64,000 bases of DNA from Salipiger thiooxidans (GTDB lineage: Bacteria > Pseudomonadota > Alphaproteobacteria > Rhodobacterales > Rhodobacteraceae): positions 124,001 to 188,000 of the forward strand of contig NZ_FNAV01000008.1 of assembly GCF_900102075.1 (NCBI RefSeq), written 5' to 3'. The notes below the pieces were generated by a model, which worked only from the letters and a program-made list of their open reading frames with translations, had not been told where the DNA came from and ran no database searches. Positions 1 through 64,000 of this stretch are shown here, piece by piece. The position numbers and the translations under genes were made by a program. How positions within the stretch are numbered: the first letter of the stretch is position 1; each line of letters starts with the position of its first letter.

Positions 1-578
1 CAGCCACGCCCGAATGTGCGTCGGTTGAGGGCGCCCGTCCGCCCCGGCCCGGGAAGAGCGTGGCTTGTTTTGACGCGTCACCCGCTCTGTCTTCGCGGAT
101 GAGGCGAAGAAATCCCGCGGAGAGCGGAGGTTTGGCGGAACCGGAACCGCTCTTGCGGGGTTCTTCCAACGGTCGGCCCCGCCGGTCCCGTTCTGTTTCT
201 CTCTCTGCCATGACGACCTCGTCGCCTTGCCGACCCGCAGGCCTCCGCTCTCCGACACCCAGACCCCGAGACATGCCCGGCACGCATCGCGACCCAGCCC
301 CTCATCGTGCCCCGACGTCCTGCCCGCCCGAAAGGGTGCGCGGGTGAGCCGCGTGCGCGGGGCGCCCGCGCCGCGCCCAAGAGGGCGCTGGACAGGACTC
401 CAGCCAGGCCGCAGGCTGGCGGCGGCACTGTCCGGCTCAGGGCCGGCTCGGGACCGGCACGGGCCGGGCGCAGGGACCAAACCTGGGCCGAACCAACGGT
501 CCCCGCACGCCCGGCCTCCCGCCGGGCGCCCGACGCAGACGCCTTCTCCCTCCGTTCCCTCATCGCTGGAAAGCTGAC
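1..578. other. Upstream region without a recognised gene
   Basis: This 578-base stretch precedes glgX. It is very GC-rich and open in several frames, but none of the translations resembles a protein family or shows a ribosome-binding site. It may hold the end of an unrecognised upstream feature and the glgX leader. I see no clear promoter or terminator. Confidence 0.4.
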
Positions 579-2627
<2,049 letters not shown>

Positions 2628-2672
2628 GCCGGTTGTGCCGTTTGAGCGGGTCCGGGATGAGGGTCCGGGGTG

Positions 2673-2757
2673 GCGCTTGTTGCGAGGTCCGGACCGGGGG
2701 TTTCACACCCCCGGACCCCCGTGGAGTTTAGGGGCAAGATGAAGCCCGGGCGTGGCG
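2673..2757. repeat. Intergenic hairpin repeat, copy 1
   Basis: A 65-base block (2691-2755) is identical to 31498-31562. The similarity extends leftward to about 2673, with GCGCTTGTTGCGAGG here and GCGCCTGTTGCGAGG in copy 2. It contains a perfect stem CCGGGGGT / ACCCCCGG with a 5-base loop. Both copies sit between convergent genes, here glgX and the ABC exporter. It has no ORF and no insertion-sequence ends. A transcription-termination or genome-dispersed palindrome role is an inference. Similar GC-rich hairpins are, from memory, common in roseobacter genomes. Confidence 0.85.
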
Positions 2758-2845
2758 CCCTCGTGCTGGGGTTGGGTGGTTTCGCTTTGCGTCCGGGTTT
2801 GGCCTGGATGGGGCCGGGTTGCGGCGATCTGGTCTGCGGTGAGAG

Positions 2846-4546
2846 TCAGCCCAGCAGCGCGACGTAGGCTTGCTGGTTGGAGACCAGCGTGTCGTGGTTG
2901 CCGATCTCGACGATGCGGCCCGTGTCGAGCACGACGATGCGGTCGGCATGGCGGATGGTCTCGAGCCGGTGGGCGATGATCAGCGTGGTGCGGCCCACCG
3001 CCAGCCGGGCGAGCGCCGCCTGCACCTCGCGCTCGGTGGCGCGGTCGAGCGCCGAGGTGGCCTCGTCCAGCAGCAGGATCGGCGGGTTGCGCAGGAACAC
3101 CCGCGCGATCGCCACGCGCTGGCGCTGGCCGCCCGAGAGCATCACGCCGCGCTCGCCCACCATGGTGTCGAGCCCCTGCGGCAGCTCCGAGACCAGCGTG
3201 TCGAGCCGGGCGTTGCGCACCGCCTCGAGGATCTCGTCCTCGCCGGCGTCGAGCTTGCCGTAGGCGATGTTCTCGCGCAGCGTGCCGCCGAACAGGAACA
3301 CGTCCTGGCTCACCAGCCCGACCTGGCGGCGCAGCGAGGCCAGCGTCATGTCGGTGAGCGCGACGCCGTCGATGCGGATCTCGCCGCCGGTCGGATCGTA
3401 GAAGCGCGGCACCAGCGCCATCAGCGTCGACTTGCCGGCGCCCGACGGGCCGACCAGCGCCACGGTTTCGCCCGGGGCGACCTCGAGCGTCACCCCGCGG
3501 AGCACGCCGCGGGCGCCGTCGTAGGTGAACTGCACGTCCTCGAAGCGGATGCGGCCGGAGAGCGCGGGGGCGTCCTGCGCGCCGGGGGCGTCGGCGATGT
3601 CGGGGCTCTGCGCCAGCAGCTTCTGGTAGCGCTGGAACCCCGCGATGCCGCGCGGATAGGTCTCGACCACCGCGGCGATCTTTTCGAGCGGGCGGAAGAA
3701 GACGCCGACCAGCAGCAGGAAGGCCACGTAGTCGCCGGTGCTGAGGCTGCCGCCGAAGACGAAGGCGGCGCCGGCCACCATCACCACCACCTGCACCGAG
3801 CGCATCCCCATGTATTGCAGCGCCGAGACCGTCGCCATGATCCGGTAGGCGTCGAGCTTGGTGGCGCGGTAGCGGGCGTTGTCCTCGGCGAAACGGGCGC
3901 GCTCGTGGGCCTCGTTGGTGAAGGCCTGCACCACGCGGATGCCGCCGATGCTCTCCTCGAGACGGACGTTGAAGGCGCCGACGCGGGCGTAGATCGCCTG
4001 CCAGTTGCGGGTCATCCTGCCGCCGTAGACCCCCAGCAGCCAGGCCATCAGCGGCACCACCACCAGCGTCATGAAGGCGAGCGGCGGGTGCAGCCAGAGC
4101 ATCAGCGCGAAGGCACCGGCAAAGGTCATGATCGCGATGAACAGATCCTCGGGGCCGTGGTGGGCGACCTCGCCGATTTCCTCGAGATCGCGGGTGACGC
4201 GGGCCACCAGCTTGCCGGTCTCGGCGCGGTCGAACCAGCCCCAGCTCAGCCGGGTGAGATGGGCGAAGGCGCGGGCGCGCATCTCGGTCTCGATGTTGAT
4301 GCCCAGCATGTGGCCCCAGTAGATCACCACCACCATCAGCAGGGCGTTGACGATGTAGACGCCCACGAGCCCGGCGGAGGCCAGCACCGTGAGCCCCCAG
4401 TCGCCCTGCGGCAGCAGGTGGTCGATGAAGCCCGCGACCGCGAGCGGGAAGGCGAGCTCGAGCAGGCCCGAGAGCACGGCGCAGCCGAAGTCGAGCCAGA
4501 AGAGCCCCATGTGCGGGCGGTAGTAGTCGAAGAACTGGCGGAGCAT
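2846..4546 (-). CDS. ABC exporter half-transporter (MsbA/drug-lipid type)
   Basis: A 566-residue inner-membrane half-transporter expected to work as a homodimer. The N-terminal ~300 residues form an ABC type-1 membrane domain with hydrophobic helices. The C-terminal ATPase carries Walker A GPSGAGKST, signature LSGGQRQRVAIAR, Walker B ILLLDEATSALD and the H-loop IIAHR. The fused membrane-ATPase order marks an exporter. Substrate (lipid A, phospholipid, peptide or drug) cannot be read from sequence. The start at the first ATG of the membrane domain is chosen because upstream codons in this frame give a low-complexity Pro/Arg tail. It converges with glgX and has no partner subunit nearby. Confidence 0.9.
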   Translation of the reverse strand: MLRQFFDYYRPHMGLFWLDFGCAVLSGLLELAFPLAVAGFIDHLLPQGDWGLTVLASAGLVGVYIVNALLMVVVIYWGHMLGINIETEMRARAFAHLTRLSWGWFDRAETGKLVARVTRDLEEIGEVAHHGPEDLFIAIMTFAGAFALMLWLHPPLAFMTLVVVPLMAWLLGVYGGRMTRNWQAIYARVGAFNVRLEESIGGIRVVQAFTNEAHERARFAEDNARYRATKLDAYRIMATVSALQYMGMRSVQVVVMVAGAAFVFGGSLSTGDYVAFLLLVGVFFRPLEKIAAVVETYPRGIAGFQRYQKLLAQSPDIADAPGAQDAPALSGRIRFEDVQFTYDGARGVLRGVTLEVAPGETVALVGPSGAGKSTLMALVPRFYDPTGGEIRIDGVALTDMTLASLRRQVGLVSQDVFLFGGTLRENIAYGKLDAGEDEILEAVRNARLDTLVSELPQGLDTMVGERGVMLSGGQRQRVAIARVFLRNPPILLLDEATSALDRATEREVQAALARLAVGRTTLIIAHRLETIRHADRIVVLDTGRIVEIGNHDTLVSNQQAYVALLG

Positions 4547-4855
4547 CGGGTCTCTGACCTTTCAGGTGCGGGCAGGCGGGTGTCAGGCGGCGTGCGTCGG
4601 GTGGCGATGGGTGGTGCCAGAGCGATGGCACGCGGGGCGGTCTGTGTCACGCCCCGGCGGGACCGGGGGGCGGCGGATGGGTCGGGGCGCTTCCGGGGAA
4701 CGCAGCGGGCGCCACGTGGTGCGGTGAGCGGCGCCTGAAACGGCGGAGCGGAGCGCCGCGCAGGAGGGCGCCAAGGGAGCGGAGCGGCCGCTGCAAAATG
4801 CGGCGGCCGGGGGGGGGACGGCGCGCCGGGGGTCGTGTCGCGGCAGCGGGGCAGG
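4547..4855. other. Intergenic spacer, no gene seen
   Basis: About 309 very GC-rich bases between the start of the ABC exporter and the stop of the TonB receptor gene, both on the minus strand. It must hold the exporter promoter, but no convincing -35/-10 pair, terminator with a T-run or small gene is visible. Confidence 0.45.
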
Positions 4856-6982
4856 TCACCACTTCCACGTCAGGCGCGCCTGCACCGTGCGGCCGTCGCC
4901 GTAGTAGCAGCCGAAGGAGCCGCAGGTGGCGACATAGGTCTCGTCGAAGAGGTTCGACACGTTGACCGAGAGGCCGAGGTCCTCGGTGATCGCGTAGGAG
5001 GCCTGCAGGTCGACCAGCGTGACGTCGTCGAGGTCGTAGCTGTTGGCCGCGTCACCGTAGTGCTCGCCGATGTAGCGCAGGCCGCCGCCGAGCTGCAGCC
5101 CCGCCAGCCTGTGCCCCGGCGCGAAATCGTAGTTCAGCCAGAGGCTGGCGTTGTGCTCTGGCGCGTTGGCGAGCTGGTTGCCTTCGTTGTCGCCGTCCAG
5201 CACCTCGGTGTCGTTCCAGGTGTACTGGCCGCGCAGGTTCCAGCCCTGCGCGAGGTCGGCCGAGGCCTCGAGCTCGAGCCCGCGCGAGCGGACCTCGCCC
5301 TCCTGCCGGAAGTCGCCGACGCCGTTGGCATCGGTGTAGGCCGAGCGCACGTTGGTCTGGCGCAGGTCGTAGAGCGCCGCCGAGAAGAAGCCGTCGAAGC
5401 TCAGCGGCTGGTACTTCACGCCCACTTCCCACTGCCGGCCACGGGTCGGCTCGAAGGCCGAGCCGCTGTTGTCGGTGCCGATCTCCGGGTCGAAGGAGGT
5501 GGCATAGCTGACGTAGGGCACGAGGCCGTTGGCGAAGAGATAGGACAGCCCGGCGCGGCCGGTGGTGGCCTCGTCGTCCTGGTCGATCCCGGAGCGGTTC
5601 ACGGTGCCCAGATAGTCGGTGAAGCTGGTGCCCTTCTGGCGGGTCCAGTCGTGGCGCAGCGCGAGGTTGGCGCGCCAGTTGCCGAAGGCCATCTCGTCCT
5701 GCACGTAGAGGCCGATCTGCTCGAGCGTCACGTCGGTGGCTTCGAGATACCACGGCTCGCTCAGGTTGGCGCCGTCATGGCGCGGGTTCGAGAAGCTGAT
5801 GTCGTCGGCATAGAGGAAGCCGGTCCGCTCCTCGACGCCGTAGCGGCGGGCGTCGAGCCCGACCATCAGCCTGTGGTCGACGGTGCCGGTCTGCAGCCGG
5901 CCGGTGAGCCGGGCGTCGAGGTTCTGGGAATAGCTGTCCTCGTCGGTGACATTGGCGCCGCGGGTCACGGTGTCGCCGTCGGCCACGCCATTGTTGACGT
6001 AGAAGCCGGTGTAGTCCCAGTCGAATTTCTGGTGGCGGAAATTCACGTCGAGGGTCCAGTCCGGGGTCAGCTCCTGGCTCAGGTTGAAGCCGAGGTTGAG
6101 CATCTCGCGGTCGCTGTCGTCATCCTTTGGATCGCCGCCGTAGAAACTGCGCAGGTCGTCGTCGTTCTTGTCGCCGATCAGGTCGTAGGGCACGCCCGCG
6201 GGCGTGATCGGGCTGTCCTTGAGCCACGAGCCGAGGACTTCGAGCGAGGTGCGCTCGGTCGGCTGCCAGCGGGTGGCAAGGCCGAGGTAGCTGCGGCTGT
6301 TGGTAAGCTCTTCCACGTCCTCCTCGGTGTCGCGGGCGACAGCGGTGACGCGGGCGGCGAAACTGTCCGAGAAGGCGTGGTTGTAGTCGACAAAGCCTTC
6401 GGTGGCCTTGGGATCGCCCACGCCGACGCCGAACTCGCCGAAGCTGAGGAACTGCGCCCGCTTCTGGATCTGGTTGATGACGCCGCCGGGCGTGCCCGCG
6501 CCGTAGAGCGCCGAGGACGGGCCCTTCAGCACCTCGACCCGCTCGAGCGAGTAGATCTCGAAGGCCGGCGCGCCGAAGTCGCGCATCAGGCGCAGGCCGT
6601 TCAGGTACTGGGCGTCCGAGCCGTTGAAGCCGCGGATCGTCGGGCTGTCGAAGCGCGGGTCGGTGCCGAAGGGCTGCGCGGTGAGGCCGGCGGTGTAGCC
6701 CAGCGTGTCGCCGAGCGTGGTGGCGCCCTGATCCTCGATCTGCTCGCCGGTGATCACCGAGACCGACTGCGGGGTCTCGAGGATGGGGGTGCCGCTCTTG
6801 GCGGCGGTAGCGGCGGTGGTGGCGACGTAGCCCGCCACCGGGTCCGAGGGATCGGGGGCCTCGCCTTCGACGTAGAGCGTGCCGAGGTCGTAGAGGTCTG
6901 CTGTGGATTGCGCCTGCGCGGCGCAGGTCAGCGCCAGCAGGCTCGCGCCCGTGGCGAGGGCGCTGCGAAGGGGGAGGGTCAT
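4856..6982 (-). CDS. TonB-dependent siderophore receptor
   Basis: A 708-residue outer-membrane receptor for a ferric siderophore. It has a signal peptide ending ALTCAAQA, then a plug domain with the typical siderophore-receptor signatures TPQSVSVIT, TIRGFN, LERVEVLKGPSSALYG and PGGVIN, and a 22-strand-type barrel ending in the aromatic terminus LTWKW. The start chosen is the MTLPLRS methionine, because it places the signal peptide at the very N-terminus and leaves a 34-base gap to the AraC gene. A longer start at 7078 would overlap that gene. AraC-type regulator plus receptor is a classic siderophore-inducible pair. No ABC importer for the siderophore lies nearby. Catecholate or hydroxamate specificity is not decidable. 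Confidence 0.93.
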   Translation of the reverse strand: MTLPLRSALATGASLLALTCAAQAQSTADLYDLGTLYVEGEAPDPSDPVAGYVATTAATAAKSGTPILETPQSVSVITGEQIEDQGATTLGDTLGYTAGLTAQPFGTDPRFDSPTIRGFNGSDAQYLNGLRLMRDFGAPAFEIYSLERVEVLKGPSSALYGAGTPGGVINQIQKRAQFLSFGEFGVGVGDPKATEGFVDYNHAFSDSFAARVTAVARDTEEDVEELTNSRSYLGLATRWQPTERTSLEVLGSWLKDSPITPAGVPYDLIGDKNDDDLRSFYGGDPKDDDSDREMLNLGFNLSQELTPDWTLDVNFRHQKFDWDYTGFYVNNGVADGDTVTRGANVTDEDSYSQNLDARLTGRLQTGTVDHRLMVGLDARRYGVEERTGFLYADDISFSNPRHDGANLSEPWYLEATDVTLEQIGLYVQDEMAFGNWRANLALRHDWTRQKGTSFTDYLGTVNRSGIDQDDEATTGRAGLSYLFANGLVPYVSYATSFDPEIGTDNSGSAFEPTRGRQWEVGVKYQPLSFDGFFSAALYDLRQTNVRSAYTDANGVGDFRQEGEVRSRGLELEASADLAQGWNLRGQYTWNDTEVLDGDNEGNQLANAPEHNASLWLNYDFAPGHRLAGLQLGGGLRYIGEHYGDAANSYDLDDVTLVDLQASYAITEDLGLSVNVSNLFDETYVATCGSFGCYYGDGRTVQARLTWKW

Positions 6983-7016
6983 GTCACTGTCCGCGTTCTG
7001 ATGGATTCCCGATGGT

Positions 7017-7949
7017 TTATCTCGGGATTTGCCGCGTGGCTTGAACGGAACCGGCGGGATTTGAAGGGTCCGGGACAAAACGCTGCCGCCGCCAGTCGCC
7101 GGGGCTTTGACCGTGGCGGGCGCGGAAGGCGCGGCTGAGGTGGGCCTGGTCGGCGAACCCGGTGGCGGCGGCGATGTCGGCGAGGCTGCGCCCGGCGTCG
7201 GGCATCAGCGCCTGTGCCGCGTCGAGCCGCAGCCCCATGAGCCAGCGCTGAGGCGTCTGCCCGAGGCTTTGACGGAAGCCGCGGGTGAGCCAGCTTTCCG
7301 ACAGGCCCGCCAGCTCGGCCAGTTCGGCGGTGGGGATGCGCCGCCCCAGCGCCTCGCGGGCATGGGCCTCGAGCCGGCGCAGGATGCGCGGCGGCACGCC
7401 CCCGCGGTCGGCGTCGGGGGCGGGGGCGTCGCTGGGGGCGGGCAGGTCGATGACCTCGGCCAGCAGCGCCGACAACAGCCCGTCGGTGGCAAGGTCGGGC
7501 CGGCCAGGGTGCTGCACCTCGTCGGCGATCATCGCGGCCAGCGCCTCGATCCGCGCGGCGCTGGCGATCAGCCGCGGGGTGGCGAGGTCGCGCGGGGCGG
7601 CCAGCCCGTGCAGCCGCTGCGCCAGCGGGCCCGCGTCGAGATGCAGGTCGAGATGGGCATAGCCGCCGGCCCGGCCGAGCTCGCTCCAGAGCGGGACATG
7701 GGCGGGGATGTAGAACACGCCGACGCCATCGCGCCACGGCTCGGTCTCGGAGGTGCGCAGGCGCAGGCTTTCGCCGCCGCCGAGGAAGACCACCAGCCGC
7801 GGGTCGGGCGCGCTGTAGAAGCCGCCGCCGCCGGCCTCGCCATGCACATGCCAGACATCGGCGATGACGCCGGGCCAGCGCCGCCACGACAGCGGGCGCA
7901 GGGTGCGGATGGCGCGGGTTTCGGCGGTCATGCGGGGCATGAAGGTCAT
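7017..7949 (-). CDS. AraC-family regulator of the adjacent siderophore receptor
   Basis: About 310 residues with a variable N-terminal sensing region and a C-terminal double helix-turn-helix. The second helix-turn-helix contains ADIAAATGFADQAHLSRAFR, the AraC/XylS signature. It lies 34 bases upstream of the TonB receptor gene on the same strand, probably in one unit, which fits the PchR/YbtA-like habit of activating a receptor when the siderophore is bound (family knowledge, inferred here). Several in-frame starts exist (8084, 7949, 7940, 7931). The 7949 ATG avoids a Pro/Arg-rich tail and is my choice, with low certainty. The divergent region upstream contains an iron-box-like palindrome. Confidence 0.85.
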   Translation of the reverse strand: MTFMPRMTAETRAIRTLRPLSWRRWPGVIADVWHVHGEAGGGGFYSAPDPRLVVFLGGGESLRLRTSETEPWRDGVGVFYIPAHVPLWSELGRAGGYAHLDLHLDAGPLAQRLHGLAAPRDLATPRLIASAARIEALAAMIADEVQHPGRPDLATDGLLSALLAEVIDLPAPSDAPAPDADRGGVPPRILRRLEAHAREALGRRIPTAELAELAGLSESWLTRGFRQSLGQTPQRWLMGLRLDAAQALMPDAGRSLADIAAATGFADQAHLSRAFRARHGQSPGDWRRQRFVPDPSNPAGSVQATRQIPR

Positions 7950-8200
7950 GAAGGACGCTCGCGTGGCAGGCCCGGGGGCAGGGGTAGGGGTGCGGAGGAT
8001 CGCGGGCGGTGCAAGCTGCTGGCGGGGCATGTGCCGCGCGTGTCTCCGGGACCTGGCGGGCCGGGAGACCGGCTTGCTGAGCATCGCGGATCATGCCGCA
8101 AGGCCGCGCGGGGGTCAAGCAGGACAGGGGTTTCGCGGGTCTTGGCGACCGGCGCGGCGGTCGCGTGGACGGTTGGCACGCGGTGGGGGTTGCATTATCC

Positions 8201-8213
8201 GACTAAATTAGTC
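8201..8213. promoter_or_regulatory. Iron-responsive (IscR/Iron-Rhodo-box-like) palindrome
   Basis: GACTAAATTAGTC is a perfect inverted repeat GACTAA-A-TTAGTC. It fits the core GACTRWWWYAGTC of the IscR type-1 site and resembles the iron-box proposed for Rhodobacterales. It lies 112 bases before the 8326 gene and in the shared divergent region with the AraC/TonB receptor pair, so iron control of one or both is likely. The assignment to a particular regulator is inference. Confidence 0.6.
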
Positions 8214-8325
8214 AGAGAAAAAGGGCGATGCCAGCCGGGGCGACCCTCGCAAGCTTTTCTTCATGTGTTCACTTGCGGGCGACGTCCCTCTGTCGCCCGC
8301 ATCTTTCCTGACGAAAGGCCCTGCG

Positions 8326-8811
8326 ATGACAGCGACAGGATCCCACGGCTGCGGCCGTCCGCACCACGGCGGCTATGACGGCATGGGCATCGGGGCGCTC
8401 GAACCCCGGATGCTCTGCACCCTCACCGTCGCCCGCTATTTCTTCCAGAGCTTCGCGGTGCCGCAGCTCGAGGGCTGGACCCGCGCCCTGAGCGGGGCGG
8501 AACACCTGCTTGGCCGTGACGCGGCCCCGGGGTTTGCCTGCGCGGTGCTGCGGGTGGTGCAGGCGATGCGGCGCAGCCGCAAGAGCGTGTTCCACTTCTC
8601 GAACCCCGATTGCAGCAACTGCGCCGCAAGGCTGAGCGGCCACGAGCGGCTGCTGCTGAACGCCCTGCGCGCCACCCTCCAGGACCGCCCCGACAATGCC
8701 GAGGGCCACGCCATGCTGCTCTGCGAGGGCAACGATACCTCGGAATTCCTCGAGGAGGTGGAGGCGCTTGCCCGGATGATGGAGGCACGGCCGCACCGCG
8801 TCCTCAACTGA
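8326..8811 (+). CDS. Conserved-looking small protein, probably iron-regulated
   Basis: 161 residues, soluble, no signal peptide or membrane segment. The N-terminus is Gly/His-rich (SHGCGRPHHGG). A central motif NPDCSNCA carries a CxxC pair and there are further Cys in the N-terminal half, so metal or Fe-S binding is possible. I do not recognise the family with certainty. The ATG at 8326 follows GAAAGG-type ribosome-binding sequence. The longer frame from 8263 would run back towards the iron-box-like palindrome at 8201-8213. A strong hairpin plus T-run terminator follows. Placement next to a siderophore receptor and behind the iron box argues for an iron-homeostasis role. Confidence 0.75.
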   Translation: MTATGSHGCGRPHHGGYDGMGIGALEPRMLCTLTVARYFFQSFAVPQLEGWTRALSGAEHLLGRDAAPGFACAVLRVVQAMRRSRKSVFHFSNPDCSNCAARLSGHERLLLNALRATLQDRPDNAEGHAMLLCEGNDTSEFLEEVEALARMMEARPHRVLN

Positions 8812-8884
8812 CGGATCCCGTGGCGGGGCCGCCGCCCGATCCTCCCCGGCGCCGGATGCCGACAGGCTGCCAACCGGCGTATCC

Positions 8885-8918
8885 CCCCCGCGCGGTCCGG
8901 CACCGTGCGGGGGTTTTT
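8885..8918 (+). terminator. Rho-independent terminator of the 8326 gene
   Basis: A 12-base-pair stem (8885-8896 with 8902-8913, one G-U pair) with a 5-base loop is followed directly by TTTTT. It begins 74 bases after the stop codon. Confidence 0.8.
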
Positions 8919-8929
8919 GCTTCGCCCCG

Positions 8930-9345
8930 GGGGGCCTGGCGCTCGCCGCCGCGGCGCGACAGCAGGATCACCGCCAGAAGCAGCACCACAGTCACGCCGA
9001 CCGGCAGGGACGATACCGCCGCGATGGTCGGGTCGACCTGATCGCGCAGCCCGCTGAACATCCTCTCGGTGAGCGTGGTGTTTTCGCCCCCCGAGATGCA
9101 GCTCGGGATTACCACACCGTCGAGCGAGGTGATGAAGGCGAAGAGCGCCCCGAAATCACCGCCGGCCGGATCTGCGGCAGGGTGACGGTGAGAAAGGCCT
9201 GCGCCTCGGTGACGCCGAGGTTGCGGGCGGCCTTCTCGAGGTTGAGTCCGAACGGCGCCGGCGCCGGGCTCGTGGTCCCCACGACGAAGAGGATGGCCAG
9301 CACCACGACCTGCAGGAGGCGCTGCCGGAGATCCCGCTGCGGTCC
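8930..9345 (-). pseudogene. Relic of a PotC/YdcV-type ABC permease
   Basis: Minus-strand translation shows the EAA-loop motif of polyamine-type ABC permeases, LEKAARNLGVTEAQAFL followed by TVTLPQIRPAVISG. The frame then breaks by one missing base near 9155 and resumes as LFAFITSLDGV then VIPSCISGG and a final membrane helix ending in RRGG. The N-terminal two thirds of the gene are absent. On the plus strand at about 9349-9471 a short segment ending VPETVILV and a stop looks like the tail of an ABC ATPase TOBE domain, so the locus may be a scrambled transporter remnant. Function is lost. Confidence 0.6.
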
Positions 9346-9487
9346 GAGCTGATTCACGGCGAGCCCTGTGGCCCGCTCGAGAAGGCAGATCTCGGGCTGC
9401 GCCTCGCGGCGAGGCCCCGCGCCGGGCTCGCCATCACGCCGCTGGTGCCCGAGACGGTGATCCTGGTCTGACCCCGGTGCCCTGCGG

Positions 9488-10126
9488 TCAGTAGACCGGC
9501 GGCGACACCACCCAGATCGCCACGGCGGGCTCGGGCCCGTCGTTGCGCCAGCCATAGGCGCGGCCGGAGAACTGGAAGCTGTCGCCCGGGTGCAAATCGA
9601 AGCTCTCGCCATCGACGAACAGCGTCAGATGCCCCGAGACCAGCACCGCGCCGTCCTCGCGCCCCGCCCGCGGGCGCATCTCGTCGCGGCTGGCACCGGG
9701 GGCGAAGACCGACCGCATCATCTCGAAGGCGCCGTCGAGCGAGGGCGAGAGCAGTTCCTCGACCAGCCCGCTCTCGTCGGAGCCGATGGGCATCCGGTCC
9801 TCCTGCCGCAGCACCAGCCCCTGCTCGCGCTCGGCCCGTCCGGCGGAGCGGAAGAAGAACGAGATGGTGAGTCCGAAGAGCGCGGCGATCTTTTCGAGAT
9901 CGCGGATCGAGGGCTCGGCCTGCCCACGCTCGATCAGGCTGAGCCAGCCCGCCGAGCGGCCGGTCGCCTCGGCCAGCGCCTGAAGCGTCAGGCCGCGCGA
10001 CTTGCGCAGCGCCCGGATGTCGGTGCCGACCTGTCTGTTCAAACCGCGCGTCCCCGTCGTTCCTGTACGGGCAGACGCTAACGGCTCGCGTCGTTCTGCG
10101 CAACATTGTGGCGTTTTTTCCGGCAT
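9488..10126 (-). CDS. XRE-family regulator with cupin sensor domain
   Basis: 212 residues. An N-terminal helix-turn-helix of the XRE type (LTLQALAEATGRSAGWLSLI) is followed by a C-terminal cupin fold (GHLTLFVDGESFDLHPGDSF). This architecture is common for local regulators of polyamine, amino-acid and methylamine catabolism. It is divergent from the methylated-glycine dehydrogenase gene, with 114 bases between them, which makes that gene the likely target. The ATG at 10126 is used, and a TTG about 30 codons later is an alternative start nearer the helix-turn-helix. Confidence 0.85.
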   Translation of the reverse strand: MPEKTPQCCAERREPLASARTGTTGTRGLNRQVGTDIRALRKSRGLTLQALAEATGRSAGWLSLIERGQAEPSIRDLEKIAALFGLTISFFFRSAGRAEREQGLVLRQEDRMPIGSDESGLVEELLSPSLDGAFEMMRSVFAPGASRDEMRPRAGREDGAVLVSGHLTLFVDGESFDLHPGDSFQFSGRAYGWRNDGPEPAVAIWVVSPPVY

Positions 10127-10138
10127 ATCGAATTGTGA

Positions 10139-10163
10139 CTAAAAAAATAAATTCAAATTTTAG
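10139..10163. promoter_or_regulatory. A/T-rich dyad between XRE regulator and dehydrogenase
   Basis: CTAAAA (10139-10144) and TTTTAG (10158-10163) form an inverted repeat inside the only A/T-rich patch of this divergent promoter region. It is a candidate operator for the XRE-cupin protein. Binding is inferred from position only. Confidence 0.35.
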
Positions 10164-10240
10164 GTGGCTGTGGAATGGTGCGGGTATCGAATCCCCGCCG
10201 GGCGCAGATGCACTCCGGCCAAGTCGAAGGATCCCCGCAG

Positions 10241-12691
10241 ATGGTTGCCATCCCCTCCAAGGCCCGCGTCGTCATCATCGGCGGCGGCGTCTCGGGCTGC
10301 TCGGTCGCCTATCACCTCGCCAGGCTCGGCTGGACCGATATCGTGCTGCTCGAGCGCAAGCAGCTCACCTCGGGCACCACGTGGCACGCGGCGGGGCTCA
10401 TCGGGCAGCTGCAGCCGAGCCAGAACCGCACACGGCTGGCCAAGTATTCCGCCGACCTCTACGCCCGGCTTGAGGAAGAGACCGGGCTCGCCACCGGCTT
10501 CCGGCAATGCGGCTCGATGACCGTGGCGCTGAGCGAGGAGCGCCGGGAAGAGATCTTCCGGCTGGCGGCGCAGGCCCGTGCCTTCGGCGTCGAGGTCAAC
10601 GAGCTGACACCGGACGAGGTGCTGAGGCTCTATCCGCATCTCAACCCCGACGGCGTGGTGGCGGGCGTTCACCTGCCGATGGACGGGCAGGCCGATCCGG
10701 GCAACATCGCGCTGGCGCTGGCCAAGGGCGCCCGTCAGAACGGCGCGCTGATCGCCGAGCGGGTCAAGGTCACCCGCGTGACCGAGGCGGACGGCCGCGT
10801 CACCGGGGTCGATTACGAACAGGACGGCGCGCCGGGCCACATCACCGCCGAGCACGTGGTCAACTGCGGCGGCATGTGGGGGCGCGAGCTTGCGGCGCAG
10901 AACGGCGTGACCCTGCCGCTGCACGCCTGCGAGCATTTCTACATCGTCACCGAGGGCATCCCCGGCCTTTCCCGGCTGCCGGTGCTGCGGGTGCCGGAGG
11001 AATGCGCCTATTACAAGGAGGATGCGGGCAAGATCCTGCTGGGGGCCTTCGAGCCCAAGGCCAAGCCCTGGGGCATGGACGGCATCCCCGAAACCTTCGA
11101 GTTCGACCAGCTGCCCGAGGATTTCGACCATTTCGAGCCCATCCTCGAGGCGGCGGTCAACCGGATGCCGATGCTGGCCGAGGCGGGCATCCACACCTTC
11201 TTCAACGGCCCCGAGAGCTTTACCCCAGACGACCGCTACTATCTTGGCGAGGCGCCGGAGCTGAAGAACTACTGGGTGGCGGCGGGCTACAACTCTATCG
11301 GCATCATCTCCTCGGGCGGGGCCGGCATGGCGCTGTCGCAGTGGATGGACAGCGGCGAGCCGCCCTTCGATCTGTGGGAGGTCGATATCCGCCGCGCCCA
11401 GCCGTTCCAGCGCAACCGCCGCTACCTCAGGGAGCGGGTGACCGAGACTCTGGGGCTGCTCTATGCCGACCATTTCCCCTACCGGCAAATGGCCTCGGCG
11501 CGGGGGGTGCGGCGCTCGGTGCTGCACGATCAGCTGAAGGCCCGCGGCGCGGTCTTTGGCGAGGTGGCGGGCCACGAGCGCGCCAACTGGTTCGCCGAGC
11601 CGGGGCAGGAGCCCGAGTATCGCTACAGCTGGAAGCGGCAAAACTGGTTTGCCAACCAGCGCGCCGAGCACATGGCGCTGCGCGACGGCGTCGGGCTGCT
11701 CGACATGAGCAGCTTCGGCAAGATCCGCGTCGAGGGGCGCGATGCGCTGTCCTTCCTGCAGACGGTCTGCGCCAACGACATGGACGTGGCGGCGGGGCGC
11801 ATCGTCTACACCCAGATGCTGAACGCGCGCGGCGGCATCGAGTGCGACCTGACGGTGACGCGGCTTTCCGAGACGGCGTTCTTCCTCGTGGTGCCGGGCG
11901 CGACGCTGCAGCGCGACCTCGCGTGGCTCCGGCGGCACGTGGGCGAGGGCTTTGTCGTCATCACCGACGTAAGCGCGGCCGAGACGGTGCTGCCGCTCAT
12001 GGGTCCCAAATCGCGTGAGCTGCTGTCGCGGGCATCACCCGCCGATTTCGGCAACGAGCCGCATCCGTTCGGCATGGCGCGCGAGATCGAGATCGGCATG
12101 GGCCTCGCCCGTGCCCACCGGGTGACCTACGTGGGCGAGCTTGGCTGGGAGCTGTATGTCGGCACCGATCAGGCCGCGCATGTCTTCGAGACGCTGCTCG
12201 AGGCGGGCGAGGATCTCGGGCTGAAGCTCTGCGGGCTGCACGCCATGGACAGCTGCCGCATCGAGAAGGGCTACCGCCATTTCGGCCACGACATCACCGA
12301 CGAGGACCACGTGCTCGAGGCCGGGCTCGGGTTTGCGGTGAAGACCGGCAAGGGCGCGTTCATCGGGCGCGAGGCGGTGCTGCGCAAGCGCGAGGAGGGG
12401 CTGTCGCGGCGGCTGGTGCAGTTTCGGCTGAAGGACCCCGAGCCGCTGCTCTTCCACAACGAGCCGGTGCTGCGCGACGGGAAGATCGTCGGGCACGTGA
12501 CCTCGGGCAACTACGGCCACACGCTCGGCGGCGCCATCGGGCTGGGCTACGTGCCTTGCCGGACGCCCGGCGAGCCCGCCGCCGAGATGCTGGCGTCCAG
12601 CTATGCCATCGAGGTGGCGGGTCAGGTCTTCGAGGCCGATGCAAGCCTGCGGCCGATGTACGACCCGGCCTCCGAGCGCGTGAAGCTCTGA
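10241..12691 (+). CDS. Dimethylglycine/sarcosine dehydrogenase, FAD oxidoreductase fused to GcvT
   Basis: 816 residues. The N-terminal DAO-type FAD domain has VVIIGGGVSGCSVAYHLA and the motif GTTWHAAGL, whose His (H49) is the covalent flavin attachment site in the dimethylglycine/sarcosine dehydrogenase family. The C-terminal half is an aminomethyltransferase (GcvT) domain that binds tetrahydrofolate and captures the methyl group as 5,10-methylene-THF. The ATG at 10241 is chosen because it begins directly before the FAD motif and has GAAGGA 9 bases upstream. The product demethylates N-methylated glycines from betaine breakdown, and exact substrate is undecided. Regulation is probably by the divergent XRE-cupin protein. 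Confidence 0.9.
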   Translation: MVAIPSKARVVIIGGGVSGCSVAYHLARLGWTDIVLLERKQLTSGTTWHAAGLIGQLQPSQNRTRLAKYSADLYARLEEETGLATGFRQCGSMTVALSEERREEIFRLAAQARAFGVEVNELTPDEVLRLYPHLNPDGVVAGVHLPMDGQADPGNIALALAKGARQNGALIAERVKVTRVTEADGRVTGVDYEQDGAPGHITAEHVVNCGGMWGRELAAQNGVTLPLHACEHFYIVTEGIPGLSRLPVLRVPEECAYYKEDAGKILLGAFEPKAKPWGMDGIPETFEFDQLPEDFDHFEPILEAAVNRMPMLAEAGIHTFFNGPESFTPDDRYYLGEAPELKNYWVAAGYNSIGIISSGGAGMALSQWMDSGEPPFDLWEVDIRRAQPFQRNRRYLRERVTETLGLLYADHFPYRQMASARGVRRSVLHDQLKARGAVFGEVAGHERANWFAEPGQEPEYRYSWKRQNWFANQRAEHMALRDGVGLLDMSSFGKIRVEGRDALSFLQTVCANDMDVAAGRIVYTQMLNARGGIECDLTVTRLSETAFFLVVPGATLQRDLAWLRRHVGEGFVVITDVSAAETVLPLMGPKSRELLSRASPADFGNEPHPFGMAREIEIGMGLARAHRVTYVGELGWELYVGTDQAAHVFETLLEAGEDLGLKLCGLHAMDSCRIEKGYRHFGHDITDEDHVLEAGLGFAVKTGKGAFIGREAVLRKREEGLSRRLVQFRLKDPEPLLFHNEPVLRDGKIVGHVTSGNYGHTLGGAIGLGYVPCRTPGEPAAEMLASSYAIEVAGQVFEADASLRPMYDPASERVKL

Positions 12692-12703
12692 GCGTCCGAA
12701 CCG

Positions 12704-12732
12704 GCGCCCCCGGAACTGACGTCCGGGCGCGC
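12704..12732. terminator. Hairpin between convergent dehydrogenase genes
   Basis: An imperfect GC stem (12704-12714 with 12722-12732, one mismatch, 7-base loop) lies in the 52-base gap between two convergent genes. There is no T-run, so it is only a probable bidirectional terminator. Confidence 0.4.
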
Positions 12733-12743
12733 CTGAGGCGCGT

Positions 12744-14054
12744 CTATTCCGCCGCGGTGCCGTAGGCCACGTTGCGCCCGCCGTAGCGCCGCACCCGCAG
12801 GTTGGCCTGTTCGGCGTGGCCGACGAAGCCTTCGAGCATGCAGAGCCGCGAACAGTACTCGCCGATCTCCGCCGCCGCCGCGTCGGTGGTGACCTTCTGG
12901 TAGGAGTGGGTCTTGAGGAACTTGCCGACCCAGAGCCCGCCGGTGTAGCGCCCCGCCTTCCTGGTCGGCAGCGTGTGGTTGGTGCCGATCACCTTGTCAC
13001 CGTTGGCGACATTGGTGCGCGGCCCGAGGAACAGCGCGCCGTAGCAGGTCATGTTCTCGAGGTACCAGTCGTCGCGGTCGGTCATCACCTGCACGTGCTC
13101 GGAGGCGATGTCGTCGGCCACCGCCAGCATCTCGTCGTAGCTGTCGCAGAGGATGACCTCGCCGTAATCCTCCCAGCTCTTGCGGGCGGTCTCGGCGGTG
13201 GGAAGGATCGAGAGGATGCGCTCGACCTCGGCCAGCGTTGCGGTGGCGAGGCTTTCCGAGTTGGTCACCAGCACCGCGGGCGAGTTGTAGCCGTGCTCGG
13301 CCTGCCCGAGCAGGTCGGTGGCGCACATCTCGGCGTCTACGGTGTCGTCGGCGATCACCATGGTCTCGGTCGGTCCGGCGAAGAGGTCGATGCCGACGCG
13401 CCCGAAGAGCTGGCGCTTGGCTTCGGCGACGAAGGCGTTGCCGGGACCCACCAGCATGTGCACCGGCTCCATGGTCTCGGTGCCGATGGCCATGGCGCCG
13501 ATGGCCTGGATGCCGCCCAGCACGTGGATCTCGTGGGCGCCGCCGAAATGCATCGCCGCGATCACGCCGGGGTTTGGCTTGCCCTTGAAGGGCGGGGTGC
13601 AGGCGACGATGCGGGGCACGCCGGCCACCGCGGCGGTCAGCACCGACATGTGCGCCGAGGCCACCATCGGGAACTTGCCGCCGGGCACGTAGCAGCCCAC
13701 CGACTGCACCGGGATGTTGCGGTGGCCGAGGATCACGCCGGGCAGGGTCTCGATCTCGATGTCGAGCATCGACGCCCGCTGCGCCTCGGCGAAGGCGCGG
13801 ACCTGGGCCTGGGCGAAGTGGATGTCCTCGATCTCGCGCGGGGTGAGCTGGGCGATCAGCGCGTCGATCTCGTCCTGGCTGAGGCGGAAGCTCTGCGGTG
13901 CGTAACCGTCGAATGTCTCGCTCAGCTCGCGCACGGCGACGTCGCCGCGTGACTCGATGTCCTTCAGCGTGGCCTCGACCGTGGCGCGCACCTTCTCGTC
14001 GTCCTCGTTGCGCAGATCGGCCGGGCGGCCCGTCTTGAGATGGCGGATGGCCAT
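12744..14054 (-). CDS. Histidinol-dehydrogenase-family NAD+ dehydrogenase (HpsN-like)
   Basis: 436 residues, zinc- and NAD-dependent fold of histidinol dehydrogenase. Expected metal/catalytic positions are visible: QAEHG (zinc Gln and His), SEHVQV (catalytic Glu-His pair), the Asp in [16 protein letters not shown], and a C-terminal His in [10 protein letters not shown]. It is not in a histidine operon. It sits between a methylated-amine dehydrogenase and a LacI regulator, so it is a catabolic paralogue like sulfopropanediol 3-dehydrogenase (HpsN). The substrate is unknown. The ATG at 14054 has GGAGGAG just upstream. Divergent from the LacI gene, with operator-like dyads in between. Confidence 0.85.
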
Positions 14055-14113
14055 GTCGTCTCCTCCGTTGGGGTATGACGCATGGAAGACCCTGCGCGGG
14101 TCCGGCTGCAATA

Positions 14114-14140
14114 TTTCAGCGAAAAACTGAAAATCTTTCA
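14114..14140. promoter_or_regulatory. Overlapping dyads, candidate LacI-family operator
   Basis: TTTCAG-N7-CTGAAA (14114-14132) overlaps TGAAA-ATC-TTTCA (14128-14140) in the divergent region of the HisD-like dehydrogenase and the LacI regulator. Position suggests autoregulated control of both genes. Confidence 0.45.
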
Positions 14141-14184
14141 TGACCTGCGTTTTGCTGTAGGCTTCGGGTCGAATCGGAGGAGAG

Positions 14185-15168
14185 ATGCCCAAGGTCACGG
14201 CGAAACTGGTGGCAGAGCGGGCCGGCGTGTCGGTCGCGGCGGTGAGTCGCGCCTTTCAGCCGGGCGCGCCGCTGGCGCCCGAAAAGCGCGCGCTGGTGTT
14301 GCGTATCGCGCAGGAGCTCGGCTACGTGCCGCCCGCCGCGCGCAGCCTCAGCCAGCTCGGGACGCGGAGCGTGAGCCTCGTCGCGGGCGATCTCACGAAC
14401 CCGTTCTACTCGGGCGTGCTCGAACTGCTGTCGCAGGAACTGCACAAGCGCGGGCGGCGGCTGACCCTGCACGCGGTGCCCCCGGGCGAGACCGTGGACG
14501 TGGCGATGGAGCAGGTGCTGGGCTATCGCGCCGACGCCGCTATCGTGACCTCAGCGCACATGTCCTCCGAGCTGGTGCGCCGCTGCCGCGAGGCCAACCT
14601 GCCGGTGGTGCTGCTGAACCGGGTGCAGCCCGACAGCCGGATGACCGCGGTGACCTGCGACAACCACGCGGGCGGGCGGCTGATCGCGGCGCGGTTCCTG
14701 ACGTCGGGTCGGCAGCGCATCGGGCACATGACCGGGGTCCCCGACACCTCGACCCATATCGAGCGGTCGCGCGGGTTCCTCGACCGGCTGGCCGAGGCTG
14801 ACCGCGTGCCCGTCGTCAGTGCCTGCGGCGGCTTCTCCTACGCCGGTGCTATGGAGGCGGCGGCCGATATGCTCGACGGCGGCCCGCGGCCCGACGCGGT
14901 GTTCTGCGAGAACGACGTCATGGCGCTGGCGCTGATCGATGCGGCGCGGGCGCGGGGGCTGCGGGTGCCCGAGGATCTGGCGGTGATCGGCTTTGACGAT
15001 ATCCCGATGGCGGGGTGGCAATCCTACCGGCTGACCACCGTGCGCCAGCCGATCCGCCGCATGGTGGCCGAGGCGCTGACCCTGATCGAGCAGCTGCAGA
15101 GCGACGGCGCGGGCTGCGGCGCGATCCGGGTGCTGCCCGTCGACCTCGTTGCCCGCGACACCGGCTAG
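14185..15168 (+). CDS. LacI-family transcriptional regulator
   Basis: 327 residues. The N-terminal helix-turn-helix is [20 protein letters not shown], followed by the hinge and a periplasmic-binding-protein-like effector domain with [12 protein letters not shown] near the end, diagnostic for LacI/GalR. The ATG is preceded by GGAGGAG. It is divergent from the HisD-like dehydrogenase, its most likely target. It could also influence the TTT island downstream, but a convergent GntR gene intervenes. Effector unknown. Confidence 0.88.
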
Positions 15169-15177
15169 AGCGGCGGC

Positions 15178-15849
15178 CTAGCGCAGGCCGCGCCGGCGCT
15201 CCTCGAGCGTGGCGGCGGCCGAGAGGATGTGCACCCGCATCGCCGCCTGCGCCAGCGGCCCGTCGCGCAGACGGAAGGCGCGCATGAGCAGCCGGTGGTC
15301 GCCGTCGCTGCGTGCCGTGTCCTCGTCCGAGAACTGCCGGTAGGTCATCGTCAGGATCGCAAGGTCGGTCAGCTGGGTGACGATCTTCTCTGCATGCGCC
15401 ACGCCCGAGATCCGCAGGATCCGCATGTGCAGCGTCCGGTTCAGGCCGCTGCGCAAGGCGGCGTCGTCGCTGGCCTCCATGCCGTCGCAGAGCTGCTCGA
15501 GCTCCAGCAGGTCATGGGCGGTGATGCGCTCGGCGCAGCGATAGGCGGCGGTGCCCTCGATGTCGGCGCGCACCTCGAAGCTGCTGTTGACCTCGTCGGG
15601 ATTCCAGCGCCGCACCATGGCGCCCGCGTGGGGCCGCACCTCGATGTAGCCGTCGGCGGCGAGGTTGCGCAGCGCCTCGCGGACCGGGGTGCGGCTGACG
15701 CCGAGCTCGGCGGCGAGCGCCGCCTCTCCCAGCTTGTCGCCCGAGCGCAGCGCCCCCGAGATGATGCCGTCGCGCACGTGCAGATAGACCCGCGCCACGT
15801 TGGTGCCCTCGGTCAGGTGGGCGGGAAGGTCGGGAAGGTAATCCTCCAT
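15178..15849 (-). CDS. GntR-family (FCD/VanR) regulator of the TTT island
   Basis: 223 residues. Winged helix-turn-helix with EAALAAELGVSRTPVREALR, then an all-helical FCD ligand-binding domain in which metal-ligand-type residues are plausible (RTLHMRI, DHRLLM). FCD regulators usually sense small carboxylates. The ATG at 15849 is chosen because further upstream codons form a leader unlike the family. It is divergent from tctC, and three TGTATGC repeats in the 133-base intergenic region are likely binding sites. Probably represses the transporter-lyase-hydratase operon until its carboxylate is present. Confidence 0.88.
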   Translation of the reverse strand: MEDYLPDLPAHLTEGTNVARVYLHVRDGIISGALRSGDKLGEAALAAELGVSRTPVREALRNLAADGYIEVRPHAGAMVRRWNPDEVNSSFEVRADIEGTAAYRCAERITAHDLLELEQLCDGMEASDDAALRSGLNRTLHMRILRISGVAHAEKIVTQLTDLAILTMTYRQFSDEDTARSDGDHRLLMRAFRLRDGPLAQAAMRVHILSAAATLEERRRGLR

Positions 15850-15886
15850 CGCGGGCGCTCCGTGCTCATGAAAATTTTTCACTCCC

Positions 15887-15969
15887 TGTATGCTGCATTG
15901 ACGAGATGTATGCAATGATGCTGAAAAGACGCCAGAGGAGACCAATAATCAGCATCGTTGTATGCAATA
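15887..15969. promoter_or_regulatory. Three TGTATGC repeats, candidate GntR operators
   Basis: TGTATGCTGCA (15887-15897), TGTATGCAATGA (15907 on) and TTGTATGCAATAA (from 15959) lie in the GntR-tctC divergent region. The third copy approaches the TTGTATACAA-type palindrome common for FadR-group regulators. The spacing suggests multiple operator occupancy including one next to the tctC ribosome-binding site. Confidence 0.55.
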
Positions 15970-15982
15970 AGGGAGGAAAGCA

Positions 15983-16972
15983 ATGACCTACACACGCAGA
16001 ACACTGCTGCGCACCGCACTGGCCGCGCCGGCGGTGCTCGGGCTCGGGACGCTGGGGGCGAACGCCTATCCTGCGCGCAAGCTGTCGCTGGTGGTGCCGT
16101 TCGACGCGGGTGGCTCGGCGGACCGCATGGCGCGCGCCATCGCGCAGTTCCTGCCCTCGGAGCTCGGCGAGACGCCGGTCACCGTGGTGAACCGCTCGGG
16201 CGGTTCGGGCGCGCTGGGGCACAGCTGGTTCGTGCGCCAGCCCGACGACGGCAGCTTCGCGCTGGTCTCGCCGGTGAACCCCTACCTGATCTCGAACGTC
16301 CTGCGCGGGCAGGGCGGCCTGAACTGGGAGGACTTCCACCACATCAACGGCCAGTGGCAGGATTACTACGCCGTCTTCGTGAACAACGAGCAGCCCTACC
16401 AGACAATGGCCGAGCTGGTGGCCGACATCCGCGACAACCCCGGCAAGGTGAGCTGCGCCATCATCCCCGGCGACGGCGGCCACATCTCGGCGCTGATCCT
16501 GCTCGAGACACTGGGCATCCCCGAGACCAACGTGAACTGGGTGACCTATGACGGTGGCGGGCCGATGCGCACCGCGATCGCCGGCAACCAGGTGACGATG
16601 ACCTTCACCGCGGCACTCGGCAGCAACGTCATCAAGGATCAGGTCCGCGCGCTCGCCGTCTACCGCAACGAGCCCGATCCCGACCGCTGGGACGCGCCGG
16701 TGATCAACGAGGCGCTGACCGAGCTCGGCGTCGAGGTGCCGGTGCTGGCCGCCGACCTGCGCTGCCTCTCGGTGCAGTCGAGCTTTGTCGAGAAGCACCC
16801 GGACGTCTATGAAGAGCTGGTCGCGGCCTACAAGCGGATGCTCGAGCGCGACGACTTCAAGGCGTTCATCGCCGAGGGCCAGATCGGCGGCGACTGGCTG
16901 GGCCCCGAGGCGACCGCGGCCTCGCTCCAGCAGAGCTACGACGTGTTCTCGCGCTACATCTCGCAGATGTAA
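15983..16972 (+). CDS. tctC: TTT transporter substrate-binding protein (TctC/Bug family)
   Basis: 329-residue periplasmic binding protein of the tripartite tricarboxylate transporter. The N-terminus YTRRTLLRTALAAPA has a twin-arginine-like motif and ends GANA, so Tat or Sec export is possible. The mature part opens with KLSLVVPFDAGGSADRMAR, the Bug-family carboxylate-binding loop. GGAGG lies just before the ATG. First gene of an operon with tctB 4 bases downstream, tctA, a lyase and a LeuCD-like pair, so the ligand is probably a di- or tricarboxylate. Regulated presumably by the divergent GntR protein. Confidence 0.9.
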   Translation: MTYTRRTLLRTALAAPAVLGLGTLGANAYPARKLSLVVPFDAGGSADRMARAIAQFLPSELGETPVTVVNRSGGSGALGHSWFVRQPDDGSFALVSPVNPYLISNVLRGQGGLNWEDFHHINGQWQDYYAVFVNNEQPYQTMAELVADIRDNPGKVSCAIIPGDGGHISALILLETLGIPETNVNWVTYDGGGPMRTAIAGNQVTMTFTAALGSNVIKDQVRALAVYRNEPDPDRWDAPVINEALTELGVEVPVLAADLRCLSVQSSFVEKHPDVYEELVAAYKRMLERDDFKAFIAEGQIGGDWLGPEATAASLQQSYDVFSRYISQM

Positions 16973-16976
16973 TCCG

Positions 16977-17444
16977 ATGAACCTGACTGCGAACAGAGCG
17001 GGCCATTTCGGCCTGCTCGCCCTTCTTGCAGGCTTCACCCTGTGGTTCACCGCCTCCGCGTGGGAGGCGGACGCGACCCTGGTGAACATGATCCTGATTG
17101 GTCCGGTCGCGTTCCTGGCGCTGGGGCTGATCGCCGCCATCGGCATCGGCCTGCTGCTGAACCCCGAACGCGATGCCGAGCCCGCAGAGCCCGCCGAGAC
17201 CGACACGTTCCGCGAGCGCTGGGGCGTGGCCATCGGCTGCCTTGCGCTGGCGCTCTACGTGCTCAGCCTCGAGACCATCGGCTTCGACGTGGCGGGCGTG
17301 ATCTTCTGCGCCGCCTGCATGGTGCTCATGGGGCGCCGCAACTGGCTGGTGATCGCGGCTTATTCGCTCTTCGTGGGGCTTGCCCCCGTCTGGATCCTCG
17401 AGGGTCCGATGGGCATCCCCGTCCACACGCTGATCCTGGAGTAG
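16977..17444 (+). CDS. tctB: TTT transporter small membrane subunit TctB
   Basis: 155 residues with four predicted membrane helices and the low sequence conservation typical for TctB. It starts 4 bases after the tctC stop and ends 4 bases before tctA, so the three are cotranscribed and translationally close. Identification rests on size, hydropathy and position. Confidence 0.85.
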   Translation: MNLTANRAGHFGLLALLAGFTLWFTASAWEADATLVNMILIGPVAFLALGLIAAIGIGLLLNPERDAEPAEPAETDTFRERWGVAIGCLALALYVLSLETIGFDVAGVIFCAACMVLMGRRNWLVIAAYSLFVGLAPVWILEGPMGIPVHTLILE

Positions 17445-17448
17445 ACCG

Positions 17449-18984
17449 ATGCTGGACCTCGCCGCCATCTGGGATGCCTTCGGCATGCTCTTCGCGATGC
17501 CCATGGCCTGGGTCGTGGTGCCGCTGGGGCTGCTGATCGGGCTGGTCTTCGGCGCCGTGCCGGGGCTCTCGGTGCCCATCGCCATGGCCGTCTTCCTGCC
17601 GATGACGCTCTACATGGAGTTCACCGAGGCCATCCTCTTCCTCACCGCGATCTTCACCGGCGGCGGCTTCGGCGGCTCGATCCCGGCGATCCTGATGAAC
17701 GTGCCCGGCACCTCGGCCGCCATCGCCACCTGTTTCGACGGCCACCCGATGGTGCGCCGGGGCGAGCACAACCGCGCGCTCGGCCTCGCGCTCGGCGCCT
17801 CGACGGTGGGTACGGCGGTGGGCTACCTGCTGCTCTTTCTGGTGCTCGAGCCGATCTCGGGCTTCGTGCTCCGGCTGGGCCCTTCCGAGCTGTTCCTCGT
17901 CGCCGTCATCGGCCTGCTGCTGATCGGGCTGATGACCGACGGGCGCTTCGCCCGGGCGGTGGTCGCGGGCTGCATCGGCGTGCTGCTGTCGCTCATCGGC
18001 ATGAGCAGCGCCGGCATCGAGCGCGGCACCTTCGGCAGCATCTACCTGCTCGACGGAATCGACGCCAACGCCGCCATCATCGGCATCTTCGCCGCCTCCG
18101 AGCTGTTCCGGCTGGTCAAGCACGACTACCTCGTCGAGGCGCAGGACAAGCGGTCGGTGTCGATCCGCGAGATCGCCCGCGGCTTCGCCGACATCCGCCA
18201 CAACCTGCCGACGCTGGGCCGCGGCTCGCTGCTTGGCGCGGGGCTGGGCGTGATCCCGGGCATCGGTTCGTCGATCGCCAACCTCGTGAGCTACACCATC
18301 ACCAAGCAGCTCTCGAAGGAGCCCGAGAGCTTCGGCAAGGGCAACCCGAACGGCGTGGTCGCGGCAGAATCCGCCAATTCCTCGTCCGAGGGCGGCTCGA
18401 TGGTGGGCCTGCTCGCGCTCGGCATCCCGTCAAGCGCCGCCACCGCGATCATGCTCTCGGCCTTCTCGATGCACAACATCACCGGCGGGCCGCGCTTCAT
18501 CTCGGACCAGAAGGATGTGGTCTACGCGATCATCGCGGGCAACCTGATCCAGGCGGTGATGCTGGGCATCATCGGGCTGCTCTTCATCCGCATGATCGTC
18601 TACCTCGTGCGGGTGCCGCTCAGCTACCTGCTGCCGCCCATCGTGATCTGCACCGTGCTGGGCAGCTACGCGCTGACCTCGAGCCTCTCGGGGCCGGTCA
18701 CGCTGGTCGCCTTCTCGTTCCTCGGCGTGGTGCTGAAGCGCTACAACTACTCGGTGGTGGCGACCGTCATCGGCCTGCTGCTGGGCCTGATGATGGAGGG
18801 CAACCTCGTGCGGACCTGGCAGCTCGGCGGCTCGAGCCTCAGCCCGATGTTCACCCGCCCGGTCTCGCTCGTGCTGATCGCGCTGATTGTCGCCTCGGTG
18901 GCGCTGGCGCTCTGGGTCACGGCCCGCCGCAAATCCTCGCAACCCTTTAGGCAAACCGGCGAACCGCACCGCGGCGACGCCTGA
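17449..18984 (+). CDS. tctA: TTT transporter large membrane subunit TctA
   Basis: 511 residues, about twelve membrane helices. It has the TctA signatures GAVPGLSVPIAMAVFLP, GGGFGGSIPAILMNVPGT, DGHPM and, in the second half, GLGVIPGIGSSIANLVSYT with AESANSSSEGGSMVG. It is the ion-coupled channel of the TctABC importer, in the inner membrane. Placed directly before the lyase gene in the same operon. A decayed TctA fragment from a different system is present near 52.2 kb. Confidence 0.93.
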   Translation: MLDLAAIWDAFGMLFAMPMAWVVVPLGLLIGLVFGAVPGLSVPIAMAVFLPMTLYMEFTEAILFLTAIFTGGGFGGSIPAILMNVPGTSAAIATCFDGHPMVRRGEHNRALGLALGASTVGTAVGYLLLFLVLEPISGFVLRLGPSELFLVAVIGLLLIGLMTDGRFARAVVAGCIGVLLSLIGMSSAGIERGTFGSIYLLDGIDANAAIIGIFAASELFRLVKHDYLVEAQDKRSVSIREIARGFADIRHNLPTLGRGSLLGAGLGVIPGIGSSIANLVSYTITKQLSKEPESFGKGNPNGVVAAESANSSSEGGSMVGLLALGIPSSAATAIMLSAFSMHNITGGPRFISDQKDVVYAIIAGNLIQAVMLGIIGLLFIRMIVYLVRVPLSYLLPPIVICTVLGSYALTSSLSGPVTLVAFSFLGVVLKRYNYSVVATVIGLLLGLMMEGNLVRTWQLGGSSLSPMFTRPVSLVLIALIVASVALALWVTARRKSSQPFRQTGEPHRGDA

Positions 18985-19007
18985 TCCCAAGAACGGAGAC
19001 AAGACAC

Positions 19008-19871
19008 ATGGCTGACGCAAGACTGAAGCAGGCCATCGCCAAGAAGGAATTCGTCGTCGCCCCGGGCGTCTTCGACCTGATCTCGGCGCTGATGGCGAAC
19101 TCGATGGACTTCAAGGCGCTCTACGTTACCGGCTACGGCACCGTGGCCTCGTATCTCGGCGTGCCCGATGCCGGCATCGCCACCTACCGCGACATGCTCG
19201 AGCGCATCGCGCAGATCTGCAAGCGCACCGAGCTGCCGGTCATCGCCGACGCCGACACCGGCTACGGCGGGCTTCTGAACGTGCGCACTACCGTCGAGGG
19301 CTACGAGGCGGCGGGCGTCACCGCGATGCAGATGGAGGACCAGGAGTTCCCCAAGAAATGCGGTCACACGCCGTTCCGCAAGGTGATCCCCACCAGCGAG
19401 ATGCAGCGCAAGATCGAGGTCGCCGCCAAGGCGCGCAAGTCCGACGACTTCCTGATCATCGCCCGCACCGACAGCCGCACCTCGCTCGGCATCGACGAGG
19501 CCATCGCCCGCGGCAAGGCCTATGCCGAGGCCGGCGCCGACGTGGTCTTCATCGAGAGCCCCGAGTCCGAGGTCGAGATGCTGGCCGTGGCCGAGGCGGT
19601 GAAGGCGCCGCTCTTTGCCAACATGGTCAACGGCGGACGCACGCCGCTGCTCTCCGCCGACCGGCTGGCCGAGATGGGCTATTCCATCGCCATCCACCCG
19701 GCGGTCGGCTTCCTCGCGGTGACGCGGGCGCTTCAGAAGGCCTATGGCGACCTGCTGGCCCATGGCGAGACCACCGACGCGGTGGACCTCTATTCCTTCG
19801 CCGAGATGAACAAGCTGCTGGGCTTCGAGGACATCTGGTCCTTCGAAAAGGAATGGGCCGAGGCCGTCTGA
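19008..19871 (+). CDS. Isocitrate-lyase-superfamily C-C lyase (methylisocitrate/dimethylmalate-lyase type)
   Basis: 287 residues, single-domain PEP mutase/isocitrate lyase barrel. Visible motifs are [11 protein letters not shown] (metal-binding Asp), [13 protein letters not shown] with the lyase catalytic Cys at C118, and IARTDSR. The Cys marks a lyase rather than a phosphonomutase or oxaloacetate decarboxylase. Family members split 2-methylisocitrate or 2,3-dimethylmalate to pyruvate/propionate-type products. ACGGAG precedes the ATG. It overlaps the LeuC-like gene by one base, so lyase and hydratase are made together. This pairing recalls the dimethylmaleate hydratase plus dimethylmalate lyase step of nicotinate fermentation. 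Actual substrate is unknown. Confidence 0.85.
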
Positions 19872-21301
19872 TGACAATCCTGCCCCCCGAGCGGCCCAGG
19901 ACGCTCTATGCAAAGCTCTGGGACAGCCACGTGGTGCGCGAACGCGAGGACGGCTCCACGCTGCTCTATGTCGACCGCCACCTGCTGCACGAGGTCTCGA
20001 CCCCGCAGAGCTTCGTGGCACTGGACCGCCGGGGGCTGCGCCCGCACCGGCCTGCGGCCAATCTCGCGGTGCCGGACCACGCGGTGCCAACCCGGGGTCG
20101 CGACAAGCCCATCGCCGATCCGATGGCGCGGGCCCAGACCGCGCGGCTGGTCGAGAACGTCGACAGGCACGGCATCCCCTTCATTCCGCTCAGCGATGCG
20201 CGGCAGGGGATCGTGCACGTGGTGGGACCCGAGCAGGGCTTCACCCTGCCGGGGATCACTTTGGCCTGCGGCGACAGCCATACCTCGACCCACGGCGCCT
20301 TCGGGGCGCTTGCCTTCGGGGTGGGGGCCTCGGAGTGCGGCATCGTCATGGCGGCGCAGGCGCTGGCACAGCGCCGGGCCCGGACCATGGTGGTGCGGGT
20401 CGAGGGCACACCCGGGCCCGGCGTCACCGCCAAGGACCTCGCGCTTGCGCTGATCGCGCAGCTGGGGGCCAACGGCGCGGCGGGCCACGCCATCGAGTAC
20501 CAGGGCGCGGCGATCCGCGCGCTGTCGATGGAGGCGCGCATGACGCTCTGCAACATGGCCATCGAGGCCGGCGCCCGGGTGGCGCTGATCGCCCCCGACG
20601 AAACCACCTTCGCCTTCCTCGAGGGGCGTCCCATGGCGCCCAAAGGCCCGGAATGGGACGCGGCGGTGGCCTACTGGCGCACGCTGCCCTCGGACGAGGG
20701 CGCGCTTTACGACCGCGAAGTCGTGCTCGATGCGGGCAAGGTGGCGCCCTTCGTGACCTGGGGCACCTCGCCCGAGGACGCCATCGCCATCGACGCCGCC
20801 GTGCCCGATCCCGAGGCCGTCGCCGATCCGGCCCGCGCCGGGCGGCTGCGCAAAGCCATCGCCTACATGGGGCTCGAGGCGGGCCGGCCCATCGCCGGCA
20901 CCCGCATCGACACGGTGTTCATCGGCTCCTGCACCAACGGCCGGCTTGCCGACCTGCGGGCGGCGGCGCAGGTGGTCCGGGGCCGCAGTGTCGCGCCGGG
21001 GGTGCGGGCGCTGGTGGTGCCGGGCTCGGGGCTGGTCAAGGCGCAGGCCGAGGCCGAGGGGCTCGACCTCGTGTTCACCGAAGCCGGGTTCGAATGGCGC
21101 GAGGCGGGCTGTTCGATGTGCGTCGCGATGAACGGCGACAGGCTGGAGCCGGGGCAGCGCAGCGCCTCGACCTCGAACCGCAATTTCGAAGGGCGTCAGG
21201 GCCGGGGCGGGCGCACGCACCTGCTCTCGCCCGCGATGGCGGCAGCGGCGGCGGTGACCGGCGCGCTGACCGACGTCCGAACGCTGGAGGCCATGGCATG
21301 A
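19871..21301 (+). CDS. Aconitase-family hydratase/isomerase large subunit (LeuC-like)
   Basis: 476 residues, very close in sequence to isopropylmalate isomerase large subunit. The three [4Fe-4S] ligands are present: C354 in IGSCTNGR, C414 and C417 in GCSMC. Further LeuC motifs are [18 protein letters not shown] and [13 protein letters not shown]. It starts at the ATG overlapping the lyase stop, and its own stop overlaps the start of the LeuD-like gene. No leuB or leuA is nearby, and the context is TTT transporter plus lyase, so a catabolic role on a 2-substituted malate is more likely than leucine synthesis. If this were the only LeuCD in the genome it could do both. Confidence 0.88.
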
Positions 21302-21906
21302 GCGCACCGCTGATCCGACTCGAGACCCGGGCGATCTCGCTGCCCGAGACCAACACCGACACCGACATCATCTTCCCGGCGCGTTTCCTCTTGAAGATCG
21401 ACCGCGACGGCATGGACGAGTGCCTGTTCCGCGACCGCCGCGTCGGGCCTGAGGGCGAGGCGCTCGACCACCCGTTCGACGACCCCGCGCTGCGCGACGC
21501 GCAGGTGCTGGTGGCGGGGCCGGGCTTCGGCTGCGGTTCCTCGCGCGAGCAGGCGGTCTGGGCGCTGGTCGACTGGGGCATCCGCGTGGTCATCGCGCCG
21601 GATTTCGGCGACATCTTCGCGGGCAACGCCGCCAAGAACGGTCTGCTCTGCGTGCGCCTGCCCGCCGATACCTGCCGCACGCTGGCGGCGCGGGCGGACG
21701 CGGGCGCGCGCTTCGGCGTGGATCTGCCCGCGCGGGTGCTGACGGTGGACGGTGCGCGGGTGGCAGGTCTCGACCTTTCCGACGCGGCGGTGCAGGCTTT
21801 CGGCGAAGGCTGGGACGAGATCGACGTGATCCTCAACCGCGAGATCGACGAGATCCGGCGCTTCGAGGACGATCACCGCGCCCGCCAGCCGTGGCTGTTT
21901 GCCTGA
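21298..21906 (+). CDS. Aconitase-family hydratase/isomerase small subunit (LeuD-like)
   Basis: 202-residue swivel-domain subunit that completes the active site with the LeuC-like protein. Motifs [13 protein letters not shown] and [17 protein letters not shown] are the substrate-binding loops of LeuD. Overlaps the large-subunit gene by four bases (ATGA), indicating translational coupling. The residue after CGSSRE is Q rather than the usual H, a small deviation from biosynthetic LeuD that may reflect another substrate. Confidence 0.88.
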
Positions 21907-21933
21907 GGCGGGCAACCGGAAGAAGGAAAGACC

Positions 21934-22866
21934 ATGACCGCAATCGACACCGTCGCCATCGTTGGCGCCGGGCTGCTGGGGCAGGGCTGGGCCATCGTGT
22001 TCGCCCGTGCCGGAAAGACCGTGCGCATCTTCGACGCCCGCGACGACGCCGAGGCCCAGATCCGGCCGCAGATCGTCGCCGCGCTTGCCGAGATGCAGGC
22101 GGCGGGGCTTTGCGACGCGCCTGACGACTGGCTCGCGCAGATGAGCTTTGCAAAGACGCTCGGGGACGCGGTCGGGGCGGCGGATTACGTGCAGGAATCC
22201 ACCTTCGAGCGCATCGACGTGAAGCGCGAGATCAGTGCTGCCATCAGCGCCGTGCTGCCTGAGCACGCAATCTGCGGCTCGTCGACCTCGGGCTTTCCCG
22301 GCTCGGCCTTCCTCGATCATTGCGACAACCGCGCGCGCATGCTGGTCATGCACCCGGTCAACCCGCCGCACCTCGTGCCCATCGTCGAGATCGTGCCGAC
22401 GCCCTGGACCGATCCCGCGGTCCCCGTCCGCGCCCGGGCGCTGATGGAGGAGGTGGGCCAGTCGCCGGTGTCGCTCGACCGCGAGATCCCGGGCTTCGTG
22501 CTCAACCGCCTGCAGGGCGCGCTGCTCGACGAGGCCTTCGCGCTGCTGGCCGAGGGCTATGCCAGCGCCGAGGACATCGACCGCACGGTGCGCGACGGGC
22601 TGGGGCTCCGCTGGGCCTTCATGGGACCGTTCGAGACCATCGACCTCAACGCGCCGAAAGGGCTCGCCGATTACGCCGAGCGGCTCGGACCGATGTTCGC
22701 GGGCTTTGCTGAGCAACGGCAGGCGGACCGCGACTGGCGCCCCGAGGCGGTGGCCCGGGCCGATGCCGAGCGGCGCGAGGCGCTGCCCGAGACCGGGCTC
22801 GCCGACCGGCGCAACTGGCGCGACGCCATGCTCATGGCGATCCTGCGGGCGAAACAGCAGGGCTGA
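21934..22866 (+). CDS. 3-hydroxyacyl-CoA dehydrogenase family protein, lambda-crystallin/carnitine-dehydrogenase type
   Basis: 310 residues with a Rossmann nucleotide site VAIVGAGLLGQGWAIVFARAG, the GSSTSGFPGS and HPVNPPHLVPIVEIV motifs and PGFVLNRLQGALLDEAF leading to the helical C-terminal domain. This subgroup acts on free hydroxy acids (L-gulonate, carnitine, 3-hydroxy acids) rather than CoA esters. It lies 27 bases after the LeuD-like gene in the same operon, so it likely oxidises a hydroxy acid formed from the imported carboxylate. Confidence 0.85.
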   Translation: MTAIDTVAIVGAGLLGQGWAIVFARAGKTVRIFDARDDAEAQIRPQIVAALAEMQAAGLCDAPDDWLAQMSFAKTLGDAVGAADYVQESTFERIDVKREISAAISAVLPEHAICGSSTSGFPGSAFLDHCDNRARMLVMHPVNPPHLVPIVEIVPTPWTDPAVPVRARALMEEVGQSPVSLDREIPGFVLNRLQGALLDEAFALLAEGYASAEDIDRTVRDGLGLRWAFMGPFETIDLNAPKGLADYAERLGPMFAGFAEQRQADRDWRPEAVARADAERREALPETGLADRRNWRDAMLMAILRAKQQG

Positions 22867-22911
22867 ACGCCCTGCGCTGACGACGACAAGACCGACGAAA
22901 GAGGACGGATC

Positions 22912-24072
22912 ATGCAGGGCTTCACCTTCAACACCACGCCTTCTGTGGTCTTCCGCGATGGCGCCGCGGCAGACCTGGGCGCCATCGCGGGCGCGCGGCT
23001 TGGGCCGCGGGTGCTCTTTGTCACCGACCCGGGCCTGCGCAAGCTGGGGCTCTGCGACGGGGCCATCGCCTCGCTCGAGGTCGCGGGCGCCGAGGTGACG
23101 CTCTACGACCGCATCGAGCCCGACCCGACGCTCGCCATCCTCGACGAGGCCACCGAGGCCGGCCGGGCGGCGGCGGTCACCGGGGTCGTGGGCTTCGGCG
23201 GCGGCTCGTCGCTCGACATCGCCAAGGTCGCGGCGCTTCTGCTCGGCTCGGGCGAGCCGCTGGACGAGGCGTGGGGCGTCGGCAACGCCAGGGGCCCGCG
23301 CCTGCCGCTGGTGCTGGTGCCGACGACGGCGGGCACCGGTTCGGAGGTGACGCCGGTGTCGATCCTGACGGTGAGCGCGGTCGAGAAGCGCGGCGTCTCG
23401 TCGCCGGTGATCCTGCCGGATCTGGCGCTGCTCGACCCGTCGCTGACCGTCGGCCTTCCGGGGGCGATCACCGCTGCCACCGGCGTCGACGCCATGGTCC
23501 ACGCCATCGAGGCTTATGCCTCGGCCAGCCCCAACAACAACCCGCAGAGCCGGATGCTGGCGCGCGAGGCGCTGCGGCTGCTCGGCGCCAACATCGAGAC
23601 CGCCTACACCACGCCGGGCGACGTCGCCGCGCGCGGCGCGATGCTCTACGGCTCGATGCTGGCGGGGCAGGCCTTCGCCAACTCGCCGGTGGCCGCGGTG
23701 CATGCGCTGGCCTACCCGATCGGCAGCGGCTTCCACATCCCGCACGGGCTCTCGAACGCGCTGGTGCTGCCGCATGTGCTGCGCTTCAACGCGCCCGAGG
23801 CCCACGCCACCTACGCCGAGATCGCGCCCGACGCCTTCCCGGCGCTGGCGGAGATCGCCGACAGCGCCGCCCGCTGCGACGCCTTCATCGCCGCGCTCGA
23901 GGCGCTGGCGGCGCGGCTTGACCTGCCGCCACGGCTGCGCGACGTGCAGATCCCCGAGAGCGCGCTCGAGGGCATGGCGCGCGACGCGATGCTGCAGCAG
24001 CGCCTGCTGGTCAACAACCCGCGCCCCGTCACCGAGGCCGACGCGCTGGCGATCTACCGCGCCGCGTGGTGA
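22912..24072 (+). CDS. Iron-containing alcohol dehydrogenase
   Basis: 386 residues, group III metal-dependent dehydrogenase. NAD-binding GFGGGSSLDIAK, PTTAGTGSEVTP, and iron ligands in GVDAMVHAIEAY (Asp and His), AVHALAYPIG and FHIPHGLSNA are all present. It ends the operon that begins at tctC, 45 bases after the previous gene. Relatives include 4-hydroxybutyrate dehydrogenase, lactaldehyde reductase and maleylacetate reductase. The likely job is interconversion of an aldehyde and alcohol arising from the lyase step, an inference from context. Confidence 0.88.
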   Translation: MQGFTFNTTPSVVFRDGAAADLGAIAGARLGPRVLFVTDPGLRKLGLCDGAIASLEVAGAEVTLYDRIEPDPTLAILDEATEAGRAAAVTGVVGFGGGSSLDIAKVAALLLGSGEPLDEAWGVGNARGPRLPLVLVPTTAGTGSEVTPVSILTVSAVEKRGVSSPVILPDLALLDPSLTVGLPGAITAATGVDAMVHAIEAYASASPNNNPQSRMLAREALRLLGANIETAYTTPGDVAARGAMLYGSMLAGQAFANSPVAAVHALAYPIGSGFHIPHGLSNALVLPHVLRFNAPEAHATYAEIAPDAFPALAEIADSAARCDAFIAALEALAARLDLPPRLRDVQIPESALEGMARDAMLQQRLLVNNPRPVTEADALAIYRAAW

Positions 24073-24369
24073 GGCACCATGCCCTGCCCGGCTGCGACCG
24101 GTGGGGGCGGTCGTTGCGCGATGATGTCGCCGTCGTGGCCTCGGGGGACAGTTCTGTCGCCACGTTCTGAGCGCGGAACGGCTGGACGCCGCGCGTAGCG
24201 GCGGTTTCTGCTGCGTGGGCGTGCTTGGCGTGTCCGTGGCGTGGAGACAGGCGTTCATACCGCGATGATGCGCAACGGTTTGCTTCGCGAAGCCCCGAGC
24301 GGGCTTCGAGACCTCTGGCAGATTACGCTCCGGCTTCCGGCGCTGCCCAGCGACCCCTGAAAAACGCCG
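24073..24369. other. Convergent intergenic spacer, no gene seen
   Basis: 297 bases between the iron alcohol dehydrogenase and the TetR gene, which converge. It has only short self-complementary pieces such as GCTTCGCGAAGC near 24282, no T-run terminator and no recognisable coding fragment. Confidence 0.45.
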
Positions 24370-25008
24370 TCAGGGCCGTGTCACGGGCAACCCGATGCGG
24401 GCCCTGAACCGCTCCATTTCGTGCTCCGGGGGGCGCTTGCCGGTGTAGATCTCGACGTATTTCGGGAAGCGCTCGAACCGCTCGTCGAGGCTCTCGGTCA
24501 CCCGCATCGAGATGTAGCCCACCTGCACCAGGTAGATCGTGCGGGCGCGGACGTCGGCGTCCTCGGCGGTGTGGCCCCAGCTTGCGAGCAACATGCGCAG
24601 CGCGTCGAGCCGTTCGGCATCGGCCTGCTGCAGCCGCGCCAGCACCGCGTCGTCCTGCTGCGCCCAGGCCCGTACCGCAAGCTCGAGCCCGGTGTCGAAG
24701 AGCCGGTCCGACAGGAACACCGAGATCACGTTCAGCATCGCCTCGGTCTCGGTCGCGGCATAATCGCGGGTCGCCGCGACGAGGGGGCGGGTGGTGCTCG
24801 CCTCCCAGCGATCGAGCAGCCCCGACAGCAGCGCCTTCCGATCCTTGAAGAACCAGTAGAAGCTGGTGCGCGACAGCCGCAGCGCCTGTGCCAGCGGCAT
24901 GATCTTCACCGCGTCGACGCCGCCGCTCACCAGCGCCTCGTAGGCCGCGTCGAGCCATACATCGGGGGAGCCGCGCCAGCCCCGGTCGGGAAGATCGGTC
25001 TCGGTCAT
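24370..25008 (-). CDS. TetR-family regulator
   Basis: 212 residues. The N-terminal helix-turn-helix includes LSRTSFYWFFKDRKALLSGLL, the TetR recognition helix. The C-terminal ligand domain is not assignable. ATG at 25008 gives the normal distance to the helix-turn-helix. Divergent from the flavin oxidoreductase gene with 167 bases between them, so it probably represses that gene and itself. Confidence 0.88.
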   Translation of the reverse strand: MTETDLPDRGWRGSPDVWLDAAYEALVSGGVDAVKIMPLAQALRLSRTSFYWFFKDRKALLSGLLDRWEASTTRPLVAATRDYAATETEAMLNVISVFLSDRLFDTGLELAVRAWAQQDDAVLARLQQADAERLDALRMLLASWGHTAEDADVRARTIYLVQVGYISMRVTESLDERFERFPKYVEIYTGKRPPEHEMERFRARIGLPVTRP

Positions 25009-25104
25009 GTCGCCCCTCGCTGCGGTTCTCCCTCCCTTGTCCATAAAATGTGCGCGGCTGTCCAGTTTCTGCGATGTCCGTGAGAGACAGACCTGAACGA
25101 AATC

Positions 25105-25133
25105 TTGACATGAGTGCACAGTTTGGGAATCGT
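25105..25133 (+). promoter_or_regulatory. Possible promoter of the flavin oxidoreductase gene
   Basis: TTGACA at 25105-25110 is a consensus -35, with AATCGT 17 bases later as a poor -10. The spacer contains GAGTGCACAG, a short palindrome (TGCA/GTGCAC) that could be the TetR operator. Tentative. Confidence 0.3.
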
Positions 25134-25175
25134 GACCGGAGTTCGACAGGCACCTGTCTTCCCGGAGGCACCGAC

Positions 25176-27212
25176 ATGAGCACTGATCCCCTGCTGCTGC
25201 CCTACCAGCTCAAGCACCTGACCCTGAGAAACCGCATCCTCATCACCAGCCACGAGCCGGCCTATCCCGAGGACGGCATGCCCAAGGACCGCTACCGCGC
25301 CTATCACGTGGAGCGGGCGAAGGCGGGCGTGGCGCTGACGATGACCGCGGGGTCGGCCTCGGTGTCGCGCGACAGCCCGCCGGTCTTCAACAACATCCTC
25401 GCCTGGAAGGATGAGGTGGTGGGCCACATGAAGAAGCTCGTCGGCGAGTGCCACGACGAGGGCTGCGCGGTGATGATCCAGCTCACCCACCTTGGCCGCC
25501 GCACCCGCTGGGACAAGGGCGACTGGCTGCCGGTGGTCTCGCCGGGCTACGAGCGCGAGCCGGCGCACCGGGCCTTCCCAAAGAAGATGGAGGACTGGGA
25601 CATCGCCCGCATCATCGAGGATTACGGCGACGCGGCCGAGCGGATGAAGGCGGCGGGGCTCGATGGCATCGAGCTCGAAGCCTACGGCCACCTGTTGGAC
25701 CAGTTCTTCTCGCCCCTGACCAACGATCAAGACGCGCCTTACGGCGGCGATCTCGACAACCGCATGCGCTTTGCCTTCGACGTGCTGCGCGAGATCCGCA
25801 GGCGCTGCGGCGAGGAGTTCCTCGTGGGCGTGCGCTACAGCGGTGACGAGTGTCTCCCCGGCGGGTTCGGCAAGGCCGAGGGGCTGGCCATGTCGCAAAA
25901 GCTCAAGGACAGCGGGCTGGTGGATTTCCTCAACGTCGTGCGCGGCCACATCGACACCGACCCGGGGCTGACCGACGTCATTCCGATCCAGGGCATGCGC
26001 AACGCGCCGCATCTGGATTTCGCCGGCGAGATCCGCGCGGCGACGAATTTCCCGACCTTCCACGCGGCCAAGATCCCCGACGTGGCGACCGCGCGCCACG
26101 CCATCGCCAGCGGCAAGCTCGACATGGTGGGCATGACCCGCGCGCACATGGCCGACCCGCATCTCGTGCGCAAGATCGTCGAGGGGCGCGAGGACGACAT
26201 CCGCCCCTGCGTCGGTGCCAATTACTGTCTCGACCGGATCTACCAGGGCGGCATGGCGCTTTGTCTGCACAACCCCTCCACCGGGCGCGAGATCGAGATG
26301 CCGCACGCCATCGAGAAGGCGGCCGAGGCCAAGCGGGTGACCGTCGTGGGCGCAGGCCCGGCGGGGCTCGAGGCGGCGCGGGTGGCGGCCGAGCGCGGCC
26401 ACATCGTCACCGTGCTCGAGGCGGCCGACCAGCCCGGCGGGCAGATCCGCCTGACGGCGCGGCAGGAGCGGCGGCGCGAGATGATCTCGATCGTCGCCTG
26501 GCGCTTCGAGCAATGCGAGAAGCTGGGCGTGAGCTTCCGCTTCAACACCTTCGCCGAGATGCATGACGTGCTCGCCACCGAGCCCGACGAGGTGATCGTC
26601 GCCACCGGCGGGCTGCCCCACACCGAGGTCCTGGGCGCGGGCAACGAACTGGTGGTCTCGGCATGGGACATCCTCTCGGGCGACGTGGTGCCGGGCCGGA
26701 CGGTGCTGGTCTACGACGATGCGGGGGACCATGCCGGTCTGATGGCCGCGGACATGATCGCCGAGACCGGGGCCTCGGTCGAGATCGTCACCCCGGACCG
26801 CAGCTTCGCGCCCGAGGTGATGGCGATGAACCTCGTGCCCTACATGCGCAACCTGCAGAAGCGCGACACCACCTTCACGGTGACGTGGCGGCTGGCAGAG
26901 GTGCAGCGCGAGGGCAACGGGCTGCGCGCGGTGCTGGGTTCGGACTACGGCGCCTTCAGCCGCGAGCGGCAGGTCGACCAGGTGGTGGTGAACCACGGCA
27001 CGCGGCCGCTGGACGATCTCTACTTCGAGCTGAAGCCGCTGTCGCGAAACCTGGGAGAGGTCGATTACGAGGCGCTCGCGACCGGCGGGGTTCAGGCGGT
27101 CGAGGCGAACCCCGAGGGGCGCTTCCGGCTCTACCGCATCGGCGACGCCGTGGCCTCGCGCAATACCCACGCGGCGATCTACGACGGGCTGCGGCTGGCG
27201 CGGGCGCTGTAG
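25176..27212 (+). CDS. NADH:flavin oxidoreductase of the trimethylamine-dehydrogenase/N-methylproline-demethylase type
   Basis: 678 residues. An N-terminal old-yellow-enzyme FMN barrel (LTHLGRRTRW, YGGDLDNRMRF) is followed by an Fe-S loop and a C-terminal FAD/NAD domain (VTVVGAGPAGLEAARVAAERG). This is the domain order of trimethylamine and dimethylamine dehydrogenase, 2,4-dienoyl-CoA reductase and the stachydrine/N-methylproline demethylases. The Fe-S loop reads C345-VGANY-C351 with C363 further on, and the position of the fourth Cys (348) is Ala. CGGAGG lies 8 bases before the ATG at 25176. Likely demethylates an N-methylated compatible solute; substrate not proven. Confidence 0.85.
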   Translation: MSTDPLLLPYQLKHLTLRNRILITSHEPAYPEDGMPKDRYRAYHVERAKAGVALTMTAGSASVSRDSPPVFNNILAWKDEVVGHMKKLVGECHDEGCAVMIQLTHLGRRTRWDKGDWLPVVSPGYEREPAHRAFPKKMEDWDIARIIEDYGDAAERMKAAGLDGIELEAYGHLLDQFFSPLTNDQDAPYGGDLDNRMRFAFDVLREIRRRCGEEFLVGVRYSGDECLPGGFGKAEGLAMSQKLKDSGLVDFLNVVRGHIDTDPGLTDVIPIQGMRNAPHLDFAGEIRAATNFPTFHAAKIPDVATARHAIASGKLDMVGMTRAHMADPHLVRKIVEGREDDIRPCVGANYCLDRIYQGGMALCLHNPSTGREIEMPHAIEKAAEAKRVTVVGAGPAGLEAARVAAERGHIVTVLEAADQPGGQIRLTARQERRREMISIVAWRFEQCEKLGVSFRFNTFAEMHDVLATEPDEVIVATGGLPHTEVLGAGNELVVSAWDILSGDVVPGRTVLVYDDAGDHAGLMAADMIAETGASVEIVTPDRSFAPEVMAMNLVPYMRNLQKRDTTFTVTWRLAEVQREGNGLRAVLGSDYGAFSRERQVDQVVVNHGTRPLDDLYFELKPLSRNLGEVDYEALATGGVQAVEANPEGRFRLYRIGDAVASRNTHAAIYDGLRLARAL

Positions 27213-27255
27213 GGGGAGGGGGCGTGAGCCACAAGCCTTTGGCCCGGGGCACCCC

Positions 27256-27388
27256 GGGTCGCGCCCGACCCTCCCCCCGGGAGGGCGCTCTGGCGATGCT
27301 GTGCGGGGCTCGGGCGGCGTTTCTGCTTTAGGGTGCGGCGCCCAAGGTCGGCGTTCCGAATGCGCCCACCCAGGGTCGGGCGCGACCC
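27256..27388. repeat. Pair of inverted 16-base hairpins
   Basis: GGGTCGCGCCCGACCC (27256-27271) and its exact reverse complement (27373-27388) flank about 100 bases of the convergent spacer. Each copy is itself a 6-base-pair hairpin with a 4-base loop. They may act as terminators for the flavin oxidoreductase gene or be dispersed palindromes. Confidence 0.5.
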
Positions 27389-27426
27389 TCCGCACGCCGT
27401 ACAGCCGTAGAGGCGCTATCATGACG

Positions 27427-27458
27427 AAAACGGCGGCGCGGGTCGCCCCGCGCCGCCG
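27427..27458 (-). terminator. Rho-independent terminator of the TRAP operon
   Basis: A perfect 12-base-pair stem (27431-27442 with 27447-27458) around a 4-base loop. On the minus strand it is followed by TTTT. It is located 21 bases after the dctP stop and ends the dctQMP unit. Confidence 0.8.
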
Positions 27459-27478
27459 TCGATGTCAGACGTCCGCGC

Positions 27479-28567
27479 TTACTCGGCGCAGGCGCGGATC
27501 TTCTCGAGATCCGGACCGTCGGGGTTCCGGCCGAGGTTGAACGGGGCCGAGGCCGAGCGCCAGCTGGAATAGTCGGCGAGGTACTCGAGCTGGCTCAGGT
27601 AGACCTTGGCCGAGGTCGGGTTCTCGCAGGCCACTTCCTCGATGACCTCGTTGGCGGTCTCCTGGATCTTGGCGAGCGACTCGTCGTCCATGCGGGTGAT
27701 CTCGTTCACTTCGCCGAACTGCTTGTACGCGTCGTTGGCGCGGCGCTCGGTGAAGGCCAGGGACCAGAGCATCGTCGCGTCCGCGGCGATCTGCAGCTTC
27801 TCCTGCGTCTCGGCGCTCAGCGCGTCCCAGGACGCCTTGTTGATCATCACGCCGAAGACCGACGCGGACTGGTGCCAGCCCGGGGTCGCCCAGAAGCCGG
27901 TGACCTGCTGGAAGCCGCCCGACCAGTCGACGTTGGGGGTCGAGAACTCGGCACCGTCGATGACACCGCGCTCAAGCGACTGGTAGATCTCGCCGCCGGC
28001 CATGGAGACCTGGCTGCCGCCGAGCTTGTTCAGCAGGCGGCCCTGCTCGAGACCCGACACGCGCAGGCGCTTGCCCTGCAGGTCGGCGATCGAGCTGATG
28101 GATTCCTTGGTGTGGAAGCCGGACTCGTTGTTGGTCACGGCGTAGGGCAGGTAGACCATGCCGAACTTGCCGTAGGTCTCGTTGTAGATCTCCTTGCCGC
28201 CCCACTGCTGGATCCAGTTGACGTAGTCGACGGCGTTGAAGAGGCTCGAGGTCGTCGCGAGCGGCGAGAACGCCGGGTCGCGGCCGGCCCAGTAGCCCGG
28301 CCAGTCGGCGCCGGCCTGCACGATGCCGCCTTCGACCGCGCCGAAGACCTCGCCCGCGGGGACCAGGCTGCCGCCTTCGAAGAACTCGATGTTGAGCTCG
28401 TCACCGGCCAGCTTGTTGGCGAGGTCGACGAAGTGCTTGTCGAATTCGATGAGCTCGAGCGACGACGGCCAGGTGGTGGTCATCTGCCAGCTCTGCTGGG
28501 CGGCTGCAGCGCCGGCGGCGAGGGTCAGGGCGAAGCTGGCGGAGGCCAGGGTCTTGCCGATTTTCAT
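27479..28567 (-). CDS. dctP: TRAP transporter substrate-binding protein (DctP family)
   Basis: 362 residues with a Sec signal peptide (MKIGKTLASASFALTLAAGAAAAQ) and a DctP-fold periplasmic domain. Characteristic stretch is SMAGGEIYQSLERGVIDGAEFST, with the ligand Arg region LQGKRLRVSG. ATG at 28567 is chosen for the signal peptide and for GGAGGAG upstream. It follows dctM on the minus strand (order dctQ, dctM, dctP). Binding-protein type suggests a carboxylate or similar anion. A LysR gene is divergent from dctQ and may control the operon. Confidence 0.9.
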   Translation of the reverse strand: MKIGKTLASASFALTLAAGAAAAQQSWQMTTTWPSSLELIEFDKHFVDLANKLAGDELNIEFFEGGSLVPAGEVFGAVEGGIVQAGADWPGYWAGRDPAFSPLATTSSLFNAVDYVNWIQQWGGKEIYNETYGKFGMVYLPYAVTNNESGFHTKESISSIADLQGKRLRVSGLEQGRLLNKLGGSQVSMAGGEIYQSLERGVIDGAEFSTPNVDWSGGFQQVTGFWATPGWHQSASVFGVMINKASWDALSAETQEKLQIAADATMLWSLAFTERRANDAYKQFGEVNEITRMDDESLAKIQETANEVIEEVACENPTSAKVYLSQLEYLADYSSWRSASAPFNLGRNPDGPDLEKIRACAE

Positions 28568-28584
28568 GTAAGTCTCCTCCTTAC

Positions 28585-29910
28585 TCATTTCGGTTGATAC
28601 AGGGTCTCCGGCAGCCAGGTGACGAGCTGCGGGAAGAAGGCGATGGCCAGTGCCATCAGGACGATCAGCCCGATGAAGGGAAGAACGCCAAGGATGATGT
28701 CACCCGTGCTCACGTCCTTCGGTGCCAGCGCCCGCATGTAGAAGAGCGCGTATCCGAAGGGTGGCGTCAGGAACGAGGTCTGCAGCACCACGGCGGTCAG
28801 CACCACGAACCAAAGCTCGCTCACCCCCATCTCCTGCACGATGGGCAGGAAGATCGGGAAGGACAGCAGCACGATGCCGGTCCAGTCGAGGAACATGCCG
28901 AGCACGAAGACGATGAACATCATCACGGTAATCAGCATCCACGGCTCCATGTCGAGCGAGCGCATCAGTTCCTGCGCGGCGCGCAAGCCGCCGGTGATGT
29001 TGAACACGCCGGTGAAGGCGGTGGCGCCGACCACGATGAAGAGGATCATCGCAGAGGTGCGCGCGGTCTCGTAGAGCGCCGAGCGGAACGTGGCCCATTC
29101 GAAGCGGCCGCGGAAGATCACGATGCCGAGCGCCAGCGCAGCGCCGATCGCCGATGCCTCGGTTGCGGTGGCGATGCCGGCGAGCATGGTGCCGAGGATG
29201 CCGAAGATCAGCACGAGCGGCGGCATGGCCTCGAGGATCAGCATGCGGATCAGCGTGGCGCGCGACACCTTCTCGTCGATGGCGACGGAGGGCGCGAGGT
29301 CGGGACGGATCAGCGCCACCAGCGCCACGTAGGCCGCGTAGAGAATGCCGAGGATGATGCCGGGACCCATTGAGCCCGCGAACAGCTCGCCCACCGAGAG
29401 CGACGAGTTCGACGACATCAGGATCAGCATGATCGACGGCGGGATAAGGATGCCGAGGCAGCCGGACGCGGCGATGACGCCGGTCGTCAGGCGCTTGGAG
29501 TAGCCGTATTGCAGCATCGGTTTCAGCGCCATCACGCCCATCACGGTGATCGAGGCGCCGATGATGCCTGTCGTGGCGGCAAGCAGGATCGAGATGAACA
29601 CCACCGCAAGGCCGAGCCCGCCGGTGACCCGCGACATCAGCAGGCGCAGGGTCTCGAACATGCGGTCGGTCACGCCGGAGTCGGACAGGAACCGCGCCAT
29701 CAGCACGAAAAGCGGGATGGCGATCAGGATGTAGTTGTCCAGCACCTCGCCGAAGATGCGGTTGATGACGATGCCGAGCACCATCGGCTTGCCCGCGATG
29801 ACCGCGCCGAGCACGGCGGTGCCGCCGAGGACAAAGGCCAGCGGGTGCCCCATGAACAGGCCGACCAGCAGCAGGCCGGCCATGATGAGACCGATGACTT
29901 CACCTGACAT
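28585..29910 (-). CDS. dctM: TRAP transporter large permease (DctM)
   Basis: 441 residues with about twelve membrane helices, the ion-coupled subunit. Signatures include ATTGIIGASITVMGVMALKPM, GCLGILIPPSIMLIL and FLDWTGIVLLSFPIFLPI. Overlaps the end of dctQ by 11 bases and ends 17 bases before dctP starts, so the three are one operon. Confidence 0.92.
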   Translation of the reverse strand: MSGEVIGLIMAGLLLVGLFMGHPLAFVLGGTAVLGAVIAGKPMVLGIVINRIFGEVLDNYILIAIPLFVLMARFLSDSGVTDRMFETLRLLMSRVTGGLGLAVVFISILLAATTGIIGASITVMGVMALKPMLQYGYSKRLTTGVIAASGCLGILIPPSIMLILMSSNSSLSVGELFAGSMGPGIILGILYAAYVALVALIRPDLAPSVAIDEKVSRATLIRMLILEAMPPLVLIFGILGTMLAGIATATEASAIGAALALGIVIFRGRFEWATFRSALYETARTSAMILFIVVGATAFTGVFNITGGLRAAQELMRSLDMEPWMLITVMMFIVFVLGMFLDWTGIVLLSFPIFLPIVQEMGVSELWFVVLTAVVLQTSFLTPPFGYALFYMRALAPKDVSTGDIILGVLPFIGLIVLMALAIAFFPQLVTWLPETLYQPK

Positions 29911-30403
29911 AGTGCTGCTCCGGCTTGTTGAGGACGAGTTTCAGCACTTCCGAGATCCCCTGGATCAGCAGCAGGCAGGCGGCGACGGCCATGGCGATCT
30001 TCACCGGGTAGACGGGCATCTGGATGGCGCCGTAGGTGGTCTCGTTCTGCGCGTAGGAGCGCATGGCGAATTCCCAGCTCTTGGTCACGAAGACCCAGGT
30101 GAACGGGAAGAAGAAGATCAGGTAGCCGAGAAGGTCGACGACGCGGCGCAGCTGCGGCCTGAGATTGTCGATCACGAGATCCACGCGCACATGCGACTGG
30201 TGCCGCAGGGCGTAACCGCCGAGCATCACGAAATAGAACCCGTAGAGCATCTTGGTCAGATCGAACGCCCAGAGCGTCGGCGCGTTGAAGCCGTACCGCA
30301 TCACCACGTCGTAGATGATCATCCCGGCAAATATGACTGCGACAAACGAGACCGCTTTCCCGACGATCTCGTTCAACCCGTCGATCAGACGGATCAGAAT
30401 CAT
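29900..30403 (-). CDS. dctQ: TRAP transporter small permease (DctQ)
   Basis: 167 residues, four membrane helices, with the DctQ motif YDVVMRYGFNAPTLWAFDLT and the helix-connecting region RHQSHVRVDLV. The ATG at 30403 is preceded by GGGGAGGG. First gene of the TRAP operon, 119 bases from the divergent LysR gene. Confidence 0.9.
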   Translation of the reverse strand: MILIRLIDGLNEIVGKAVSFVAVIFAGMIIYDVVMRYGFNAPTLWAFDLTKMLYGFYFVMLGGYALRHQSHVRVDLVIDNLRPQLRRVVDLLGYLIFFFPFTWVFVTKSWEFAMRSYAQNETTYGAIQMPVYPVKIAMAVAACLLLIQGISEVLKLVLNKPEQHYVR

Positions 30404-30501
30404 GGTATTCCCTCCCCTGCAAAGGTGCACGCCAAAACATCGGGCTCAACCTTTCGCGAGGCAGTCTATGGACAGCCATCGGGGGTTTGACATGGACAAT
30501 T

Positions 30502-30520
30502 TTGCAGATCATGACTGCAA
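30502..30520. promoter_or_regulatory. TTGCAG-N7-CTGCAA dyad, candidate LysR site
   Basis: A perfect inverted repeat with the T-N11-A spacing class of LysR boxes, right at the 5' end of the LysR gene and facing the TRAP operon. It overlaps one possible start codon (30511), which favours the later ATG at 30523. Confidence 0.5.
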
Positions 30521-30522
30521 CC

Positions 30523-31434
30523 ATGCAGGACGGCTTCGACTGGAACGATCTCAAGGTGTTTCTGGCGCTTCACCGGATGAAGCGCATGACCGACGCGGGC
30601 CGGGTGCTCGGGGTCGACCAGACGACCATTGCCCGGCGGGTGAAGGCGCTCGAGGCGGCGATCGGCACCCACCTATTCGTGCGCCGGGCCGACGGCTTCG
30701 AGCTGACCAGGGCGGGGCTGCGGATCCTGCCCTTCGCGCTCGAGATCGAGCACTCGGGCGAGAAGCTGCACGAGCAGATCTCGGGCGAGGACATGCGCCT
30801 CGCAGGAAGGGTACGGATCGGCGCTCCGGACGGGCTTGGAACCTTCTTCCTGCCGGCGATCCTGACGCGATTCCAGCGCGATAACCCCGAGGTCGACGTC
30901 GAGGTGGTGCCGAGCTCGCGGCAGTTCCGGGTGGCGGAGCAGGAGGTGCATCTGGCGCTCTGGCTGTCGCTGCCGGAAAGCGGCCGGCTGCTGGCGCGCA
31001 AGCTTGCCGACTACAACCTGCATTTCTTCGCCTCGCCCGACTATCTCGAGCGCCACGGCATGCCGATGTCGCTCGCGGACCTGCAGGATCACCGGCTGGT
31101 GGGCTACATCGCCGACATGCTGTTTTCGCCGGAAGTACGGTTCTTGGAGGAGCTCGGCCTGCGCCGCCTCGTGCGCTTCGCCTCGAGCTCGATGGCCGCG
31201 CAGCGCGAGGCCATCCGCGAGGGTGCGGGGCTCGGAATCCTGCCGCGGTTCATGGCCCTGAACGACCCGGGGCTGGTGCCCGTGCTGACCGACCGCTACC
31301 TGCTCAAGCGCACGGTCTGGATCGTCAGCCACCAGAGCACCGAGGACCTTGCCCGGGTGCGGGCGGTGTCCGAGTACCTTCAGCGCGCGGCCCGCTCGCG
31401 GCGGGACCTGCTGCTGTTGCCGCAGGGCACGTGA
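30523..31434 (+). CDS. LysR-family regulator, divergent from TRAP operon
   Basis: 303 residues. Helix-turn-helix region MTDAGRVLGVDQTTIARRVK, then a periplasmic-binding-like effector domain beginning GRVRIGAPDGLGTFFLPAIL. Starts at 30487 (TTG), 30511 and 30523 are all possible. The last is preferred because the earlier ATG is inside an operator-like dyad. Its effector domain is clearly paralogous to the convergent LysR at 31.6 kb (RIGAP, PRQF, YIADM/YIQDL motifs shared). Probable activator of the dctQMP transporter. Confidence 0.88.
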   Translation: MQDGFDWNDLKVFLALHRMKRMTDAGRVLGVDQTTIARRVKALEAAIGTHLFVRRADGFELTRAGLRILPFALEIEHSGEKLHEQISGEDMRLAGRVRIGAPDGLGTFFLPAILTRFQRDNPEVDVEVVPSSRQFRVAEQEVHLALWLSLPESGRLLARKLADYNLHFFASPDYLERHGMPMSLADLQDHRLVGYIADMLFSPEVRFLEELGLRRLVRFASSSMAAQREAIREGAGLGILPRFMALNDPGLVPVLTDRYLLKRTVWIVSHQSTEDLARVRAVSEYLQRAARSRRDLLLLPQGT

Positions 31435-31479
31435 GGTGGTGGGGCGTTTGGTGTGCGGTGAGGATTGAGCGGTCGGGCT

Positions 31480-31564
31480 GCGCCTGTTGCGAGGGCAGGA
31501 CCGGGGGTTTCACACCCCCGGACCCCCGTGGAGTTTAGGGGCAAGATGAAGCCCGGGCGTGGTG
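31480..31564. repeat. Intergenic hairpin repeat, copy 2
   Basis: Identical to copy 1 over 31498-31562, including the CCGGGGGT / ACCCCCGG stem. It lies between two convergent LysR genes, 46 bases after the first stop and 28 bases from the other stop. The same position between convergent genes as copy 1 supports a 3'-end role. Confidence 0.85.
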
Positions 31565-31592
31565 CCCCGGGGTTGGGGGTTTCCGCGGGTGG

Positions 31593-32492
31593 TCAGTATT
31601 GGAAGAGGGCGCCGGCGGAGCGGACCTCTTCGGTGATGAACTCCGAGCAGATCCGGATCCGGGACAGGTCGCGCAGCTCGCTGTGGACCACCAGCCAGAA
31701 CGACCGGCCCAGCCGCACTTCGTCGGGGAGCACCTGTTCCAGCCCCGCGTGATCATGGGCGAGGAAGCGCGGCAGCACGCAGAGCCCGCCGCCCGCCAGC
31801 GTCATGTTCATCTGCGCGGGCAGGCTTGAGCTGGTCAGCCACGGCGCGATGTCGCGTGACAGCTGCGGGATGTAGTCGAGCTCGCGGGCGTAGATCAGGT
31901 CCTGGATGTAGCCGAGGATGCCGTGGTGGCGCAGGTCCGACAGCGTCTCGGGGCGGCCGCGCTCGCGCAGGTAGCCGTGCGATCCGTAGAGGCCGAGCTC
32001 GTAGTTGGTGAGCTTGTGGGCGTGCAGCCGGCCCTTGCTGGGGCGGGCGAGGCTCACCGCCATGTCGGCCTCGCGCTTGGTCAGGCTGAACTGCCGGGGC
32101 AGGGTGACGAGCTCGAGCTTCAGCCCCGGCTGTGCCTGCCCCAGGCGCACCAGCGCGGGGGCGAGGAAGCTGCTGCCGAAGCCCTCGGGCGCGCCGATGC
32201 GCACGGTTCCCGCGATGCGCGAGGTCTCGCCCGAGATGTCGCTGGCGGCCTGCAGCGCGATGGTCTCGACCCGCTGCGCCGCCGCGAGGAAGCGCTCGCC
32301 CTGCGGGGTCAGGCTGTAGCCCGACACGGTGCGGTCGAAGAGCCGGGCGTCCAGTGCCTCTTCCAGCGTCTTCACCCGGCGGCTCAGCGTGGTGTGGTCG
32401 ATTCCCAGTTTCTGCGCGGCGAGCGTCAGCCGCCCGGTCCGGGCGATGGCCAGAAACCATTCCATCGCGCCCCAGTCGAAGTCTTGTGTCAT
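31593..32492 (-). CDS. LysR-family regulator, divergent from hydroxyisobutyrate dehydrogenase
   Basis: 299 residues with helix-turn-helix LTLAAQKLGIDHTTLSRRVK and a LysR effector domain starting GTVRIGAPEGFGSSFLAPAL. A paralogue of the regulator at 30.5 kb, arranged tail to tail with it around the hairpin repeat. The ATG at 32492 (MTQDFDW) aligns with MQDGFDW of the paralogue, which supports this start. Divergent from mmsB with a 267-base gap, so it likely controls the mmsB-crotonase pair. Confidence 0.88.
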   Translation of the reverse strand: MTQDFDWGAMEWFLAIARTGRLTLAAQKLGIDHTTLSRRVKTLEEALDARLFDRTVSGYSLTPQGERFLAAAQRVETIALQAASDISGETSRIAGTVRIGAPEGFGSSFLAPALVRLGQAQPGLKLELVTLPRQFSLTKREADMAVSLARPSKGRLHAHKLTNYELGLYGSHGYLRERGRPETLSDLRHHGILGYIQDLIYARELDYIPQLSRDIAPWLTSSSLPAQMNMTLAGGGLCVLPRFLAHDHAGLEQVLPDEVRLGRSFWLVVHSELRDLSRIRICSEFITEEVRSAGALFQY

Positions 32493-32759
32493 ATGCGATT
32501 CCATGCAACCCAGATGCGAGGATTTCACAGTTTACGTGCGCAGGCCACCATGCTTACGTCGCGCGGCAATCGGGCGGTGCGGGAGGCAGCCATCCGGTCT
32601 GCGCCGACGGAGGAGCGGAGCGTCGCCGTTGACAGGGCCGCTGCCCTGAGGTGACGTCGGGCGCGGAGCAGGCGACCCCGGGGAGGGGGTCGCCACTGCC
32701 ATGCCATCGCCATGACAGGTGGAACAGCCGGCGCGCGCGCCGCGAGAGGAGAGAACAGC

Positions 32760-33632
32760 ATGAAGATCGCATTCATCGGACTGGGCAACATGGGTGCGCC
32801 CATGGCCGCCAACCTTGCCAAGGCGGGTCACGAGGTCACCGGCTTCGACGTCGCGGGCGCCAGCGCCGAGGGCGTGGCGGTGGCGGAGTCCTCCGTGGCG
32901 GCCGTGGCCGGGGCCGAGGTGGTCATCACCATGCTGCCCAACGGCGCCATCCTGCGCGCCGTCGCCGACGAGGTGATCCCGGCAATGGCTGAGGGCGCGG
33001 TGCTGCTCGACTGCTCGACCGTCGACGTGGAAAGCGCCCGCGCGGTGGCGTCGCAGGCCGAGGCCGCGGGGCTGGGTGCGCTTGACGCGCCGGTCTCGGG
33101 CGGCATTGGCGGCGCGGCGGCGGGCACGCTGACCTTCATGGTGGGCGGCTCGGATGCGGCCTTTGCGGTGGGCAAGCCGCTCTTCGACATCATGGGCCAG
33201 AAAGCGGTGCATTGCGGCCCCTCGGGCGCCGGTCAGGCCGCCAAGATCTGCAACAACATGATCCTCGGCGTCACCATGATCGCCACCTGCGAGGCCTTCG
33301 CGCTCGCCGACAAGCTGGGGCTCGACCGGCAGTCGATGTTCGACGTGGTCAGCACCTCGTCGGGCTATTCGTGGTCGATGAACGCCTACTGCCCTGCGCC
33401 GGGCGTCGGGCCGCAGTCGCCCTCGGACAACGACTACAAGCCCGGCTTCGCCGCCGAGCTGATGCTCAAGGACCTTGGCCTGTCGCAGCAGGCGGCCGAG
33501 GCGGCCGATGCCGACACGCCCATGGGCCAGCGCGCGCTCGAGCTCTACCGCAGCTTCGTCGAGGATGAGAGCGGCCGCGGCATGGACTTCTCGGCCATGC
33601 TGCCCCGCTTCGAGAAGCGCGGCCGTGGCTGA
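32760..33632 (+). CDS. mmsB: 3-hydroxyisobutyrate dehydrogenase family protein
   Basis: 290 residues, beta-hydroxyacid dehydrogenase family. The NAD site MKIAFIGLGNMGAPMAANLA, substrate motif DAPVSGGIGGAAAGTLTFMV and catalytic-Lys helix GAGQAAKICNNMILG are all present. Oxidises 3-hydroxyisobutyrate to methylmalonate semialdehyde in valine breakdown. Related tartronate semialdehyde reductases share this fold, but the partner crotonase favours the valine route. The ATG at 32760 is preceded by GAGAGGAG. Overlaps the next gene by 8 bases. Confidence 0.85.
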   Translation: MKIAFIGLGNMGAPMAANLAKAGHEVTGFDVAGASAEGVAVAESSVAAVAGAEVVITMLPNGAILRAVADEVIPAMAEGAVLLDCSTVDVESARAVASQAEAAGLGALDAPVSGGIGGAAAGTLTFMVGGSDAAFAVGKPLFDIMGQKAVHCGPSGAGQAAKICNNMILGVTMIATCEAFALADKLGLDRQSMFDVVSTSSGYSWSMNAYCPAPGVGPQSPSDNDYKPGFAAELMLKDLGLSQQAAEAADADTPMGQRALELYRSFVEDESGRGMDFSAMLPRFEKRGRG

Positions 33633-34434
33633 CGGCGCAGGTGCGGAGCTGAACGGGGTGGTGCGCTTCGAGGTGAAGGGCGCCATCGCGCTCATCACCC
33701 TCGACCGGCCCGATCAGCGCAACTGCATCAACGCCGAGGTGGCGGGCGCCCTGCGCGCCGCCATCCGGCGGCTCGAGGCGGACCCGTCGCTGCGCGTCGG
33801 CGTGCTGTGCGGCAACGGCCGGGTGTTCTGCGCGGGCATGGACCTCAAGGCGCTGTCCGAGGGCAAGGTCGAGGAGGTGCTCTTCGGCGAGGGCCGCTTC
33901 GCCGGCATCGTCAGCCTCGAGCGCCGCAAGCCGTTGATCGCGGCAGTGCAGGGCGCGGCGCTGGCGGGCGGGCTCGAGATCATGCTGTCCTGCGACATGG
34001 CCGTGGCCGAGGAGGGCACCCGCTTCGGCATCCCCGAGGCGCGCATCGGCCTCGTGGCGGCGGCGGGGGGCGTGTTCCGCCTCGCGCAGCGGATCCCGCC
34101 GGCGCGGGCGCGCGAGCTGGTGCTGACCGGCGCACCCTTCACGACCGACGAGGCGCTGGCCTGGGGCCTGCTCAACCGCGTGGTGCCCGAGGGCGAGGCG
34201 CGCGCCGCTGCCTTGGCGCTGGCCGAGGAGGTGCTGAAAAGCGCGCCGGAGTCGGTGACCGAGGGGCTGCGTCTGGCGCGTCTGCTCGAGCTGGAAGCCG
34301 AGCAGCGGGCATGGCCGGTGAGCGACGACATCATCCGCCGGCTCATGGTGAGTGCCGACGCCATGGAGGGTGCCCGCGCCTTCATCGAGAAGCGCCCGCC
34401 GGTGTGGTCGACGCCCGGAGACGTCACGGACTGA
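33625..34434 (+). CDS. Enoyl-CoA hydratase/isomerase family protein (crotonase)
   Basis: 269 residues. Oxyanion-hole segment NGRVFCAGMDLKAL and QGAALAGGLEIMLSCDMAVA are typical crotonase. Both catalytic Glu positions are kept, in GGLEI and IPEARIG. GTG at 33625 is the only start that begins just before the fold, overlapping mmsB by 8 bases, so the pair is translationally coupled. In valine catabolism it could hydrate methacrylyl-CoA. It is shorter than 3-hydroxyisobutyryl-CoA hydrolases, so the latter is less likely. Confidence 0.8.
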   Translation: MADGAGAELNGVVRFEVKGAIALITLDRPDQRNCINAEVAGALRAAIRRLEADPSLRVGVLCGNGRVFCAGMDLKALSEGKVEEVLFGEGRFAGIVSLERRKPLIAAVQGAALAGGLEIMLSCDMAVAEEGTRFGIPEARIGLVAAAGGVFRLAQRIPPARARELVLTGAPFTTDEALAWGLLNRVVPEGEARAAALALAEEVLKSAPESVTEGLRLARLLELEAEQRAWPVSDDIIRRLMVSADAMEGARAFIEKRPPVWSTPGDVTD

Positions 34435-34754
34435 CCGGATGGACCGACCGGACTCCGCCGCGTGAGTGCCGCGGGGCGGGGCCATCTGCGGCGGGAGCCT
34501 CCGGCGCAGGGCGACCGGATCGCCGCCCGGCTTTGGCACGTAAACCCTGACCGATGTTCGACCTGCAAACACCATGCCCGGGACTTCGACGGCGTTGCAA
34601 TTCCGGCAACCTCTCGTGGTCCGGGCCCGGTTGAGCCGTCCGGGACATCATCCGTCCGTGATTTTTACCGCGCCGCGCCCGACGGTCCCGACGCCTTTGA
34701 AGCTGTTTTCCCGATCTCGCAGGCGCTGCCGGATGTGATCGTGGAGACGTTCAT
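34435..34754. other. Spacer downstream of crotonase, nothing recognised
   Basis: About 320 bases. Locally less GC-rich around 34660-34760, which could hold a promoter for the small secreted ORF that follows. No terminator hairpin with a T-run and no coding relic is apparent. Confidence 0.4.
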
Positions 34755-35522
34755 TTGCTCAGCCAGTCATGTCTGCATGGCGCCGCGATCCTGTCGCTGG
34801 CGCTGCTCACGGCCTCCGGCGCATCTGCCGAATCCGGACAGGCCTGCAAGGTCTGCAGTCTCGATCCCACGGGCGACAGTCTCCTTTCTCTGCGCAGCGG
34901 GCGGGTCTCCTCGCATGGCACGCCGATGACGCTGGATCCGGGCTCGGTGGTCGAATCCCGCGGGACGATACAGGGCAAGTGGGTGCTGGACGTCATCGAG
35001 CGCTTCGCGGCGGCACACCTCCAGCTCGACCGCAGTATCGCGGGGCGCCCGATGCGGTTGCCAGGCGAGGGCCTCGGCCATGGGCCGCCCGTCGTGAGCC
35101 CCACCGGCGACGTGATGGCCGTTGGCGGTCAGCGCCTGCCGCTCGACTGTCGGCAGACGGTCGTAGATGCGCGGGTCCTTCCGCACGGCGCCGGGGATGG
35201 TCGGGAAATTGTCGCCGTACGGCACCAGCGCGGCGCTGTCCGTGGCCACCGAGGTGCCGATGATCCCCATGGCGACGTCGATGTTGGCGCTGCGCGGCGC
35301 GGGCGGGTCACTTATCCGGTCACCGGTCGTCGCCGCGACCTCGACATTGGCCTGCATGGCGTTGACGATGGGCAGCCTGTGCCCGGGCGTGGCGCGGTCA
35401 AGGATGTCGCCTCGTCTGGCAGGGCGCGCGCGGTGGCCCTGGCGAGGGCAGGAGAATTTCTGCCGACATGGCAGGAGGTTGCGCAACCTCCCGCGTCCTG
35501 CCGCGTTGAGTTTGGCGAATAA
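34755..35522 (+). CDS. Putative secreted SH3-like-domain protein, C-terminus doubtful
   Basis: A TTG-initiated frame encodes a convincing signal peptide (LHGAAILSLALLTASGASA) followed by a Cys-containing stretch ACKVCSLDPTGDSLLSLRSG and a piece with the pattern of bacterial SH3-like (SH3_3) domains: LSLRSG, a turn, LDPGSVVESRG, then GKWVLDV. After about residue 90 (around 35022) the translation loses protein character, although the frame stays open to 35522, so the real gene may have been truncated or joined to foreign sequence. On the opposite strand (about 35050-35400) a fragment with GIIGTSVATDSAALVPYGDN looks protein-like but is unrecognised. Low certainty throughout. Confidence 0.35.
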   Translation: MLSQSCLHGAAILSLALLTASGASAESGQACKVCSLDPTGDSLLSLRSGRVSSHGTPMTLDPGSVVESRGTIQGKWVLDVIERFAAAHLQLDRSIAGRPMRLPGEGLGHGPPVVSPTGDVMAVGGQRLPLDCRQTVVDARVLPHGAGDGREIVAVRHQRGAVRGHRGADDPHGDVDVGAARRGRVTYPVTGRRRDLDIGLHGVDDGQPVPGRGAVKDVASSGRARAVALARAGEFLPTWQEVAQPPASCRVEFGE

Positions 35523-35532
35523 GTGAGTCACG

Positions 35533-37314
35533 ATGACAGAGTTTCAGGACCTACTGCAAAACCGCGAAGCCTTGATCGCACTCGGGCTGATCGTCGGGCT
35601 TTTCACCTTCTTCATGCTCGAGCTCTACCCGCCGGAGGTGCCAGCGGCGGGATTGGCGGCACTCTTCGTGGCGCTCGGCTACGTCGGGCCGGACGAGCTG
35701 CTCTCGGTGTTCTCGAACCCGGCGCCGCTGACCATCGGGGCAATGTTCGTGCTCTCGGGCGCGCTGGTGCGCACCGGGGTGCTCGAGGCGGTCTCGGACA
35801 CCGTCATCCGTCAGGCGAAGGAGCGGCCGGCGCTGGCGCTCGCGGTGATCTTCGGCGTGACGCTGGTTGCCTCGGGCTTCGTCAACAACACGCCCGTGGT
35901 GCTGGTGCTGATCCCGGTGGTGATCCGGCTCGCGGCGGCGCTCGGCAAGGCCCCGACGCGGCTGCTGATCCCGCTCAGCTACGTGGCGATCCTTGGCGGC
36001 ACCTGCACGCTGATCGGCACCTCGACCAACCTGCTGGTCGATGGCGTCGCACGCGGGCAGGGGCTCGAGCCGTTCTCGATCTTCGAGATCACGCCCATCG
36101 GCATCGCGGTGGCATTGGCGGGCGGGGTGACGCTTGCACTGCTCGGCCGCTGGCTGCTGCCCGACCGCGAGGCCAGCGACCCCGAGCAGATGCTGGGCGA
36201 GACCACGTTTCTCTCTGAGGCGGTGCTGGCGGACGACACCTACGCCGGTCGTCCGCTTTCGGATATCGCGCCGCTGTCGCGCGGGGGCGTGCGGGTGACC
36301 GCGGTACGCCGCCGGGGCGAGCCGCTGCCCGCGCCACTCGAGGAACAGGTGCTGCAAAGGGGCGATACGGTGATCTTCCGCGCGCCGACCTCGGAGCTGC
36401 TGACCCTGCACGACGATCCCGGCCTCAAGATCGGTCTGCGCCGTGGCGAGCCGCAGGAGGGCGAGCTGGTCACCGTCGAGGTCATCGTCTCGCCCCGCAA
36501 GTCGAGCCTCGGGCGCAGCCTCGGCAGCATGTCGCTGGGCCGGCGCTTTGGCGTGCGGGTGCTGGGCGCGCACCGGCACGAGCACATCGCCGGGCCGGAT
36601 CTGGGCTCGGTGCGGCTGCGCCCGGCGGACAAGCTGCTGCTCGAGGGGCCGGCGACTGCCTTCCAGTCGCTCGAGGACGAGGCGCAGCTGGTCTCGGTGA
36701 GCCGCCCCACCGGTCGCGCCTTCCGCCGTGGCCGCGCACCGCTGGTGCTGGCGGCGCTGGCGGCGGTCGTGGGGCTCGCGGCGGTGGGGGTGCTCGACAT
36801 CGCCACGCTCTCGATCCTCGCGGTCGCGGCGATCCTCGTGCTGCGCTGCATCGACGCGGACGAGGCCTGGGGGGCCGTCGACGGCTCGATCCTCGTGCTG
36901 ATCTTCGCGATGCTGGTGGTGGGGCTGGGCTTGCAGAACACCGGCGCGGTGGACCTGCTGGTGAGCTGGCTCGCGCCGCCCATCGCCGGGATGCCGCCGT
37001 TCTTCGCGCTGCTGACGGTCTACCTGCTGGCCTCGTTGCTGACCGAGACGGTGACCAACAACGCCGTCGCCGTGGTCTTCACGCCCATCGCCATCGGGCT
37101 GGCCGGGAGCACCGGGCTCGACCCGCGGGCGCTGACGCTGGCGGTGATGTTCGGCGCGTCGGCAAGCTTTGCGACGCCGATCGGCTACCAGACCAACACA
37201 CTGGTCTACGGCGCCGGGAACTACCGCTTCTCGGATTTCCTGAAGATCGGCATCGCGATGAATGTCGTGGCGGCATTCGCGAGTTGCGCGGCGATCCTCT
37301 GGCTCTACGGCTGA
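35533..37314 (+). CDS. SLC13/DASS-family anion permease with two TrkA-C (RCK_C) domains
   Basis: 593 residues. Five to six membrane helices, then two RCK_C domains in the cytoplasmic loop (roughly residues 210-400), then another set of helices. Signature loops are SGFVNNTPVVLVLIPV and its repeat LTETVTNNAVAVVFTPIAIG, plus GGTCTLIGTSTNLLV and ASFATPIGYQTNTLVYG. Such carriers transport sulfate, carboxylates or other anions with Na+. RCK_C domains suggest ligand gating. Stands alone, convergent with acnB. Substrate unknown. Confidence 0.88.
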   Translation: MTEFQDLLQNREALIALGLIVGLFTFFMLELYPPEVPAAGLAALFVALGYVGPDELLSVFSNPAPLTIGAMFVLSGALVRTGVLEAVSDTVIRQAKERPALALAVIFGVTLVASGFVNNTPVVLVLIPVVIRLAAALGKAPTRLLIPLSYVAILGGTCTLIGTSTNLLVDGVARGQGLEPFSIFEITPIGIAVALAGGVTLALLGRWLLPDREASDPEQMLGETTFLSEAVLADDTYAGRPLSDIAPLSRGGVRVTAVRRRGEPLPAPLEEQVLQRGDTVIFRAPTSELLTLHDDPGLKIGLRRGEPQEGELVTVEVIVSPRKSSLGRSLGSMSLGRRFGVRVLGAHRHEHIAGPDLGSVRLRPADKLLLEGPATAFQSLEDEAQLVSVSRPTGRAFRRGRAPLVLAALAAVVGLAAVGVLDIATLSILAVAAILVLRCIDADEAWGAVDGSILVLIFAMLVVGLGLQNTGAVDLLVSWLAPPIAGMPPFFALLTVYLLASLLTETVTNNAVAVVFTPIAIGLAGSTGLDPRALTLAVMFGASASFATPIGYQTNTLVYGAGNYRFSDFLKIGIAMNVVAAFASCAAILWLYG

Positions 37315-37331
37315 CCGCGTCCGGCACGCAA

Positions 37332-37361
37332 AAGGGCGGCGCCATCGCTGGCGCCGCCCTT
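37332..37361. terminator. Bidirectional terminator between permease and acnB
   Basis: A perfect 13-base-pair stem (37332-37344 with 37349-37361) with a TCGC loop lies 17 bases after the permease stop and 26 bases from the acnB stop. Minus-strand reading is followed by TTTGC, giving a modest T-run. Serves both convergent genes. Confidence 0.75.
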
Positions 37362-37387
37362 GCTGTCTTAAAGACCGTCCTGTCGGA

Positions 37388-40177
37388 TCAGAAGTGAGCC
37401 GAGCGGGTGGTCTCCGGCGCCTGCAGCGGCGGCGCGAACTTGGTCAGGTCGATGCCTTCCACCGCGGCCTTGTATTCGTCGGTGCTGGGCGTCCGGCCGA
37501 GGACCGCCGAGAGCACCACGACCGGGGTCGAGGCGAGCAGCGATTCCCCCTTCTTCTCGGAGCTGTCTTCCACGACGCGGCCCTGGAACAGGCGGGTCGA
37601 GGTCGCCAGAACGGTGTCGCCCCTTGCTGCCTTTTCCTGGTTGCCCATGCAGAGGTTGCAGCCCGGACGCTCGAGATACAGGATGTTCTCGTACTCGGTG
37701 CGGTTCTGGGTCTTGGGGAACAGGTCGTCGAACTCGAAGCCCGAGTACTTCTGCAGGATCTCCCAGTCGCCCTCTGCCTTGAGCTCGTCGATGATGTTGT
37801 AGGTCGGCGCGGCCACCACGAGGGGCGCCTTGAACTCGACCTTGCCGTTGGCTTTCTCAAGGTTCTTGAGCATTTGGGCGACGATCTTCACGTCTCCCTT
37901 GTGCACCATGCAGGAGCCGACGAAGCCCAGGTCCACCTTCTTCTCGCCGCGGTAGTAGGACACGGGGCGGATGGTGTCGTGGGTGTATCGACGCGACGGA
38001 TCGGCGTTGTTGACGTCGGGGTCCGCGATCATCGGCTCGTCGATAAGATCAAGATCCACAACCACTTCCGCGAAATACTTCGCGTTGTCATCCGGCTTCA
38101 GTGCGGGCTTCTCGCCCGAACGGATCTCGGCGATGCGCTTGTCGGCCTTGGCGATGAGACCGGCGAGCGTGCCTGACTCGTTCTCCATGCCCTTGTCGAT
38201 CATCACCTGGATGCGGTGCTTGGCAAGCTCCAGCGAGCCGATCAGGGTCTCGTCGTTGGAGATGCAGATCGAGGCCTTGGCCTTCATCTCCGCGGTCCAG
38301 TCGGTGAAGGTGAAGGCCTGGTCCGCGAGCAGCGTGCCGATGTGTACTTCGATGATGCGGCCCTGGAACACGTTGTCGCCGTGCTGTTCCAGCATCTGCT
38401 TCTGCGTTGCGTGAACAACATCGCGGAAGTCCATGTAATCCTTCATTTGTCCTTTGAAGGTCACCTTCACGGACTCGGGGATCGGCATGGTGGCTTCACC
38501 GGTCGCCAGCGCCAGCGCCACGGTGCCGGAGTCGGCGCCGAAGGCCACGCCCTTGGACATGCGGGTGTGGCTGTCGCCGCCCACGATGATGTCCCAGTCG
38601 CTGACGGTGATGTCGTTGAGCACCTTGTGGATCACGTCGGTCATCGAGTGATAGACGTGCTTGGGGTCACGGGCGGTGATCAGGCCGAAGTTGTACATGA
38701 ACGACATCAGCTTGGGGATGTTGGCCTGGGCCTTCTTGTCCCACACCGACGCGGTGTGACAGCCAGACTGGTAGGCGCCGTCGACGCTGGGAGAGATGAC
38801 CGTGGCGGCCATGGCTTCCAGCTCCTGCGCGGTCATCAGGCCGGTGGTATCCTGCGAGCCCACGATGTTGACCTGCACGCGCACGTCGGATCCGGCGTGC
38901 AGCACCTTGCCGGGCGTGGTGCCGCGGGCGTTGGCGTTGAAGATCTTCTCGACCGCGGTCAGGCCCTGGCCCTCGTGCGAGACTTCCTTCGACGGTGCGA
39001 AGACCGCGGGCGGGGTGACGCCCAGCGTCTCGGCCGCGAAGGTCTGCAGCATCTTGCCGAAGACCACGGCGTAGGAACCGCCGGCCTTCATGAACTCGAC
39101 CTTGGCGGGGGTGAAGGCGCCCGACACGTCGGTCAGCTCTTCGCCGTCCTCGCTCAGCAGCGTCTTGGACTTGGTGTTGATCTTCAGCACGGTGCCGGTG
39201 GCGACCGAGTACTTCTGATCGAGGATCGGGTTGCCCTCGTTGTTGAGGATCGGCTTGCCGTTCTCGTCAAGCTTCTTGACCCAGTTCTTCAGGTCGAGCC
39301 CGATGCCGCCGGTGACGCCCACCGTGGTCAGGAAGATCGGCGAGATGCCGTTGGTGCCTGCGACGATCGGGGCGATGTTCACGAAGGGAACGTAGGGGCT
39401 GGCCTGCTTGCCGGTCCAGAGCGCCACATTGTTCACGCCGGACATCCGCGACGAGCCCACGCCCATCGTGCCCTTCTCGGCGATCAGCATCACGCGCTTG
39501 CCCGGGTGCTGCAGCTTCAGCGCCTCGATTTCCTTCTGCGCGGCTTCCGAGATCATGCACTTGCCGTGCAGCTCGCGGTCCGAGCGCGAGTGCGCCTGGT
39601 TGCCGGGCGACAGAAGGTCGGTCGAGATGTCGCCTTCGGCGGCGATGTAGGTCACCACCTCGATCTCGTCGTCGACCTCGGGAAGCTTGGTGAAGAACTC
39701 GGCCTTCGCGTAGCTCTCGAGGATGTCCTTGGCGATGGGGTTGCCGGCCTTGTAGGCAGCGGCGAGTCGGCCGGTGTCGGCCTCGTAGAGAAAGACCTGG
39801 GTCTTCAGGACCTCGGCCGCCTGCGTCGCGGTCTCGGCGTCGTCGCCGAGCGCGAGGTCGATCAGCACCTCGACCGAGGGGCCGCCCTTCATGTGCGACA
39901 GCAGCTCGAAGGCGAAGTCGGGGGTGATCTCTTCCACCACCGCGTCGCCGAGAATGATCTTCTTGAGGAAGGCCGCCTTCACGCCCGCGGCGCTCGTGGT
40001 GCCGGGCAGGGTGTTGTAAATGAAGAACTTCAGCGAGTCTTCGCGATGCTCGTTACCGGCTTCCTCGATCTGGGCGATCAGCTCCTCCACCAGTGCGCCA
40101 TCGTCGATGGGCTTGGGGTGCAGACCGTCCGCCTTGCGCGTCTCGATTTCAGTTAGGTAGTCCGTGTACAAGCTCAT
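37388..40177 (-). CDS. acnB: Aconitate hydratase B
   Basis: 929 residues, the AcnB architecture with an N-terminal HEAT-like domain, swivel domain and catalytic domains. Interconverts citrate and isocitrate, and AcnB also hydrates 2-methyl-cis-aconitate. Fe-S ligands appear in FVGSCMVHKGD and in CNLCMGNQEK. Active-site stretches GGDSHTRMSKGVAFG and TMGVGSSRMSG are present. Starts MSLYTDYLTEIETRK at the ATG preceded by GAAT and a GGGATCGTC leader. Many alphaproteobacteria use AcnA alone, so the B form is of note. It is monocistronic, with a 255-base upstream spacer. Confidence 0.96.
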   Translation of the reverse strand: MSLYTDYLTEIETRKADGLHPKPIDDGALVEELIAQIEEAGNEHREDSLKFFIYNTLPGTTSAAGVKAAFLKKIILGDAVVEEITPDFAFELLSHMKGGPSVEVLIDLALGDDAETATQAAEVLKTQVFLYEADTGRLAAAYKAGNPIAKDILESYAKAEFFTKLPEVDDEIEVVTYIAAEGDISTDLLSPGNQAHSRSDRELHGKCMISEAAQKEIEALKLQHPGKRVMLIAEKGTMGVGSSRMSGVNNVALWTGKQASPYVPFVNIAPIVAGTNGISPIFLTTVGVTGGIGLDLKNWVKKLDENGKPILNNEGNPILDQKYSVATGTVLKINTKSKTLLSEDGEELTDVSGAFTPAKVEFMKAGGSYAVVFGKMLQTFAAETLGVTPPAVFAPSKEVSHEGQGLTAVEKIFNANARGTTPGKVLHAGSDVRVQVNIVGSQDTTGLMTAQELEAMAATVISPSVDGAYQSGCHTASVWDKKAQANIPKLMSFMYNFGLITARDPKHVYHSMTDVIHKVLNDITVSDWDIIVGGDSHTRMSKGVAFGADSGTVALALATGEATMPIPESVKVTFKGQMKDYMDFRDVVHATQKQMLEQHGDNVFQGRIIEVHIGTLLADQAFTFTDWTAEMKAKASICISNDETLIGSLELAKHRIQVMIDKGMENESGTLAGLIAKADKRIAEIRSGEKPALKPDDNAKYFAEVVVDLDLIDEPMIADPDVNNADPSRRYTHDTIRPVSYYRGEKKVDLGFVGSCMVHKGDVKIVAQMLKNLEKANGKVEFKAPLVVAAPTYNIIDELKAEGDWEILQKYSGFEFDDLFPKTQNRTEYENILYLERPGCNLCMGNQEKAARGDTVLATSTRLFQGRVVEDSSEKKGESLLASTPVVVLSAVLGRTPSTDEYKAAVEGIDLTKFAPPLQAPETTRSAHF

Positions 40178-40257
40178 GACGATCCCTACGATTCAAGGTT
40201 GGAGGAAACTTGAACACCGCTACGCAGCCACGTCACGCGGGCGGCCTCAAGCTTTCA

Positions 40258-40273
40258 GTATGCGGATGTATAC
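40258..40273. promoter_or_regulatory. GTAT-N8-ATAC dyad upstream of acnB
   Basis: GTATGCGGATGTATAC lies 81 bases before the acnB start in the spacer that must hold its promoter. It contains TATGC and GTATAC elements similar to GntR-family half-sites. The regulator is unknown and the symmetry is only 4 bases per arm. Confidence 0.3.
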
Positions 40274-40432
40274 CAAGCTCCATCGAGGAGCAAGAGGCTC
40301 TCGCAGGGGAAAGCGCGCAGCGCGTCGCGTGAGCAGAATCTTCGGGTGCTCACGCGTTGGTTGCAGGTTTTTTGCACGGAATTTTCACGGGTCCGACGCC
40401 CCAGGGGGCGCCGGAGCGACCGTCGGGAAGGT

Positions 40433-41080
40433 TCAGCCCGCGAAGTCGGCCCAGGCGGCGGCGAAATCGCGGGCCTTGGCGGCCACGGTCGCGGCGCTGT
40501 CGCCGGGCTTGTAGAGCGCGCTGCCAAGGCCGAAGCCCGCGACGCCCGCCGGCTTGAAGGGCTCCATGGTGGTGGGCGAGATGCCGCCCACGGGGAAAAG
40601 CCGGGTGCCCGTGGGCAGGATGGTGCGGATCGCCTTGATCACGACCGGGCCCACGAGCTCGGCCGGGAAGATCTTGAGCGCCGCGGCACCGGCGTTGAGT
40701 GCGGCATAGGCCTCGGTCGGGGTGGCGATGCCGGGGATGCAGATCATGCCCTTGGCCACGGCCTGGCCGATCACCGCCACGTCGGCGTGCGGCATCACCA
40801 CGAGATCGGCGCCGATCGCGTCGAGCCGGTCGACGTCGGCGATGGTGGTGACGGTGCCCGCGCCCACCAGCGCATCGGCGGGCAGCGCCTTGCGCACCGC
40901 CGCGATGCTGTCGAAGGGCTGCGGCGAGTTCAGCGGGATCTCGATCAGGCGGAAGCCCTCGTCATAGAGCGTCTGTGCGATCTCCACCGCCTCTTCGGGG
41001 CGCAGGCCCCGCAGGATGGCGACGAGAGGAAGCGCGCTGCAGGCGGCGTCGAGGCGGGTGAGGCGGTCGGTGTCAGTCAT
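40433..41080 (-). CDS. dgoA: 2-dehydro-3-deoxy-6-phosphogalactonate aldolase
   Basis: 215 residues, class I KDPG/KDPGal aldolase. Catalytic features: Glu in FRLIEIPLNSPQP, GAGTVTTIADVDR, and the Schiff-base Lys in AAALKIFPAE. The variant LIEIPLNSP is that of KDPGal aldolases. Splits KDPGal to pyruvate and glyceraldehyde 3-phosphate. Overlaps dgoK by 8 bases, so kinase and aldolase are coupled. Operon order iclR-dgoK-dgoA on the minus strand. Confidence 0.92.
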   Translation of the reverse strand: MTDTDRLTRLDAACSALPLVAILRGLRPEEAVEIAQTLYDEGFRLIEIPLNSPQPFDSIAAVRKALPADALVGAGTVTTIADVDRLDAIGADLVVMPHADVAVIGQAVAKGMICIPGIATPTEAYAALNAGAAALKIFPAELVGPVVIKAIRTILPTGTRLFPVGGISPTTMEPFKPAGVAGFGLGSALYKPGDSAATVAAKARDFAAAWADFAG

Positions 41081-42047
41081 CGGAATTCCCGGGTTCTGGG
41101 GTAAGCAGGCCCGCGTCACAGGCCAGACGGAAGAGGCCCGCGGGGGCCGGGTTGTCGATCGTCGCGGCGGCGCCGCGGCCGGAAAGCTGGCGCAGCGCGG
41201 TGTCGTAGCGGGCACAGAGCGCGCCGCTGCCCACCAGCAGCACCGGCCGGTCGCCCTGCGCGGCAAGGCCCGAGACGATCTCGGAGCCAATGAGCAGGCC
41301 CGAGAGGTAGTCGGCCAGCACGCCGCCGGGCAGGCGTTTCGTGAGCCCCAGCGTCCGGCTCCCGAAAAGCTGCCGGGTGAGATCGCCCGGTCCCGCGGTC
41401 GAGGCCTGCGCCACGCCCTGCGCAAAGGCCTCGGCATGGGTGTCTTCGGGCAGGGCCTCGTCGCTCATCAGCCGCCCTAGGATCGAGTGGGCGCGCAGCA
41501 CGGCGAAGAGCTCGCCGGTCATGTAGGTGGCAAAGCCGGTGACGACGCCGTCCGCGACCTCGGCCCATTTCGAATGGGTGCCGGGCAGCACCAGCGTCGC
41601 CGCCTGCTGCCAGTCGGGATTGCCGGCGATGGCCCCGGCGATCTGGATCTCCTCGCCGCGCATCACGTCGGGGGTGCCGCCCTCGGGCTCGAAGACCAGC
41701 CCGGGCGCGATCAGCACCTCCTGGCCGCCGGAGGTGGCGACGCGGGTGGCAGCGCCGGGCAGGTCGGTGAGCGCTGCCGGGCAGGGCAGGTAGGGCACTT
41801 CGGCCCAGCCCTGCGCGCTGCCCACCATGCCGCCCGCCACCACCGGCACCCGGCTCGCCGCCAGCCAGTCGCCGCAGATCGCGGCAAAGGCCGCCTCGAA
41901 GCCCGGCACGCCCGGTTCGGGCAGGTGCTGAATGCCGTGGGCCGAGGCGCGGGTGTCGAGCACCCTGCCGCTGGCCGACATCAGGAAGGCGCGCAGGCTT
42001 GAGGTGCCCCAGTCGAGCGCCACGAGCGCGGGTGGGTCATCTGTCAT
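41073..42047 (-). CDS. dgoK: 2-dehydro-3-deoxygalactonokinase
   Basis: 324 residues, DgoK family of the ASKHA kinase fold. N-terminal phosphate motif VALDWGTSSLRAFL, GGMVGSAQGW, PGTHSKWAEV and a C-terminal VLLVGSGALCARY are the family hallmarks. Phosphorylates 2-dehydro-3-deoxygalactonate for the aldolase encoded next. The ATG at 42047 overlaps the end of the IclR gene by 11 bases. Confidence 0.92.
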   Translation of the reverse strand: MTDDPPALVALDWGTSSLRAFLMSASGRVLDTRASAHGIQHLPEPGVPGFEAAFAAICGDWLAASRVPVVAGGMVGSAQGWAEVPYLPCPAALTDLPGAATRVATSGGQEVLIAPGLVFEPEGGTPDVMRGEEIQIAGAIAGNPDWQQAATLVLPGTHSKWAEVADGVVTGFATYMTGELFAVLRAHSILGRLMSDEALPEDTHAEAFAQGVAQASTAGPGDLTRQLFGSRTLGLTKRLPGGVLADYLSGLLIGSEIVSGLAAQGDRPVLLVGSGALCARYDTALRQLSGRGAAATIDNPAPAGLFRLACDAGLLTPEPGNSDD

Positions 42048-42834
42048 CGTCGGGCCTCCAGCCCAGCTCTCGGGAAATCTCATCGGCATGGGCGATCACC
42101 AGCGGGGCGAGCCGCGCCATGCGCTCGTCGGGAAGGAAGGGGGTGGCGGAGGCCACGCTGAGCCCTGCCACGATGCGGCCCTCAATGTCGCGCACCGGCG
42201 CGCCGACGCAGCGGATGCCGCGCTCGTTCTCCTCGAGGTCAAGACTGTGGCCGCGCGCCCGGGTCTCGGCCATGTCGTCGCGGAAGACCTCCCACGGCCG
42301 TGGCGGCACCCGGCCCGCAAGCGCCGCCTGGGCAGGTGCGCTGCGGTCGTAGAGGGCGCGCAGCTCGGGGTCGGGCAGGTCGCAGAGCAGGGCCTTGCCG
42401 AGCCCGGTGAAGGCGAGCGGCATGCGCTGGCCGGGCCGTGAGCGCATCTCTAGCCCGCGCGTGCCGTCGATCTTGTCGAGGTAGAGCACCTCGTCCCCGT
42501 CCGGTACGCCCAGATGCACCGTGTCGCCGGTCGCCGCGGCGAGGCGTTGCAGCACCGGTGCTGCCAGCGCCAGCACCGGTTGCTGCGCGCGGGCGCGGGC
42601 GCCGAGGTGGATCAGCTCGGGGCCAAGCACGTAGCCCTTGCCGGGAATGCGGTAGAGGCAGCCTTCGGCCACGAGGCTGGCGAGCAGCCGTTGCGCCGTG
42701 CTGCGCGGCACGTCGAGCGCCGCGGCGATGCCCGAGGCGCTGCTGGTCCCTTCTCCCACGAGCCGCAGCACCGAAAGCCCGCGGCTCAGCGTCTGGGTGC
42801 CGCGCGACCCGTCGCCGGTGGTGTCCTTCGCCAT
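42037..42834 (-). CDS. IclR-family regulator of the dgo genes
   Basis: 265 residues. The N-terminal winged helix-turn-helix (SSASGIAAALDVPRSTAQRLLA) is followed by an IclR effector domain with RCVGAPVRDIEGRIVAGLSV. Overlaps dgoK and is first in the unit, so it most likely senses an aldonate or its keto-deoxy derivative and autoregulates the operon. ATG at 42834 chosen by distance to the helix-turn-helix. Confidence 0.88.
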   Translation of the reverse strand: MAKDTTGDGSRGTQTLSRGLSVLRLVGEGTSSASGIAAALDVPRSTAQRLLASLVAEGCLYRIPGKGYVLGPELIHLGARARAQQPVLALAAPVLQRLAAATGDTVHLGVPDGDEVLYLDKIDGTRGLEMRSRPGQRMPLAFTGLGKALLCDLPDPELRALYDRSAPAQAALAGRVPPRPWEVFRDDMAETRARGHSLDLEENERGIRCVGAPVRDIEGRIVAGLSVASATPFLPDERMARLAPLVIAHADEISRELGWRPDDDR

Positions 42835-42945
42835 GTCCGGATGCTCCGCCTGTGCCGGACAACCGTCGCCCGACACCTTGGCACATAGTAGCGGCGCGGG
42901 TCATGTGTCAATTGTTGAGATTTATGTCCATATAGTGAGGCAATG

Positions 42946-43977
42946 TCAGCGGCGTGAGGTGGACTCCCGGATCATCATCTCGAAGCCGAGGTCGACGCGG
43001 CGCTCGGTCACCGAGCCGGGGTTGTCGATTTCGGCCAGCAGCATGGCGATGGCGCGACTGCCGATCTCGCGGCGCGGCGTGGCGACGGCGGTGAGCGCAG
43101 GCACCATGTGGCGGGCCATCTCGATGTCGTTGTAGCTGCAGATGCCGAGCTGCCCGGGCACGGCGATGTGGCGCCGCAGCGCCTCCATCAGCGCGCCGAC
43201 GGCGAGGTCGTCGTTGTTGCACATCACCGCGTCGGTGTCGGGCGCCTGGCTCAGCAGCTGCTCGAGCAGGTGCCCGCCCATGCCCACCGAGGAGGGCTGC
43301 GGCGTGGTGATGATGCGCCGGTCGTCGAGCATGCCCGCGCCCTCGGCGAACTCGCGGAAGGCGGCCAGCCGCCGCTGCGCCCGCGGGTCCATGCGGGCGC
43401 TGAGGAAGCCCGGCCGCCTGTAGCCGCATTCCTGCAGGTGCTGCGCACCGGCGCGCACCGCCGCCAGCTGGTCGAAGCCCACGCTCATGTCCACCGCGCC
43501 CTCGGCGATCTCCATGATCTGGACCACGGGGCAGGGGGCGGTTTCCAGCAGTCTGCGCCCGGTCGGGGTCTGGTCCATGGACGACACGATGAGGCCCGCA
43601 GGGCGCTGGCTCAGGAAGTTGCGGATCAGCCCCTCTTCCTCGAGCGCGCTGTAGCGGTAGTTGCCGATCTGCACGAAGTAGCGGGTGCCCTGCACGCCCT
43701 CGTAGACGCCGCGCAGCACGTCCGAGAAGACGTTGTTGGTGAGCGACGGCACCAGCAGACCGATGGTCGAGGTGCTGCGCGAGGCCAGCGCCGAGGCCGC
43801 GGGGTCCGGGGTGTAGCCGAGCCTCCGGATCGCCTCTTCGACCTTGCGGCGCGCCTTGTCCGACACGATCCCCGGAGAGCGAATCGTGCGGGAAACCGTG
43901 ATCGCGCTAACACCCGCTTCGCGGGCCACATCCACCAGCGTGGGGCGATCTGAAGAGGTCTTGGTCTTGCGGGCCAT
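42946..43977 (-). CDS. LacI-family regulator of the TRAP/aldonate operon
   Basis: 343 residues. Helix-turn-helix TLVDVAREAGVSAITVSRTI and effector domain with IGLLVPSLTNNVFSDVL and a C-terminal LGICSYNDIEMARHM. It belongs to the gluconate-repressor-like branch. The ATG at 43977 gives MARKTKTSSDRPTLVDVA, the normal distance to the helix-turn-helix. Divergent from dctP at 44250, with an inverted repeat between them, hence probable repressor of the dctPQM-dehydratase operon. Confidence 0.9.
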   Translation of the reverse strand: MARKTKTSSDRPTLVDVAREAGVSAITVSRTIRSPGIVSDKARRKVEEAIRRLGYTPDPAASALASRSTSTIGLLVPSLTNNVFSDVLRGVYEGVQGTRYFVQIGNYRYSALEEEGLIRNFLSQRPAGLIVSSMDQTPTGRRLLETAPCPVVQIMEIAEGAVDMSVGFDQLAAVRAGAQHLQECGYRRPGFLSARMDPRAQRRLAAFREFAEGAGMLDDRRIITTPQPSSVGMGGHLLEQLLSQAPDTDAVMCNNDDLAVGALMEALRRHIAVPGQLGICSYNDIEMARHMVPALTAVATPRREIGSRAIAMLLAEIDNPGSVTERRVDLGFEMMIRESTSRR

Positions 43978-44137
43978 CGGGCGTCTCGGGTCCTTCGTAA
44001 TGTGCGCATATTTGCTGAACTTATCGAATCCTTCAAGAAATTCCGTCCATAAGCTCAGGCACATGGCCTCACGCTTCCGACAGAGGACATCGGAGGTGCG
44101 TCTCGCAGGGCCCCGCCGGCCAAGCCTGTCTGAGCGC

Positions 44138-44165
44138 ATGACAGACAAAATGATTGCGCTGTCAT
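44138..44165. promoter_or_regulatory. ATGACAG-N14-CTGTCAT dyad, candidate LacI operator
   Basis: A perfect 7-base inverted repeat in the divergent region between the LacI gene and dctP, 85 bases before the dctP ATG. Its position suits a repressor site over the dctP promoter. Spacing is longer than a classical LacI operator, so it could be two half-sites. Confidence 0.45.
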
Positions 44166-44249
44166 TTCCTGTCGCCTATTTTGCGGTCGACTCGGAACGC
44201 GGCAGGGAACCGCGACGAGCCTGAACGGATCAACGGGAGGAACCCCCTT

Positions 44250-45278
44250 ATGACGACCCTGACTCGCCGCAGCCTGTTCCTTGGCACCGCCGTCGCCCTC
44301 GCGCTGGCCGGGACCGCACAGGCGCAGGAATTCACGTTCCGCATCCAGTCCTCGGACCCGGCCGGCAACACCAACTTCGTGCTGCAGAAGGAATGGGCCG
44401 AGATGGTCTCGGAGAAGACCGACGGCCGCGTTGCCGTCGAGATGCTGCCGGTGGAAACCATCGTTGCGCACTCCGAGACGATGGACGCGGTCGCCGCGGG
44501 CATCCTCGACGGCCATTTCACCGACACCTCCTATGCCTCGGGCAAGGATCCGGCCTTCGGCCTGATCGCCAACCCCGTCGGCGCATGGTCCGACCCCAGC
44601 CAGATGTTCGACTTCATGAACAACGGCGGCGGCAAGGAGCTGATGAACGAGATGCTCGAGCCCTACGGCCTGCATTTCATCGGTGCCACCACCCCGGGCC
44701 TCGAGGCCTTCGTCTCGAAGGTTCCGCTGGATGGCGTGGACGACCTCCAGGGCCTGAAGCTGCGCGCCCCCGAGGGCATGGTGCAGAACGTCTTCGCCGC
44801 CGCGGGCGCCGCTCCGGTGAACCTGCCCGGTTCCGAGGTCTTCACCTCGCTCGACAAGGGCGTGATCGACGCGGCCGACTACAACACCTTCTCGACCAAC
44901 GCGGCGCAGGGCCTGCACGACGTGGCCAAGCACCCGGTCTACCCGGGCTTCCACTCGATGCCGCTGATCGAGGTCTCGGTGAACAAGGCCAAGTGGGACT
45001 CGCTGCCCGACGACCTGAAGACCGCGATGGAGGAGTCCGTGAAGGAATTCGCCGTGTACCAGTCCGAGACCGTGCACGAGCGTGACATGGAAGCCGCCGA
45101 AGAGGCCAAGGCCGGTGGCGAGATCACCATCCACGACTGGTCCGAAGAAGAGCGCGCCAAGTTCCGCGGTATCGCCCGCAGCCAGTGGGAGCAGGCCGCG
45201 AGCGCCTCGGCCAACTCGCAGAAGGTCTATGACCTGCTGACCGCCTACCTCGTCGAAAAGGGCCTGATGTCCGAGTGA
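44250..45278 (+). CDS. dctP: TRAP transporter substrate-binding protein (DctP family)
   Basis: 342 residues. N-terminus LTRRSLFLGTAVALALA has a twin-arginine-like start and ends AQAQ, then a DctP periplasmic domain with DLQGLKLRAPEGMVQ and SLDKGVIDAADYNTFST. GGGAGG is located just upstream of the ATG at 44250. First of an operon dctP-dctQ-dctM-dehydratase. Given the downstream pentonate-type dehydratase the ligand is probably a sugar acid (aldonate). Regulated presumably by the divergent LacI protein. Confidence 0.9.
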   Translation: MTTLTRRSLFLGTAVALALAGTAQAQEFTFRIQSSDPAGNTNFVLQKEWAEMVSEKTDGRVAVEMLPVETIVAHSETMDAVAAGILDGHFTDTSYASGKDPAFGLIANPVGAWSDPSQMFDFMNNGGGKELMNEMLEPYGLHFIGATTPGLEAFVSKVPLDGVDDLQGLKLRAPEGMVQNVFAAAGAAPVNLPGSEVFTSLDKGVIDAADYNTFSTNAAQGLHDVAKHPVYPGFHSMPLIEVSVNKAKWDSLPDDLKTAMEESVKEFAVYQSETVHERDMEAAEEAKAGGEITIHDWSEEERAKFRGIARSQWEQAASASANSQKVYDLLTAYLVEKGLMSE

Positions 45279-45297
45279 CGCTCTGACATCCCCAACG

Positions 45298-45325
45298 CCC
45301 CCGGCCGCCGAGGCCGGGGGTTTCC
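45298..45325 (+). terminator. Intra-operon hairpin after dctP
   Basis: A 9-base-pair GC stem (45298-45306 with 45312-45320) followed by TTTCCC lies between dctP and dctQ. It probably acts as a partial terminator or 3' stabiliser so that the binding protein is made in excess over the membrane subunits. Confidence 0.7.
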
Positions 45326-45349
45326 CGTTCCAGGACCGGAGACAGCCCG

Positions 45350-45910
45350 ATGACCGACGCCATCGACGAAACCCTCGCCAGCCACAACGCCACGCCAGAA
45401 CCCGTGCCGGAGGCCGGCGTCTTCGGCCTCGCCGTCAACGCGATCGGCGTGCTCTTCGCCATCGGCATCCTCGCCTCGGCGGGCCTGCTCTTTTACGAGG
45501 TGGTGATGCGCTACGTCTTCAACGCGCCCACCCGCTGGGTGCATGAGACCGTGGTCTTCCTCAGCGCCATCGCCTTTGTCTACGGCGGGCTCTACGCCGC
45601 CGCGATCGACAAGCACATCCGCGTGGTGCTGTTCTACGACCAGCTCTCGGCCGGGCTGAAGCGGGTCTTCGACGTGGCGATCTCGCTCACCTGCCTCGTG
45701 GCCTCGCTGTTCTTCGCGTGGGCGGCATGGCTCAGCGTCGAGCGCGCCGCCTGGACGCCGCAGGGCGACTTCCGGCTCGAGACCTCGGGCTCGGCGTGGA
45801 ACCCGCCCTATCCGGGACTGCTCAAGATCTTCCTCTTCGTCATCCTGATCCTGCTGGCGGTCCAGTTCGCGATCTTCACGGTCAACTACCTGCGCAAGAA
45901 GGCCAAGTGA
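45350..45910 (+). CDS. dctQ: TRAP transporter small permease (DctQ)
   Basis: 186 residues, four membrane helices after a ~25-residue cytoplasmic tail. DctQ motif FYEVVMRYVFNAPTRWVHET is present. One-base overlap (TGATG) with dctM shows cotranslation. Second gene of the aldonate TRAP operon. Confidence 0.9.
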   Translation: MTDAIDETLASHNATPEPVPEAGVFGLAVNAIGVLFAIGILASAGLLFYEVVMRYVFNAPTRWVHETVVFLSAIAFVYGGLYAAAIDKHIRVVLFYDQLSAGLKRVFDVAISLTCLVASLFFAWAAWLSVERAAWTPQGDFRLETSGSAWNPPYPGLLKIFLFVILILLAVQFAIFTVNYLRKKAK

Positions 45911-47226
45911 TGGACTTTCTCCCCGACTTTCAGGCCATGGGCATCGGCGGCGCGACCTTCGCCATGTTCGTCATGCTCATGGTGCTGCTGCTCACCGGTA
46001 TGCCGCTGGCCTTCGTCACCCTGCTGGTGGCGCTGATCTTCGCGCTCGGCTGGTTCGGCCCGATGGCGGTGCCGCTGATCACCTCGCGGATCTTCAGCTT
46101 CGTCAACAGCTTCGTCTTCGTCTCGGTGCCGATGTTCGTGCTGATGGCGGCGATCCTCGACCGCTCGGGCATCGCCCGCGACCTCTTCGACGCGATGAAG
46201 GTGCTCGCCGGCCGGATCCGCGGCGGCGTCGCCATCCAGACGCTGCTCGTCGCGGTGGTGCTGGCCGCCATGTCCGGCATCATCGGCGGCGAGGTCATCC
46301 TGCTGGGCCTGCTCGCCCTGCCGCAGATGCTGCGCCTCGGCTACGACCGCAACCTCGCCATCGGCGTCTGCTGCGCCGGCGGTGCGCTCGGCACCATGGT
46401 GCCGCCCTCGATCGTGCTCATCATCTACGGCCTCACCGCCAACGTCTCGGTGGGGGACCTGTTCTCGGCCGCCTTCGTCCCCGGCCTGATGCTGGCGTGC
46501 TTCTACGCCGCCTACATCCTGATCCGCGCCTACATGAACCCGGCGCTGGCCCCCGTGGCCGAGCCCGAGGACATGACCCGCGGCGAGAAGCTGCGCCTGC
46601 TCAAGGGCCTGTTCCTGCCGATCCTCGTGGTGATCTTCGTGCTGGGCTCGATCTACGGCGGCATCGCTTCGGTGACAGAGGCCTCGGCCATCGGCGTGAT
46701 CGGCGTGACGCTCTCGACCATCATCCGGGGCGAGTTCAGCGTCGAGCTGCTGATCGGCGCCGCCAAGCAGACCCTGCGCACCGTCGGCATGATCGTCTGG
46801 ATCGGCATCGGCGCCTCGGCCCTCGTGGGCGTGTTCAACCTGATGGGCGGCATCAATTTCGTCTCCAGCCTCATCACCGGCATCTCGGACAACCCGACCG
46901 TGGTCATCCTGTTCATGATGCTGATCCTCTTCGTCCTGGGCATGTTCCTCGACTGGGTCGGCATCGCGCTGCTCTGCATGCCGATCTTCGTTCCGATCGT
47001 GCAGCAGATGGGCTATGACCCGGTGTGGTTCGGCGTCGTCTTCGCGATGAACATGCAGGTGAGCTTCCTCTCCCCGCCGTTCGGCCCCGCCGCGTTCTAC
47101 CTCAAGTCGGTGGCGCCGCCGGACATCTCGCTGGGCGACATCTTCCGCTCGCTGCTGCCCTTCATCGGAATGCAGATCCTCGCTGTCGCCGTACTGATCG
47201 CCTTCCCCGCGATCACCGGCCACTAA
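45910..47226 (+). CDS. dctM: TRAP transporter large permease (DctM)
   Basis: 438 residues with about twelve membrane helices. Motifs include [38 protein letters not shown] and [18 protein letters not shown]. Starts at the ATG overlapping the dctQ stop. The dehydratase gene starts 16 bases downstream. Confidence 0.92.
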
Positions 47227-47242
47227 CCTCCCGGAGCCATCC

Positions 47243-49039
47243 ATGACCGACAGCCCCCGCAAATCCCTCCGCTCCGAGAGCTGGTTCAACGATCTCGGCG
47301 ATCCCGAGATGACCGCCCTCTATCTCGAGCGTTACCTGAACTACGGGCTGACGCTCGAGGAGCTGCGCTCGGGCAAGCCGATCATCGGCATCGCCCAGAC
47401 CGGGTCGGACCTGTCGCCGTGCAACCGCCACCACGTGGAGCTCGCCAAGCGTACCCGTGACGGCATCCGGGCCTCGGGCGGCATCCCGCTCGAGATCCCG
47501 GTGCACCCGATCCAGGAGACCGGCAAGCGCCCCACGGCGATGCTGGACCGCAACCTCGCCTACCTGAGCCTCGTCGAAAGCCTCTTCGGCTATCCCATCG
47601 ACGGCGTGGTGCTGACCATCGGCTGCGACAAGACCACCCCCGCACTGCTGATGGCGGCGGCGACGGTGAACATCCCCGCCATCGCCTTCTCGGTCGGGCC
47701 GATGCTCAACGGCTGGCACAAGGGCGAGCGCGCGGGGTCGGGCGCGGTGATCTGGAAGGCGCGCGAGAAATACGCCGCCGGCGAGATCGACGGCGAGGGC
47801 TTCCTGAGCATGGCCGCGGCCTCGGCCCCCTCGGTGGGCTACTGCAACACCATGGGCACCGCTTCGACGATGAACTCGCTGGCCGAGGCACTGGGGATGC
47901 AGTTGCCGGGCTCGGCGTCCATTCCCGCGCCCTACCGCGAGCGCGGCCAGATGGCCTATTACACCGGCTGCCGCATCGTCGACATGGTGCACGAGGACCT
48001 CAAGCCGTCGGACATCATGACCCGCGAGGCCTTCGAGAACGCCATCGTGGTGAACTCCGCCATCGGCGGTTCGACCAACGCGCCGATCCACCTTGTCGCC
48101 ATCGCCAGGCATCTCGGCATCGAGGTCAGCAACGCCGACTGGGAGACCCACGGCTACGAGGTGCCGCTTCTGGCCAACGTGCAGCCTGCCGGTGAATACC
48201 TCTCCGAGGACTTCCACCTCGCGGGCGGCCTGCCGGCGGTGGTGGCCGAGCTGCTGCGGGCGGGGCTCGTTCCGCATCCCGACGCGCTCACCGTCACCGG
48301 AGAAAGCTTCGGCGGGCTCTACGCCGATGCGCCCTGCGAGAACGCCGAGGTCATCCGCACCGTCGACCGGGCGCTGACGCCGAAGGCGGGCTTCCTGAAC
48401 ATGACGGGCAACCTCTTCGACACCGCGATCATGAAGACCTCGGTGATCACGCCGGACTTCCGAGAGCGCTACCTGTCGAACGACGCCGACCCGATGGCCT
48501 TCGAGGGCCCGGCCTTCGTCTTCGACGGCCCCGAGGATTTCCACAAGCGCATCGACGATCCGGCGCTCGGCATCACCTCCGACAGCATCCTCGTGATGCG
48601 CGGCGCGGGTCCGCGCGGCTATCCGGGCGGCGCCGAGGTGGTGAACATGCGGCCGCCGTCCTACCTCATCAAGCAGGGCATCCGCGGGCTTCCCTGCATC
48701 GGCGACGGCCGGCAGTCCGGGACTTCGGGCTCGGCCTCGATCCTCAACGCCTCGCCCGAGGCGGCGGCCGGCGGCAACCTCGCCATCCTGCGCGACGGCG
48801 ACCGGCTGCGCGTCGACCTCAACGCGCGCGAGGTGCGGCTGATGGTGAGCGACGCCGAGATCGCCGAGCGCCGTGCCGCGCTCGAGGCGGCGGGCGGCTA
48901 CAAGGTCCCGGAAAGCCAGTCGCCGTGGCAGGCGATCTTCCGCGACCGGGTGCGCCAGTTCAGCGACGGCATGGTGCTCGACGGCGCGGACAAGTTCCGC
49001 GACATCGGCAACAGCACGATGCCGCGCCACAGCCACTGA
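47243..49039 (+). CDS. IlvD/Edd-family pentonate (D-xylonate-type) dehydratase
   Basis: 598 residues. The three Fe-S cysteines fall at C60 ([10 protein letters not shown]), C128 (TIGCDKTTP) and C201 (SVGYCNTMG), exactly the numbering known for Caulobacter D-xylonate dehydratase, which holds a [2Fe-2S] cluster. Length also matches that subgroup rather than DHAD or 6-phosphogluconate dehydratase. Dehydrates an aldonate to its 2-keto-3-deoxy acid. It follows the TRAP genes by 16 bases, so the imported sugar acid is the likely substrate. KDGal kinase and aldolase are encoded divergently nearby and could consume a hexonate product. Confidence 0.9.
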
Positions 49040-49084
49040 CGTCACTGCGCTGCCGGGGCCCATTCCGGGCAGCGTCTCTTCGCG

Positions 49085-49235
49085 GGGGCGCTCAGGTGGG
49101 GGGCATCGGCGCGGCCATAGCGAGGCGCTTCGCGGCCTTGGGCGCCACGGTCGCTGCGCTCGACCTCGAAGGCATGGCACCGCTCGGCGCGGAGGGCATC
49201 AGCCTGCACGCCGCCGACCTCGGCAGCCGCGTGAG
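49085..49235 (+). pseudogene. Short-chain dehydrogenase relic
   Basis: About 46 residues of an SDR N-terminal Rossmann unit can be read: GGIGAAIARRFAALGATVAALDLEG, then a second strand ADLGSRVS. The glycine-rich loop lacks its start, and no catalytic YxxxK part follows. The operon may once have continued into an aldose/aldonate dehydrogenase. Confidence 0.55.
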
Positions 49236-49274
49236 CGCCGGGATGTGCTCGAGCGCCGCACGTTCTGCTGATCG

Positions 49275-49403
49275 GGCGCGGTGATCGCGGTGGACCGCGA
49301 TGGCAGCAGCGCCATGCGCTTCAATTGCGAGGGCATGTACCAAGGGTGCGCGCGCGAGGGCGCAGCGCCAATGGTGGCGATCTACGCCGATCCGGACACC
49401 TGA
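49275..49403 (+). pseudogene. C-terminal relic of an isoaspartyl peptidase/asparaginase
   Basis: 43 codons read GAVIAVDRDGSSAMRFNCEG, then MYQG and VAIYADPDT with a stop. This corresponds to the C-terminal end of Ntn-type beta-aspartyl peptidases (IaaA), where a typical tail has GNIAMPFNTEGMYRG. The catalytic Thr region is missing. Joined abruptly to the SDR relic. Confidence 0.5.
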
Positions 49404-49511
49404 GCCAGGCAACGCGTGCGGGGACCCGTGCCTTCGGGCATTTCCCCCGGGAGCGCAGGGCGCTACACCGGCCCCGAGGCGCAGACCGCCCGGCTTCGAA
49501 CAGGACCTGAC

Positions 49512-50486
49512 ATGCTGACCCTTCCCAACGACCACCCCGCACGCGGCGCCGCCCTGCATGCCCAGCTGCCCGACAGCGGCCCCGGGCGCATCGTGCGGCA
49601 CATCGCCGAGGCGCTGCCCGCCATCGCGGACCGTCTGGCCGAGGGGCTGCTGACCGGTGATCCCGCCGAGATCGTCGGCGACAACGAAAGCGGCGACGCG
49701 CAGAAGGCGCTGGACGTGGGCGCGCATCACCACATGCTGAAGGCGCTGGCAGGCTGCGGCGTGCGCCACGTGCTCTCGGAAGAGGCCGAAGAGGTGGTCA
49801 CGCTCGACCCCGAGGGCGCCTTCGACGTCGCCATGGACCCGATCGACGGTTCCGGCTCCATCGGCATCTGTGCGCTCTTGGGCATGCTCTTCGTGATCTA
49901 CCCGGCGGGCGACGGCCGCTTCCTGCGCCCCGGCACCGAGGCTGTGGGCGCGGGCTATGCCTGCTTCGGGCACTCGGTGGATGTCGCGTGGTCGCTTGGC
50001 GACGGCGTGCACATCGCCACGCTCGACCGCCGCGCCGGGGATTTCCGCGTCACCGCCGAGCACATCCGCCTCAAGCCCACCACCTCGATGATCGCGGTCA
50101 ACGCCTCGAACGAGCGGCACTGGGCACCGGGGCTCAAGGCCTATGCCAGGGACATGCGCGCGGGCAAGGACGGGCCGCTGGGCAAGAACTACAACATGCG
50201 CTGGCTGGCGGCGGCGGTGGGCGACCTGCACCGCATCATGCTCAAGGGCGGGGCGTTCCTCTACCCGCAGGACGGCCGCAAGGGCTACGAGCAGGGCCGG
50301 CTGCGGCTGGCCTACGAGGCCATTCCCATCGCCTACATGGTCGAGCAGGCCGGCGGGCGGGCGACCGACGGACGGCAGCGGATCCTCGAGCTGGTGCCGG
50401 ACACCCCGCACGGTTTCTGCCCGCTGATCTTCGGCTCGACCGAAGAGGTCGAGACCATCGAGAGCTACGTCGCCGAGCACGGCTGA
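49512..50486 (+). CDS. fbp: Class I fructose-1,6-bisphosphatase
   Basis: 324 residues. Metal site MDPIDGSGSIGI replaces the usual DPLDGSSN, with a Ser-Gly swap typical for variants. The C-terminal half has GKNYNMRWLAAAVGDLHRIM, GGAFLYPQDGRKGYEQGRLR and MVEQAGGRATDG, which identify FBPase I. Converts fructose 1,6-bisphosphate to fructose 6-phosphate in gluconeogenesis. ATG at 49512 follows GGACCTGAC. It lies downstream of the aldonate island, where glyceraldehyde 3-phosphate and pyruvate from the aldolase would need gluconeogenesis. Function is housekeeping or island-specific. Confidence 0.9.
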   Translation: MLTLPNDHPARGAALHAQLPDSGPGRIVRHIAEALPAIADRLAEGLLTGDPAEIVGDNESGDAQKALDVGAHHHMLKALAGCGVRHVLSEEAEEVVTLDPEGAFDVAMDPIDGSGSIGICALLGMLFVIYPAGDGRFLRPGTEAVGAGYACFGHSVDVAWSLGDGVHIATLDRRAGDFRVTAEHIRLKPTTSMIAVNASNERHWAPGLKAYARDMRAGKDGPLGKNYNMRWLAAAVGDLHRIMLKGGAFLYPQDGRKGYEQGRLRLAYEAIPIAYMVEQAGGRATDGRQRILELVPDTPHGFCPLIFGSTEEVETIESYVAEHG

Positions 50487-50859
50487 GCGTTTTTGCAGCG
50501 GATAAGGCGGCGCCTTCGGGCGCCGTCGCGTGCATTGGCGCAGGGATCGGGCCATCCGACACGGCGGACCGGTCGTCATCGCGCAAACCGGCGCAACAAC
50601 GCTGCGGGTCTTCGAGCGTTCGGAGAGGAGAAGGGAGCGCGGCGACCCTCAGGGAGGAGGAGGGAGGGTCGCCGCTGATTTCCGGGGTTCAGGGAGGAGG
50701 AGAGAACCCCAGGAAACTCTGTGGCACATCGCTGCGCCGTTACCGCTATCTAGCGATCCCGGCCGCGCGGCTCAACGCCCGCCTCTGCAACCCCGCCTTG
50801 CCCTGAGGGAATGGCTCGGGACGCATCCGCGCGTCCGCTCGTGTCGGGCACCTCCGCGC
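50487..50859. other. Spacer after fbp, with weak hairpin
   Basis: Contains a 7-base-pair hairpin with a TTCG loop (50508-50525), a likely fbp terminator despite lacking a T-run, and purine-rich low-complexity sequence (AGGGAGGAGGAGG-type, 50620-50710). No gene is recognised. The degenerate rhodanese fragment begins further right. Confidence 0.45.
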
Positions 50860-51299
50860 GAGTGAAGTGGGGCGCAGCGCCTCGCAGACCGTGCGGCGGG
50901 TGGCGTCGGCGACCGGGTGGCCGCCCGCCTGCCAGAGCGACAGCCCACCGTCGAGCACGTAGCTCACGGCAAGCCCGAAGGCCTGCAGGTGAACCAGACG
51001 TGCGGGGCCCTGAAGTGGTTGTGGCTGCGGTCGTAGACCACCGCCCGCTTACTGCCGTCGATGCCGAGGGCCGCCATCTCCTGAGAGAAGGTCGCGGGAT
51101 CGGGCATCATGTGGGGCAGCGGGTGGTCGTGGTCGGCGACCTCGTCGATCTCGAAAAGCCGGGCGACGGGGATGTGGGCGTCGCGGAACTCGGCCTGCGA
51201 GCGCGCGGGATCGGGCGGCAGGACATACGTGGCGCCGAGCACCCCAACCTCTGCGAGATGGTCGGCGAGCCAGTCGGCGGATACGACCGGACCGGTCAT
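50860..51299 (-). pseudogene. Relic of a thiosulfate/3-mercaptopyruvate sulfurtransferase
   Basis: The minus strand starts MTGPVVSADWLADHL and continues with ARSQAEFRDAHIPVARLFEI, ALGIDGSKRAVVYDR, the first rhodanese domain of SseA. After about residue 90 the frame is broken and resumes as YVLDGGLSLWQAGGHP in another frame. The second domain with the catalytic Cys loop is absent. Non-functional. Confidence 0.75.
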
Positions 51300-51304
51300 T
51301 CTGC

Positions 51305-51383
51305 GGGGCTCTGCCCAACAAATCCTGCAAGGGATTCATCTTGTGAATCCAGCATGGTAGCAGGGCTGCATGAGCAGAGCCCC
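51305..51383. repeat. 10-base inverted repeat at the IS left end
   Basis: GGGGCTCTGC (51305-51314) and GCAGAGCCCC (51374-51383) are perfect reverse complements flanking the start region of the transposase relic. A nested GATTCA-TCTTG-TGAATC palindrome is also present (51333-51349). Possibly structural features of the element that limit readthrough translation of transposase. Confidence 0.5.
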
Positions 51384-51924
51384 CCGGGCTACAAGACCGG
51401 GAACTGGCCGGCCTTTAATGCAGCGCTGAGCGCCGGGGCTCGCTGACGATCCGTTGACCGACAGGGCATTCCAAAGGAATCTCCCGAGAGGTTGGTTCGA
51501 CCCCGAGATGCGCTGGGATGCCGTGCCGACAGGCAGGCGTGGCCGTCAGCGGACCTACAGCGACTCCGCCAATCAGACTGCCTTTCAATGAAAGCGCTGT
51601 TAAGCATGGCGCGCCGCCAGACGACCGGCCTAGTCGAGAGCCTGTTGCGGCTGGTCGGCCTCGCCTGGGCGGTGCCCGTCTTCAGCACGCTGCGCCGACG
51701 CCAGAAGGCGCTGGCAGTAAACATCCCGTATCGAGGGTCGAAAGGCCCGCTGGACCTGCTCATCGATAGCACTGGCATCAAGGTCGAGGGCGAAGGCGAG
51801 TGGCACGCGCGCAGGCACGGCGGTCCCAAACGGCGGGTCTGGCGCTAGATCCATCTCGGGATTGACGAGGAAACACTGGAGATCGGGGCCGTCCATTGCC
51901 CGGCAGGCGATTTGCAAGGCAAAT

Positions 51925-51972
51925 CTGCCGAGAGGGGAGATCACCGGGAGCCACATCGGCCCCTCTCGGCAG
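51925..51972. repeat. 13-base perfect inverted repeat inside the IS relic
   Basis: CTGCCGAGAGGGG (51925-51937) and CCCCTCTCGGCAG (51960-51972) are separated by 22 bases. It coincides with the point where the transposase reading frame becomes unintelligible, so it may mark a secondary rearrangement or nested miniature insertion. Confidence 0.6.
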
Positions 51973-52215
51973 CATCCTGCGGATGCGTCTGCGGGCAGTG
52001 GATGGATCGGATACCACCGCCGGAGCCAAGTCGAGGAGCCGCGTCGAGGCGAAAACTCCCGGGATCATGCTGCGCATGACCCTGCCGGTCAGTGGATGCA
52101 TTGTGTGAATCTGCTGGGCCGCGCCTCATGGCGCGGGACTTCAGTCGCCAGGTCGCAGAGCTTCAGCTCCGTATCGCCGCGCCGAACGGCACCACCACCC
52201 GTCTTGCGCAGGGCG

Positions 52216-52540
52216 CCTTCCCGGGTGCCGATGAGGTCCACCTGCGCTGTCTGGCCTCGTTCGGCGCGGAAGACGGGCTTAGCGCCGCGGCCGCCGCCGG
52301 CGAGATCAACGACCTGCCCTCGCTGATCCTGATGACCTCCGTCTGTTACGGCGCCATGTACGGGGGGCGGATCAGCACGATCCTGCTCGACATCCCCGGT
52401 GATGAACCGGAGATGATGACCTGCCTCGATGGCTAGCCCATGGCCCGCAGGGGCATGGCCAGCGAGGCGCTGTCGCTCCCTTTATCGGGGCCATCGCGGT
52501 CACCTTCGGGCGGGCGCCCCGCCGGGCTCGCGGCGGTGCG
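52216..52540 (+). pseudogene. TctA-family permease relic
   Basis: Reads SLILMTSVCYGAMYGGRIST, ILLDIPGDEPEMMTCLDG, a nonsense TAG (52434-52436) where the family has a Tyr or His, then PMARRGMASEALS and, after a one-base shift, FIGAIAVTFG. This is the N-terminal quarter of a TTT large subunit, distinct from the intact copy at 17.4 kb. The remainder of the gene is missing. Confidence 0.75.
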
Positions 52541-52889
52541 CTTCGGTATCGTGGGCTTCGGCTGCACCACCTGCATCGCAAACTCGGACCCGCTCCCCGA
52601 GCGGGACGAAGCCGCGACCGGGCCGCCAGGGGCGCGGCGCTCCTGCGCCTGCCGGCCGAGCAGCCCGGGCCGCTTGTCCCATGGGTCAGGGCTTCGGTCG
52701 GGGCGCTGCTCGGGGCGTCGATCACGCCCTTGGTGCTGGGCGGTGCCGTGCAATGGCGACCGTCGCACCTGTGCATGTTCGTGGTCAAAGGGCCGGGCGG
52801 GATGCCGCACTTCGTGCTGCTGTCGCTGGGCGCCTCGGCGCCGCCGGTGCGCCGGGCCGCCCGCGACACGGACTGACCCGGCAGGGGCC
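52541..52889. other. Degenerate spacer after TctA relic
   Basis: About 350 bases without a recognisable gene. A plus-strand segment (GALLGASITPLVLGGA, then MPHFVLLSLGASA, stop at about 52876) has protein-like hydrophobicity and may be further membrane-protein debris, possibly of the same TTT system. I cannot assign it. Confidence 0.4.
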
Positions 52890-53600
52890 TCAGGCCGGGA
52901 CGATGGCGCAGTCGCGGGACACGCCGTGGCGCTCGAGGATGTCGCCGACGGTGCCGTCGCGGAGCGCCTCGCTCAGGAAGGCCTGCAACCGGGCCGAGGC
53001 TTCGGGCCGGCCCTGCGGCATCGCCATGGCCTGCCGGATCTCCATGAAGGGCGGGGCGAGCAGGCGGCTGCCGGGGCGGGTCTCGGCTTCGTGCATCATC
53101 GCCTGCCGGATGCCCGCCAGCGCCTGCACCTCGCCACGGTCGAGCGCTTCGAGCGCCATCTGCAGCGTCTCGTAGAGCTCCAGCGCCTCGGCCCCGGGCT
53201 TGCGCTGCAGGGTCAGCGAATAGGCACTGCCGCGCACCGCCCCGACCTTCTCGCCCGAGGCCACCAGCGCGTGCGCGTCCTCGGCCGTGCAGTCGGGACC
53301 GGCGAGGTAGCTGCCGTCGATGCGGACGTAAGGCTCGGTAAAGGCAATGGTCCGGGCGCGCTCGGGATCGACGGCGAGGAAGCAGACGTCCCAGGCGTCA
53401 TCCTCGGCCGAGGACGAGACGTCGACCGCGCGGTTGTAGTCCACGAAGACCGGCTCACGGCCCTCGGAGGCGGCGAAGGCATGGGCGAGATCGACGCTGA
53501 TGCCCTTGGCGGCACCGGCCTCGTCGCGCCCGACCAGCAGGAAGTTGCCATGGTTCAGCGCCACCCGGAGAGGCGCGGCGGTCGTGGAGTCGTGCGGCAT
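52890..53600 (-). CDS. Solute-binding-protein family 3 protein lacking a signal peptide
   Basis: 236 residues with the type-II periplasmic binding fold of polar-amino-acid receptors: LRVALNHGNFLLVGRDE at the N-terminus, DVCFLAVDPERARTIAFTEPYV in the first lobe, and FLSEALRDGTVGDILERHG near the end. Neither candidate start (53600 or 53654) yields an export signal, so the protein would be cytoplasmic unless the N-terminus is lost. It is divergent from the first flavin monooxygenase gene. It could be a cytosolic ligand-binding or cyclohydrolase-like (MqnA-type fold) enzyme, or a decayed receptor. Confidence 0.75.
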   Translation of the reverse strand: MPHDSTTAAPLRVALNHGNFLLVGRDEAGAAKGISVDLAHAFAASEGREPVFVDYNRAVDVSSSAEDDAWDVCFLAVDPERARTIAFTEPYVRIDGSYLAGPDCTAEDAHALVASGEKVGAVRGSAYSLTLQRKPGAEALELYETLQMALEALDRGEVQALAGIRQAMMHEAETRPGSRLLAPPFMEIRQAMAMPQGRPEASARLQAFLSEALRDGTVGDILERHGVSRDCAIVPA

Positions 53601-54088
53601 GTCTGATCCAATCGAAAATGGGTTGTGGTGTATATAAAAGCCAATTGGGCCCACGCAACGCCGCTCAGGGTGGGCTTCGGTTCGGGGAAGCGGTGCGCTG
53701 CACGCTCGGGCGGCGGAGCGTTGGCAGAGACTCGGCGGGCGGACAGCGCGGTCTGCCCGACCTTGCCGACATGTGATGCGCTGCGATGCCGGGGCTGCGC
53801 CGGGATACTGCCTAATGCATGTGCGTTGTTGCGTCTGCTTCGAGAAAGGCGATTGTGACGAAGGAGGTTTCGGGGATTCGTTCGGAACGTCAGGAATGCC
53901 GCGTAGGATTTTAAAATAATTCCATAATTTTTGAAATGGCCGCGCTGTATTTTCCCGCTTCAGCGCCCGATAATACTGACTCTCTGATACAAGATTTCAT
54001 TTGCGTGCATGCAAATTCCGTGCCGAGCATCCTGCATTCCCCTGCGTCAGGTGGCGCGTGGGGATGCAGATGACAGGCGTCCGGTTCC
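53601..54088. other. Divergent regulatory region of the monooxygenase operon
   Basis: 488 bases, distinctly A/T-rich in 53610-53640 and 53900-54000 compared with its surroundings. It separates the signal-less binding protein from the monooxygenase operon and should hold promoters for both. TAATACTGAC-type and TATATAAAA sequences are present. A palindrome is listed separately. Confidence 0.5.
53999..54016. promoter_or_regulatory. ATTTGC-N6-GCAAAT palindrome
   Basis: A perfect 6-base inverted repeat whose centre GTGCAT continues partly symmetric (TGCGTGCATGCA). It lies 73 bases before the monooxygenase ATG. No regulator gene is intact nearby, so the binding protein is unknown. Confidence 0.45.
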
Positions 54089-55408
54089 ATGTCCGAGAGA
54101 TCCCCGAAGCGGCAGATGCACCTTGTCGCCTACCTCAAGACCGGCCCCACCGCGCGGCACGTCGGCGGCTGGCGGCACCCCGAGGCGCGGCTCGACGATT
54201 TCCTCCGACCCGACCGCTACGTCGACACGGCCCGGATGCTCGAGGCGGCGAAATTCGACGGCTGTTTCTTCGCCGATCTCTTCGGGCTTTACGACATCCA
54301 TGGCGGCAGCCACGACGCCTACGTGCGGCGCGGCGGGCAGATCAGTTGGCTCGACCCCAAGGTGGTGCTGCCGGTGATGGCCGCGGCCACCACGCGGCTG
54401 GGGCTTGGCGCGACGCTCTCGAGCACCTTCCACATGCCCTACGAACTGGCCCGCTGGCTGGGCTCGCTCGACGTCATGAGCGGCGGGCGCGTCGCGTGGA
54501 ACGTGGTGACCTCGGCCACCGATCTCGAGGCCCGCAACGCCGGCCTGCACGAGCTGCCCCCGAAGGAAAGCCGCTACGACCGCGCCGACGAGGTGCTCGA
54601 GGCCTGCTGCGCGCTCTGGGACAGCTGGGACGAAGACCCGTTCGTTCTGGACAAGGAGGCGGGGGTCTTCGCCGACCCCGACAAGGTCCACTACGCGAAT
54701 TACGAGGGCAAATACGTCCGCACCCGCGGTCCGCTGTCGATCCCGCGCAGCGCGCAGGGGCGGCCGGTGCTGATGCAGGCGGGCAGCTCGGACCGGGGCC
54801 GTGCGTTCGCAGCCCGCTGGGCGGAGGTGATCTTCACCGCGCAGCGCGGCATCGGCGACATGCGCGACTTCGCCGCCGACATCCGCGACCGGATGCAGGC
54901 GCGGGGCCGGGCGCCCGGGGACTGCGCCATCCTGCCCGCGATCTCGGTGGTGCTGGGCGAGACCGAGAGCATCGCGCGCGAGCGGGCCGAGTACCTCCAG
55001 AGCCTCATCGACCCCGAGCTTGCCACGGCGAACTCGTCGAGCCGTCTCGGTGCCGATCTTACCAGGGTGAGCGACGGGCGCACGCTGGCGGCGGCGCAGG
55101 GCAACCAGGGCATCCGCGGCGCCGAGCTGGTGCTGGAGCAGGCGATGAAGGCCGAGGGGATGACCCTCGCCGAGGCCGCGCGCAGGGGCGGCGAGCGCGA
55201 GATCGTCGGCACCGCGACCACGGTGGCGGACCGGCTCGAAGAGATGTTTACCTCCGGCGCCTGTGATGGTTTCGTGGTTGCCCCGACGTATCATCCGGGG
55301 ATGTTGGAACAGTTTTGCCGCTCGGTTGTGCCCGAGCTTCAGCGCCGGGGGCTCTTCCGGCAGGATTACCGCGCGACCACCTTGCGCGGGCATCTGCGCG
55401 ACGGCTGA
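54089..55408 (+). CDS. LLM-class flavin monooxygenase 1 (NtaA/SnaA/DszA family)
   Basis: 439 residues, luciferase-like monooxygenase of the FMNH2-dependent two-component group that includes nitrilotriacetate monooxygenase A and dibenzothiophene-sulfone monooxygenase. Family stretches: GGWRHPEARLDDFLRPDRYV, KFDGCFFADLFGLYD, GRVAWNVVTSATDLEARNAG, PVLMQAGSSDRGRAFAARWA, ACDGFVVAPTYHPG. Needs reduced FMN from a partner reductase, none of which is seen in the operon. First gene of an operon followed by the binding protein 56 bases later. Substrate likely a polar nitrogen- or sulfur-containing compound. Confidence 0.9.
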   Translation: MSERSPKRQMHLVAYLKTGPTARHVGGWRHPEARLDDFLRPDRYVDTARMLEAAKFDGCFFADLFGLYDIHGGSHDAYVRRGGQISWLDPKVVLPVMAAATTRLGLGATLSSTFHMPYELARWLGSLDVMSGGRVAWNVVTSATDLEARNAGLHELPPKESRYDRADEVLEACCALWDSWDEDPFVLDKEAGVFADPDKVHYANYEGKYVRTRGPLSIPRSAQGRPVLMQAGSSDRGRAFAARWAEVIFTAQRGIGDMRDFAADIRDRMQARGRAPGDCAILPAISVVLGETESIARERAEYLQSLIDPELATANSSSRLGADLTRVSDGRTLAAAQGNQGIRGAELVLEQAMKAEGMTLAEAARRGGEREIVGTATTVADRLEEMFTSGACDGFVVAPTYHPGMLEQFCRSVVPELQRRGLFRQDYRATTLRGHLRDG

Positions 55409-55464
55409 GACCGTCCGCAACCAACAGGGGAGCGGCCCATGGCCGCGCGACATAGGAAGACGAC

Positions 55465-56325
55465 ATGATTTCATTTTCGCTGAAGAAAGCGATCGCCGCA
55501 CTGGTCATCGGCCTTGCGGCGGGGACGGCGGCACAGGCGCAGGACGTGGTGCAGGAAGCCCGCGACGCCCTGCCCGAAGCGGTCCGTGACAGCGGCGTGC
55601 TCAGCATCGCCACCTCGCTGCAATGGGCGCCGTTCGGCTACGTCGACGAGGATGGCAACCCCGAGGGCATCGACCTGCGGCTGATGAAGGTGCTCGCCGC
55701 CAAGCTCGGGCTCGAGGCCGAGTTCGACAACATCAAGTTCCCCTCGATCGTGCCGGGCGTGCAGACCGGGCGCTACGCGGCGGGCGTGAACCAGATGGGC
55801 ATCACCGCCGAGCGCGCCGAGGTCGTGGCCTTCGTGCCCTATTTCAACTCGAAATACGGCCTGCTGGTACCGACCGGCAAGACCGACATCGACATCAACG
55901 ACCTCTGCGGCGTCAAGCTTGCGCTGACTCAGGGCAGCTCGCAGATCGCCGTGGCCGAACAGCTCTCGGCCAAGTGCGAGGCCGACGGCAAGGAGCCCAT
56001 CGGCATGGACTTCTACCCCAACAGCGCCGACACCTACCTCGCGGTCGCCAACGGTCGCGGCGACGGCTTCCTGACCGCCCGCGCCGTCGGGGTCTACACC
56101 GCGCAGATGAACGACAAGCTCGAGATGACCGACGGCATCCTGGACGGGCGCAGCTCGATCTCGGGCATCGTGGTCAGCAAGGAGGACCCGGCGATGCAGG
56201 AGGCCCTGACGCTGGCGCTGGTGAGCGCGGTCGAGGACGGCTCGTATTCCGAGATCCTCGAGCATTTCGGCGTGCCCGAGGGCATGCTGAGCATCGAGCA
56301 GATCCAGACCCCGCCAAGCTTCTGA
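55465..56325 (+). CDS. Polar-amino-acid-type ABC transporter substrate-binding protein
   Basis: 286 residues. Signal peptide to GTAAQAQ, then family-3 binding domain: GVLSIATSLQWAPFGYVDED, VNQMGITAERAEVVAFVPYF, ALTQGSSQIAVAEQ. Delivers a small polar solute to the permease encoded 67 bases downstream. Operonic with two monooxygenases and a hydrolase, so the ligand is presumably their substrate. Confidence 0.9.
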   Translation: MISFSLKKAIAALVIGLAAGTAAQAQDVVQEARDALPEAVRDSGVLSIATSLQWAPFGYVDEDGNPEGIDLRLMKVLAAKLGLEAEFDNIKFPSIVPGVQTGRYAAGVNQMGITAERAEVVAFVPYFNSKYGLLVPTGKTDIDINDLCGVKLALTQGSSQIAVAEQLSAKCEADGKEPIGMDFYPNSADTYLAVANGRGDGFLTARAVGVYTAQMNDKLEMTDGILDGRSSISGIVVSKEDPAMQEALTLALVSAVEDGSYSEILEHFGVPEGMLSIEQIQTPPSF

Positions 56326-56392
56326 GCCCGGCGAAAGCGACGCACCGGGTGGCGGCCTCCGCCGTCCGGGCAAGCCAACAGAAAGTGATGCG

Positions 56393-57298
56393 ATGAGGAT
56401 GGCAAGCATGTCCGACAGCGTGCCGGCGGGCCGCGGCGCAAGCGCCCGCGACAGCGCCCCGGTGATGCGCGAGCGCCGCTCTCCCTGGCGCTGGCTGGGG
56501 ATTGCCGCGGTGGTGATCGGACTGGCGTGGATCGCCTTCCAGATCCTGACCAACCCGGGCTTCGAATGGGACGTGGTGGGCAAGTACATGCTGCACCCGC
56601 AGGTGCTCAGGGGCGTGGGCATGACGCTCTGGCTGACCCTGCTGGTCATGGTCATGGGCACCGTCATCGGCATCATCGTCGCGGTGATGCGCCTGTCGAA
56701 CGACCCCATCCTCAACGGCACGGCGGTGGCCTTCGTCTGGTTCTTCCGCGGCACGCCGGTGCTGGTGCAGCTGGTGTTCTGGTACAATCTCGCGGCGATC
56801 TTTCCGGACGTCTCGCTGGGCATCCCCTTCGGCGGCCCCAAGCTCTTCGAGATCTCCGCCACGGTCGCCATCTCGTCCTTCACCGCGGCGCTGCTGGGCC
56901 TGGGCTTCAACGAGGGCGCCTACATGGCCGAGATCATCCGCGCGGGCCTCACCTCGGTCGATCACGGCCAGACCGAGGCATCGCGGGCGCTCGGGCACCG
57001 GCCGGCGCAGACCTTCCGCGTCATTGTGCTGCCGCAGGCGATGAAGGCGATCATCCCGCCCACCGGCAACCAGGTGATCGGGATGCTGAAGTACACCTCG
57101 CTCGCCAGCGTCGTGGCTCTGGGAGAGCTGATGCACTCGGTCGAGACGATCTACTCGCGGACCTTCCAGACCATGCCGATGCTGATCGTGGCGGCGCTCT
57201 GGTACCTGATCCTCGTCTCGATCCTGTCGGTGGTGCAGTATTACATCGAGCGGCATTACTCGCGTGGCTGGAAGACCCAGGCCAATGCGGCGCTCTGA
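56393..57298 (+). CDS. ABC transporter permease, His/Glu/Gln/Arg/opine family
   Basis: 301 residues with a membrane anchor near residue 35-55, then the five-helix permease domain. The ATPase-contacting EAA motif is EASRALGHRPAQTFRVIVLP. FFRGTPVLVQLVFWY is typical of HisM/GlnP-type subunits. It is the only permease gene, so it likely forms a homodimer. Start among MRMASM is uncertain by a few codons. Confidence 0.9.
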   Translation: MRMASMSDSVPAGRGASARDSAPVMRERRSPWRWLGIAAVVIGLAWIAFQILTNPGFEWDVVGKYMLHPQVLRGVGMTLWLTLLVMVMGTVIGIIVAVMRLSNDPILNGTAVAFVWFFRGTPVLVQLVFWYNLAAIFPDVSLGIPFGGPKLFEISATVAISSFTAALLGLGFNEGAYMAEIIRAGLTSVDHGQTEASRALGHRPAQTFRVIVLPQAMKAIIPPTGNQVIGMLKYTSLASVVALGELMHSVETIYSRTFQTMPMLIVAALWYLILVSILSVVQYYIERHYSRGWKTQANAAL

Positions 57299-57314
57299 AG
57301 GGGAAGAGAGAGGC

Positions 57315-58109
57315 ATGTTTGACGTGAGCACAGGCGCTCCCTTAGTGCGGGCCACCGACATCTGGATGAACCGCGGCAGCAACACCGTCCTCAAGGGCGT
57401 GTCGATCGAGGCGCGCAAGGGCGAGGTGATCGCACTGCTCGGGCCCTCGGGTGCCGGCAAGTCGACGCTGCTGCGCTGCCTCAATGCCATCGAGATGGCG
57501 GACCGCGGGCTGGTCGAGGTCGAAGGCGAGATCATCGGCTGCGAGAAGGTGGGCGAGGACTACGTGCGCCTGCCCGAGAAGCAGGTCGCCCGGCAGCGGG
57601 CCGAGATCGGCATGGTGTTCCAGAACTTCAACCTATTCCCGCACTTGTCGGTGCTGCAGAACATCATCGACGCCCCGATGCGGGTGCGCGGGATGAAGAA
57701 GGCCGACGCGGTGAAGCTGGCGCATGACCTGCTGGCGCGGGTGCGGCTCTCGGACAAGGCCGACGCCTATCCCCGGCACCTCTCGGGTGGCCAGCAGCAG
57801 CGCATCGCCATTGCCCGCGCGCTGGCGATGAACCCCAAGGTGATGCTCTTCGACGAGCCGACCTCGGCGCTCGACCCGCATCTCACCGACGAGGTGCTCG
57901 ACGTGATCCGCGAGCTGGCCGAGACCGGCATGACGATGATCATCGTCACCCACGAGGTCGCCTTCGCCCGCGATGTGGCCCACACGGTCGCGGTGATGGG
58001 CGAGGGCACGATCATGGAGATCGGACCGCCCGACGAGGTGCTGCGGGCGCCCAAGGACCCGCGGGTGCAGACCTTCCTCGCCCGCGCGCTCAAGGAGATG
58101 GCCCGATGA
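57315..58109 (+). CDS. ABC transporter ATP-binding protein, polar-amino-acid type
   Basis: 264 residues. Walker A GPSGAGKST, Q-loop MVFQNFNLFPHLSVLQNI, signature LSGGQQQRIAIARALAMNP, Walker B VMLFDEPTSALDP and H-loop IIVTHEV. It starts 16 bases after the permease stop with GAAGAGAGAGG upstream of the ATG at 57315, and overlaps the hydrolase gene by four bases (ATGA). Confidence 0.93.
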   Translation: MFDVSTGAPLVRATDIWMNRGSNTVLKGVSIEARKGEVIALLGPSGAGKSTLLRCLNAIEMADRGLVEVEGEIIGCEKVGEDYVRLPEKQVARQRAEIGMVFQNFNLFPHLSVLQNIIDAPMRVRGMKKADAVKLAHDLLARVRLSDKADAYPRHLSGGQQQRIAIARALAMNPKVMLFDEPTSALDPHLTDEVLDVIRELAETGMTMIIVTHEVAFARDVAHTVAVMGEGTIMEIGPPDEVLRAPKDPRVQTFLARALKEMAR

Positions 58110-58669
58110 GCCGCCACGCGTCCGGAGACTGGCTCTTCGTCATCGACGTGCAGCCCGCGTTCAGCGACCCAGTGAGCCCGTGGTACTGCGCCGCGCTCGG
58201 CACCGCCAAGGAGAACATCGCCCGGCTGCTGCCGCGCTACGAGGGGCGGGTGCTGTTCTCGCGCTTCGTGCCGCCGCCCGAGATCTTCGGCGCCTGGCAC
58301 GATTACTACGCCCGCTGGGGCTTTGCGCTGGAGCCGGGGGCCGAGCCGCTCTGGCCGGTGGACCCCGAGTGGGCGCACTACCCCAGCATGCAAAGCCACA
58401 CCTTCTCGAAATGGGTGCCCGCGGCGCAGCAAACCCTGCCGCCCGACGCCACCATCGCGCTCTGCGGTGTCTCGACCGACTGCTGCGTCATGGCGACGGC
58501 GCTCGCCGCCATCGACGACGGGCGCCGGGTGCGGCTGATCGCGGACGCCTGCGCCGCCGGCAGTCCCGAGATCCACGGCTCGGCGCTGGGGCTCATGGGG
58601 CTGCGCGCGCCGCTGCTGACCCTCACCGACACGGAAACCGAACTGGCGCGGGCGGCAGAGGCCGCCTGA
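58106..58669 (+). CDS. Cysteine hydrolase (isochorismatase/RutB family)
   Basis: 187 residues. The Asp-Lys-Cys triad is visible as D14 (FVIDVQPAF), K102 (HTFSKW) and C127 (GVSTDCCV). Such enzymes hydrolyse amides, ureido acids or carbamates. Translationally coupled to the ATPase gene and followed by the second monooxygenase after 28 bases. Monooxygenase plus cysteine hydrolase resembles the RutA/RutB logic of pyrimidine ring breakdown, though the monooxygenases here are of another subfamily. Substrate unknown. Confidence 0.87.
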   Translation: MSRHASGDWLFVIDVQPAFSDPVSPWYCAALGTAKENIARLLPRYEGRVLFSRFVPPPEIFGAWHDYYARWGFALEPGAEPLWPVDPEWAHYPSMQSHTFSKWVPAAQQTLPPDATIALCGVSTDCCVMATALAAIDDGRRVRLIADACAAGSPEIHGSALGLMGLRAPLLTLTDTETELARAAEAA

Positions 58670-58697
58670 GCGACATCAGGACATTCAAGGACAGACC

Positions 58698-60023
58698 ATG
58701 ACGCGTATGATGCACCTGGGAACCATCGTCGGCGCCGCCGGGCACCATGTGGCGGGCTGGCGGATGCCGGACGCCGAGTTCGGGTCGCAGAACCTCGAGC
58801 TCATCACCCGCATCGTGAAGACATGGGAGGACGCCAAGTTCGACCTGATCTTCTTCGCCGACGCGGTGAACACCGGGCTCGATGCGCATCCCACGCACAT
58901 GCTGCGGCTCGAGCCGCTGACGCTGCTGGGGGCGCTCTGCATGACGACCTCGAAGATCGGGCTCGTGGCGACGGTCTCGACCACCTATTCGCAGCCCTAC
59001 AACGTGGCGCGGATGCTGGCCTCGATCGACCACATGAGCAAGGGCCGGGGCGGCTGGAACGTGGTCACCGGCTCGAGCCCCGACGCCGCCGCTAACTTCG
59101 GCACCGATCCCCACCCCGAGCACGCCTCGCGCTACGCCCGCGCCGCCGAGCACGTCGAGATCTGCAAAGGGCTCTGGGACACCTGGGAGGACGACGCCTA
59201 CATCGCCGACAAGGCGACGGGGCGCTACGTCGACGGCGACAAGATGCACGTGCTGAACTACCGCGGCGCGCACCTGTCCTCGAGCGGACCGCTCAACATC
59301 ACGCGCCCGCCGCAGGGCTACCCGGTGATCATGCAGGCCGGGGCCTCGCCCACCGGCAAGACCTTTGCCGCCGCCAGCGCCGAGGTGGTCTTCGCCACCC
59401 AGCAGCTGGTCGACGATGCCGTGGCCTTCGCCGAGGACCTCAAGGACCGGACCGAGGCCGCGGGCCGTCCGCGCGACGCCATCCGGCTGATGCTGGGCGT
59501 GTCGCCGGTGATCGGCCGCACCCGCGAGGAGGCGCAGGAGAAGCTGGCCGAGCTTGCCGCGCTGGTCGACCCGGTGGCGGCGCTGCGGGTGCTCTCGGAC
59601 CGGATCGGCACCGACCTCTCGGCCTATGACCTCGACGGGCCGGTGCCCGATCTGCCGCCCTCGGGCATGATGCAGGGCCATGCGGTGGTGCTGCAGGCGG
59701 TGGCGAAGAAGCACAACATGACCATCCGCCAGCTGCGCGACTATGCTGCCGTGTCCTCGGGGCACCGGCTGGTCTTCGGCACCGCCGAGGACATCGCCGA
59801 CGATCTCGAGGCCTGGTGGCGGGCAGGGGCCTGCGACGGTTTCATCATCCTGCCGCCCTACTACATGCGCCCGCAGGAGGAATTCTGCGAACAGGTGGTG
59901 CCGATCCTGCAGGAGCGCGGACTCTTCCGGACCGAGTACGAGGGCAGCACCCTGCGCGAGCACCTCGGCCTCGAGCGTCCGGCGCATCCGGCAGCGCAGG
60001 CGCGCTCCGAGGCGATGGCCTGA
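58698..60023 (+). CDS. LLM-class flavin monooxygenase 2 (NtaA/SnaA/DszA family)
   Basis: 441 residues, a paralogue of the enzyme at 54.1 kb with the same layout: GAAGHHVAGWRMPDAEFGSQ, KFDLIFFADAVNTGLD, GRGGWNVVTGSSPDAAANFG, PVIMQAGASPTGKTFAAASA and ACDGFIILPPYYMRPQEEFC. Two-component, reduced-flavin dependent. Last gene of the operon. Having two such enzymes suggests successive oxidations, or two related substrates from one transporter. Confidence 0.9.
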   Translation: MTRMMHLGTIVGAAGHHVAGWRMPDAEFGSQNLELITRIVKTWEDAKFDLIFFADAVNTGLDAHPTHMLRLEPLTLLGALCMTTSKIGLVATVSTTYSQPYNVARMLASIDHMSKGRGGWNVVTGSSPDAAANFGTDPHPEHASRYARAAEHVEICKGLWDTWEDDAYIADKATGRYVDGDKMHVLNYRGAHLSSSGPLNITRPPQGYPVIMQAGASPTGKTFAAASAEVVFATQQLVDDAVAFAEDLKDRTEAAGRPRDAIRLMLGVSPVIGRTREEAQEKLAELAALVDPVAALRVLSDRIGTDLSAYDLDGPVPDLPPSGMMQGHAVVLQAVAKKHNMTIRQLRDYAAVSSGHRLVFGTAEDIADDLEAWWRAGACDGFIILPPYYMRPQEEFCEQVVPILQERGLFRTEYEGSTLREHLGLERPAHPAAQARSEAMA

Positions 60024-60185
60024 GACCGGACCCGGGCTGGGCGCGCGCTCAGCCCGCGCCCGCCCGTGACAACGGGTCGATTGCAGGCGGCTGCGGGAAA
60101 TGCCGGCCGCGCTGGCCCGAGAGCCCGCGGTTCTACGGTGTGTCGAGCGTCGGCGTCTCGACCGCCGGTTGCCCGGCGCACCCCA

Positions 60186-61443
60186 TCAGGTGCGCCGGCA
60201 CTGGTCCACGGTGATGAACGGGACACTCGGGCGGTGGGCCTTCACGCGTCGTTTTCGCGTCGGGGAGGCGCAGGCCTCCATCATCCGCGCGCGGACGTGG
60301 CGCGTGCGGCAGGCGCTCTCGTGGTGCCACCGCCCGAGCTCGGCAAGCAGCGCGGCCTTGACCGGCACCGCCTCGGGCATGTCCCAGAGGTCGTCGGTCT
60401 CGCCCGGGTCGGCCCGAGGACGAAGAGATGCACCAGCCCGTCGAAGCGCCGCGCCGGGAGGCGCCCGGGCTGGCTGATCATCATCGGCACCCGCGTGACC
60501 TGCTCGCAGGGCGCCCATTTCTGGCTGAGCCCGTGGTCGCCCAGGGTGTCGCCGTGGTCCGAGGTGAAGATCACCACGCGGTTGTCCGGCCGCCCGCGCC
60601 GCTCGAGTGCGACGAGGATGCGGCCGACCTCGCGGTCGATCATCTCGACGTTGGCAAAGTAATAGGCGCTTGTGCAGATCGGCCTCGGAGGGCTCGAGGT
60701 TCCAGTGCACAGCGTCATGGTCGAACTCGGAACCGTGGCGGCGCTTTTCCTTCCACGACGGCGGCAGGCGGTCGATCTCGTCCTGCGTGGCATGCGGCAG
60801 GGGCACGTCACGCGCCATGTATGTCCCGGGGTATTCCGGCGTCGGATCGCAGGGCGGGTGCGGGCCGGGGAAGCCGATGGACAGAAACAGCGGCTCTTCC
60901 CTGGGCCTGTTGTCGAGCCGCCACCCGGTGAAGCCGCCAATGAAGCTGTCGGAATGCAGCTTGTCCTCGAGCGTCCACTCGAAGGCGCCGAGCGTGTGCC
61001 GGTAATCCTCGCTTGCGGTCGCTGAGGCGGCCGGGCTTGGCGTGCCCGGCGTTCAGGATCGCCTTGTCCCATTCGTCTGTGAACCAGCGCGCATCGACGA
61101 CGAAACGCTCGAGGAAGCCTGCCTTGGCATCGTATGGAATGGTGTACATCTTGCCGATGTTGACGCAGTGATAGCCCGCGTGCGCAAGATCCGAGACCCA
61201 GGTGCGGCTCCACTCGGTGCCGTTGGCCAGCACGCCGTTGGTGTGCGGGGGGTAGCCCAAGAACAGGCTGGCGCGCGACGGCACGCAGAAGGGTGCGGTG
61301 ACGTGGCAATGCTCGAAGCTCACGCCGTGCGCGACCAGCCTGTCGATGTTGGGCGTGTCCATCTGCGACGCGCCGAGCGCGCGGATGAGGTCGTAGCGCT
61401 GCTGGTCGGTGACGATGAGAATGATGTCGGGACGCTGGTCGTC
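60186..61443 (-). pseudogene. Type I sulfatase, decayed by multiple frameshifts
   Basis: Minus-strand reading: DIILIVTDQQRYDLIRALGA, MDTPNIDRLVAHGVSFEHCH, then APFCVPSRASLFLGY containing the CxPSR formylglycine site, then later blocks GAFEWTLEDKLHSDSFIGGF, YYFANVEMIDREVGRILVAL and IFTSDHGDTLGDHGLSQKW. These blocks lie in different frames, with breaks near 61015, 60670 and 60410, and no start codon exists before the first block (it runs back into the stop of the GntR relic). So the gene is dead although most of it remains. Arylsulfatase/choline-sulfatase-like family. Confidence 0.85.
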
Positions 61444-61461
61444 CGAGGGGTCTCGCCGTGT

Positions 61462-61870
61462 CTATTCCATGACAAGCGCGAAGAAGCGCTCGTTCACCTG
61501 GTCCATGTGGGCCTGCATGGCGGTCCGGGCGATGTCGGGCATGCCGCGCTGGAGCGCCGCGAGGATGCGGCGGTGGTCGAGCACGGTATTGCGCCGGTTG
61601 GTGATCGAGCGGGTCTGGCTGTACCAGAGCGACCCCATCTCGCCGTAGCGGTAATCCCAGAGCTGGCGCATCAGCGCCTGCAGGAGCTGGTTGCCGCGAT
61701 GGCGTGGAAGCGGGCGTCGGCGATGTTGTAGCGGGTGACGTCGTCGAGGCTGACCTCCATCTCGGCCAGCGTCTCTTCGAGCGCCTTGAGCTGGTCCTCG
61801 CTGATCCGCTGGGCGGCCATGAAAGCGGTCTCGCCCTCGGACAGCTCTGCGAGACGCCGCGATGGGACCT
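61462..61870 (-). pseudogene. GntR/FCD regulator, truncated and frameshifted
   Basis: The FCD domain can be read as FMAAQRISEDQLKALEETLA and DVTRYNIADARFHAI, then after a frame break near 61697 NQLLQALMRQLWDYRYGEM, DHRRILAALQRGMPDIARTA and a stop. The N-terminal winged helix is absent. Probably the former regulator of the sulfatase, located directly upstream of it. Confidence 0.8.
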
Positions 61871-61887
61871 GAGGAGAAAGCGGTCAC

Positions 61888-61970
61888 ATGTCGTGAGAGA
61901 AACAGCCCAACATCGTCTTCCTCATCACCGACCAGCAGCGCCACGACACCATCGGCGCGGTGGAATGGCA
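61888..61970 (+). pseudogene. N-terminal fragment of a second sulfatase
   Basis: ATG TCG TGA then EKQPNIVFLITDQQRHDTIGA, the canonical sulfatase N-terminus with its metal-binding Asp-Gln-Gln. The third codon is a stop, and homology ends within about 25 residues. It lies on the strand of the formylglycine-generating enzyme and 200 bases before it, so the original layout may have been sulfatase then activating enzyme. Confidence 0.65.
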
Positions 61971-62158
61971 TAGCGCCGCCGCCGAGAGGTGTGGCCAGCG
62001 CGCGCTTGCGTCACGGTCGCAACTGCGGCGCAGGCGTGGTAGCGCTGGACCGCCCGACGCGGTTCGGGCAGAGATCCGCACGCCGTCCGGGCCATGGTCC
62101 CGTGGCGGGCGCTGCACCCCGGCGGGCCTGCTCGGCCCGTCCCCGTCCCGGAGGAGCC

Positions 62159-63157
62159 ATGACCCAGTCCGATACCCCTGCGACCGACGCGCTCTGCGCC
62201 GAGACCCCGCGCTGCTGCGGTGGCGGTGGCCGCGCGCCCTCGGATCTCGACCACATGGCGGTGGCAGAGGCGGTGCAGCCCGCCCCCGAGGCGATGCAGG
62301 ACGAGATCCGCGCGGGTCTTCGCGAGATCCCGGGCGGCTTCTTCGACATGGGCGCGCGCAAGTCGACATTTGCCGAGGACCTCGACAGCCCGCGCCGCAA
62401 GGTCTTCGTCTCGCCGTTCCGGATCTCGCCCTACACGGTCACCAACGCCGATTTCGCCCGCTTCGTGGAGGCGACCGGCTACCGCAGCGTCGCCGAGCGC
62501 GAGGGCTGGAGCTACGTCTTCCACCTCCTGCTCGAGACCCCCGCCGACTGGCCGGTCTCGCCTCCGGGCCTGCGCTGGTGGCGCCGGGTCGACGGCGCCT
62601 TCTGGGCCCAGCCCGAGGGGCCGGGGACCGACGTGGCGGATCGTGGCGACCACCCGGTCACCCATGTCGCATGGTATGATGCGCTGGCCTATTGCCGCTG
62701 GGCGGGCGTGCGACTTCCCCGCGAGGCCGAGTGGGAACGGGCCGGGCGCGGCGGGCTGGCCCACCTGAAATTCCCGTGGGGCAACACGCTGGTCCCCGGG
62801 GGGGAGTTTGCGATGAACACCTGGCAGGGCCGCTTCCCCGACGAGAACAGCGCCGAGGACGGCTACGTCGGCACCGCGCCGGTGGGCTCCTACGCGCCGA
62901 ACGGTTACGGGCTCTACAACATGACCGGCAACGTCTGGGAATGGGTGCATGACTGGTTCGGACCTCGGGGCGCGCCGAAGGGCGTGCCGCGCGATCCGCG
63001 AGGCCCCGAGAGTGGCACCGCGAAGGTGCAGCGCGGCGGGTCGTTCCTTTGCCACGTCAGCTATTGCGACCGCTACCACGTGCATTCCCGCACCCGCAAC
63101 GACCCCGACAGCTCGACCTCGAACAGCGGTTTCCGCGTCGCCGCCGACGCCGCCTGA
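62159..63157 (+). CDS. Formylglycine-generating enzyme (sulfatase activator)
   Basis: 332 residues. The N-terminal tail has CCGGGGRAP, then the FGE-sulfatase domain: IPGGFFDMGARKSTFAEDLD, PYTVTNADFARFVEATGY, RLPREAEWERAGRGG, NMTGNVWEWVHDWFG and GGSFLCHVSYCDRYH. C298 and C303 in the last motif match the two copper-binding active-site cysteines of human FGE (five apart). It oxidises the Cys of CxPSR sulfatases to formylglycine. GGAGGAG lies 3 bases from the ATG at 62159. Its neighbouring sulfatases are dead, so its client must be elsewhere. Confidence 0.92.
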   Translation: MTQSDTPATDALCAETPRCCGGGGRAPSDLDHMAVAEAVQPAPEAMQDEIRAGLREIPGGFFDMGARKSTFAEDLDSPRRKVFVSPFRISPYTVTNADFARFVEATGYRSVAEREGWSYVFHLLLETPADWPVSPPGLRWWRRVDGAFWAQPEGPGTDVADRGDHPVTHVAWYDALAYCRWAGVRLPREAEWERAGRGGLAHLKFPWGNTLVPGGEFAMNTWQGRFPDENSAEDGYVGTAPVGSYAPNGYGLYNMTGNVWEWVHDWFGPRGAPKGVPRDPRGPESGTAKVQRGGSFLCHVSYCDRYHVHSRTRNDPDSSTSNSGFRVAADAA

Positions 63158-63596
63158 TCGCGATGGGGGCGGGGGCGTTTCTCCGTCTTTGCCGGCGCAT
63201 TCCAAACCGGGTTGCGACACGTCCCCTAGCTTGCCGGACAGCAACGGGAACGTGCGATGGCACACGCAGAGCCGGAGCTGCGTGAGGGGCGCCGGATCGA
63301 CAACCTGATGATCCGCGGCACAGCCGGACAAGTGCCATGGGGGGACGACCGCGGCTGCCCGTGACGCCGGATTCGTGGCCGTCCTCTCAGGCCTCGGGCT
63401 CGGGGCGGGCGTGGCCGAGGCGTGCGGGAGCCGACGACGCGGTCGAGGGGGGCGTTCCCGGCGGGATGTCCGTTCCCGGTGGATTCCGGAGACGCGATCC
63501 ACCGGGCACCGGGGCGGGGCACGGTGCCTTCCGTTGGTTCAATGCGTGACAGTTGGCGGGACGTCGTCCCGTGCGATCACGCGCGGGGGAGAGGGC
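63158..63596. other. Spacer after the FGE gene, nothing recognised
   Basis: About 440 bases. A 36-codon plus-strand frame at 63257 (MAHAEPELREGRRIDNL) is not similar to anything I know. GC-rich runs such as GGGGGCGGGGGCG occur near 63165. It could include more debris from the neighbouring decayed genes. Confidence 0.4.
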
Positions 63597-64000
63597 TCAG
63601 GCCTTGCGCGCCCAGGCGCCCTCCGGCACCTCTTCGAGCGCGGTGCGCCAGGCGTCGGTGCGCTCGACCGGAAGCGCCGCAAGCTGCAGCGCCGCCTGTG
63701 CCAGTTGCGCCATGTGGGCGGCGCGGGCCTCGGGCGAAGTGCGGGGCACGCCGTAGGCCACCTGCAGCGGCGCCACCTCGAAGCCCATGTATTCCAGCGC
63801 CAGCTTGCGGATCGGCATCAGCAGCGGGTCGATGGGGCCGTAGACCCCCGCGTCCGAGAACCGCTCGGGCGTGCCGCCGGTGGTGACGCTGATCATCGCG
63901 CGGCGGCCCCGGAAGAGGCCGGTCTCGAAGCGCCGCCCGTCCACGTAGGCAAAGCCGTAGCTCAGCACCCGGTCGACCCAGCCCTTCATCAGCGCTGGCG
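63597..64000 (-). CDS. NAD(P)H quinone reductase, flavodoxin-fold, truncated at window edge
   Basis: The visible 134 C-terminal residues begin PALMKGWVDRVLSYGFAYVD, the Flavodoxin_2 motif that normally follows a WWGVPA-type segment, then RRAMISVTTGGTPERFSD and PIRKLALEYMGFEV. This is the NQO/MdaB/KefF family, FMN- or FAD-dependent two-electron quinone reductases. The N-terminus lies outside the window. A role as flavin reductase for the monooxygenases is not supported by family. Confidence 0.85.
   Translation of the reverse strand, partial: PALMKGWVDRVLSYGFAYVDGRRFETGLFRGRRAMISVTTGGTPERFSDAGVYGPIDPLLMPIRKLALEYMGFEVAPLQVAYGVPRTSPEARAAHMAQLAQAALQLAALPVERTDAWRTALEEVPEGAWARKA

Follow-up and report, generated by a model that had tools for sequence, protein, structure and literature searches.

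A probable operon for the catabolism of a substituted C4 dicarboxylate in Salipiger thiooxidans, with a TTT importer, a LeuCD-like pair and a 2-alkylmalate lyase-like enzyme

Why would genes resembling those of the leucine biosynthetic isomerase lie in one operon with a tripartite tricarboxylate transporter (TTT) and a C-C lyase? The question is raised by positions 15178-24072 of a 64,000-nucleotide stretch of Salipiger thiooxidans DNA, which is here called the window. In the region, a GntR gene lies divergent to a compact operon with the order tctC, tctB, tctA, lyase, leuC-like, leuD-like, lambda-crystallin-type dehydrogenase and iron alcohol dehydrogenase. A sequence-only reading had described these genes as one operon, and every gene lies where it placed it; the coordinates and the Pfam and NCBIfam profile matches, judged against the model cut-offs, agree with that description, see Table 1. 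From the coordinates, the gaps are 4 bp (tctC-tctB), 4 bp (tctB-tctA), 23 bp (tctA-lyase), 27 bp (leuD-dehydrogenase) and 45 bp (between the two dehydrogenases). The leuC and leuD genes overlap by 4 bases, and the one-base overlap reported earlier between the lyase gene and leuC is found at 19871, which is common to both. TctA, TctB and TctC all score above their Pfam cut-offs, thus the transporter qualifies as a TTT system; the best solved structure for TctC is 25hk, followed by BugD.

Table 1. Features of the locus, in window positions, with the profile matches or other grounds for each name.
Feature	Position	Strand	Basis or remark
HisD-superfamily dehydrogenase, motif GKFPM	12744..14054	-	nearest solved structures HpsN/DHPS dehydrogenase, then histidinol dehydrogenase
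LacI-type regulator adjoining the HisD-like gene	14185..15168	+	named by eye and homology
GntR/FCD regulator, divergent	15178..15846	-	PF00392 70.9 bits, PF07729 67.2 bits
Candidate GntR operator box 1, TGTATGCAAT	15907..15916	+	GntR-tctC gap
Promoter-like site between the boxes	15921..15949	+	1 found vs 0.4 expected; weak
Candidate GntR operator box 2, TGTATGCAAT	15959..15968	+	GntR-tctC gap
tctC, periplasmic solute-binding protein of TTT importer	15983..16972	+	PF03401 40.8 bits, cut-off 27
tctB, small membrane subunit	16977..17444	+	PF07331 44.9 bits, cut-off 29.1
tctA, large membrane subunit	17449..18984	+	PF01970 405.3 bits, cut-off 28.9
PEP mutase/isocitrate lyase superfamily C-C lyase, 2-alkylmalate lyase-like, C118	19008..19871	+	PF13714 157 bits, cut-off 31.5
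LeuC-like large subunit of hydratase/isomerase, non-biosynthetic clade	19871..21301	+	TIGR00170 690.5 bits, cut-off 560.25
LeuD-like small subunit, altered loop residues	21298..21906	+	TIGR00171 131.1 bits, cut-off 116.25
Lambda-crystallin-type dehydrogenase, 3-hydroxyacyl-CoA dehydrogenase family	21934..22866	+	PRK06129 408.7 bits, cut-off 347
Iron-containing alcohol dehydrogenase	22912..24072	+	PF00465 149.1 bits, cut-off 31.3; nearest NCBIfam model SarD, below cut-off

We suggest, with a probability of about 0.6, that the operon is induced by its substrate and serves the catabolism of a substituted C4 dicarboxylate, which is imported, acted on by the LeuCD-like pair and cleaved by the lyase. 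The TTT system would import a 2-substituted or 2,3-disubstituted maleate or malate. Judging by the partnership of the two enzymes and the chemistry of their families, the lyase substrate would be made by the LeuCD-like Fe-S enzyme, either by hydration of the maleate or by shifting a hydroxyl group. PrpB, dimethylmalate lyase and the petal death protein belong to a family whose chemistry is to break the bond between C2 and C3, leaving a 2-oxo acid and a carboxylate, and the KKCGH lyase would by the same chemistry release a 2-oxo acid, most likely pyruvate, and a carboxylic acid. In the weakest step, the two dehydrogenases, perhaps with a HisD-like enzyme encoded next to the operon, may convert, by oxidation or reduction, a side-chain fragment bearing a hydroxyl group that is bound for central metabolism.

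The divergent GntR protein probably controls the operon via two TGTATGCAAT boxes, as the boxes are conserved. Two copies occur in the window against 0.02 expected, and the 5.87 Mb assembly has no further exact copy. Similar boxes lie in the same GntR-tctC gap of loci L035, L036, L037, L064 and L074, while the box was not found in locus L087, nor the strict pattern in loci L190 and L197.

The arrangement GntR-tctCBA-lyase-leuCD-dehydrogenase is also present in Rhizobium sp. GN54, Rhizobium sp. NFR07 and Tianweitania aestuarii, the three closest operons, each without the iron alcohol dehydrogenase. On a Skermanella plasmid it is reordered as GntR-tctCBA-leuC-leuD-lyase. Found again in three further strains, from two genera, and on this plasmid, the arrangement is beyond chance. 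Among the LeuC matches listed for 148 relative genomes (up to 150 matches), none of the 100 genomes with a single listed LeuC has it within 10 kb of a lyase, as against 23 of about 26 extra LeuC copies; 24 of 91 lyase matches are within 10 kb of a listed LeuC. Around 55 lyase loci, the same lyase clade stands beside a LeuC1-type protein in 11 and beside a HacA-type LeuC2/LeuD2 pair in 10, i.e., one lyase clade is paired with two distinct hydratase types. The latter pairing, beside a TctC gene, is found in Roseomonas-type bacteria; a TctC gene is present at all 10 LeuC2/LeuD2-type loci and an iron alcohol dehydrogenase at 4 of these, and tctA is found at 5 of the 55 loci. No LeuC occurs in the fetched flanks of 34/55 loci (full 10 kb on both sides in 42/55), and from this count and the 24/91 above, many of the lyases function with no LeuC1-type LeuCD close by. 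The locus counts (n=55) rest on tblastn, because a gene caller trained on the codons of the window found few genes in several relative loci; a second caller picked wrong-strand frames in several loci and its genes were used only where profile-scanned. Many relatives are found within what look like clusters for the degradation of N-heterocycles or imides.

The proposal that the lyase acts together with the LeuCD-like pair as one unit is supported by the conserved pairing and by a lyase-linked LeuC clade described below. No description of a TTT importer combined with a LeuCD-like pair and such a lyase was found in the literature searched, in line with the earlier impression that the combination is not a described pathway. 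The recurring enzyme pairing in related bacteria suggests a nutrient pathway without a published description. Two published clusters were set aside: the enzymes of riboflavin catabolism, as far as the available part of PMC12746152 covers them, are unrelated to those of the operon, and four gene names of the present cluster do not occur in the accessible part of the tomatine cluster paper (PMC10653915). A search for pJE1 found nothing.

The dehydrogenases bear on an alternative in which citraconate or citramalate is used, LeuCD hydrating citraconate to (R)-citramalate and the lyase cleaving this to pyruvate and acetate. Isopropylmalate isomerases act on citraconate and the petal death protein on 2-methylmalate, and import, hydratase and lyase would all be accounted for without further enzymes. 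However, both dehydrogenases would be left without a role, and relatives of each occur near the lyase elsewhere (the lambda-crystallin-type in 6 of 55 loci, the iron enzyme in 8 of 55). The nearest solved structure to the window copy of the former is lambda-crystallin 3ado. We consider this alternative unlikely.

The lyase is of the PrpB/dimethylmalate-lyase type. Its Cys118, picked out earlier as catalytic, lies in the KKCGH motif and is invariant in all 31 aligned sequences. It could also serve a variant methylcitrate/methylisocitrate route, where a tricarboxylate would be taken up, isomerised and split into pyruvate and succinate, and TIGR02317 (prpB) is indeed its best NCBIfam match. Yet the score of 270.3 bits is below the PrpB equivalog cut-off of 354.4, and no prpC- or acnD-type gene is among the genes of the operon. 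Searched against solved structures, the profile of the lyase clade ranks the petal death protein first (237.5 bits), followed by 4iqd (226.7), dimethylmalate lyase (217.8) and methylisocitrate lyase (213.4). The segments TGYGT and NMVNGG of the window lyase resemble those of the petal death protein (SGYSV, NMIEGG) and dimethylmalate lyase (TGAGT, NMVEHG) more than SGGGV and NLTEFG of the methylisocitrate lyase 3eoo. Thus, from the PrpB cut-off and the clade profile, a tricarboxylate or methylisocitrate is less likely as substrate, and we regard the methylcitrate route as improbable. The sequence-only reading had allowed for either a substituted malate or a tricarboxylate; the latter has lost ground. 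Its further suggestion that both dehydrogenases process the products of cleavage is possible, and the iron enzyme is absent from the three closest operons. The 2-alkylmalate specificity is tentative and not established, as the window lyase alone ranks 4iqd first (189.7 bits) and the petal death protein second (181.6), and a fold search places methylisocitrate lyase first, with the petal death protein sixth and nearly tied. The AlphaFold model (mean pLDDT 87.4; residues 44-58 under 50) together with this search confirms the fold and does not distinguish methylisocitrate lyase from 2-alkylmalate lyase.

It might be argued that the LeuCD-like pair is a spare isomerase of leucine, or citramalate-route isoleucine, synthesis that by chance lies beside a transporter and a lyase, since both subunits exceed the leuC and leuD equivalog cut-offs. 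The earlier reading had proposed searching for a second leuCD next to leuB, as the pair might have been the only one in the genome. Such a copy is present: leuB is on contig C48, 6 kb from another leuC and with another leuD, while the window copy is on C49 (linkage to leuB was assessed in this one genome). For the LeuD of the leuB-linked set the score is 261.4 bits, for that of the window 131.1. A tree of LeuC (46 rows) groups 16 copies that have no lyase, the one on C48 among them, in a clade of support 100; the window LeuC is placed outside it, in a 14-row lyase-linked clade (support 96). The LeuD loop is changed as well: position 29 is R in 28/28 versus Q in 10 of 11 biosynthetic LeuD, and position 87 is V in 26/28 versus P in all 11. 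With the ties of extra LeuC copies to lyases among the matches listed, a spare isomerase is very unlikely, and a second, non-biosynthetic LeuCD, separate from leucine biosynthesis, is supported. Cys 354, 414 and 417 of LeuC lie within the GSCTNGR and GCSMC motifs and presumably have the Fe-S role. Against hacA_fam the window LeuC scores 304.1 bits, below the cut-off of 385.7, whereas the LeuC2 of locus L088 is above it (466.5).

Next to the region, the sequence-only reading had omitted an adjacent unit of a LacI-type regulator, with a close homologue (50% or more) in 6/55 lyase loci, and a HisD-like gene, found near the lyase in 6/55. The HisD-like product scores 379 and 366 bits against HpsN/DHPS dehydrogenase and 246 against histidinol dehydrogenase. 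Among eight rows from seven organisms (L087 and L112 are the same organism), GKFPM occurs in seven and GKYPL in one. In the part of PMC11382572 available, which also gives the roles of the Glu-His and Asp-Lys segments of HpsN, the recognition motif is GRY[AS]H in HpsN, holding the sulfonate-binding His, and GSAPL in HisD. By this motif the product is neither HisD nor HpsN, and its gene may have an accessory role in the pathway of the operon. A phosphonate or sulfonate pathway, for which one could cite a PEP-mutase-family enzyme and the best matches of GntR to PhnR (91 bits), of the iron alcohol dehydrogenase to SarD (265.4) and of the HisD-like neighbour to HpsN, is hardly tenable, as the first two scores are far under their cut-offs of 271.5 and 700, the PEP mutase model gives 110.6 bits against 319.55, the HpsN motif as described in that text is missing and LeuCD would have no role.

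A wider reading, which we put forward as doubtful, is that the extra alphaproteobacterial "leuCD" are mis-named substituted-maleate hydratases, forming with a 2-alkylmalate lyase a lower pathway shared by various upper pathways. The latter would open N-heterocycles or cyclic imides to substituted maleamates, with a flavin monooxygenase and PuuE-like hydrolase, the hydantoinase/oxoprolinase HyuAB or a NicF-like half-amidase as feeders, and the diacid formed in this way would be imported as such by the window operon. In the window genome, the upper-pathway flavin monooxygenase has only a 26% match (62-63% in the positive controls G016 and G081) and the NicF-like amidase only a 34% match, in a search without a positive-control genome. 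As a bold candidate, the substrate could be one of the disubstituted maleates that may come from tetrapyrrole breakdown (ethylmethylmaleimide, hematinic acid), which the lyase would split to pyruvate and butyrate or glutarate. The extra leuCD copies pass the leucine-biosynthesis annotation cut-offs and are so named in public records. If they are carbon-scavenging hydratases, the leucine annotations and the metabolic models that depend on them are wrong at that step, and there would be a route by which a class of branched dicarboxylates is degraded. The rule that, among the matches listed, extra LeuC copies are mostly beside an isocitrate lyase (ICL)-type lyase and single ones are not makes the hypothesis directly testable.

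Among known systems, the dimethylmaleate hydratase DmdAB and 2,3-dimethylmalate lyase act in nicotinate fermentation by Eubacterium barkeri. As there, the window has a hydratase of the LeuCD superfamily and a lyase of the PEP mutase/ICL type, which would act one after the other on a substituted maleate or malate, and the adjacent ICL-type lyase with KKCGH/KRCGH that marks this pair is present. The window system is a variant of it. However, the window pair is of the LeuC1/LeuD1 type, while DmdA is a HacA-type large subunit. The Roseomonas version with LeuC2/LeuD2 is nearer in kind; the TTT importer, two dehydrogenases, GntR gene and alphaproteobacterial host are further differences. The petal death protein PSR132 (1zlp), a 2-alkylmalate lyase, is the top solved relative by clade profile and shares the PKKCGH segment, but it is a plant enzyme of 36% identity and we know of no hydratase partner. 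PrpB with aconitase in the methylcitrate cycle has the same superfamily and isomerase-plus-lyase logic, yet here the lyase falls short of the PrpB model and its partner is LeuCD, not aconitase. Isopropylmalate isomerase shares subunit architecture, cysteine motifs and the HMM match, but differs in clade, linkage to leuB and LeuD loop. Finally, as far as the available HpsN description allows, the HisD-like product aligns with this sulfopropanediol dehydrogenase over a stretch of ~400 residues that takes in the Glu-His and Asp-Lys segments, and differs in having GKFPM in place of GRY[AS]H.

The genes from tctC to the iron alcohol dehydrogenase are separated by at most 45 bp and overlap in two places, so they likely form one transcription unit. 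The genome is a 5.87 Mb draft assembly in 68 contigs.

Features discussed, in window positions unless contig C48 of the same genome is named
Feature	Position	Strand	Remarks
GcvT/ThiO-like fusion, dimethylglycine dehydrogenase type	10241-12691		NCBIfam matches below cut-off; flanks the region
HisD-superfamily gene	12744-14054		beside GntR gene
LacI gene	14185-15168		beside GntR gene
GntR/FCD gene	15178-15846		divergent from operon
tctC	15983-16972	+	
tctB	16977-17444	+	
tctA	17449-18984	+	
lyase	19008-19871	+	
leuC	19871-21301	+	
leuD	21298-21906	+	
lambda-crystallin-type dehydrogenase	21934-22866	+	
iron alcohol dehydrogenase	22912-24072	+	
old-yellow-enzyme relative	25176-27212		flanks the region; mycofactocin OYE 474 vs 793 bits, bilirubin reductase 284 vs 750
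AcnB-type aconitase	37388-40177	-	PRK09238 956.9 bits, cut-off 782
LeuB	C48 40441-41496	same as C48 LeuC	above cut-off
other LeuC	C48 47591-48991	same as LeuB	LeuD next after it

By sequence match, the lyase is placed clearly in the short PrpB/dimethylmalate-lyase branch within the PEP mutase/isocitrate lyase superfamily; it carries the KKCGH motif and C118. Residues D81, D83, E110, C118, R153 and E183, all of which presumably have functional roles, are invariant in the 31 lyase sequences aligned. On the PrpB equivalog model the window lyase scores 270.3 bits, short of the 354.4-bit cut-off. Searched against solved structures, a profile of the 31 clade members scores 237.5 bits to the petal death protein (a plant 2-alkylmalate lyase), 226.7 to 4iqd, 217.8 to 2,3-dimethylmalate lyase and 213.4 to methylisocitrate lyase. 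With the single window sequence as query, 4iqd is first and the petal death protein second, and a fold search with the AlphaFold model places methylisocitrate lyase first and the petal death protein sixth, nearly tied.

The sequence-only reading raised the question of a second leuCD beside leuB, and such a copy is present on contig C48, where LeuB lies 6 kb from LeuC. Two LeuC genes are found in the genome at E <= 1e-60; the remaining two aconitase-family matches are AcnA-like and AcnB-like. Against TIGR00171, the window LeuD scores 131.1 bits and the C48 LeuD 261.4. A tree was built from 46 LeuC proteins, its rows biased towards lyase loci. In it, 16 copies that have no lyase nearby, the C48 copy among them, group as a single clade (support 100); for most of these, no more than about 1.5 kb of flanking sequence had been retrieved. 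The window LeuC falls outside this clade, in one of 14 rows (support 96) that contains 13 copies with a lyase nearby and one from a genome (G002) in which the lyase gives an incomplete match containing an in-frame stop. The lyase-near label changes twice on the tree vs 14.1 times in shuffles.

To avoid this row bias, co-location was counted in 148 relatives picked regardless of the lyase, with at least 150 LeuC matches listed, in 124 genomes, and 91 lyase matches at E <= 1e-35. Among the matches listed, 100 genomes have one LeuC, and in none of them does a lyase lie within 10 kb of that copy; in the 24 genomes with more than one, 23 of the 50 copies have a lyase within that distance. Assuming one biosynthetic copy per multi-copy genome, 23 of 26 extra copies among these matches are lyase-linked, the others being in genomes G060, G105 and G122. 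Conversely, a listed LeuC lies no more than 10 kb away for only 24 of the 91 lyase matches. LeuD was obtained for 39 of the 46 tree rows (11 biosynthetic, 28 lyase-linked). Position 29 is R in 28/28 lyase-linked vs Q in 10/11 biosynthetic sequences, and position 87 is V in 26/28 vs P in 11/11. The biosynthetic loop, FLKTIKRTGLG or similar, is replaced by a different 11-residue stretch in the window LeuD. Judged by these gene-context and sequence comparisons, the window LeuCD is not the leucine-biosynthesis copy.

Around the lyase in other genomes we examined 55 loci (L035-L089; the four weakest matches, L090-L093, were excluded); in 42 of them the 10 kb of flank is complete in each direction. 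LeuC is found at 21 of them, 11 E. coli-like (LeuC1) and 10 HacA-like (LeuC2), and at 34 there is none. A NicF-like amidase occurs at 34/55 and tctA at 5/55. The LeuC2 loci belong to Roseomonas, Pseudoroseomonas, Aquabacter and one Acetobacteraceae strain; all ten have a TctC gene and four an iron alcohol dehydrogenase, as in the row LacI-LeuC2-LeuD2-lyase-Fe-ADH-TctC of Roseomonas haemaphysalidis. Five LeuC2-paired lyases form one clade (support 100) in a 31-row lyase tree. As one lyase clade is served by two distinct LeuCD types, there is good evidence that LeuCD and the lyase would form a functional pair.

The order GntR-tctCBA-lyase-leuCD-dehydrogenase is kept in Rhizobium GN54, Rhizobium NFR07 and Tianweitania aestuarii, all without the iron alcohol dehydrogenase; a Skermanella plasmid typed as mobilizable has GntR-tctCBA-leuC-leuD-lyase. 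The closeness of the window lyase to the GN54 enzyme (89% identity) and its grouping with GN54, NFR07 and Tianweitania (support 100) suggest horizontal transfer. The Salipiger pallidus locus (L087/L112) is degenerate: it retains HisD-like, LacI, GntR, LeuC and LeuD genes, the stretch from GntR to the lyase yielded no tct genes, and the lyase is matched only in part, with a stop codon in frame. On Azospirillum brasilense plasmid p3, a LeuCD pair lies together with an ABC importer between two distinct lyases, which share 36% and 60% identity with that of the window. Sphingomonas sp. JE1 plasmid pJE1 has two LeuCD pairs, one with an isochorismatase-family gene, two polysaccharide-deacetylase-family genes and a lyase, the other adjoining a CoA-transferase and an HMG-CoA-lyase-like gene.

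TGTATGCAAT is present twice in the GntR-tctC gap (0.02 expected in the window), and these are its only exact copies in the assembly; its backwards control has none there. A weak promoter-like site lies between the two boxes (1 found vs 0.4 expected). Related boxes occur in the same gap at L035 (ATGCATACAAT, read by eye), L036, L037, L064 and L074. No box was found in the gap of L087, where tctCBA is absent, nor with the strict pattern in those of L190 and L197; the L190 gap contains nothing closer than loose resemblances (CATTGTACACAATG, read by eye). This distribution is what a local regulator with a single target would leave, and the boxes are candidate GntR operators.

A HisD-like gene is near the lyase at six of the 55 loci (L035, L036, L037, L038, L055, L087), in varying arrangements. 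The nearest solved relatives of its product are HpsN enzymes, which are marked by the motif GRY[AS]H, with GSAPL as the HisD counterpart (PMC11382572). In its place, the HisD-like protein has GKFPM or GKYPL in all eight rows found (L087 and L112 being one organism). The protein probably acts as an alcohol-to-acid dehydrogenase on a different substrate. The GcvT/ThiO-like fusion and the old-yellow-enzyme relative show no sign of belonging to the operon.

Candidate substrate sources are seen in the relatives. A flavin monooxygenase, with PnpA and 6-hydroxy-3-succinoylpyridine 3-monooxygenase as nearest solved relatives, accompanies the lyase at 30/55 loci. Arylmalonate-decarboxylase-family proteins, presumably analogous to maleate isomerase, are present at 29 of these 30, an isochorismatase-family amidase at 25 and LeuC at seven (L038, L043, L053, L071, L077, L083, L086); a PuuE-like protein is found at 20/55 lyase loci. 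This 30-locus cluster (e.g. L042, L046, L062) combines Amdase-family, ALDH, SDR and MBL-fold proteins with GntR, lyase, NicF-like amidase and often the PuuE-like protein, and appears to be an undescribed pathway for degrading N-heterocycles or imides. In two further cluster types the lyase is accompanied by hydantoinase/oxoprolinase A and B together with an isochorismatase-family protein; LeuCD is adjacent at L110 and about 6 kb away at L153. At positions 9604-19461 of L153, and at similar loci of Rhodobacteraceae, HyuA/HyuB, the isochorismatase-family protein and the lyase occur with a DctP gene and a GntR-LeuC-LeuD unit at a distance of about 6 kb, another lyase and LeuCD association. The recurring theme reads as a putative route in which a lactam or imide is opened, ammonia is removed and a substituted maleate is supplied. 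In the window genome there is neither a close flavin monooxygenase (best 26% vs 62-63% for positive controls) nor a close NicF-like amidase (best 34%), so its pathway would start from the diacid, in agreement with the TTT importer.

From family chemistry and the conserved partnership, we suggest that a substituted maleate or malate would be imported, hydrated or isomerised by LeuCD and cleaved by the lyase between C2 and C3 to a 2-oxo acid and a carboxylate. A 2-methyl-3-R-malate would give pyruvate and R-CH2-COOH. The weakest step is the last, in which the dehydrogenases may run further redox steps. Lambda-crystallin-type dehydrogenases take 3-hydroxy acids as substrates, and a hydroxylated R would yield such an acid; this side-chain assignment is speculative.

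No description of this system was found in the full-text literature searched, which covers few subscription journals, and within it the earlier proposal that the combination with a TTT importer is undescribed stands. The type of chemistry is known from dimethylmaleate hydratase DmdAB and dimethylmalate lyase; the window system would be a variant of it.
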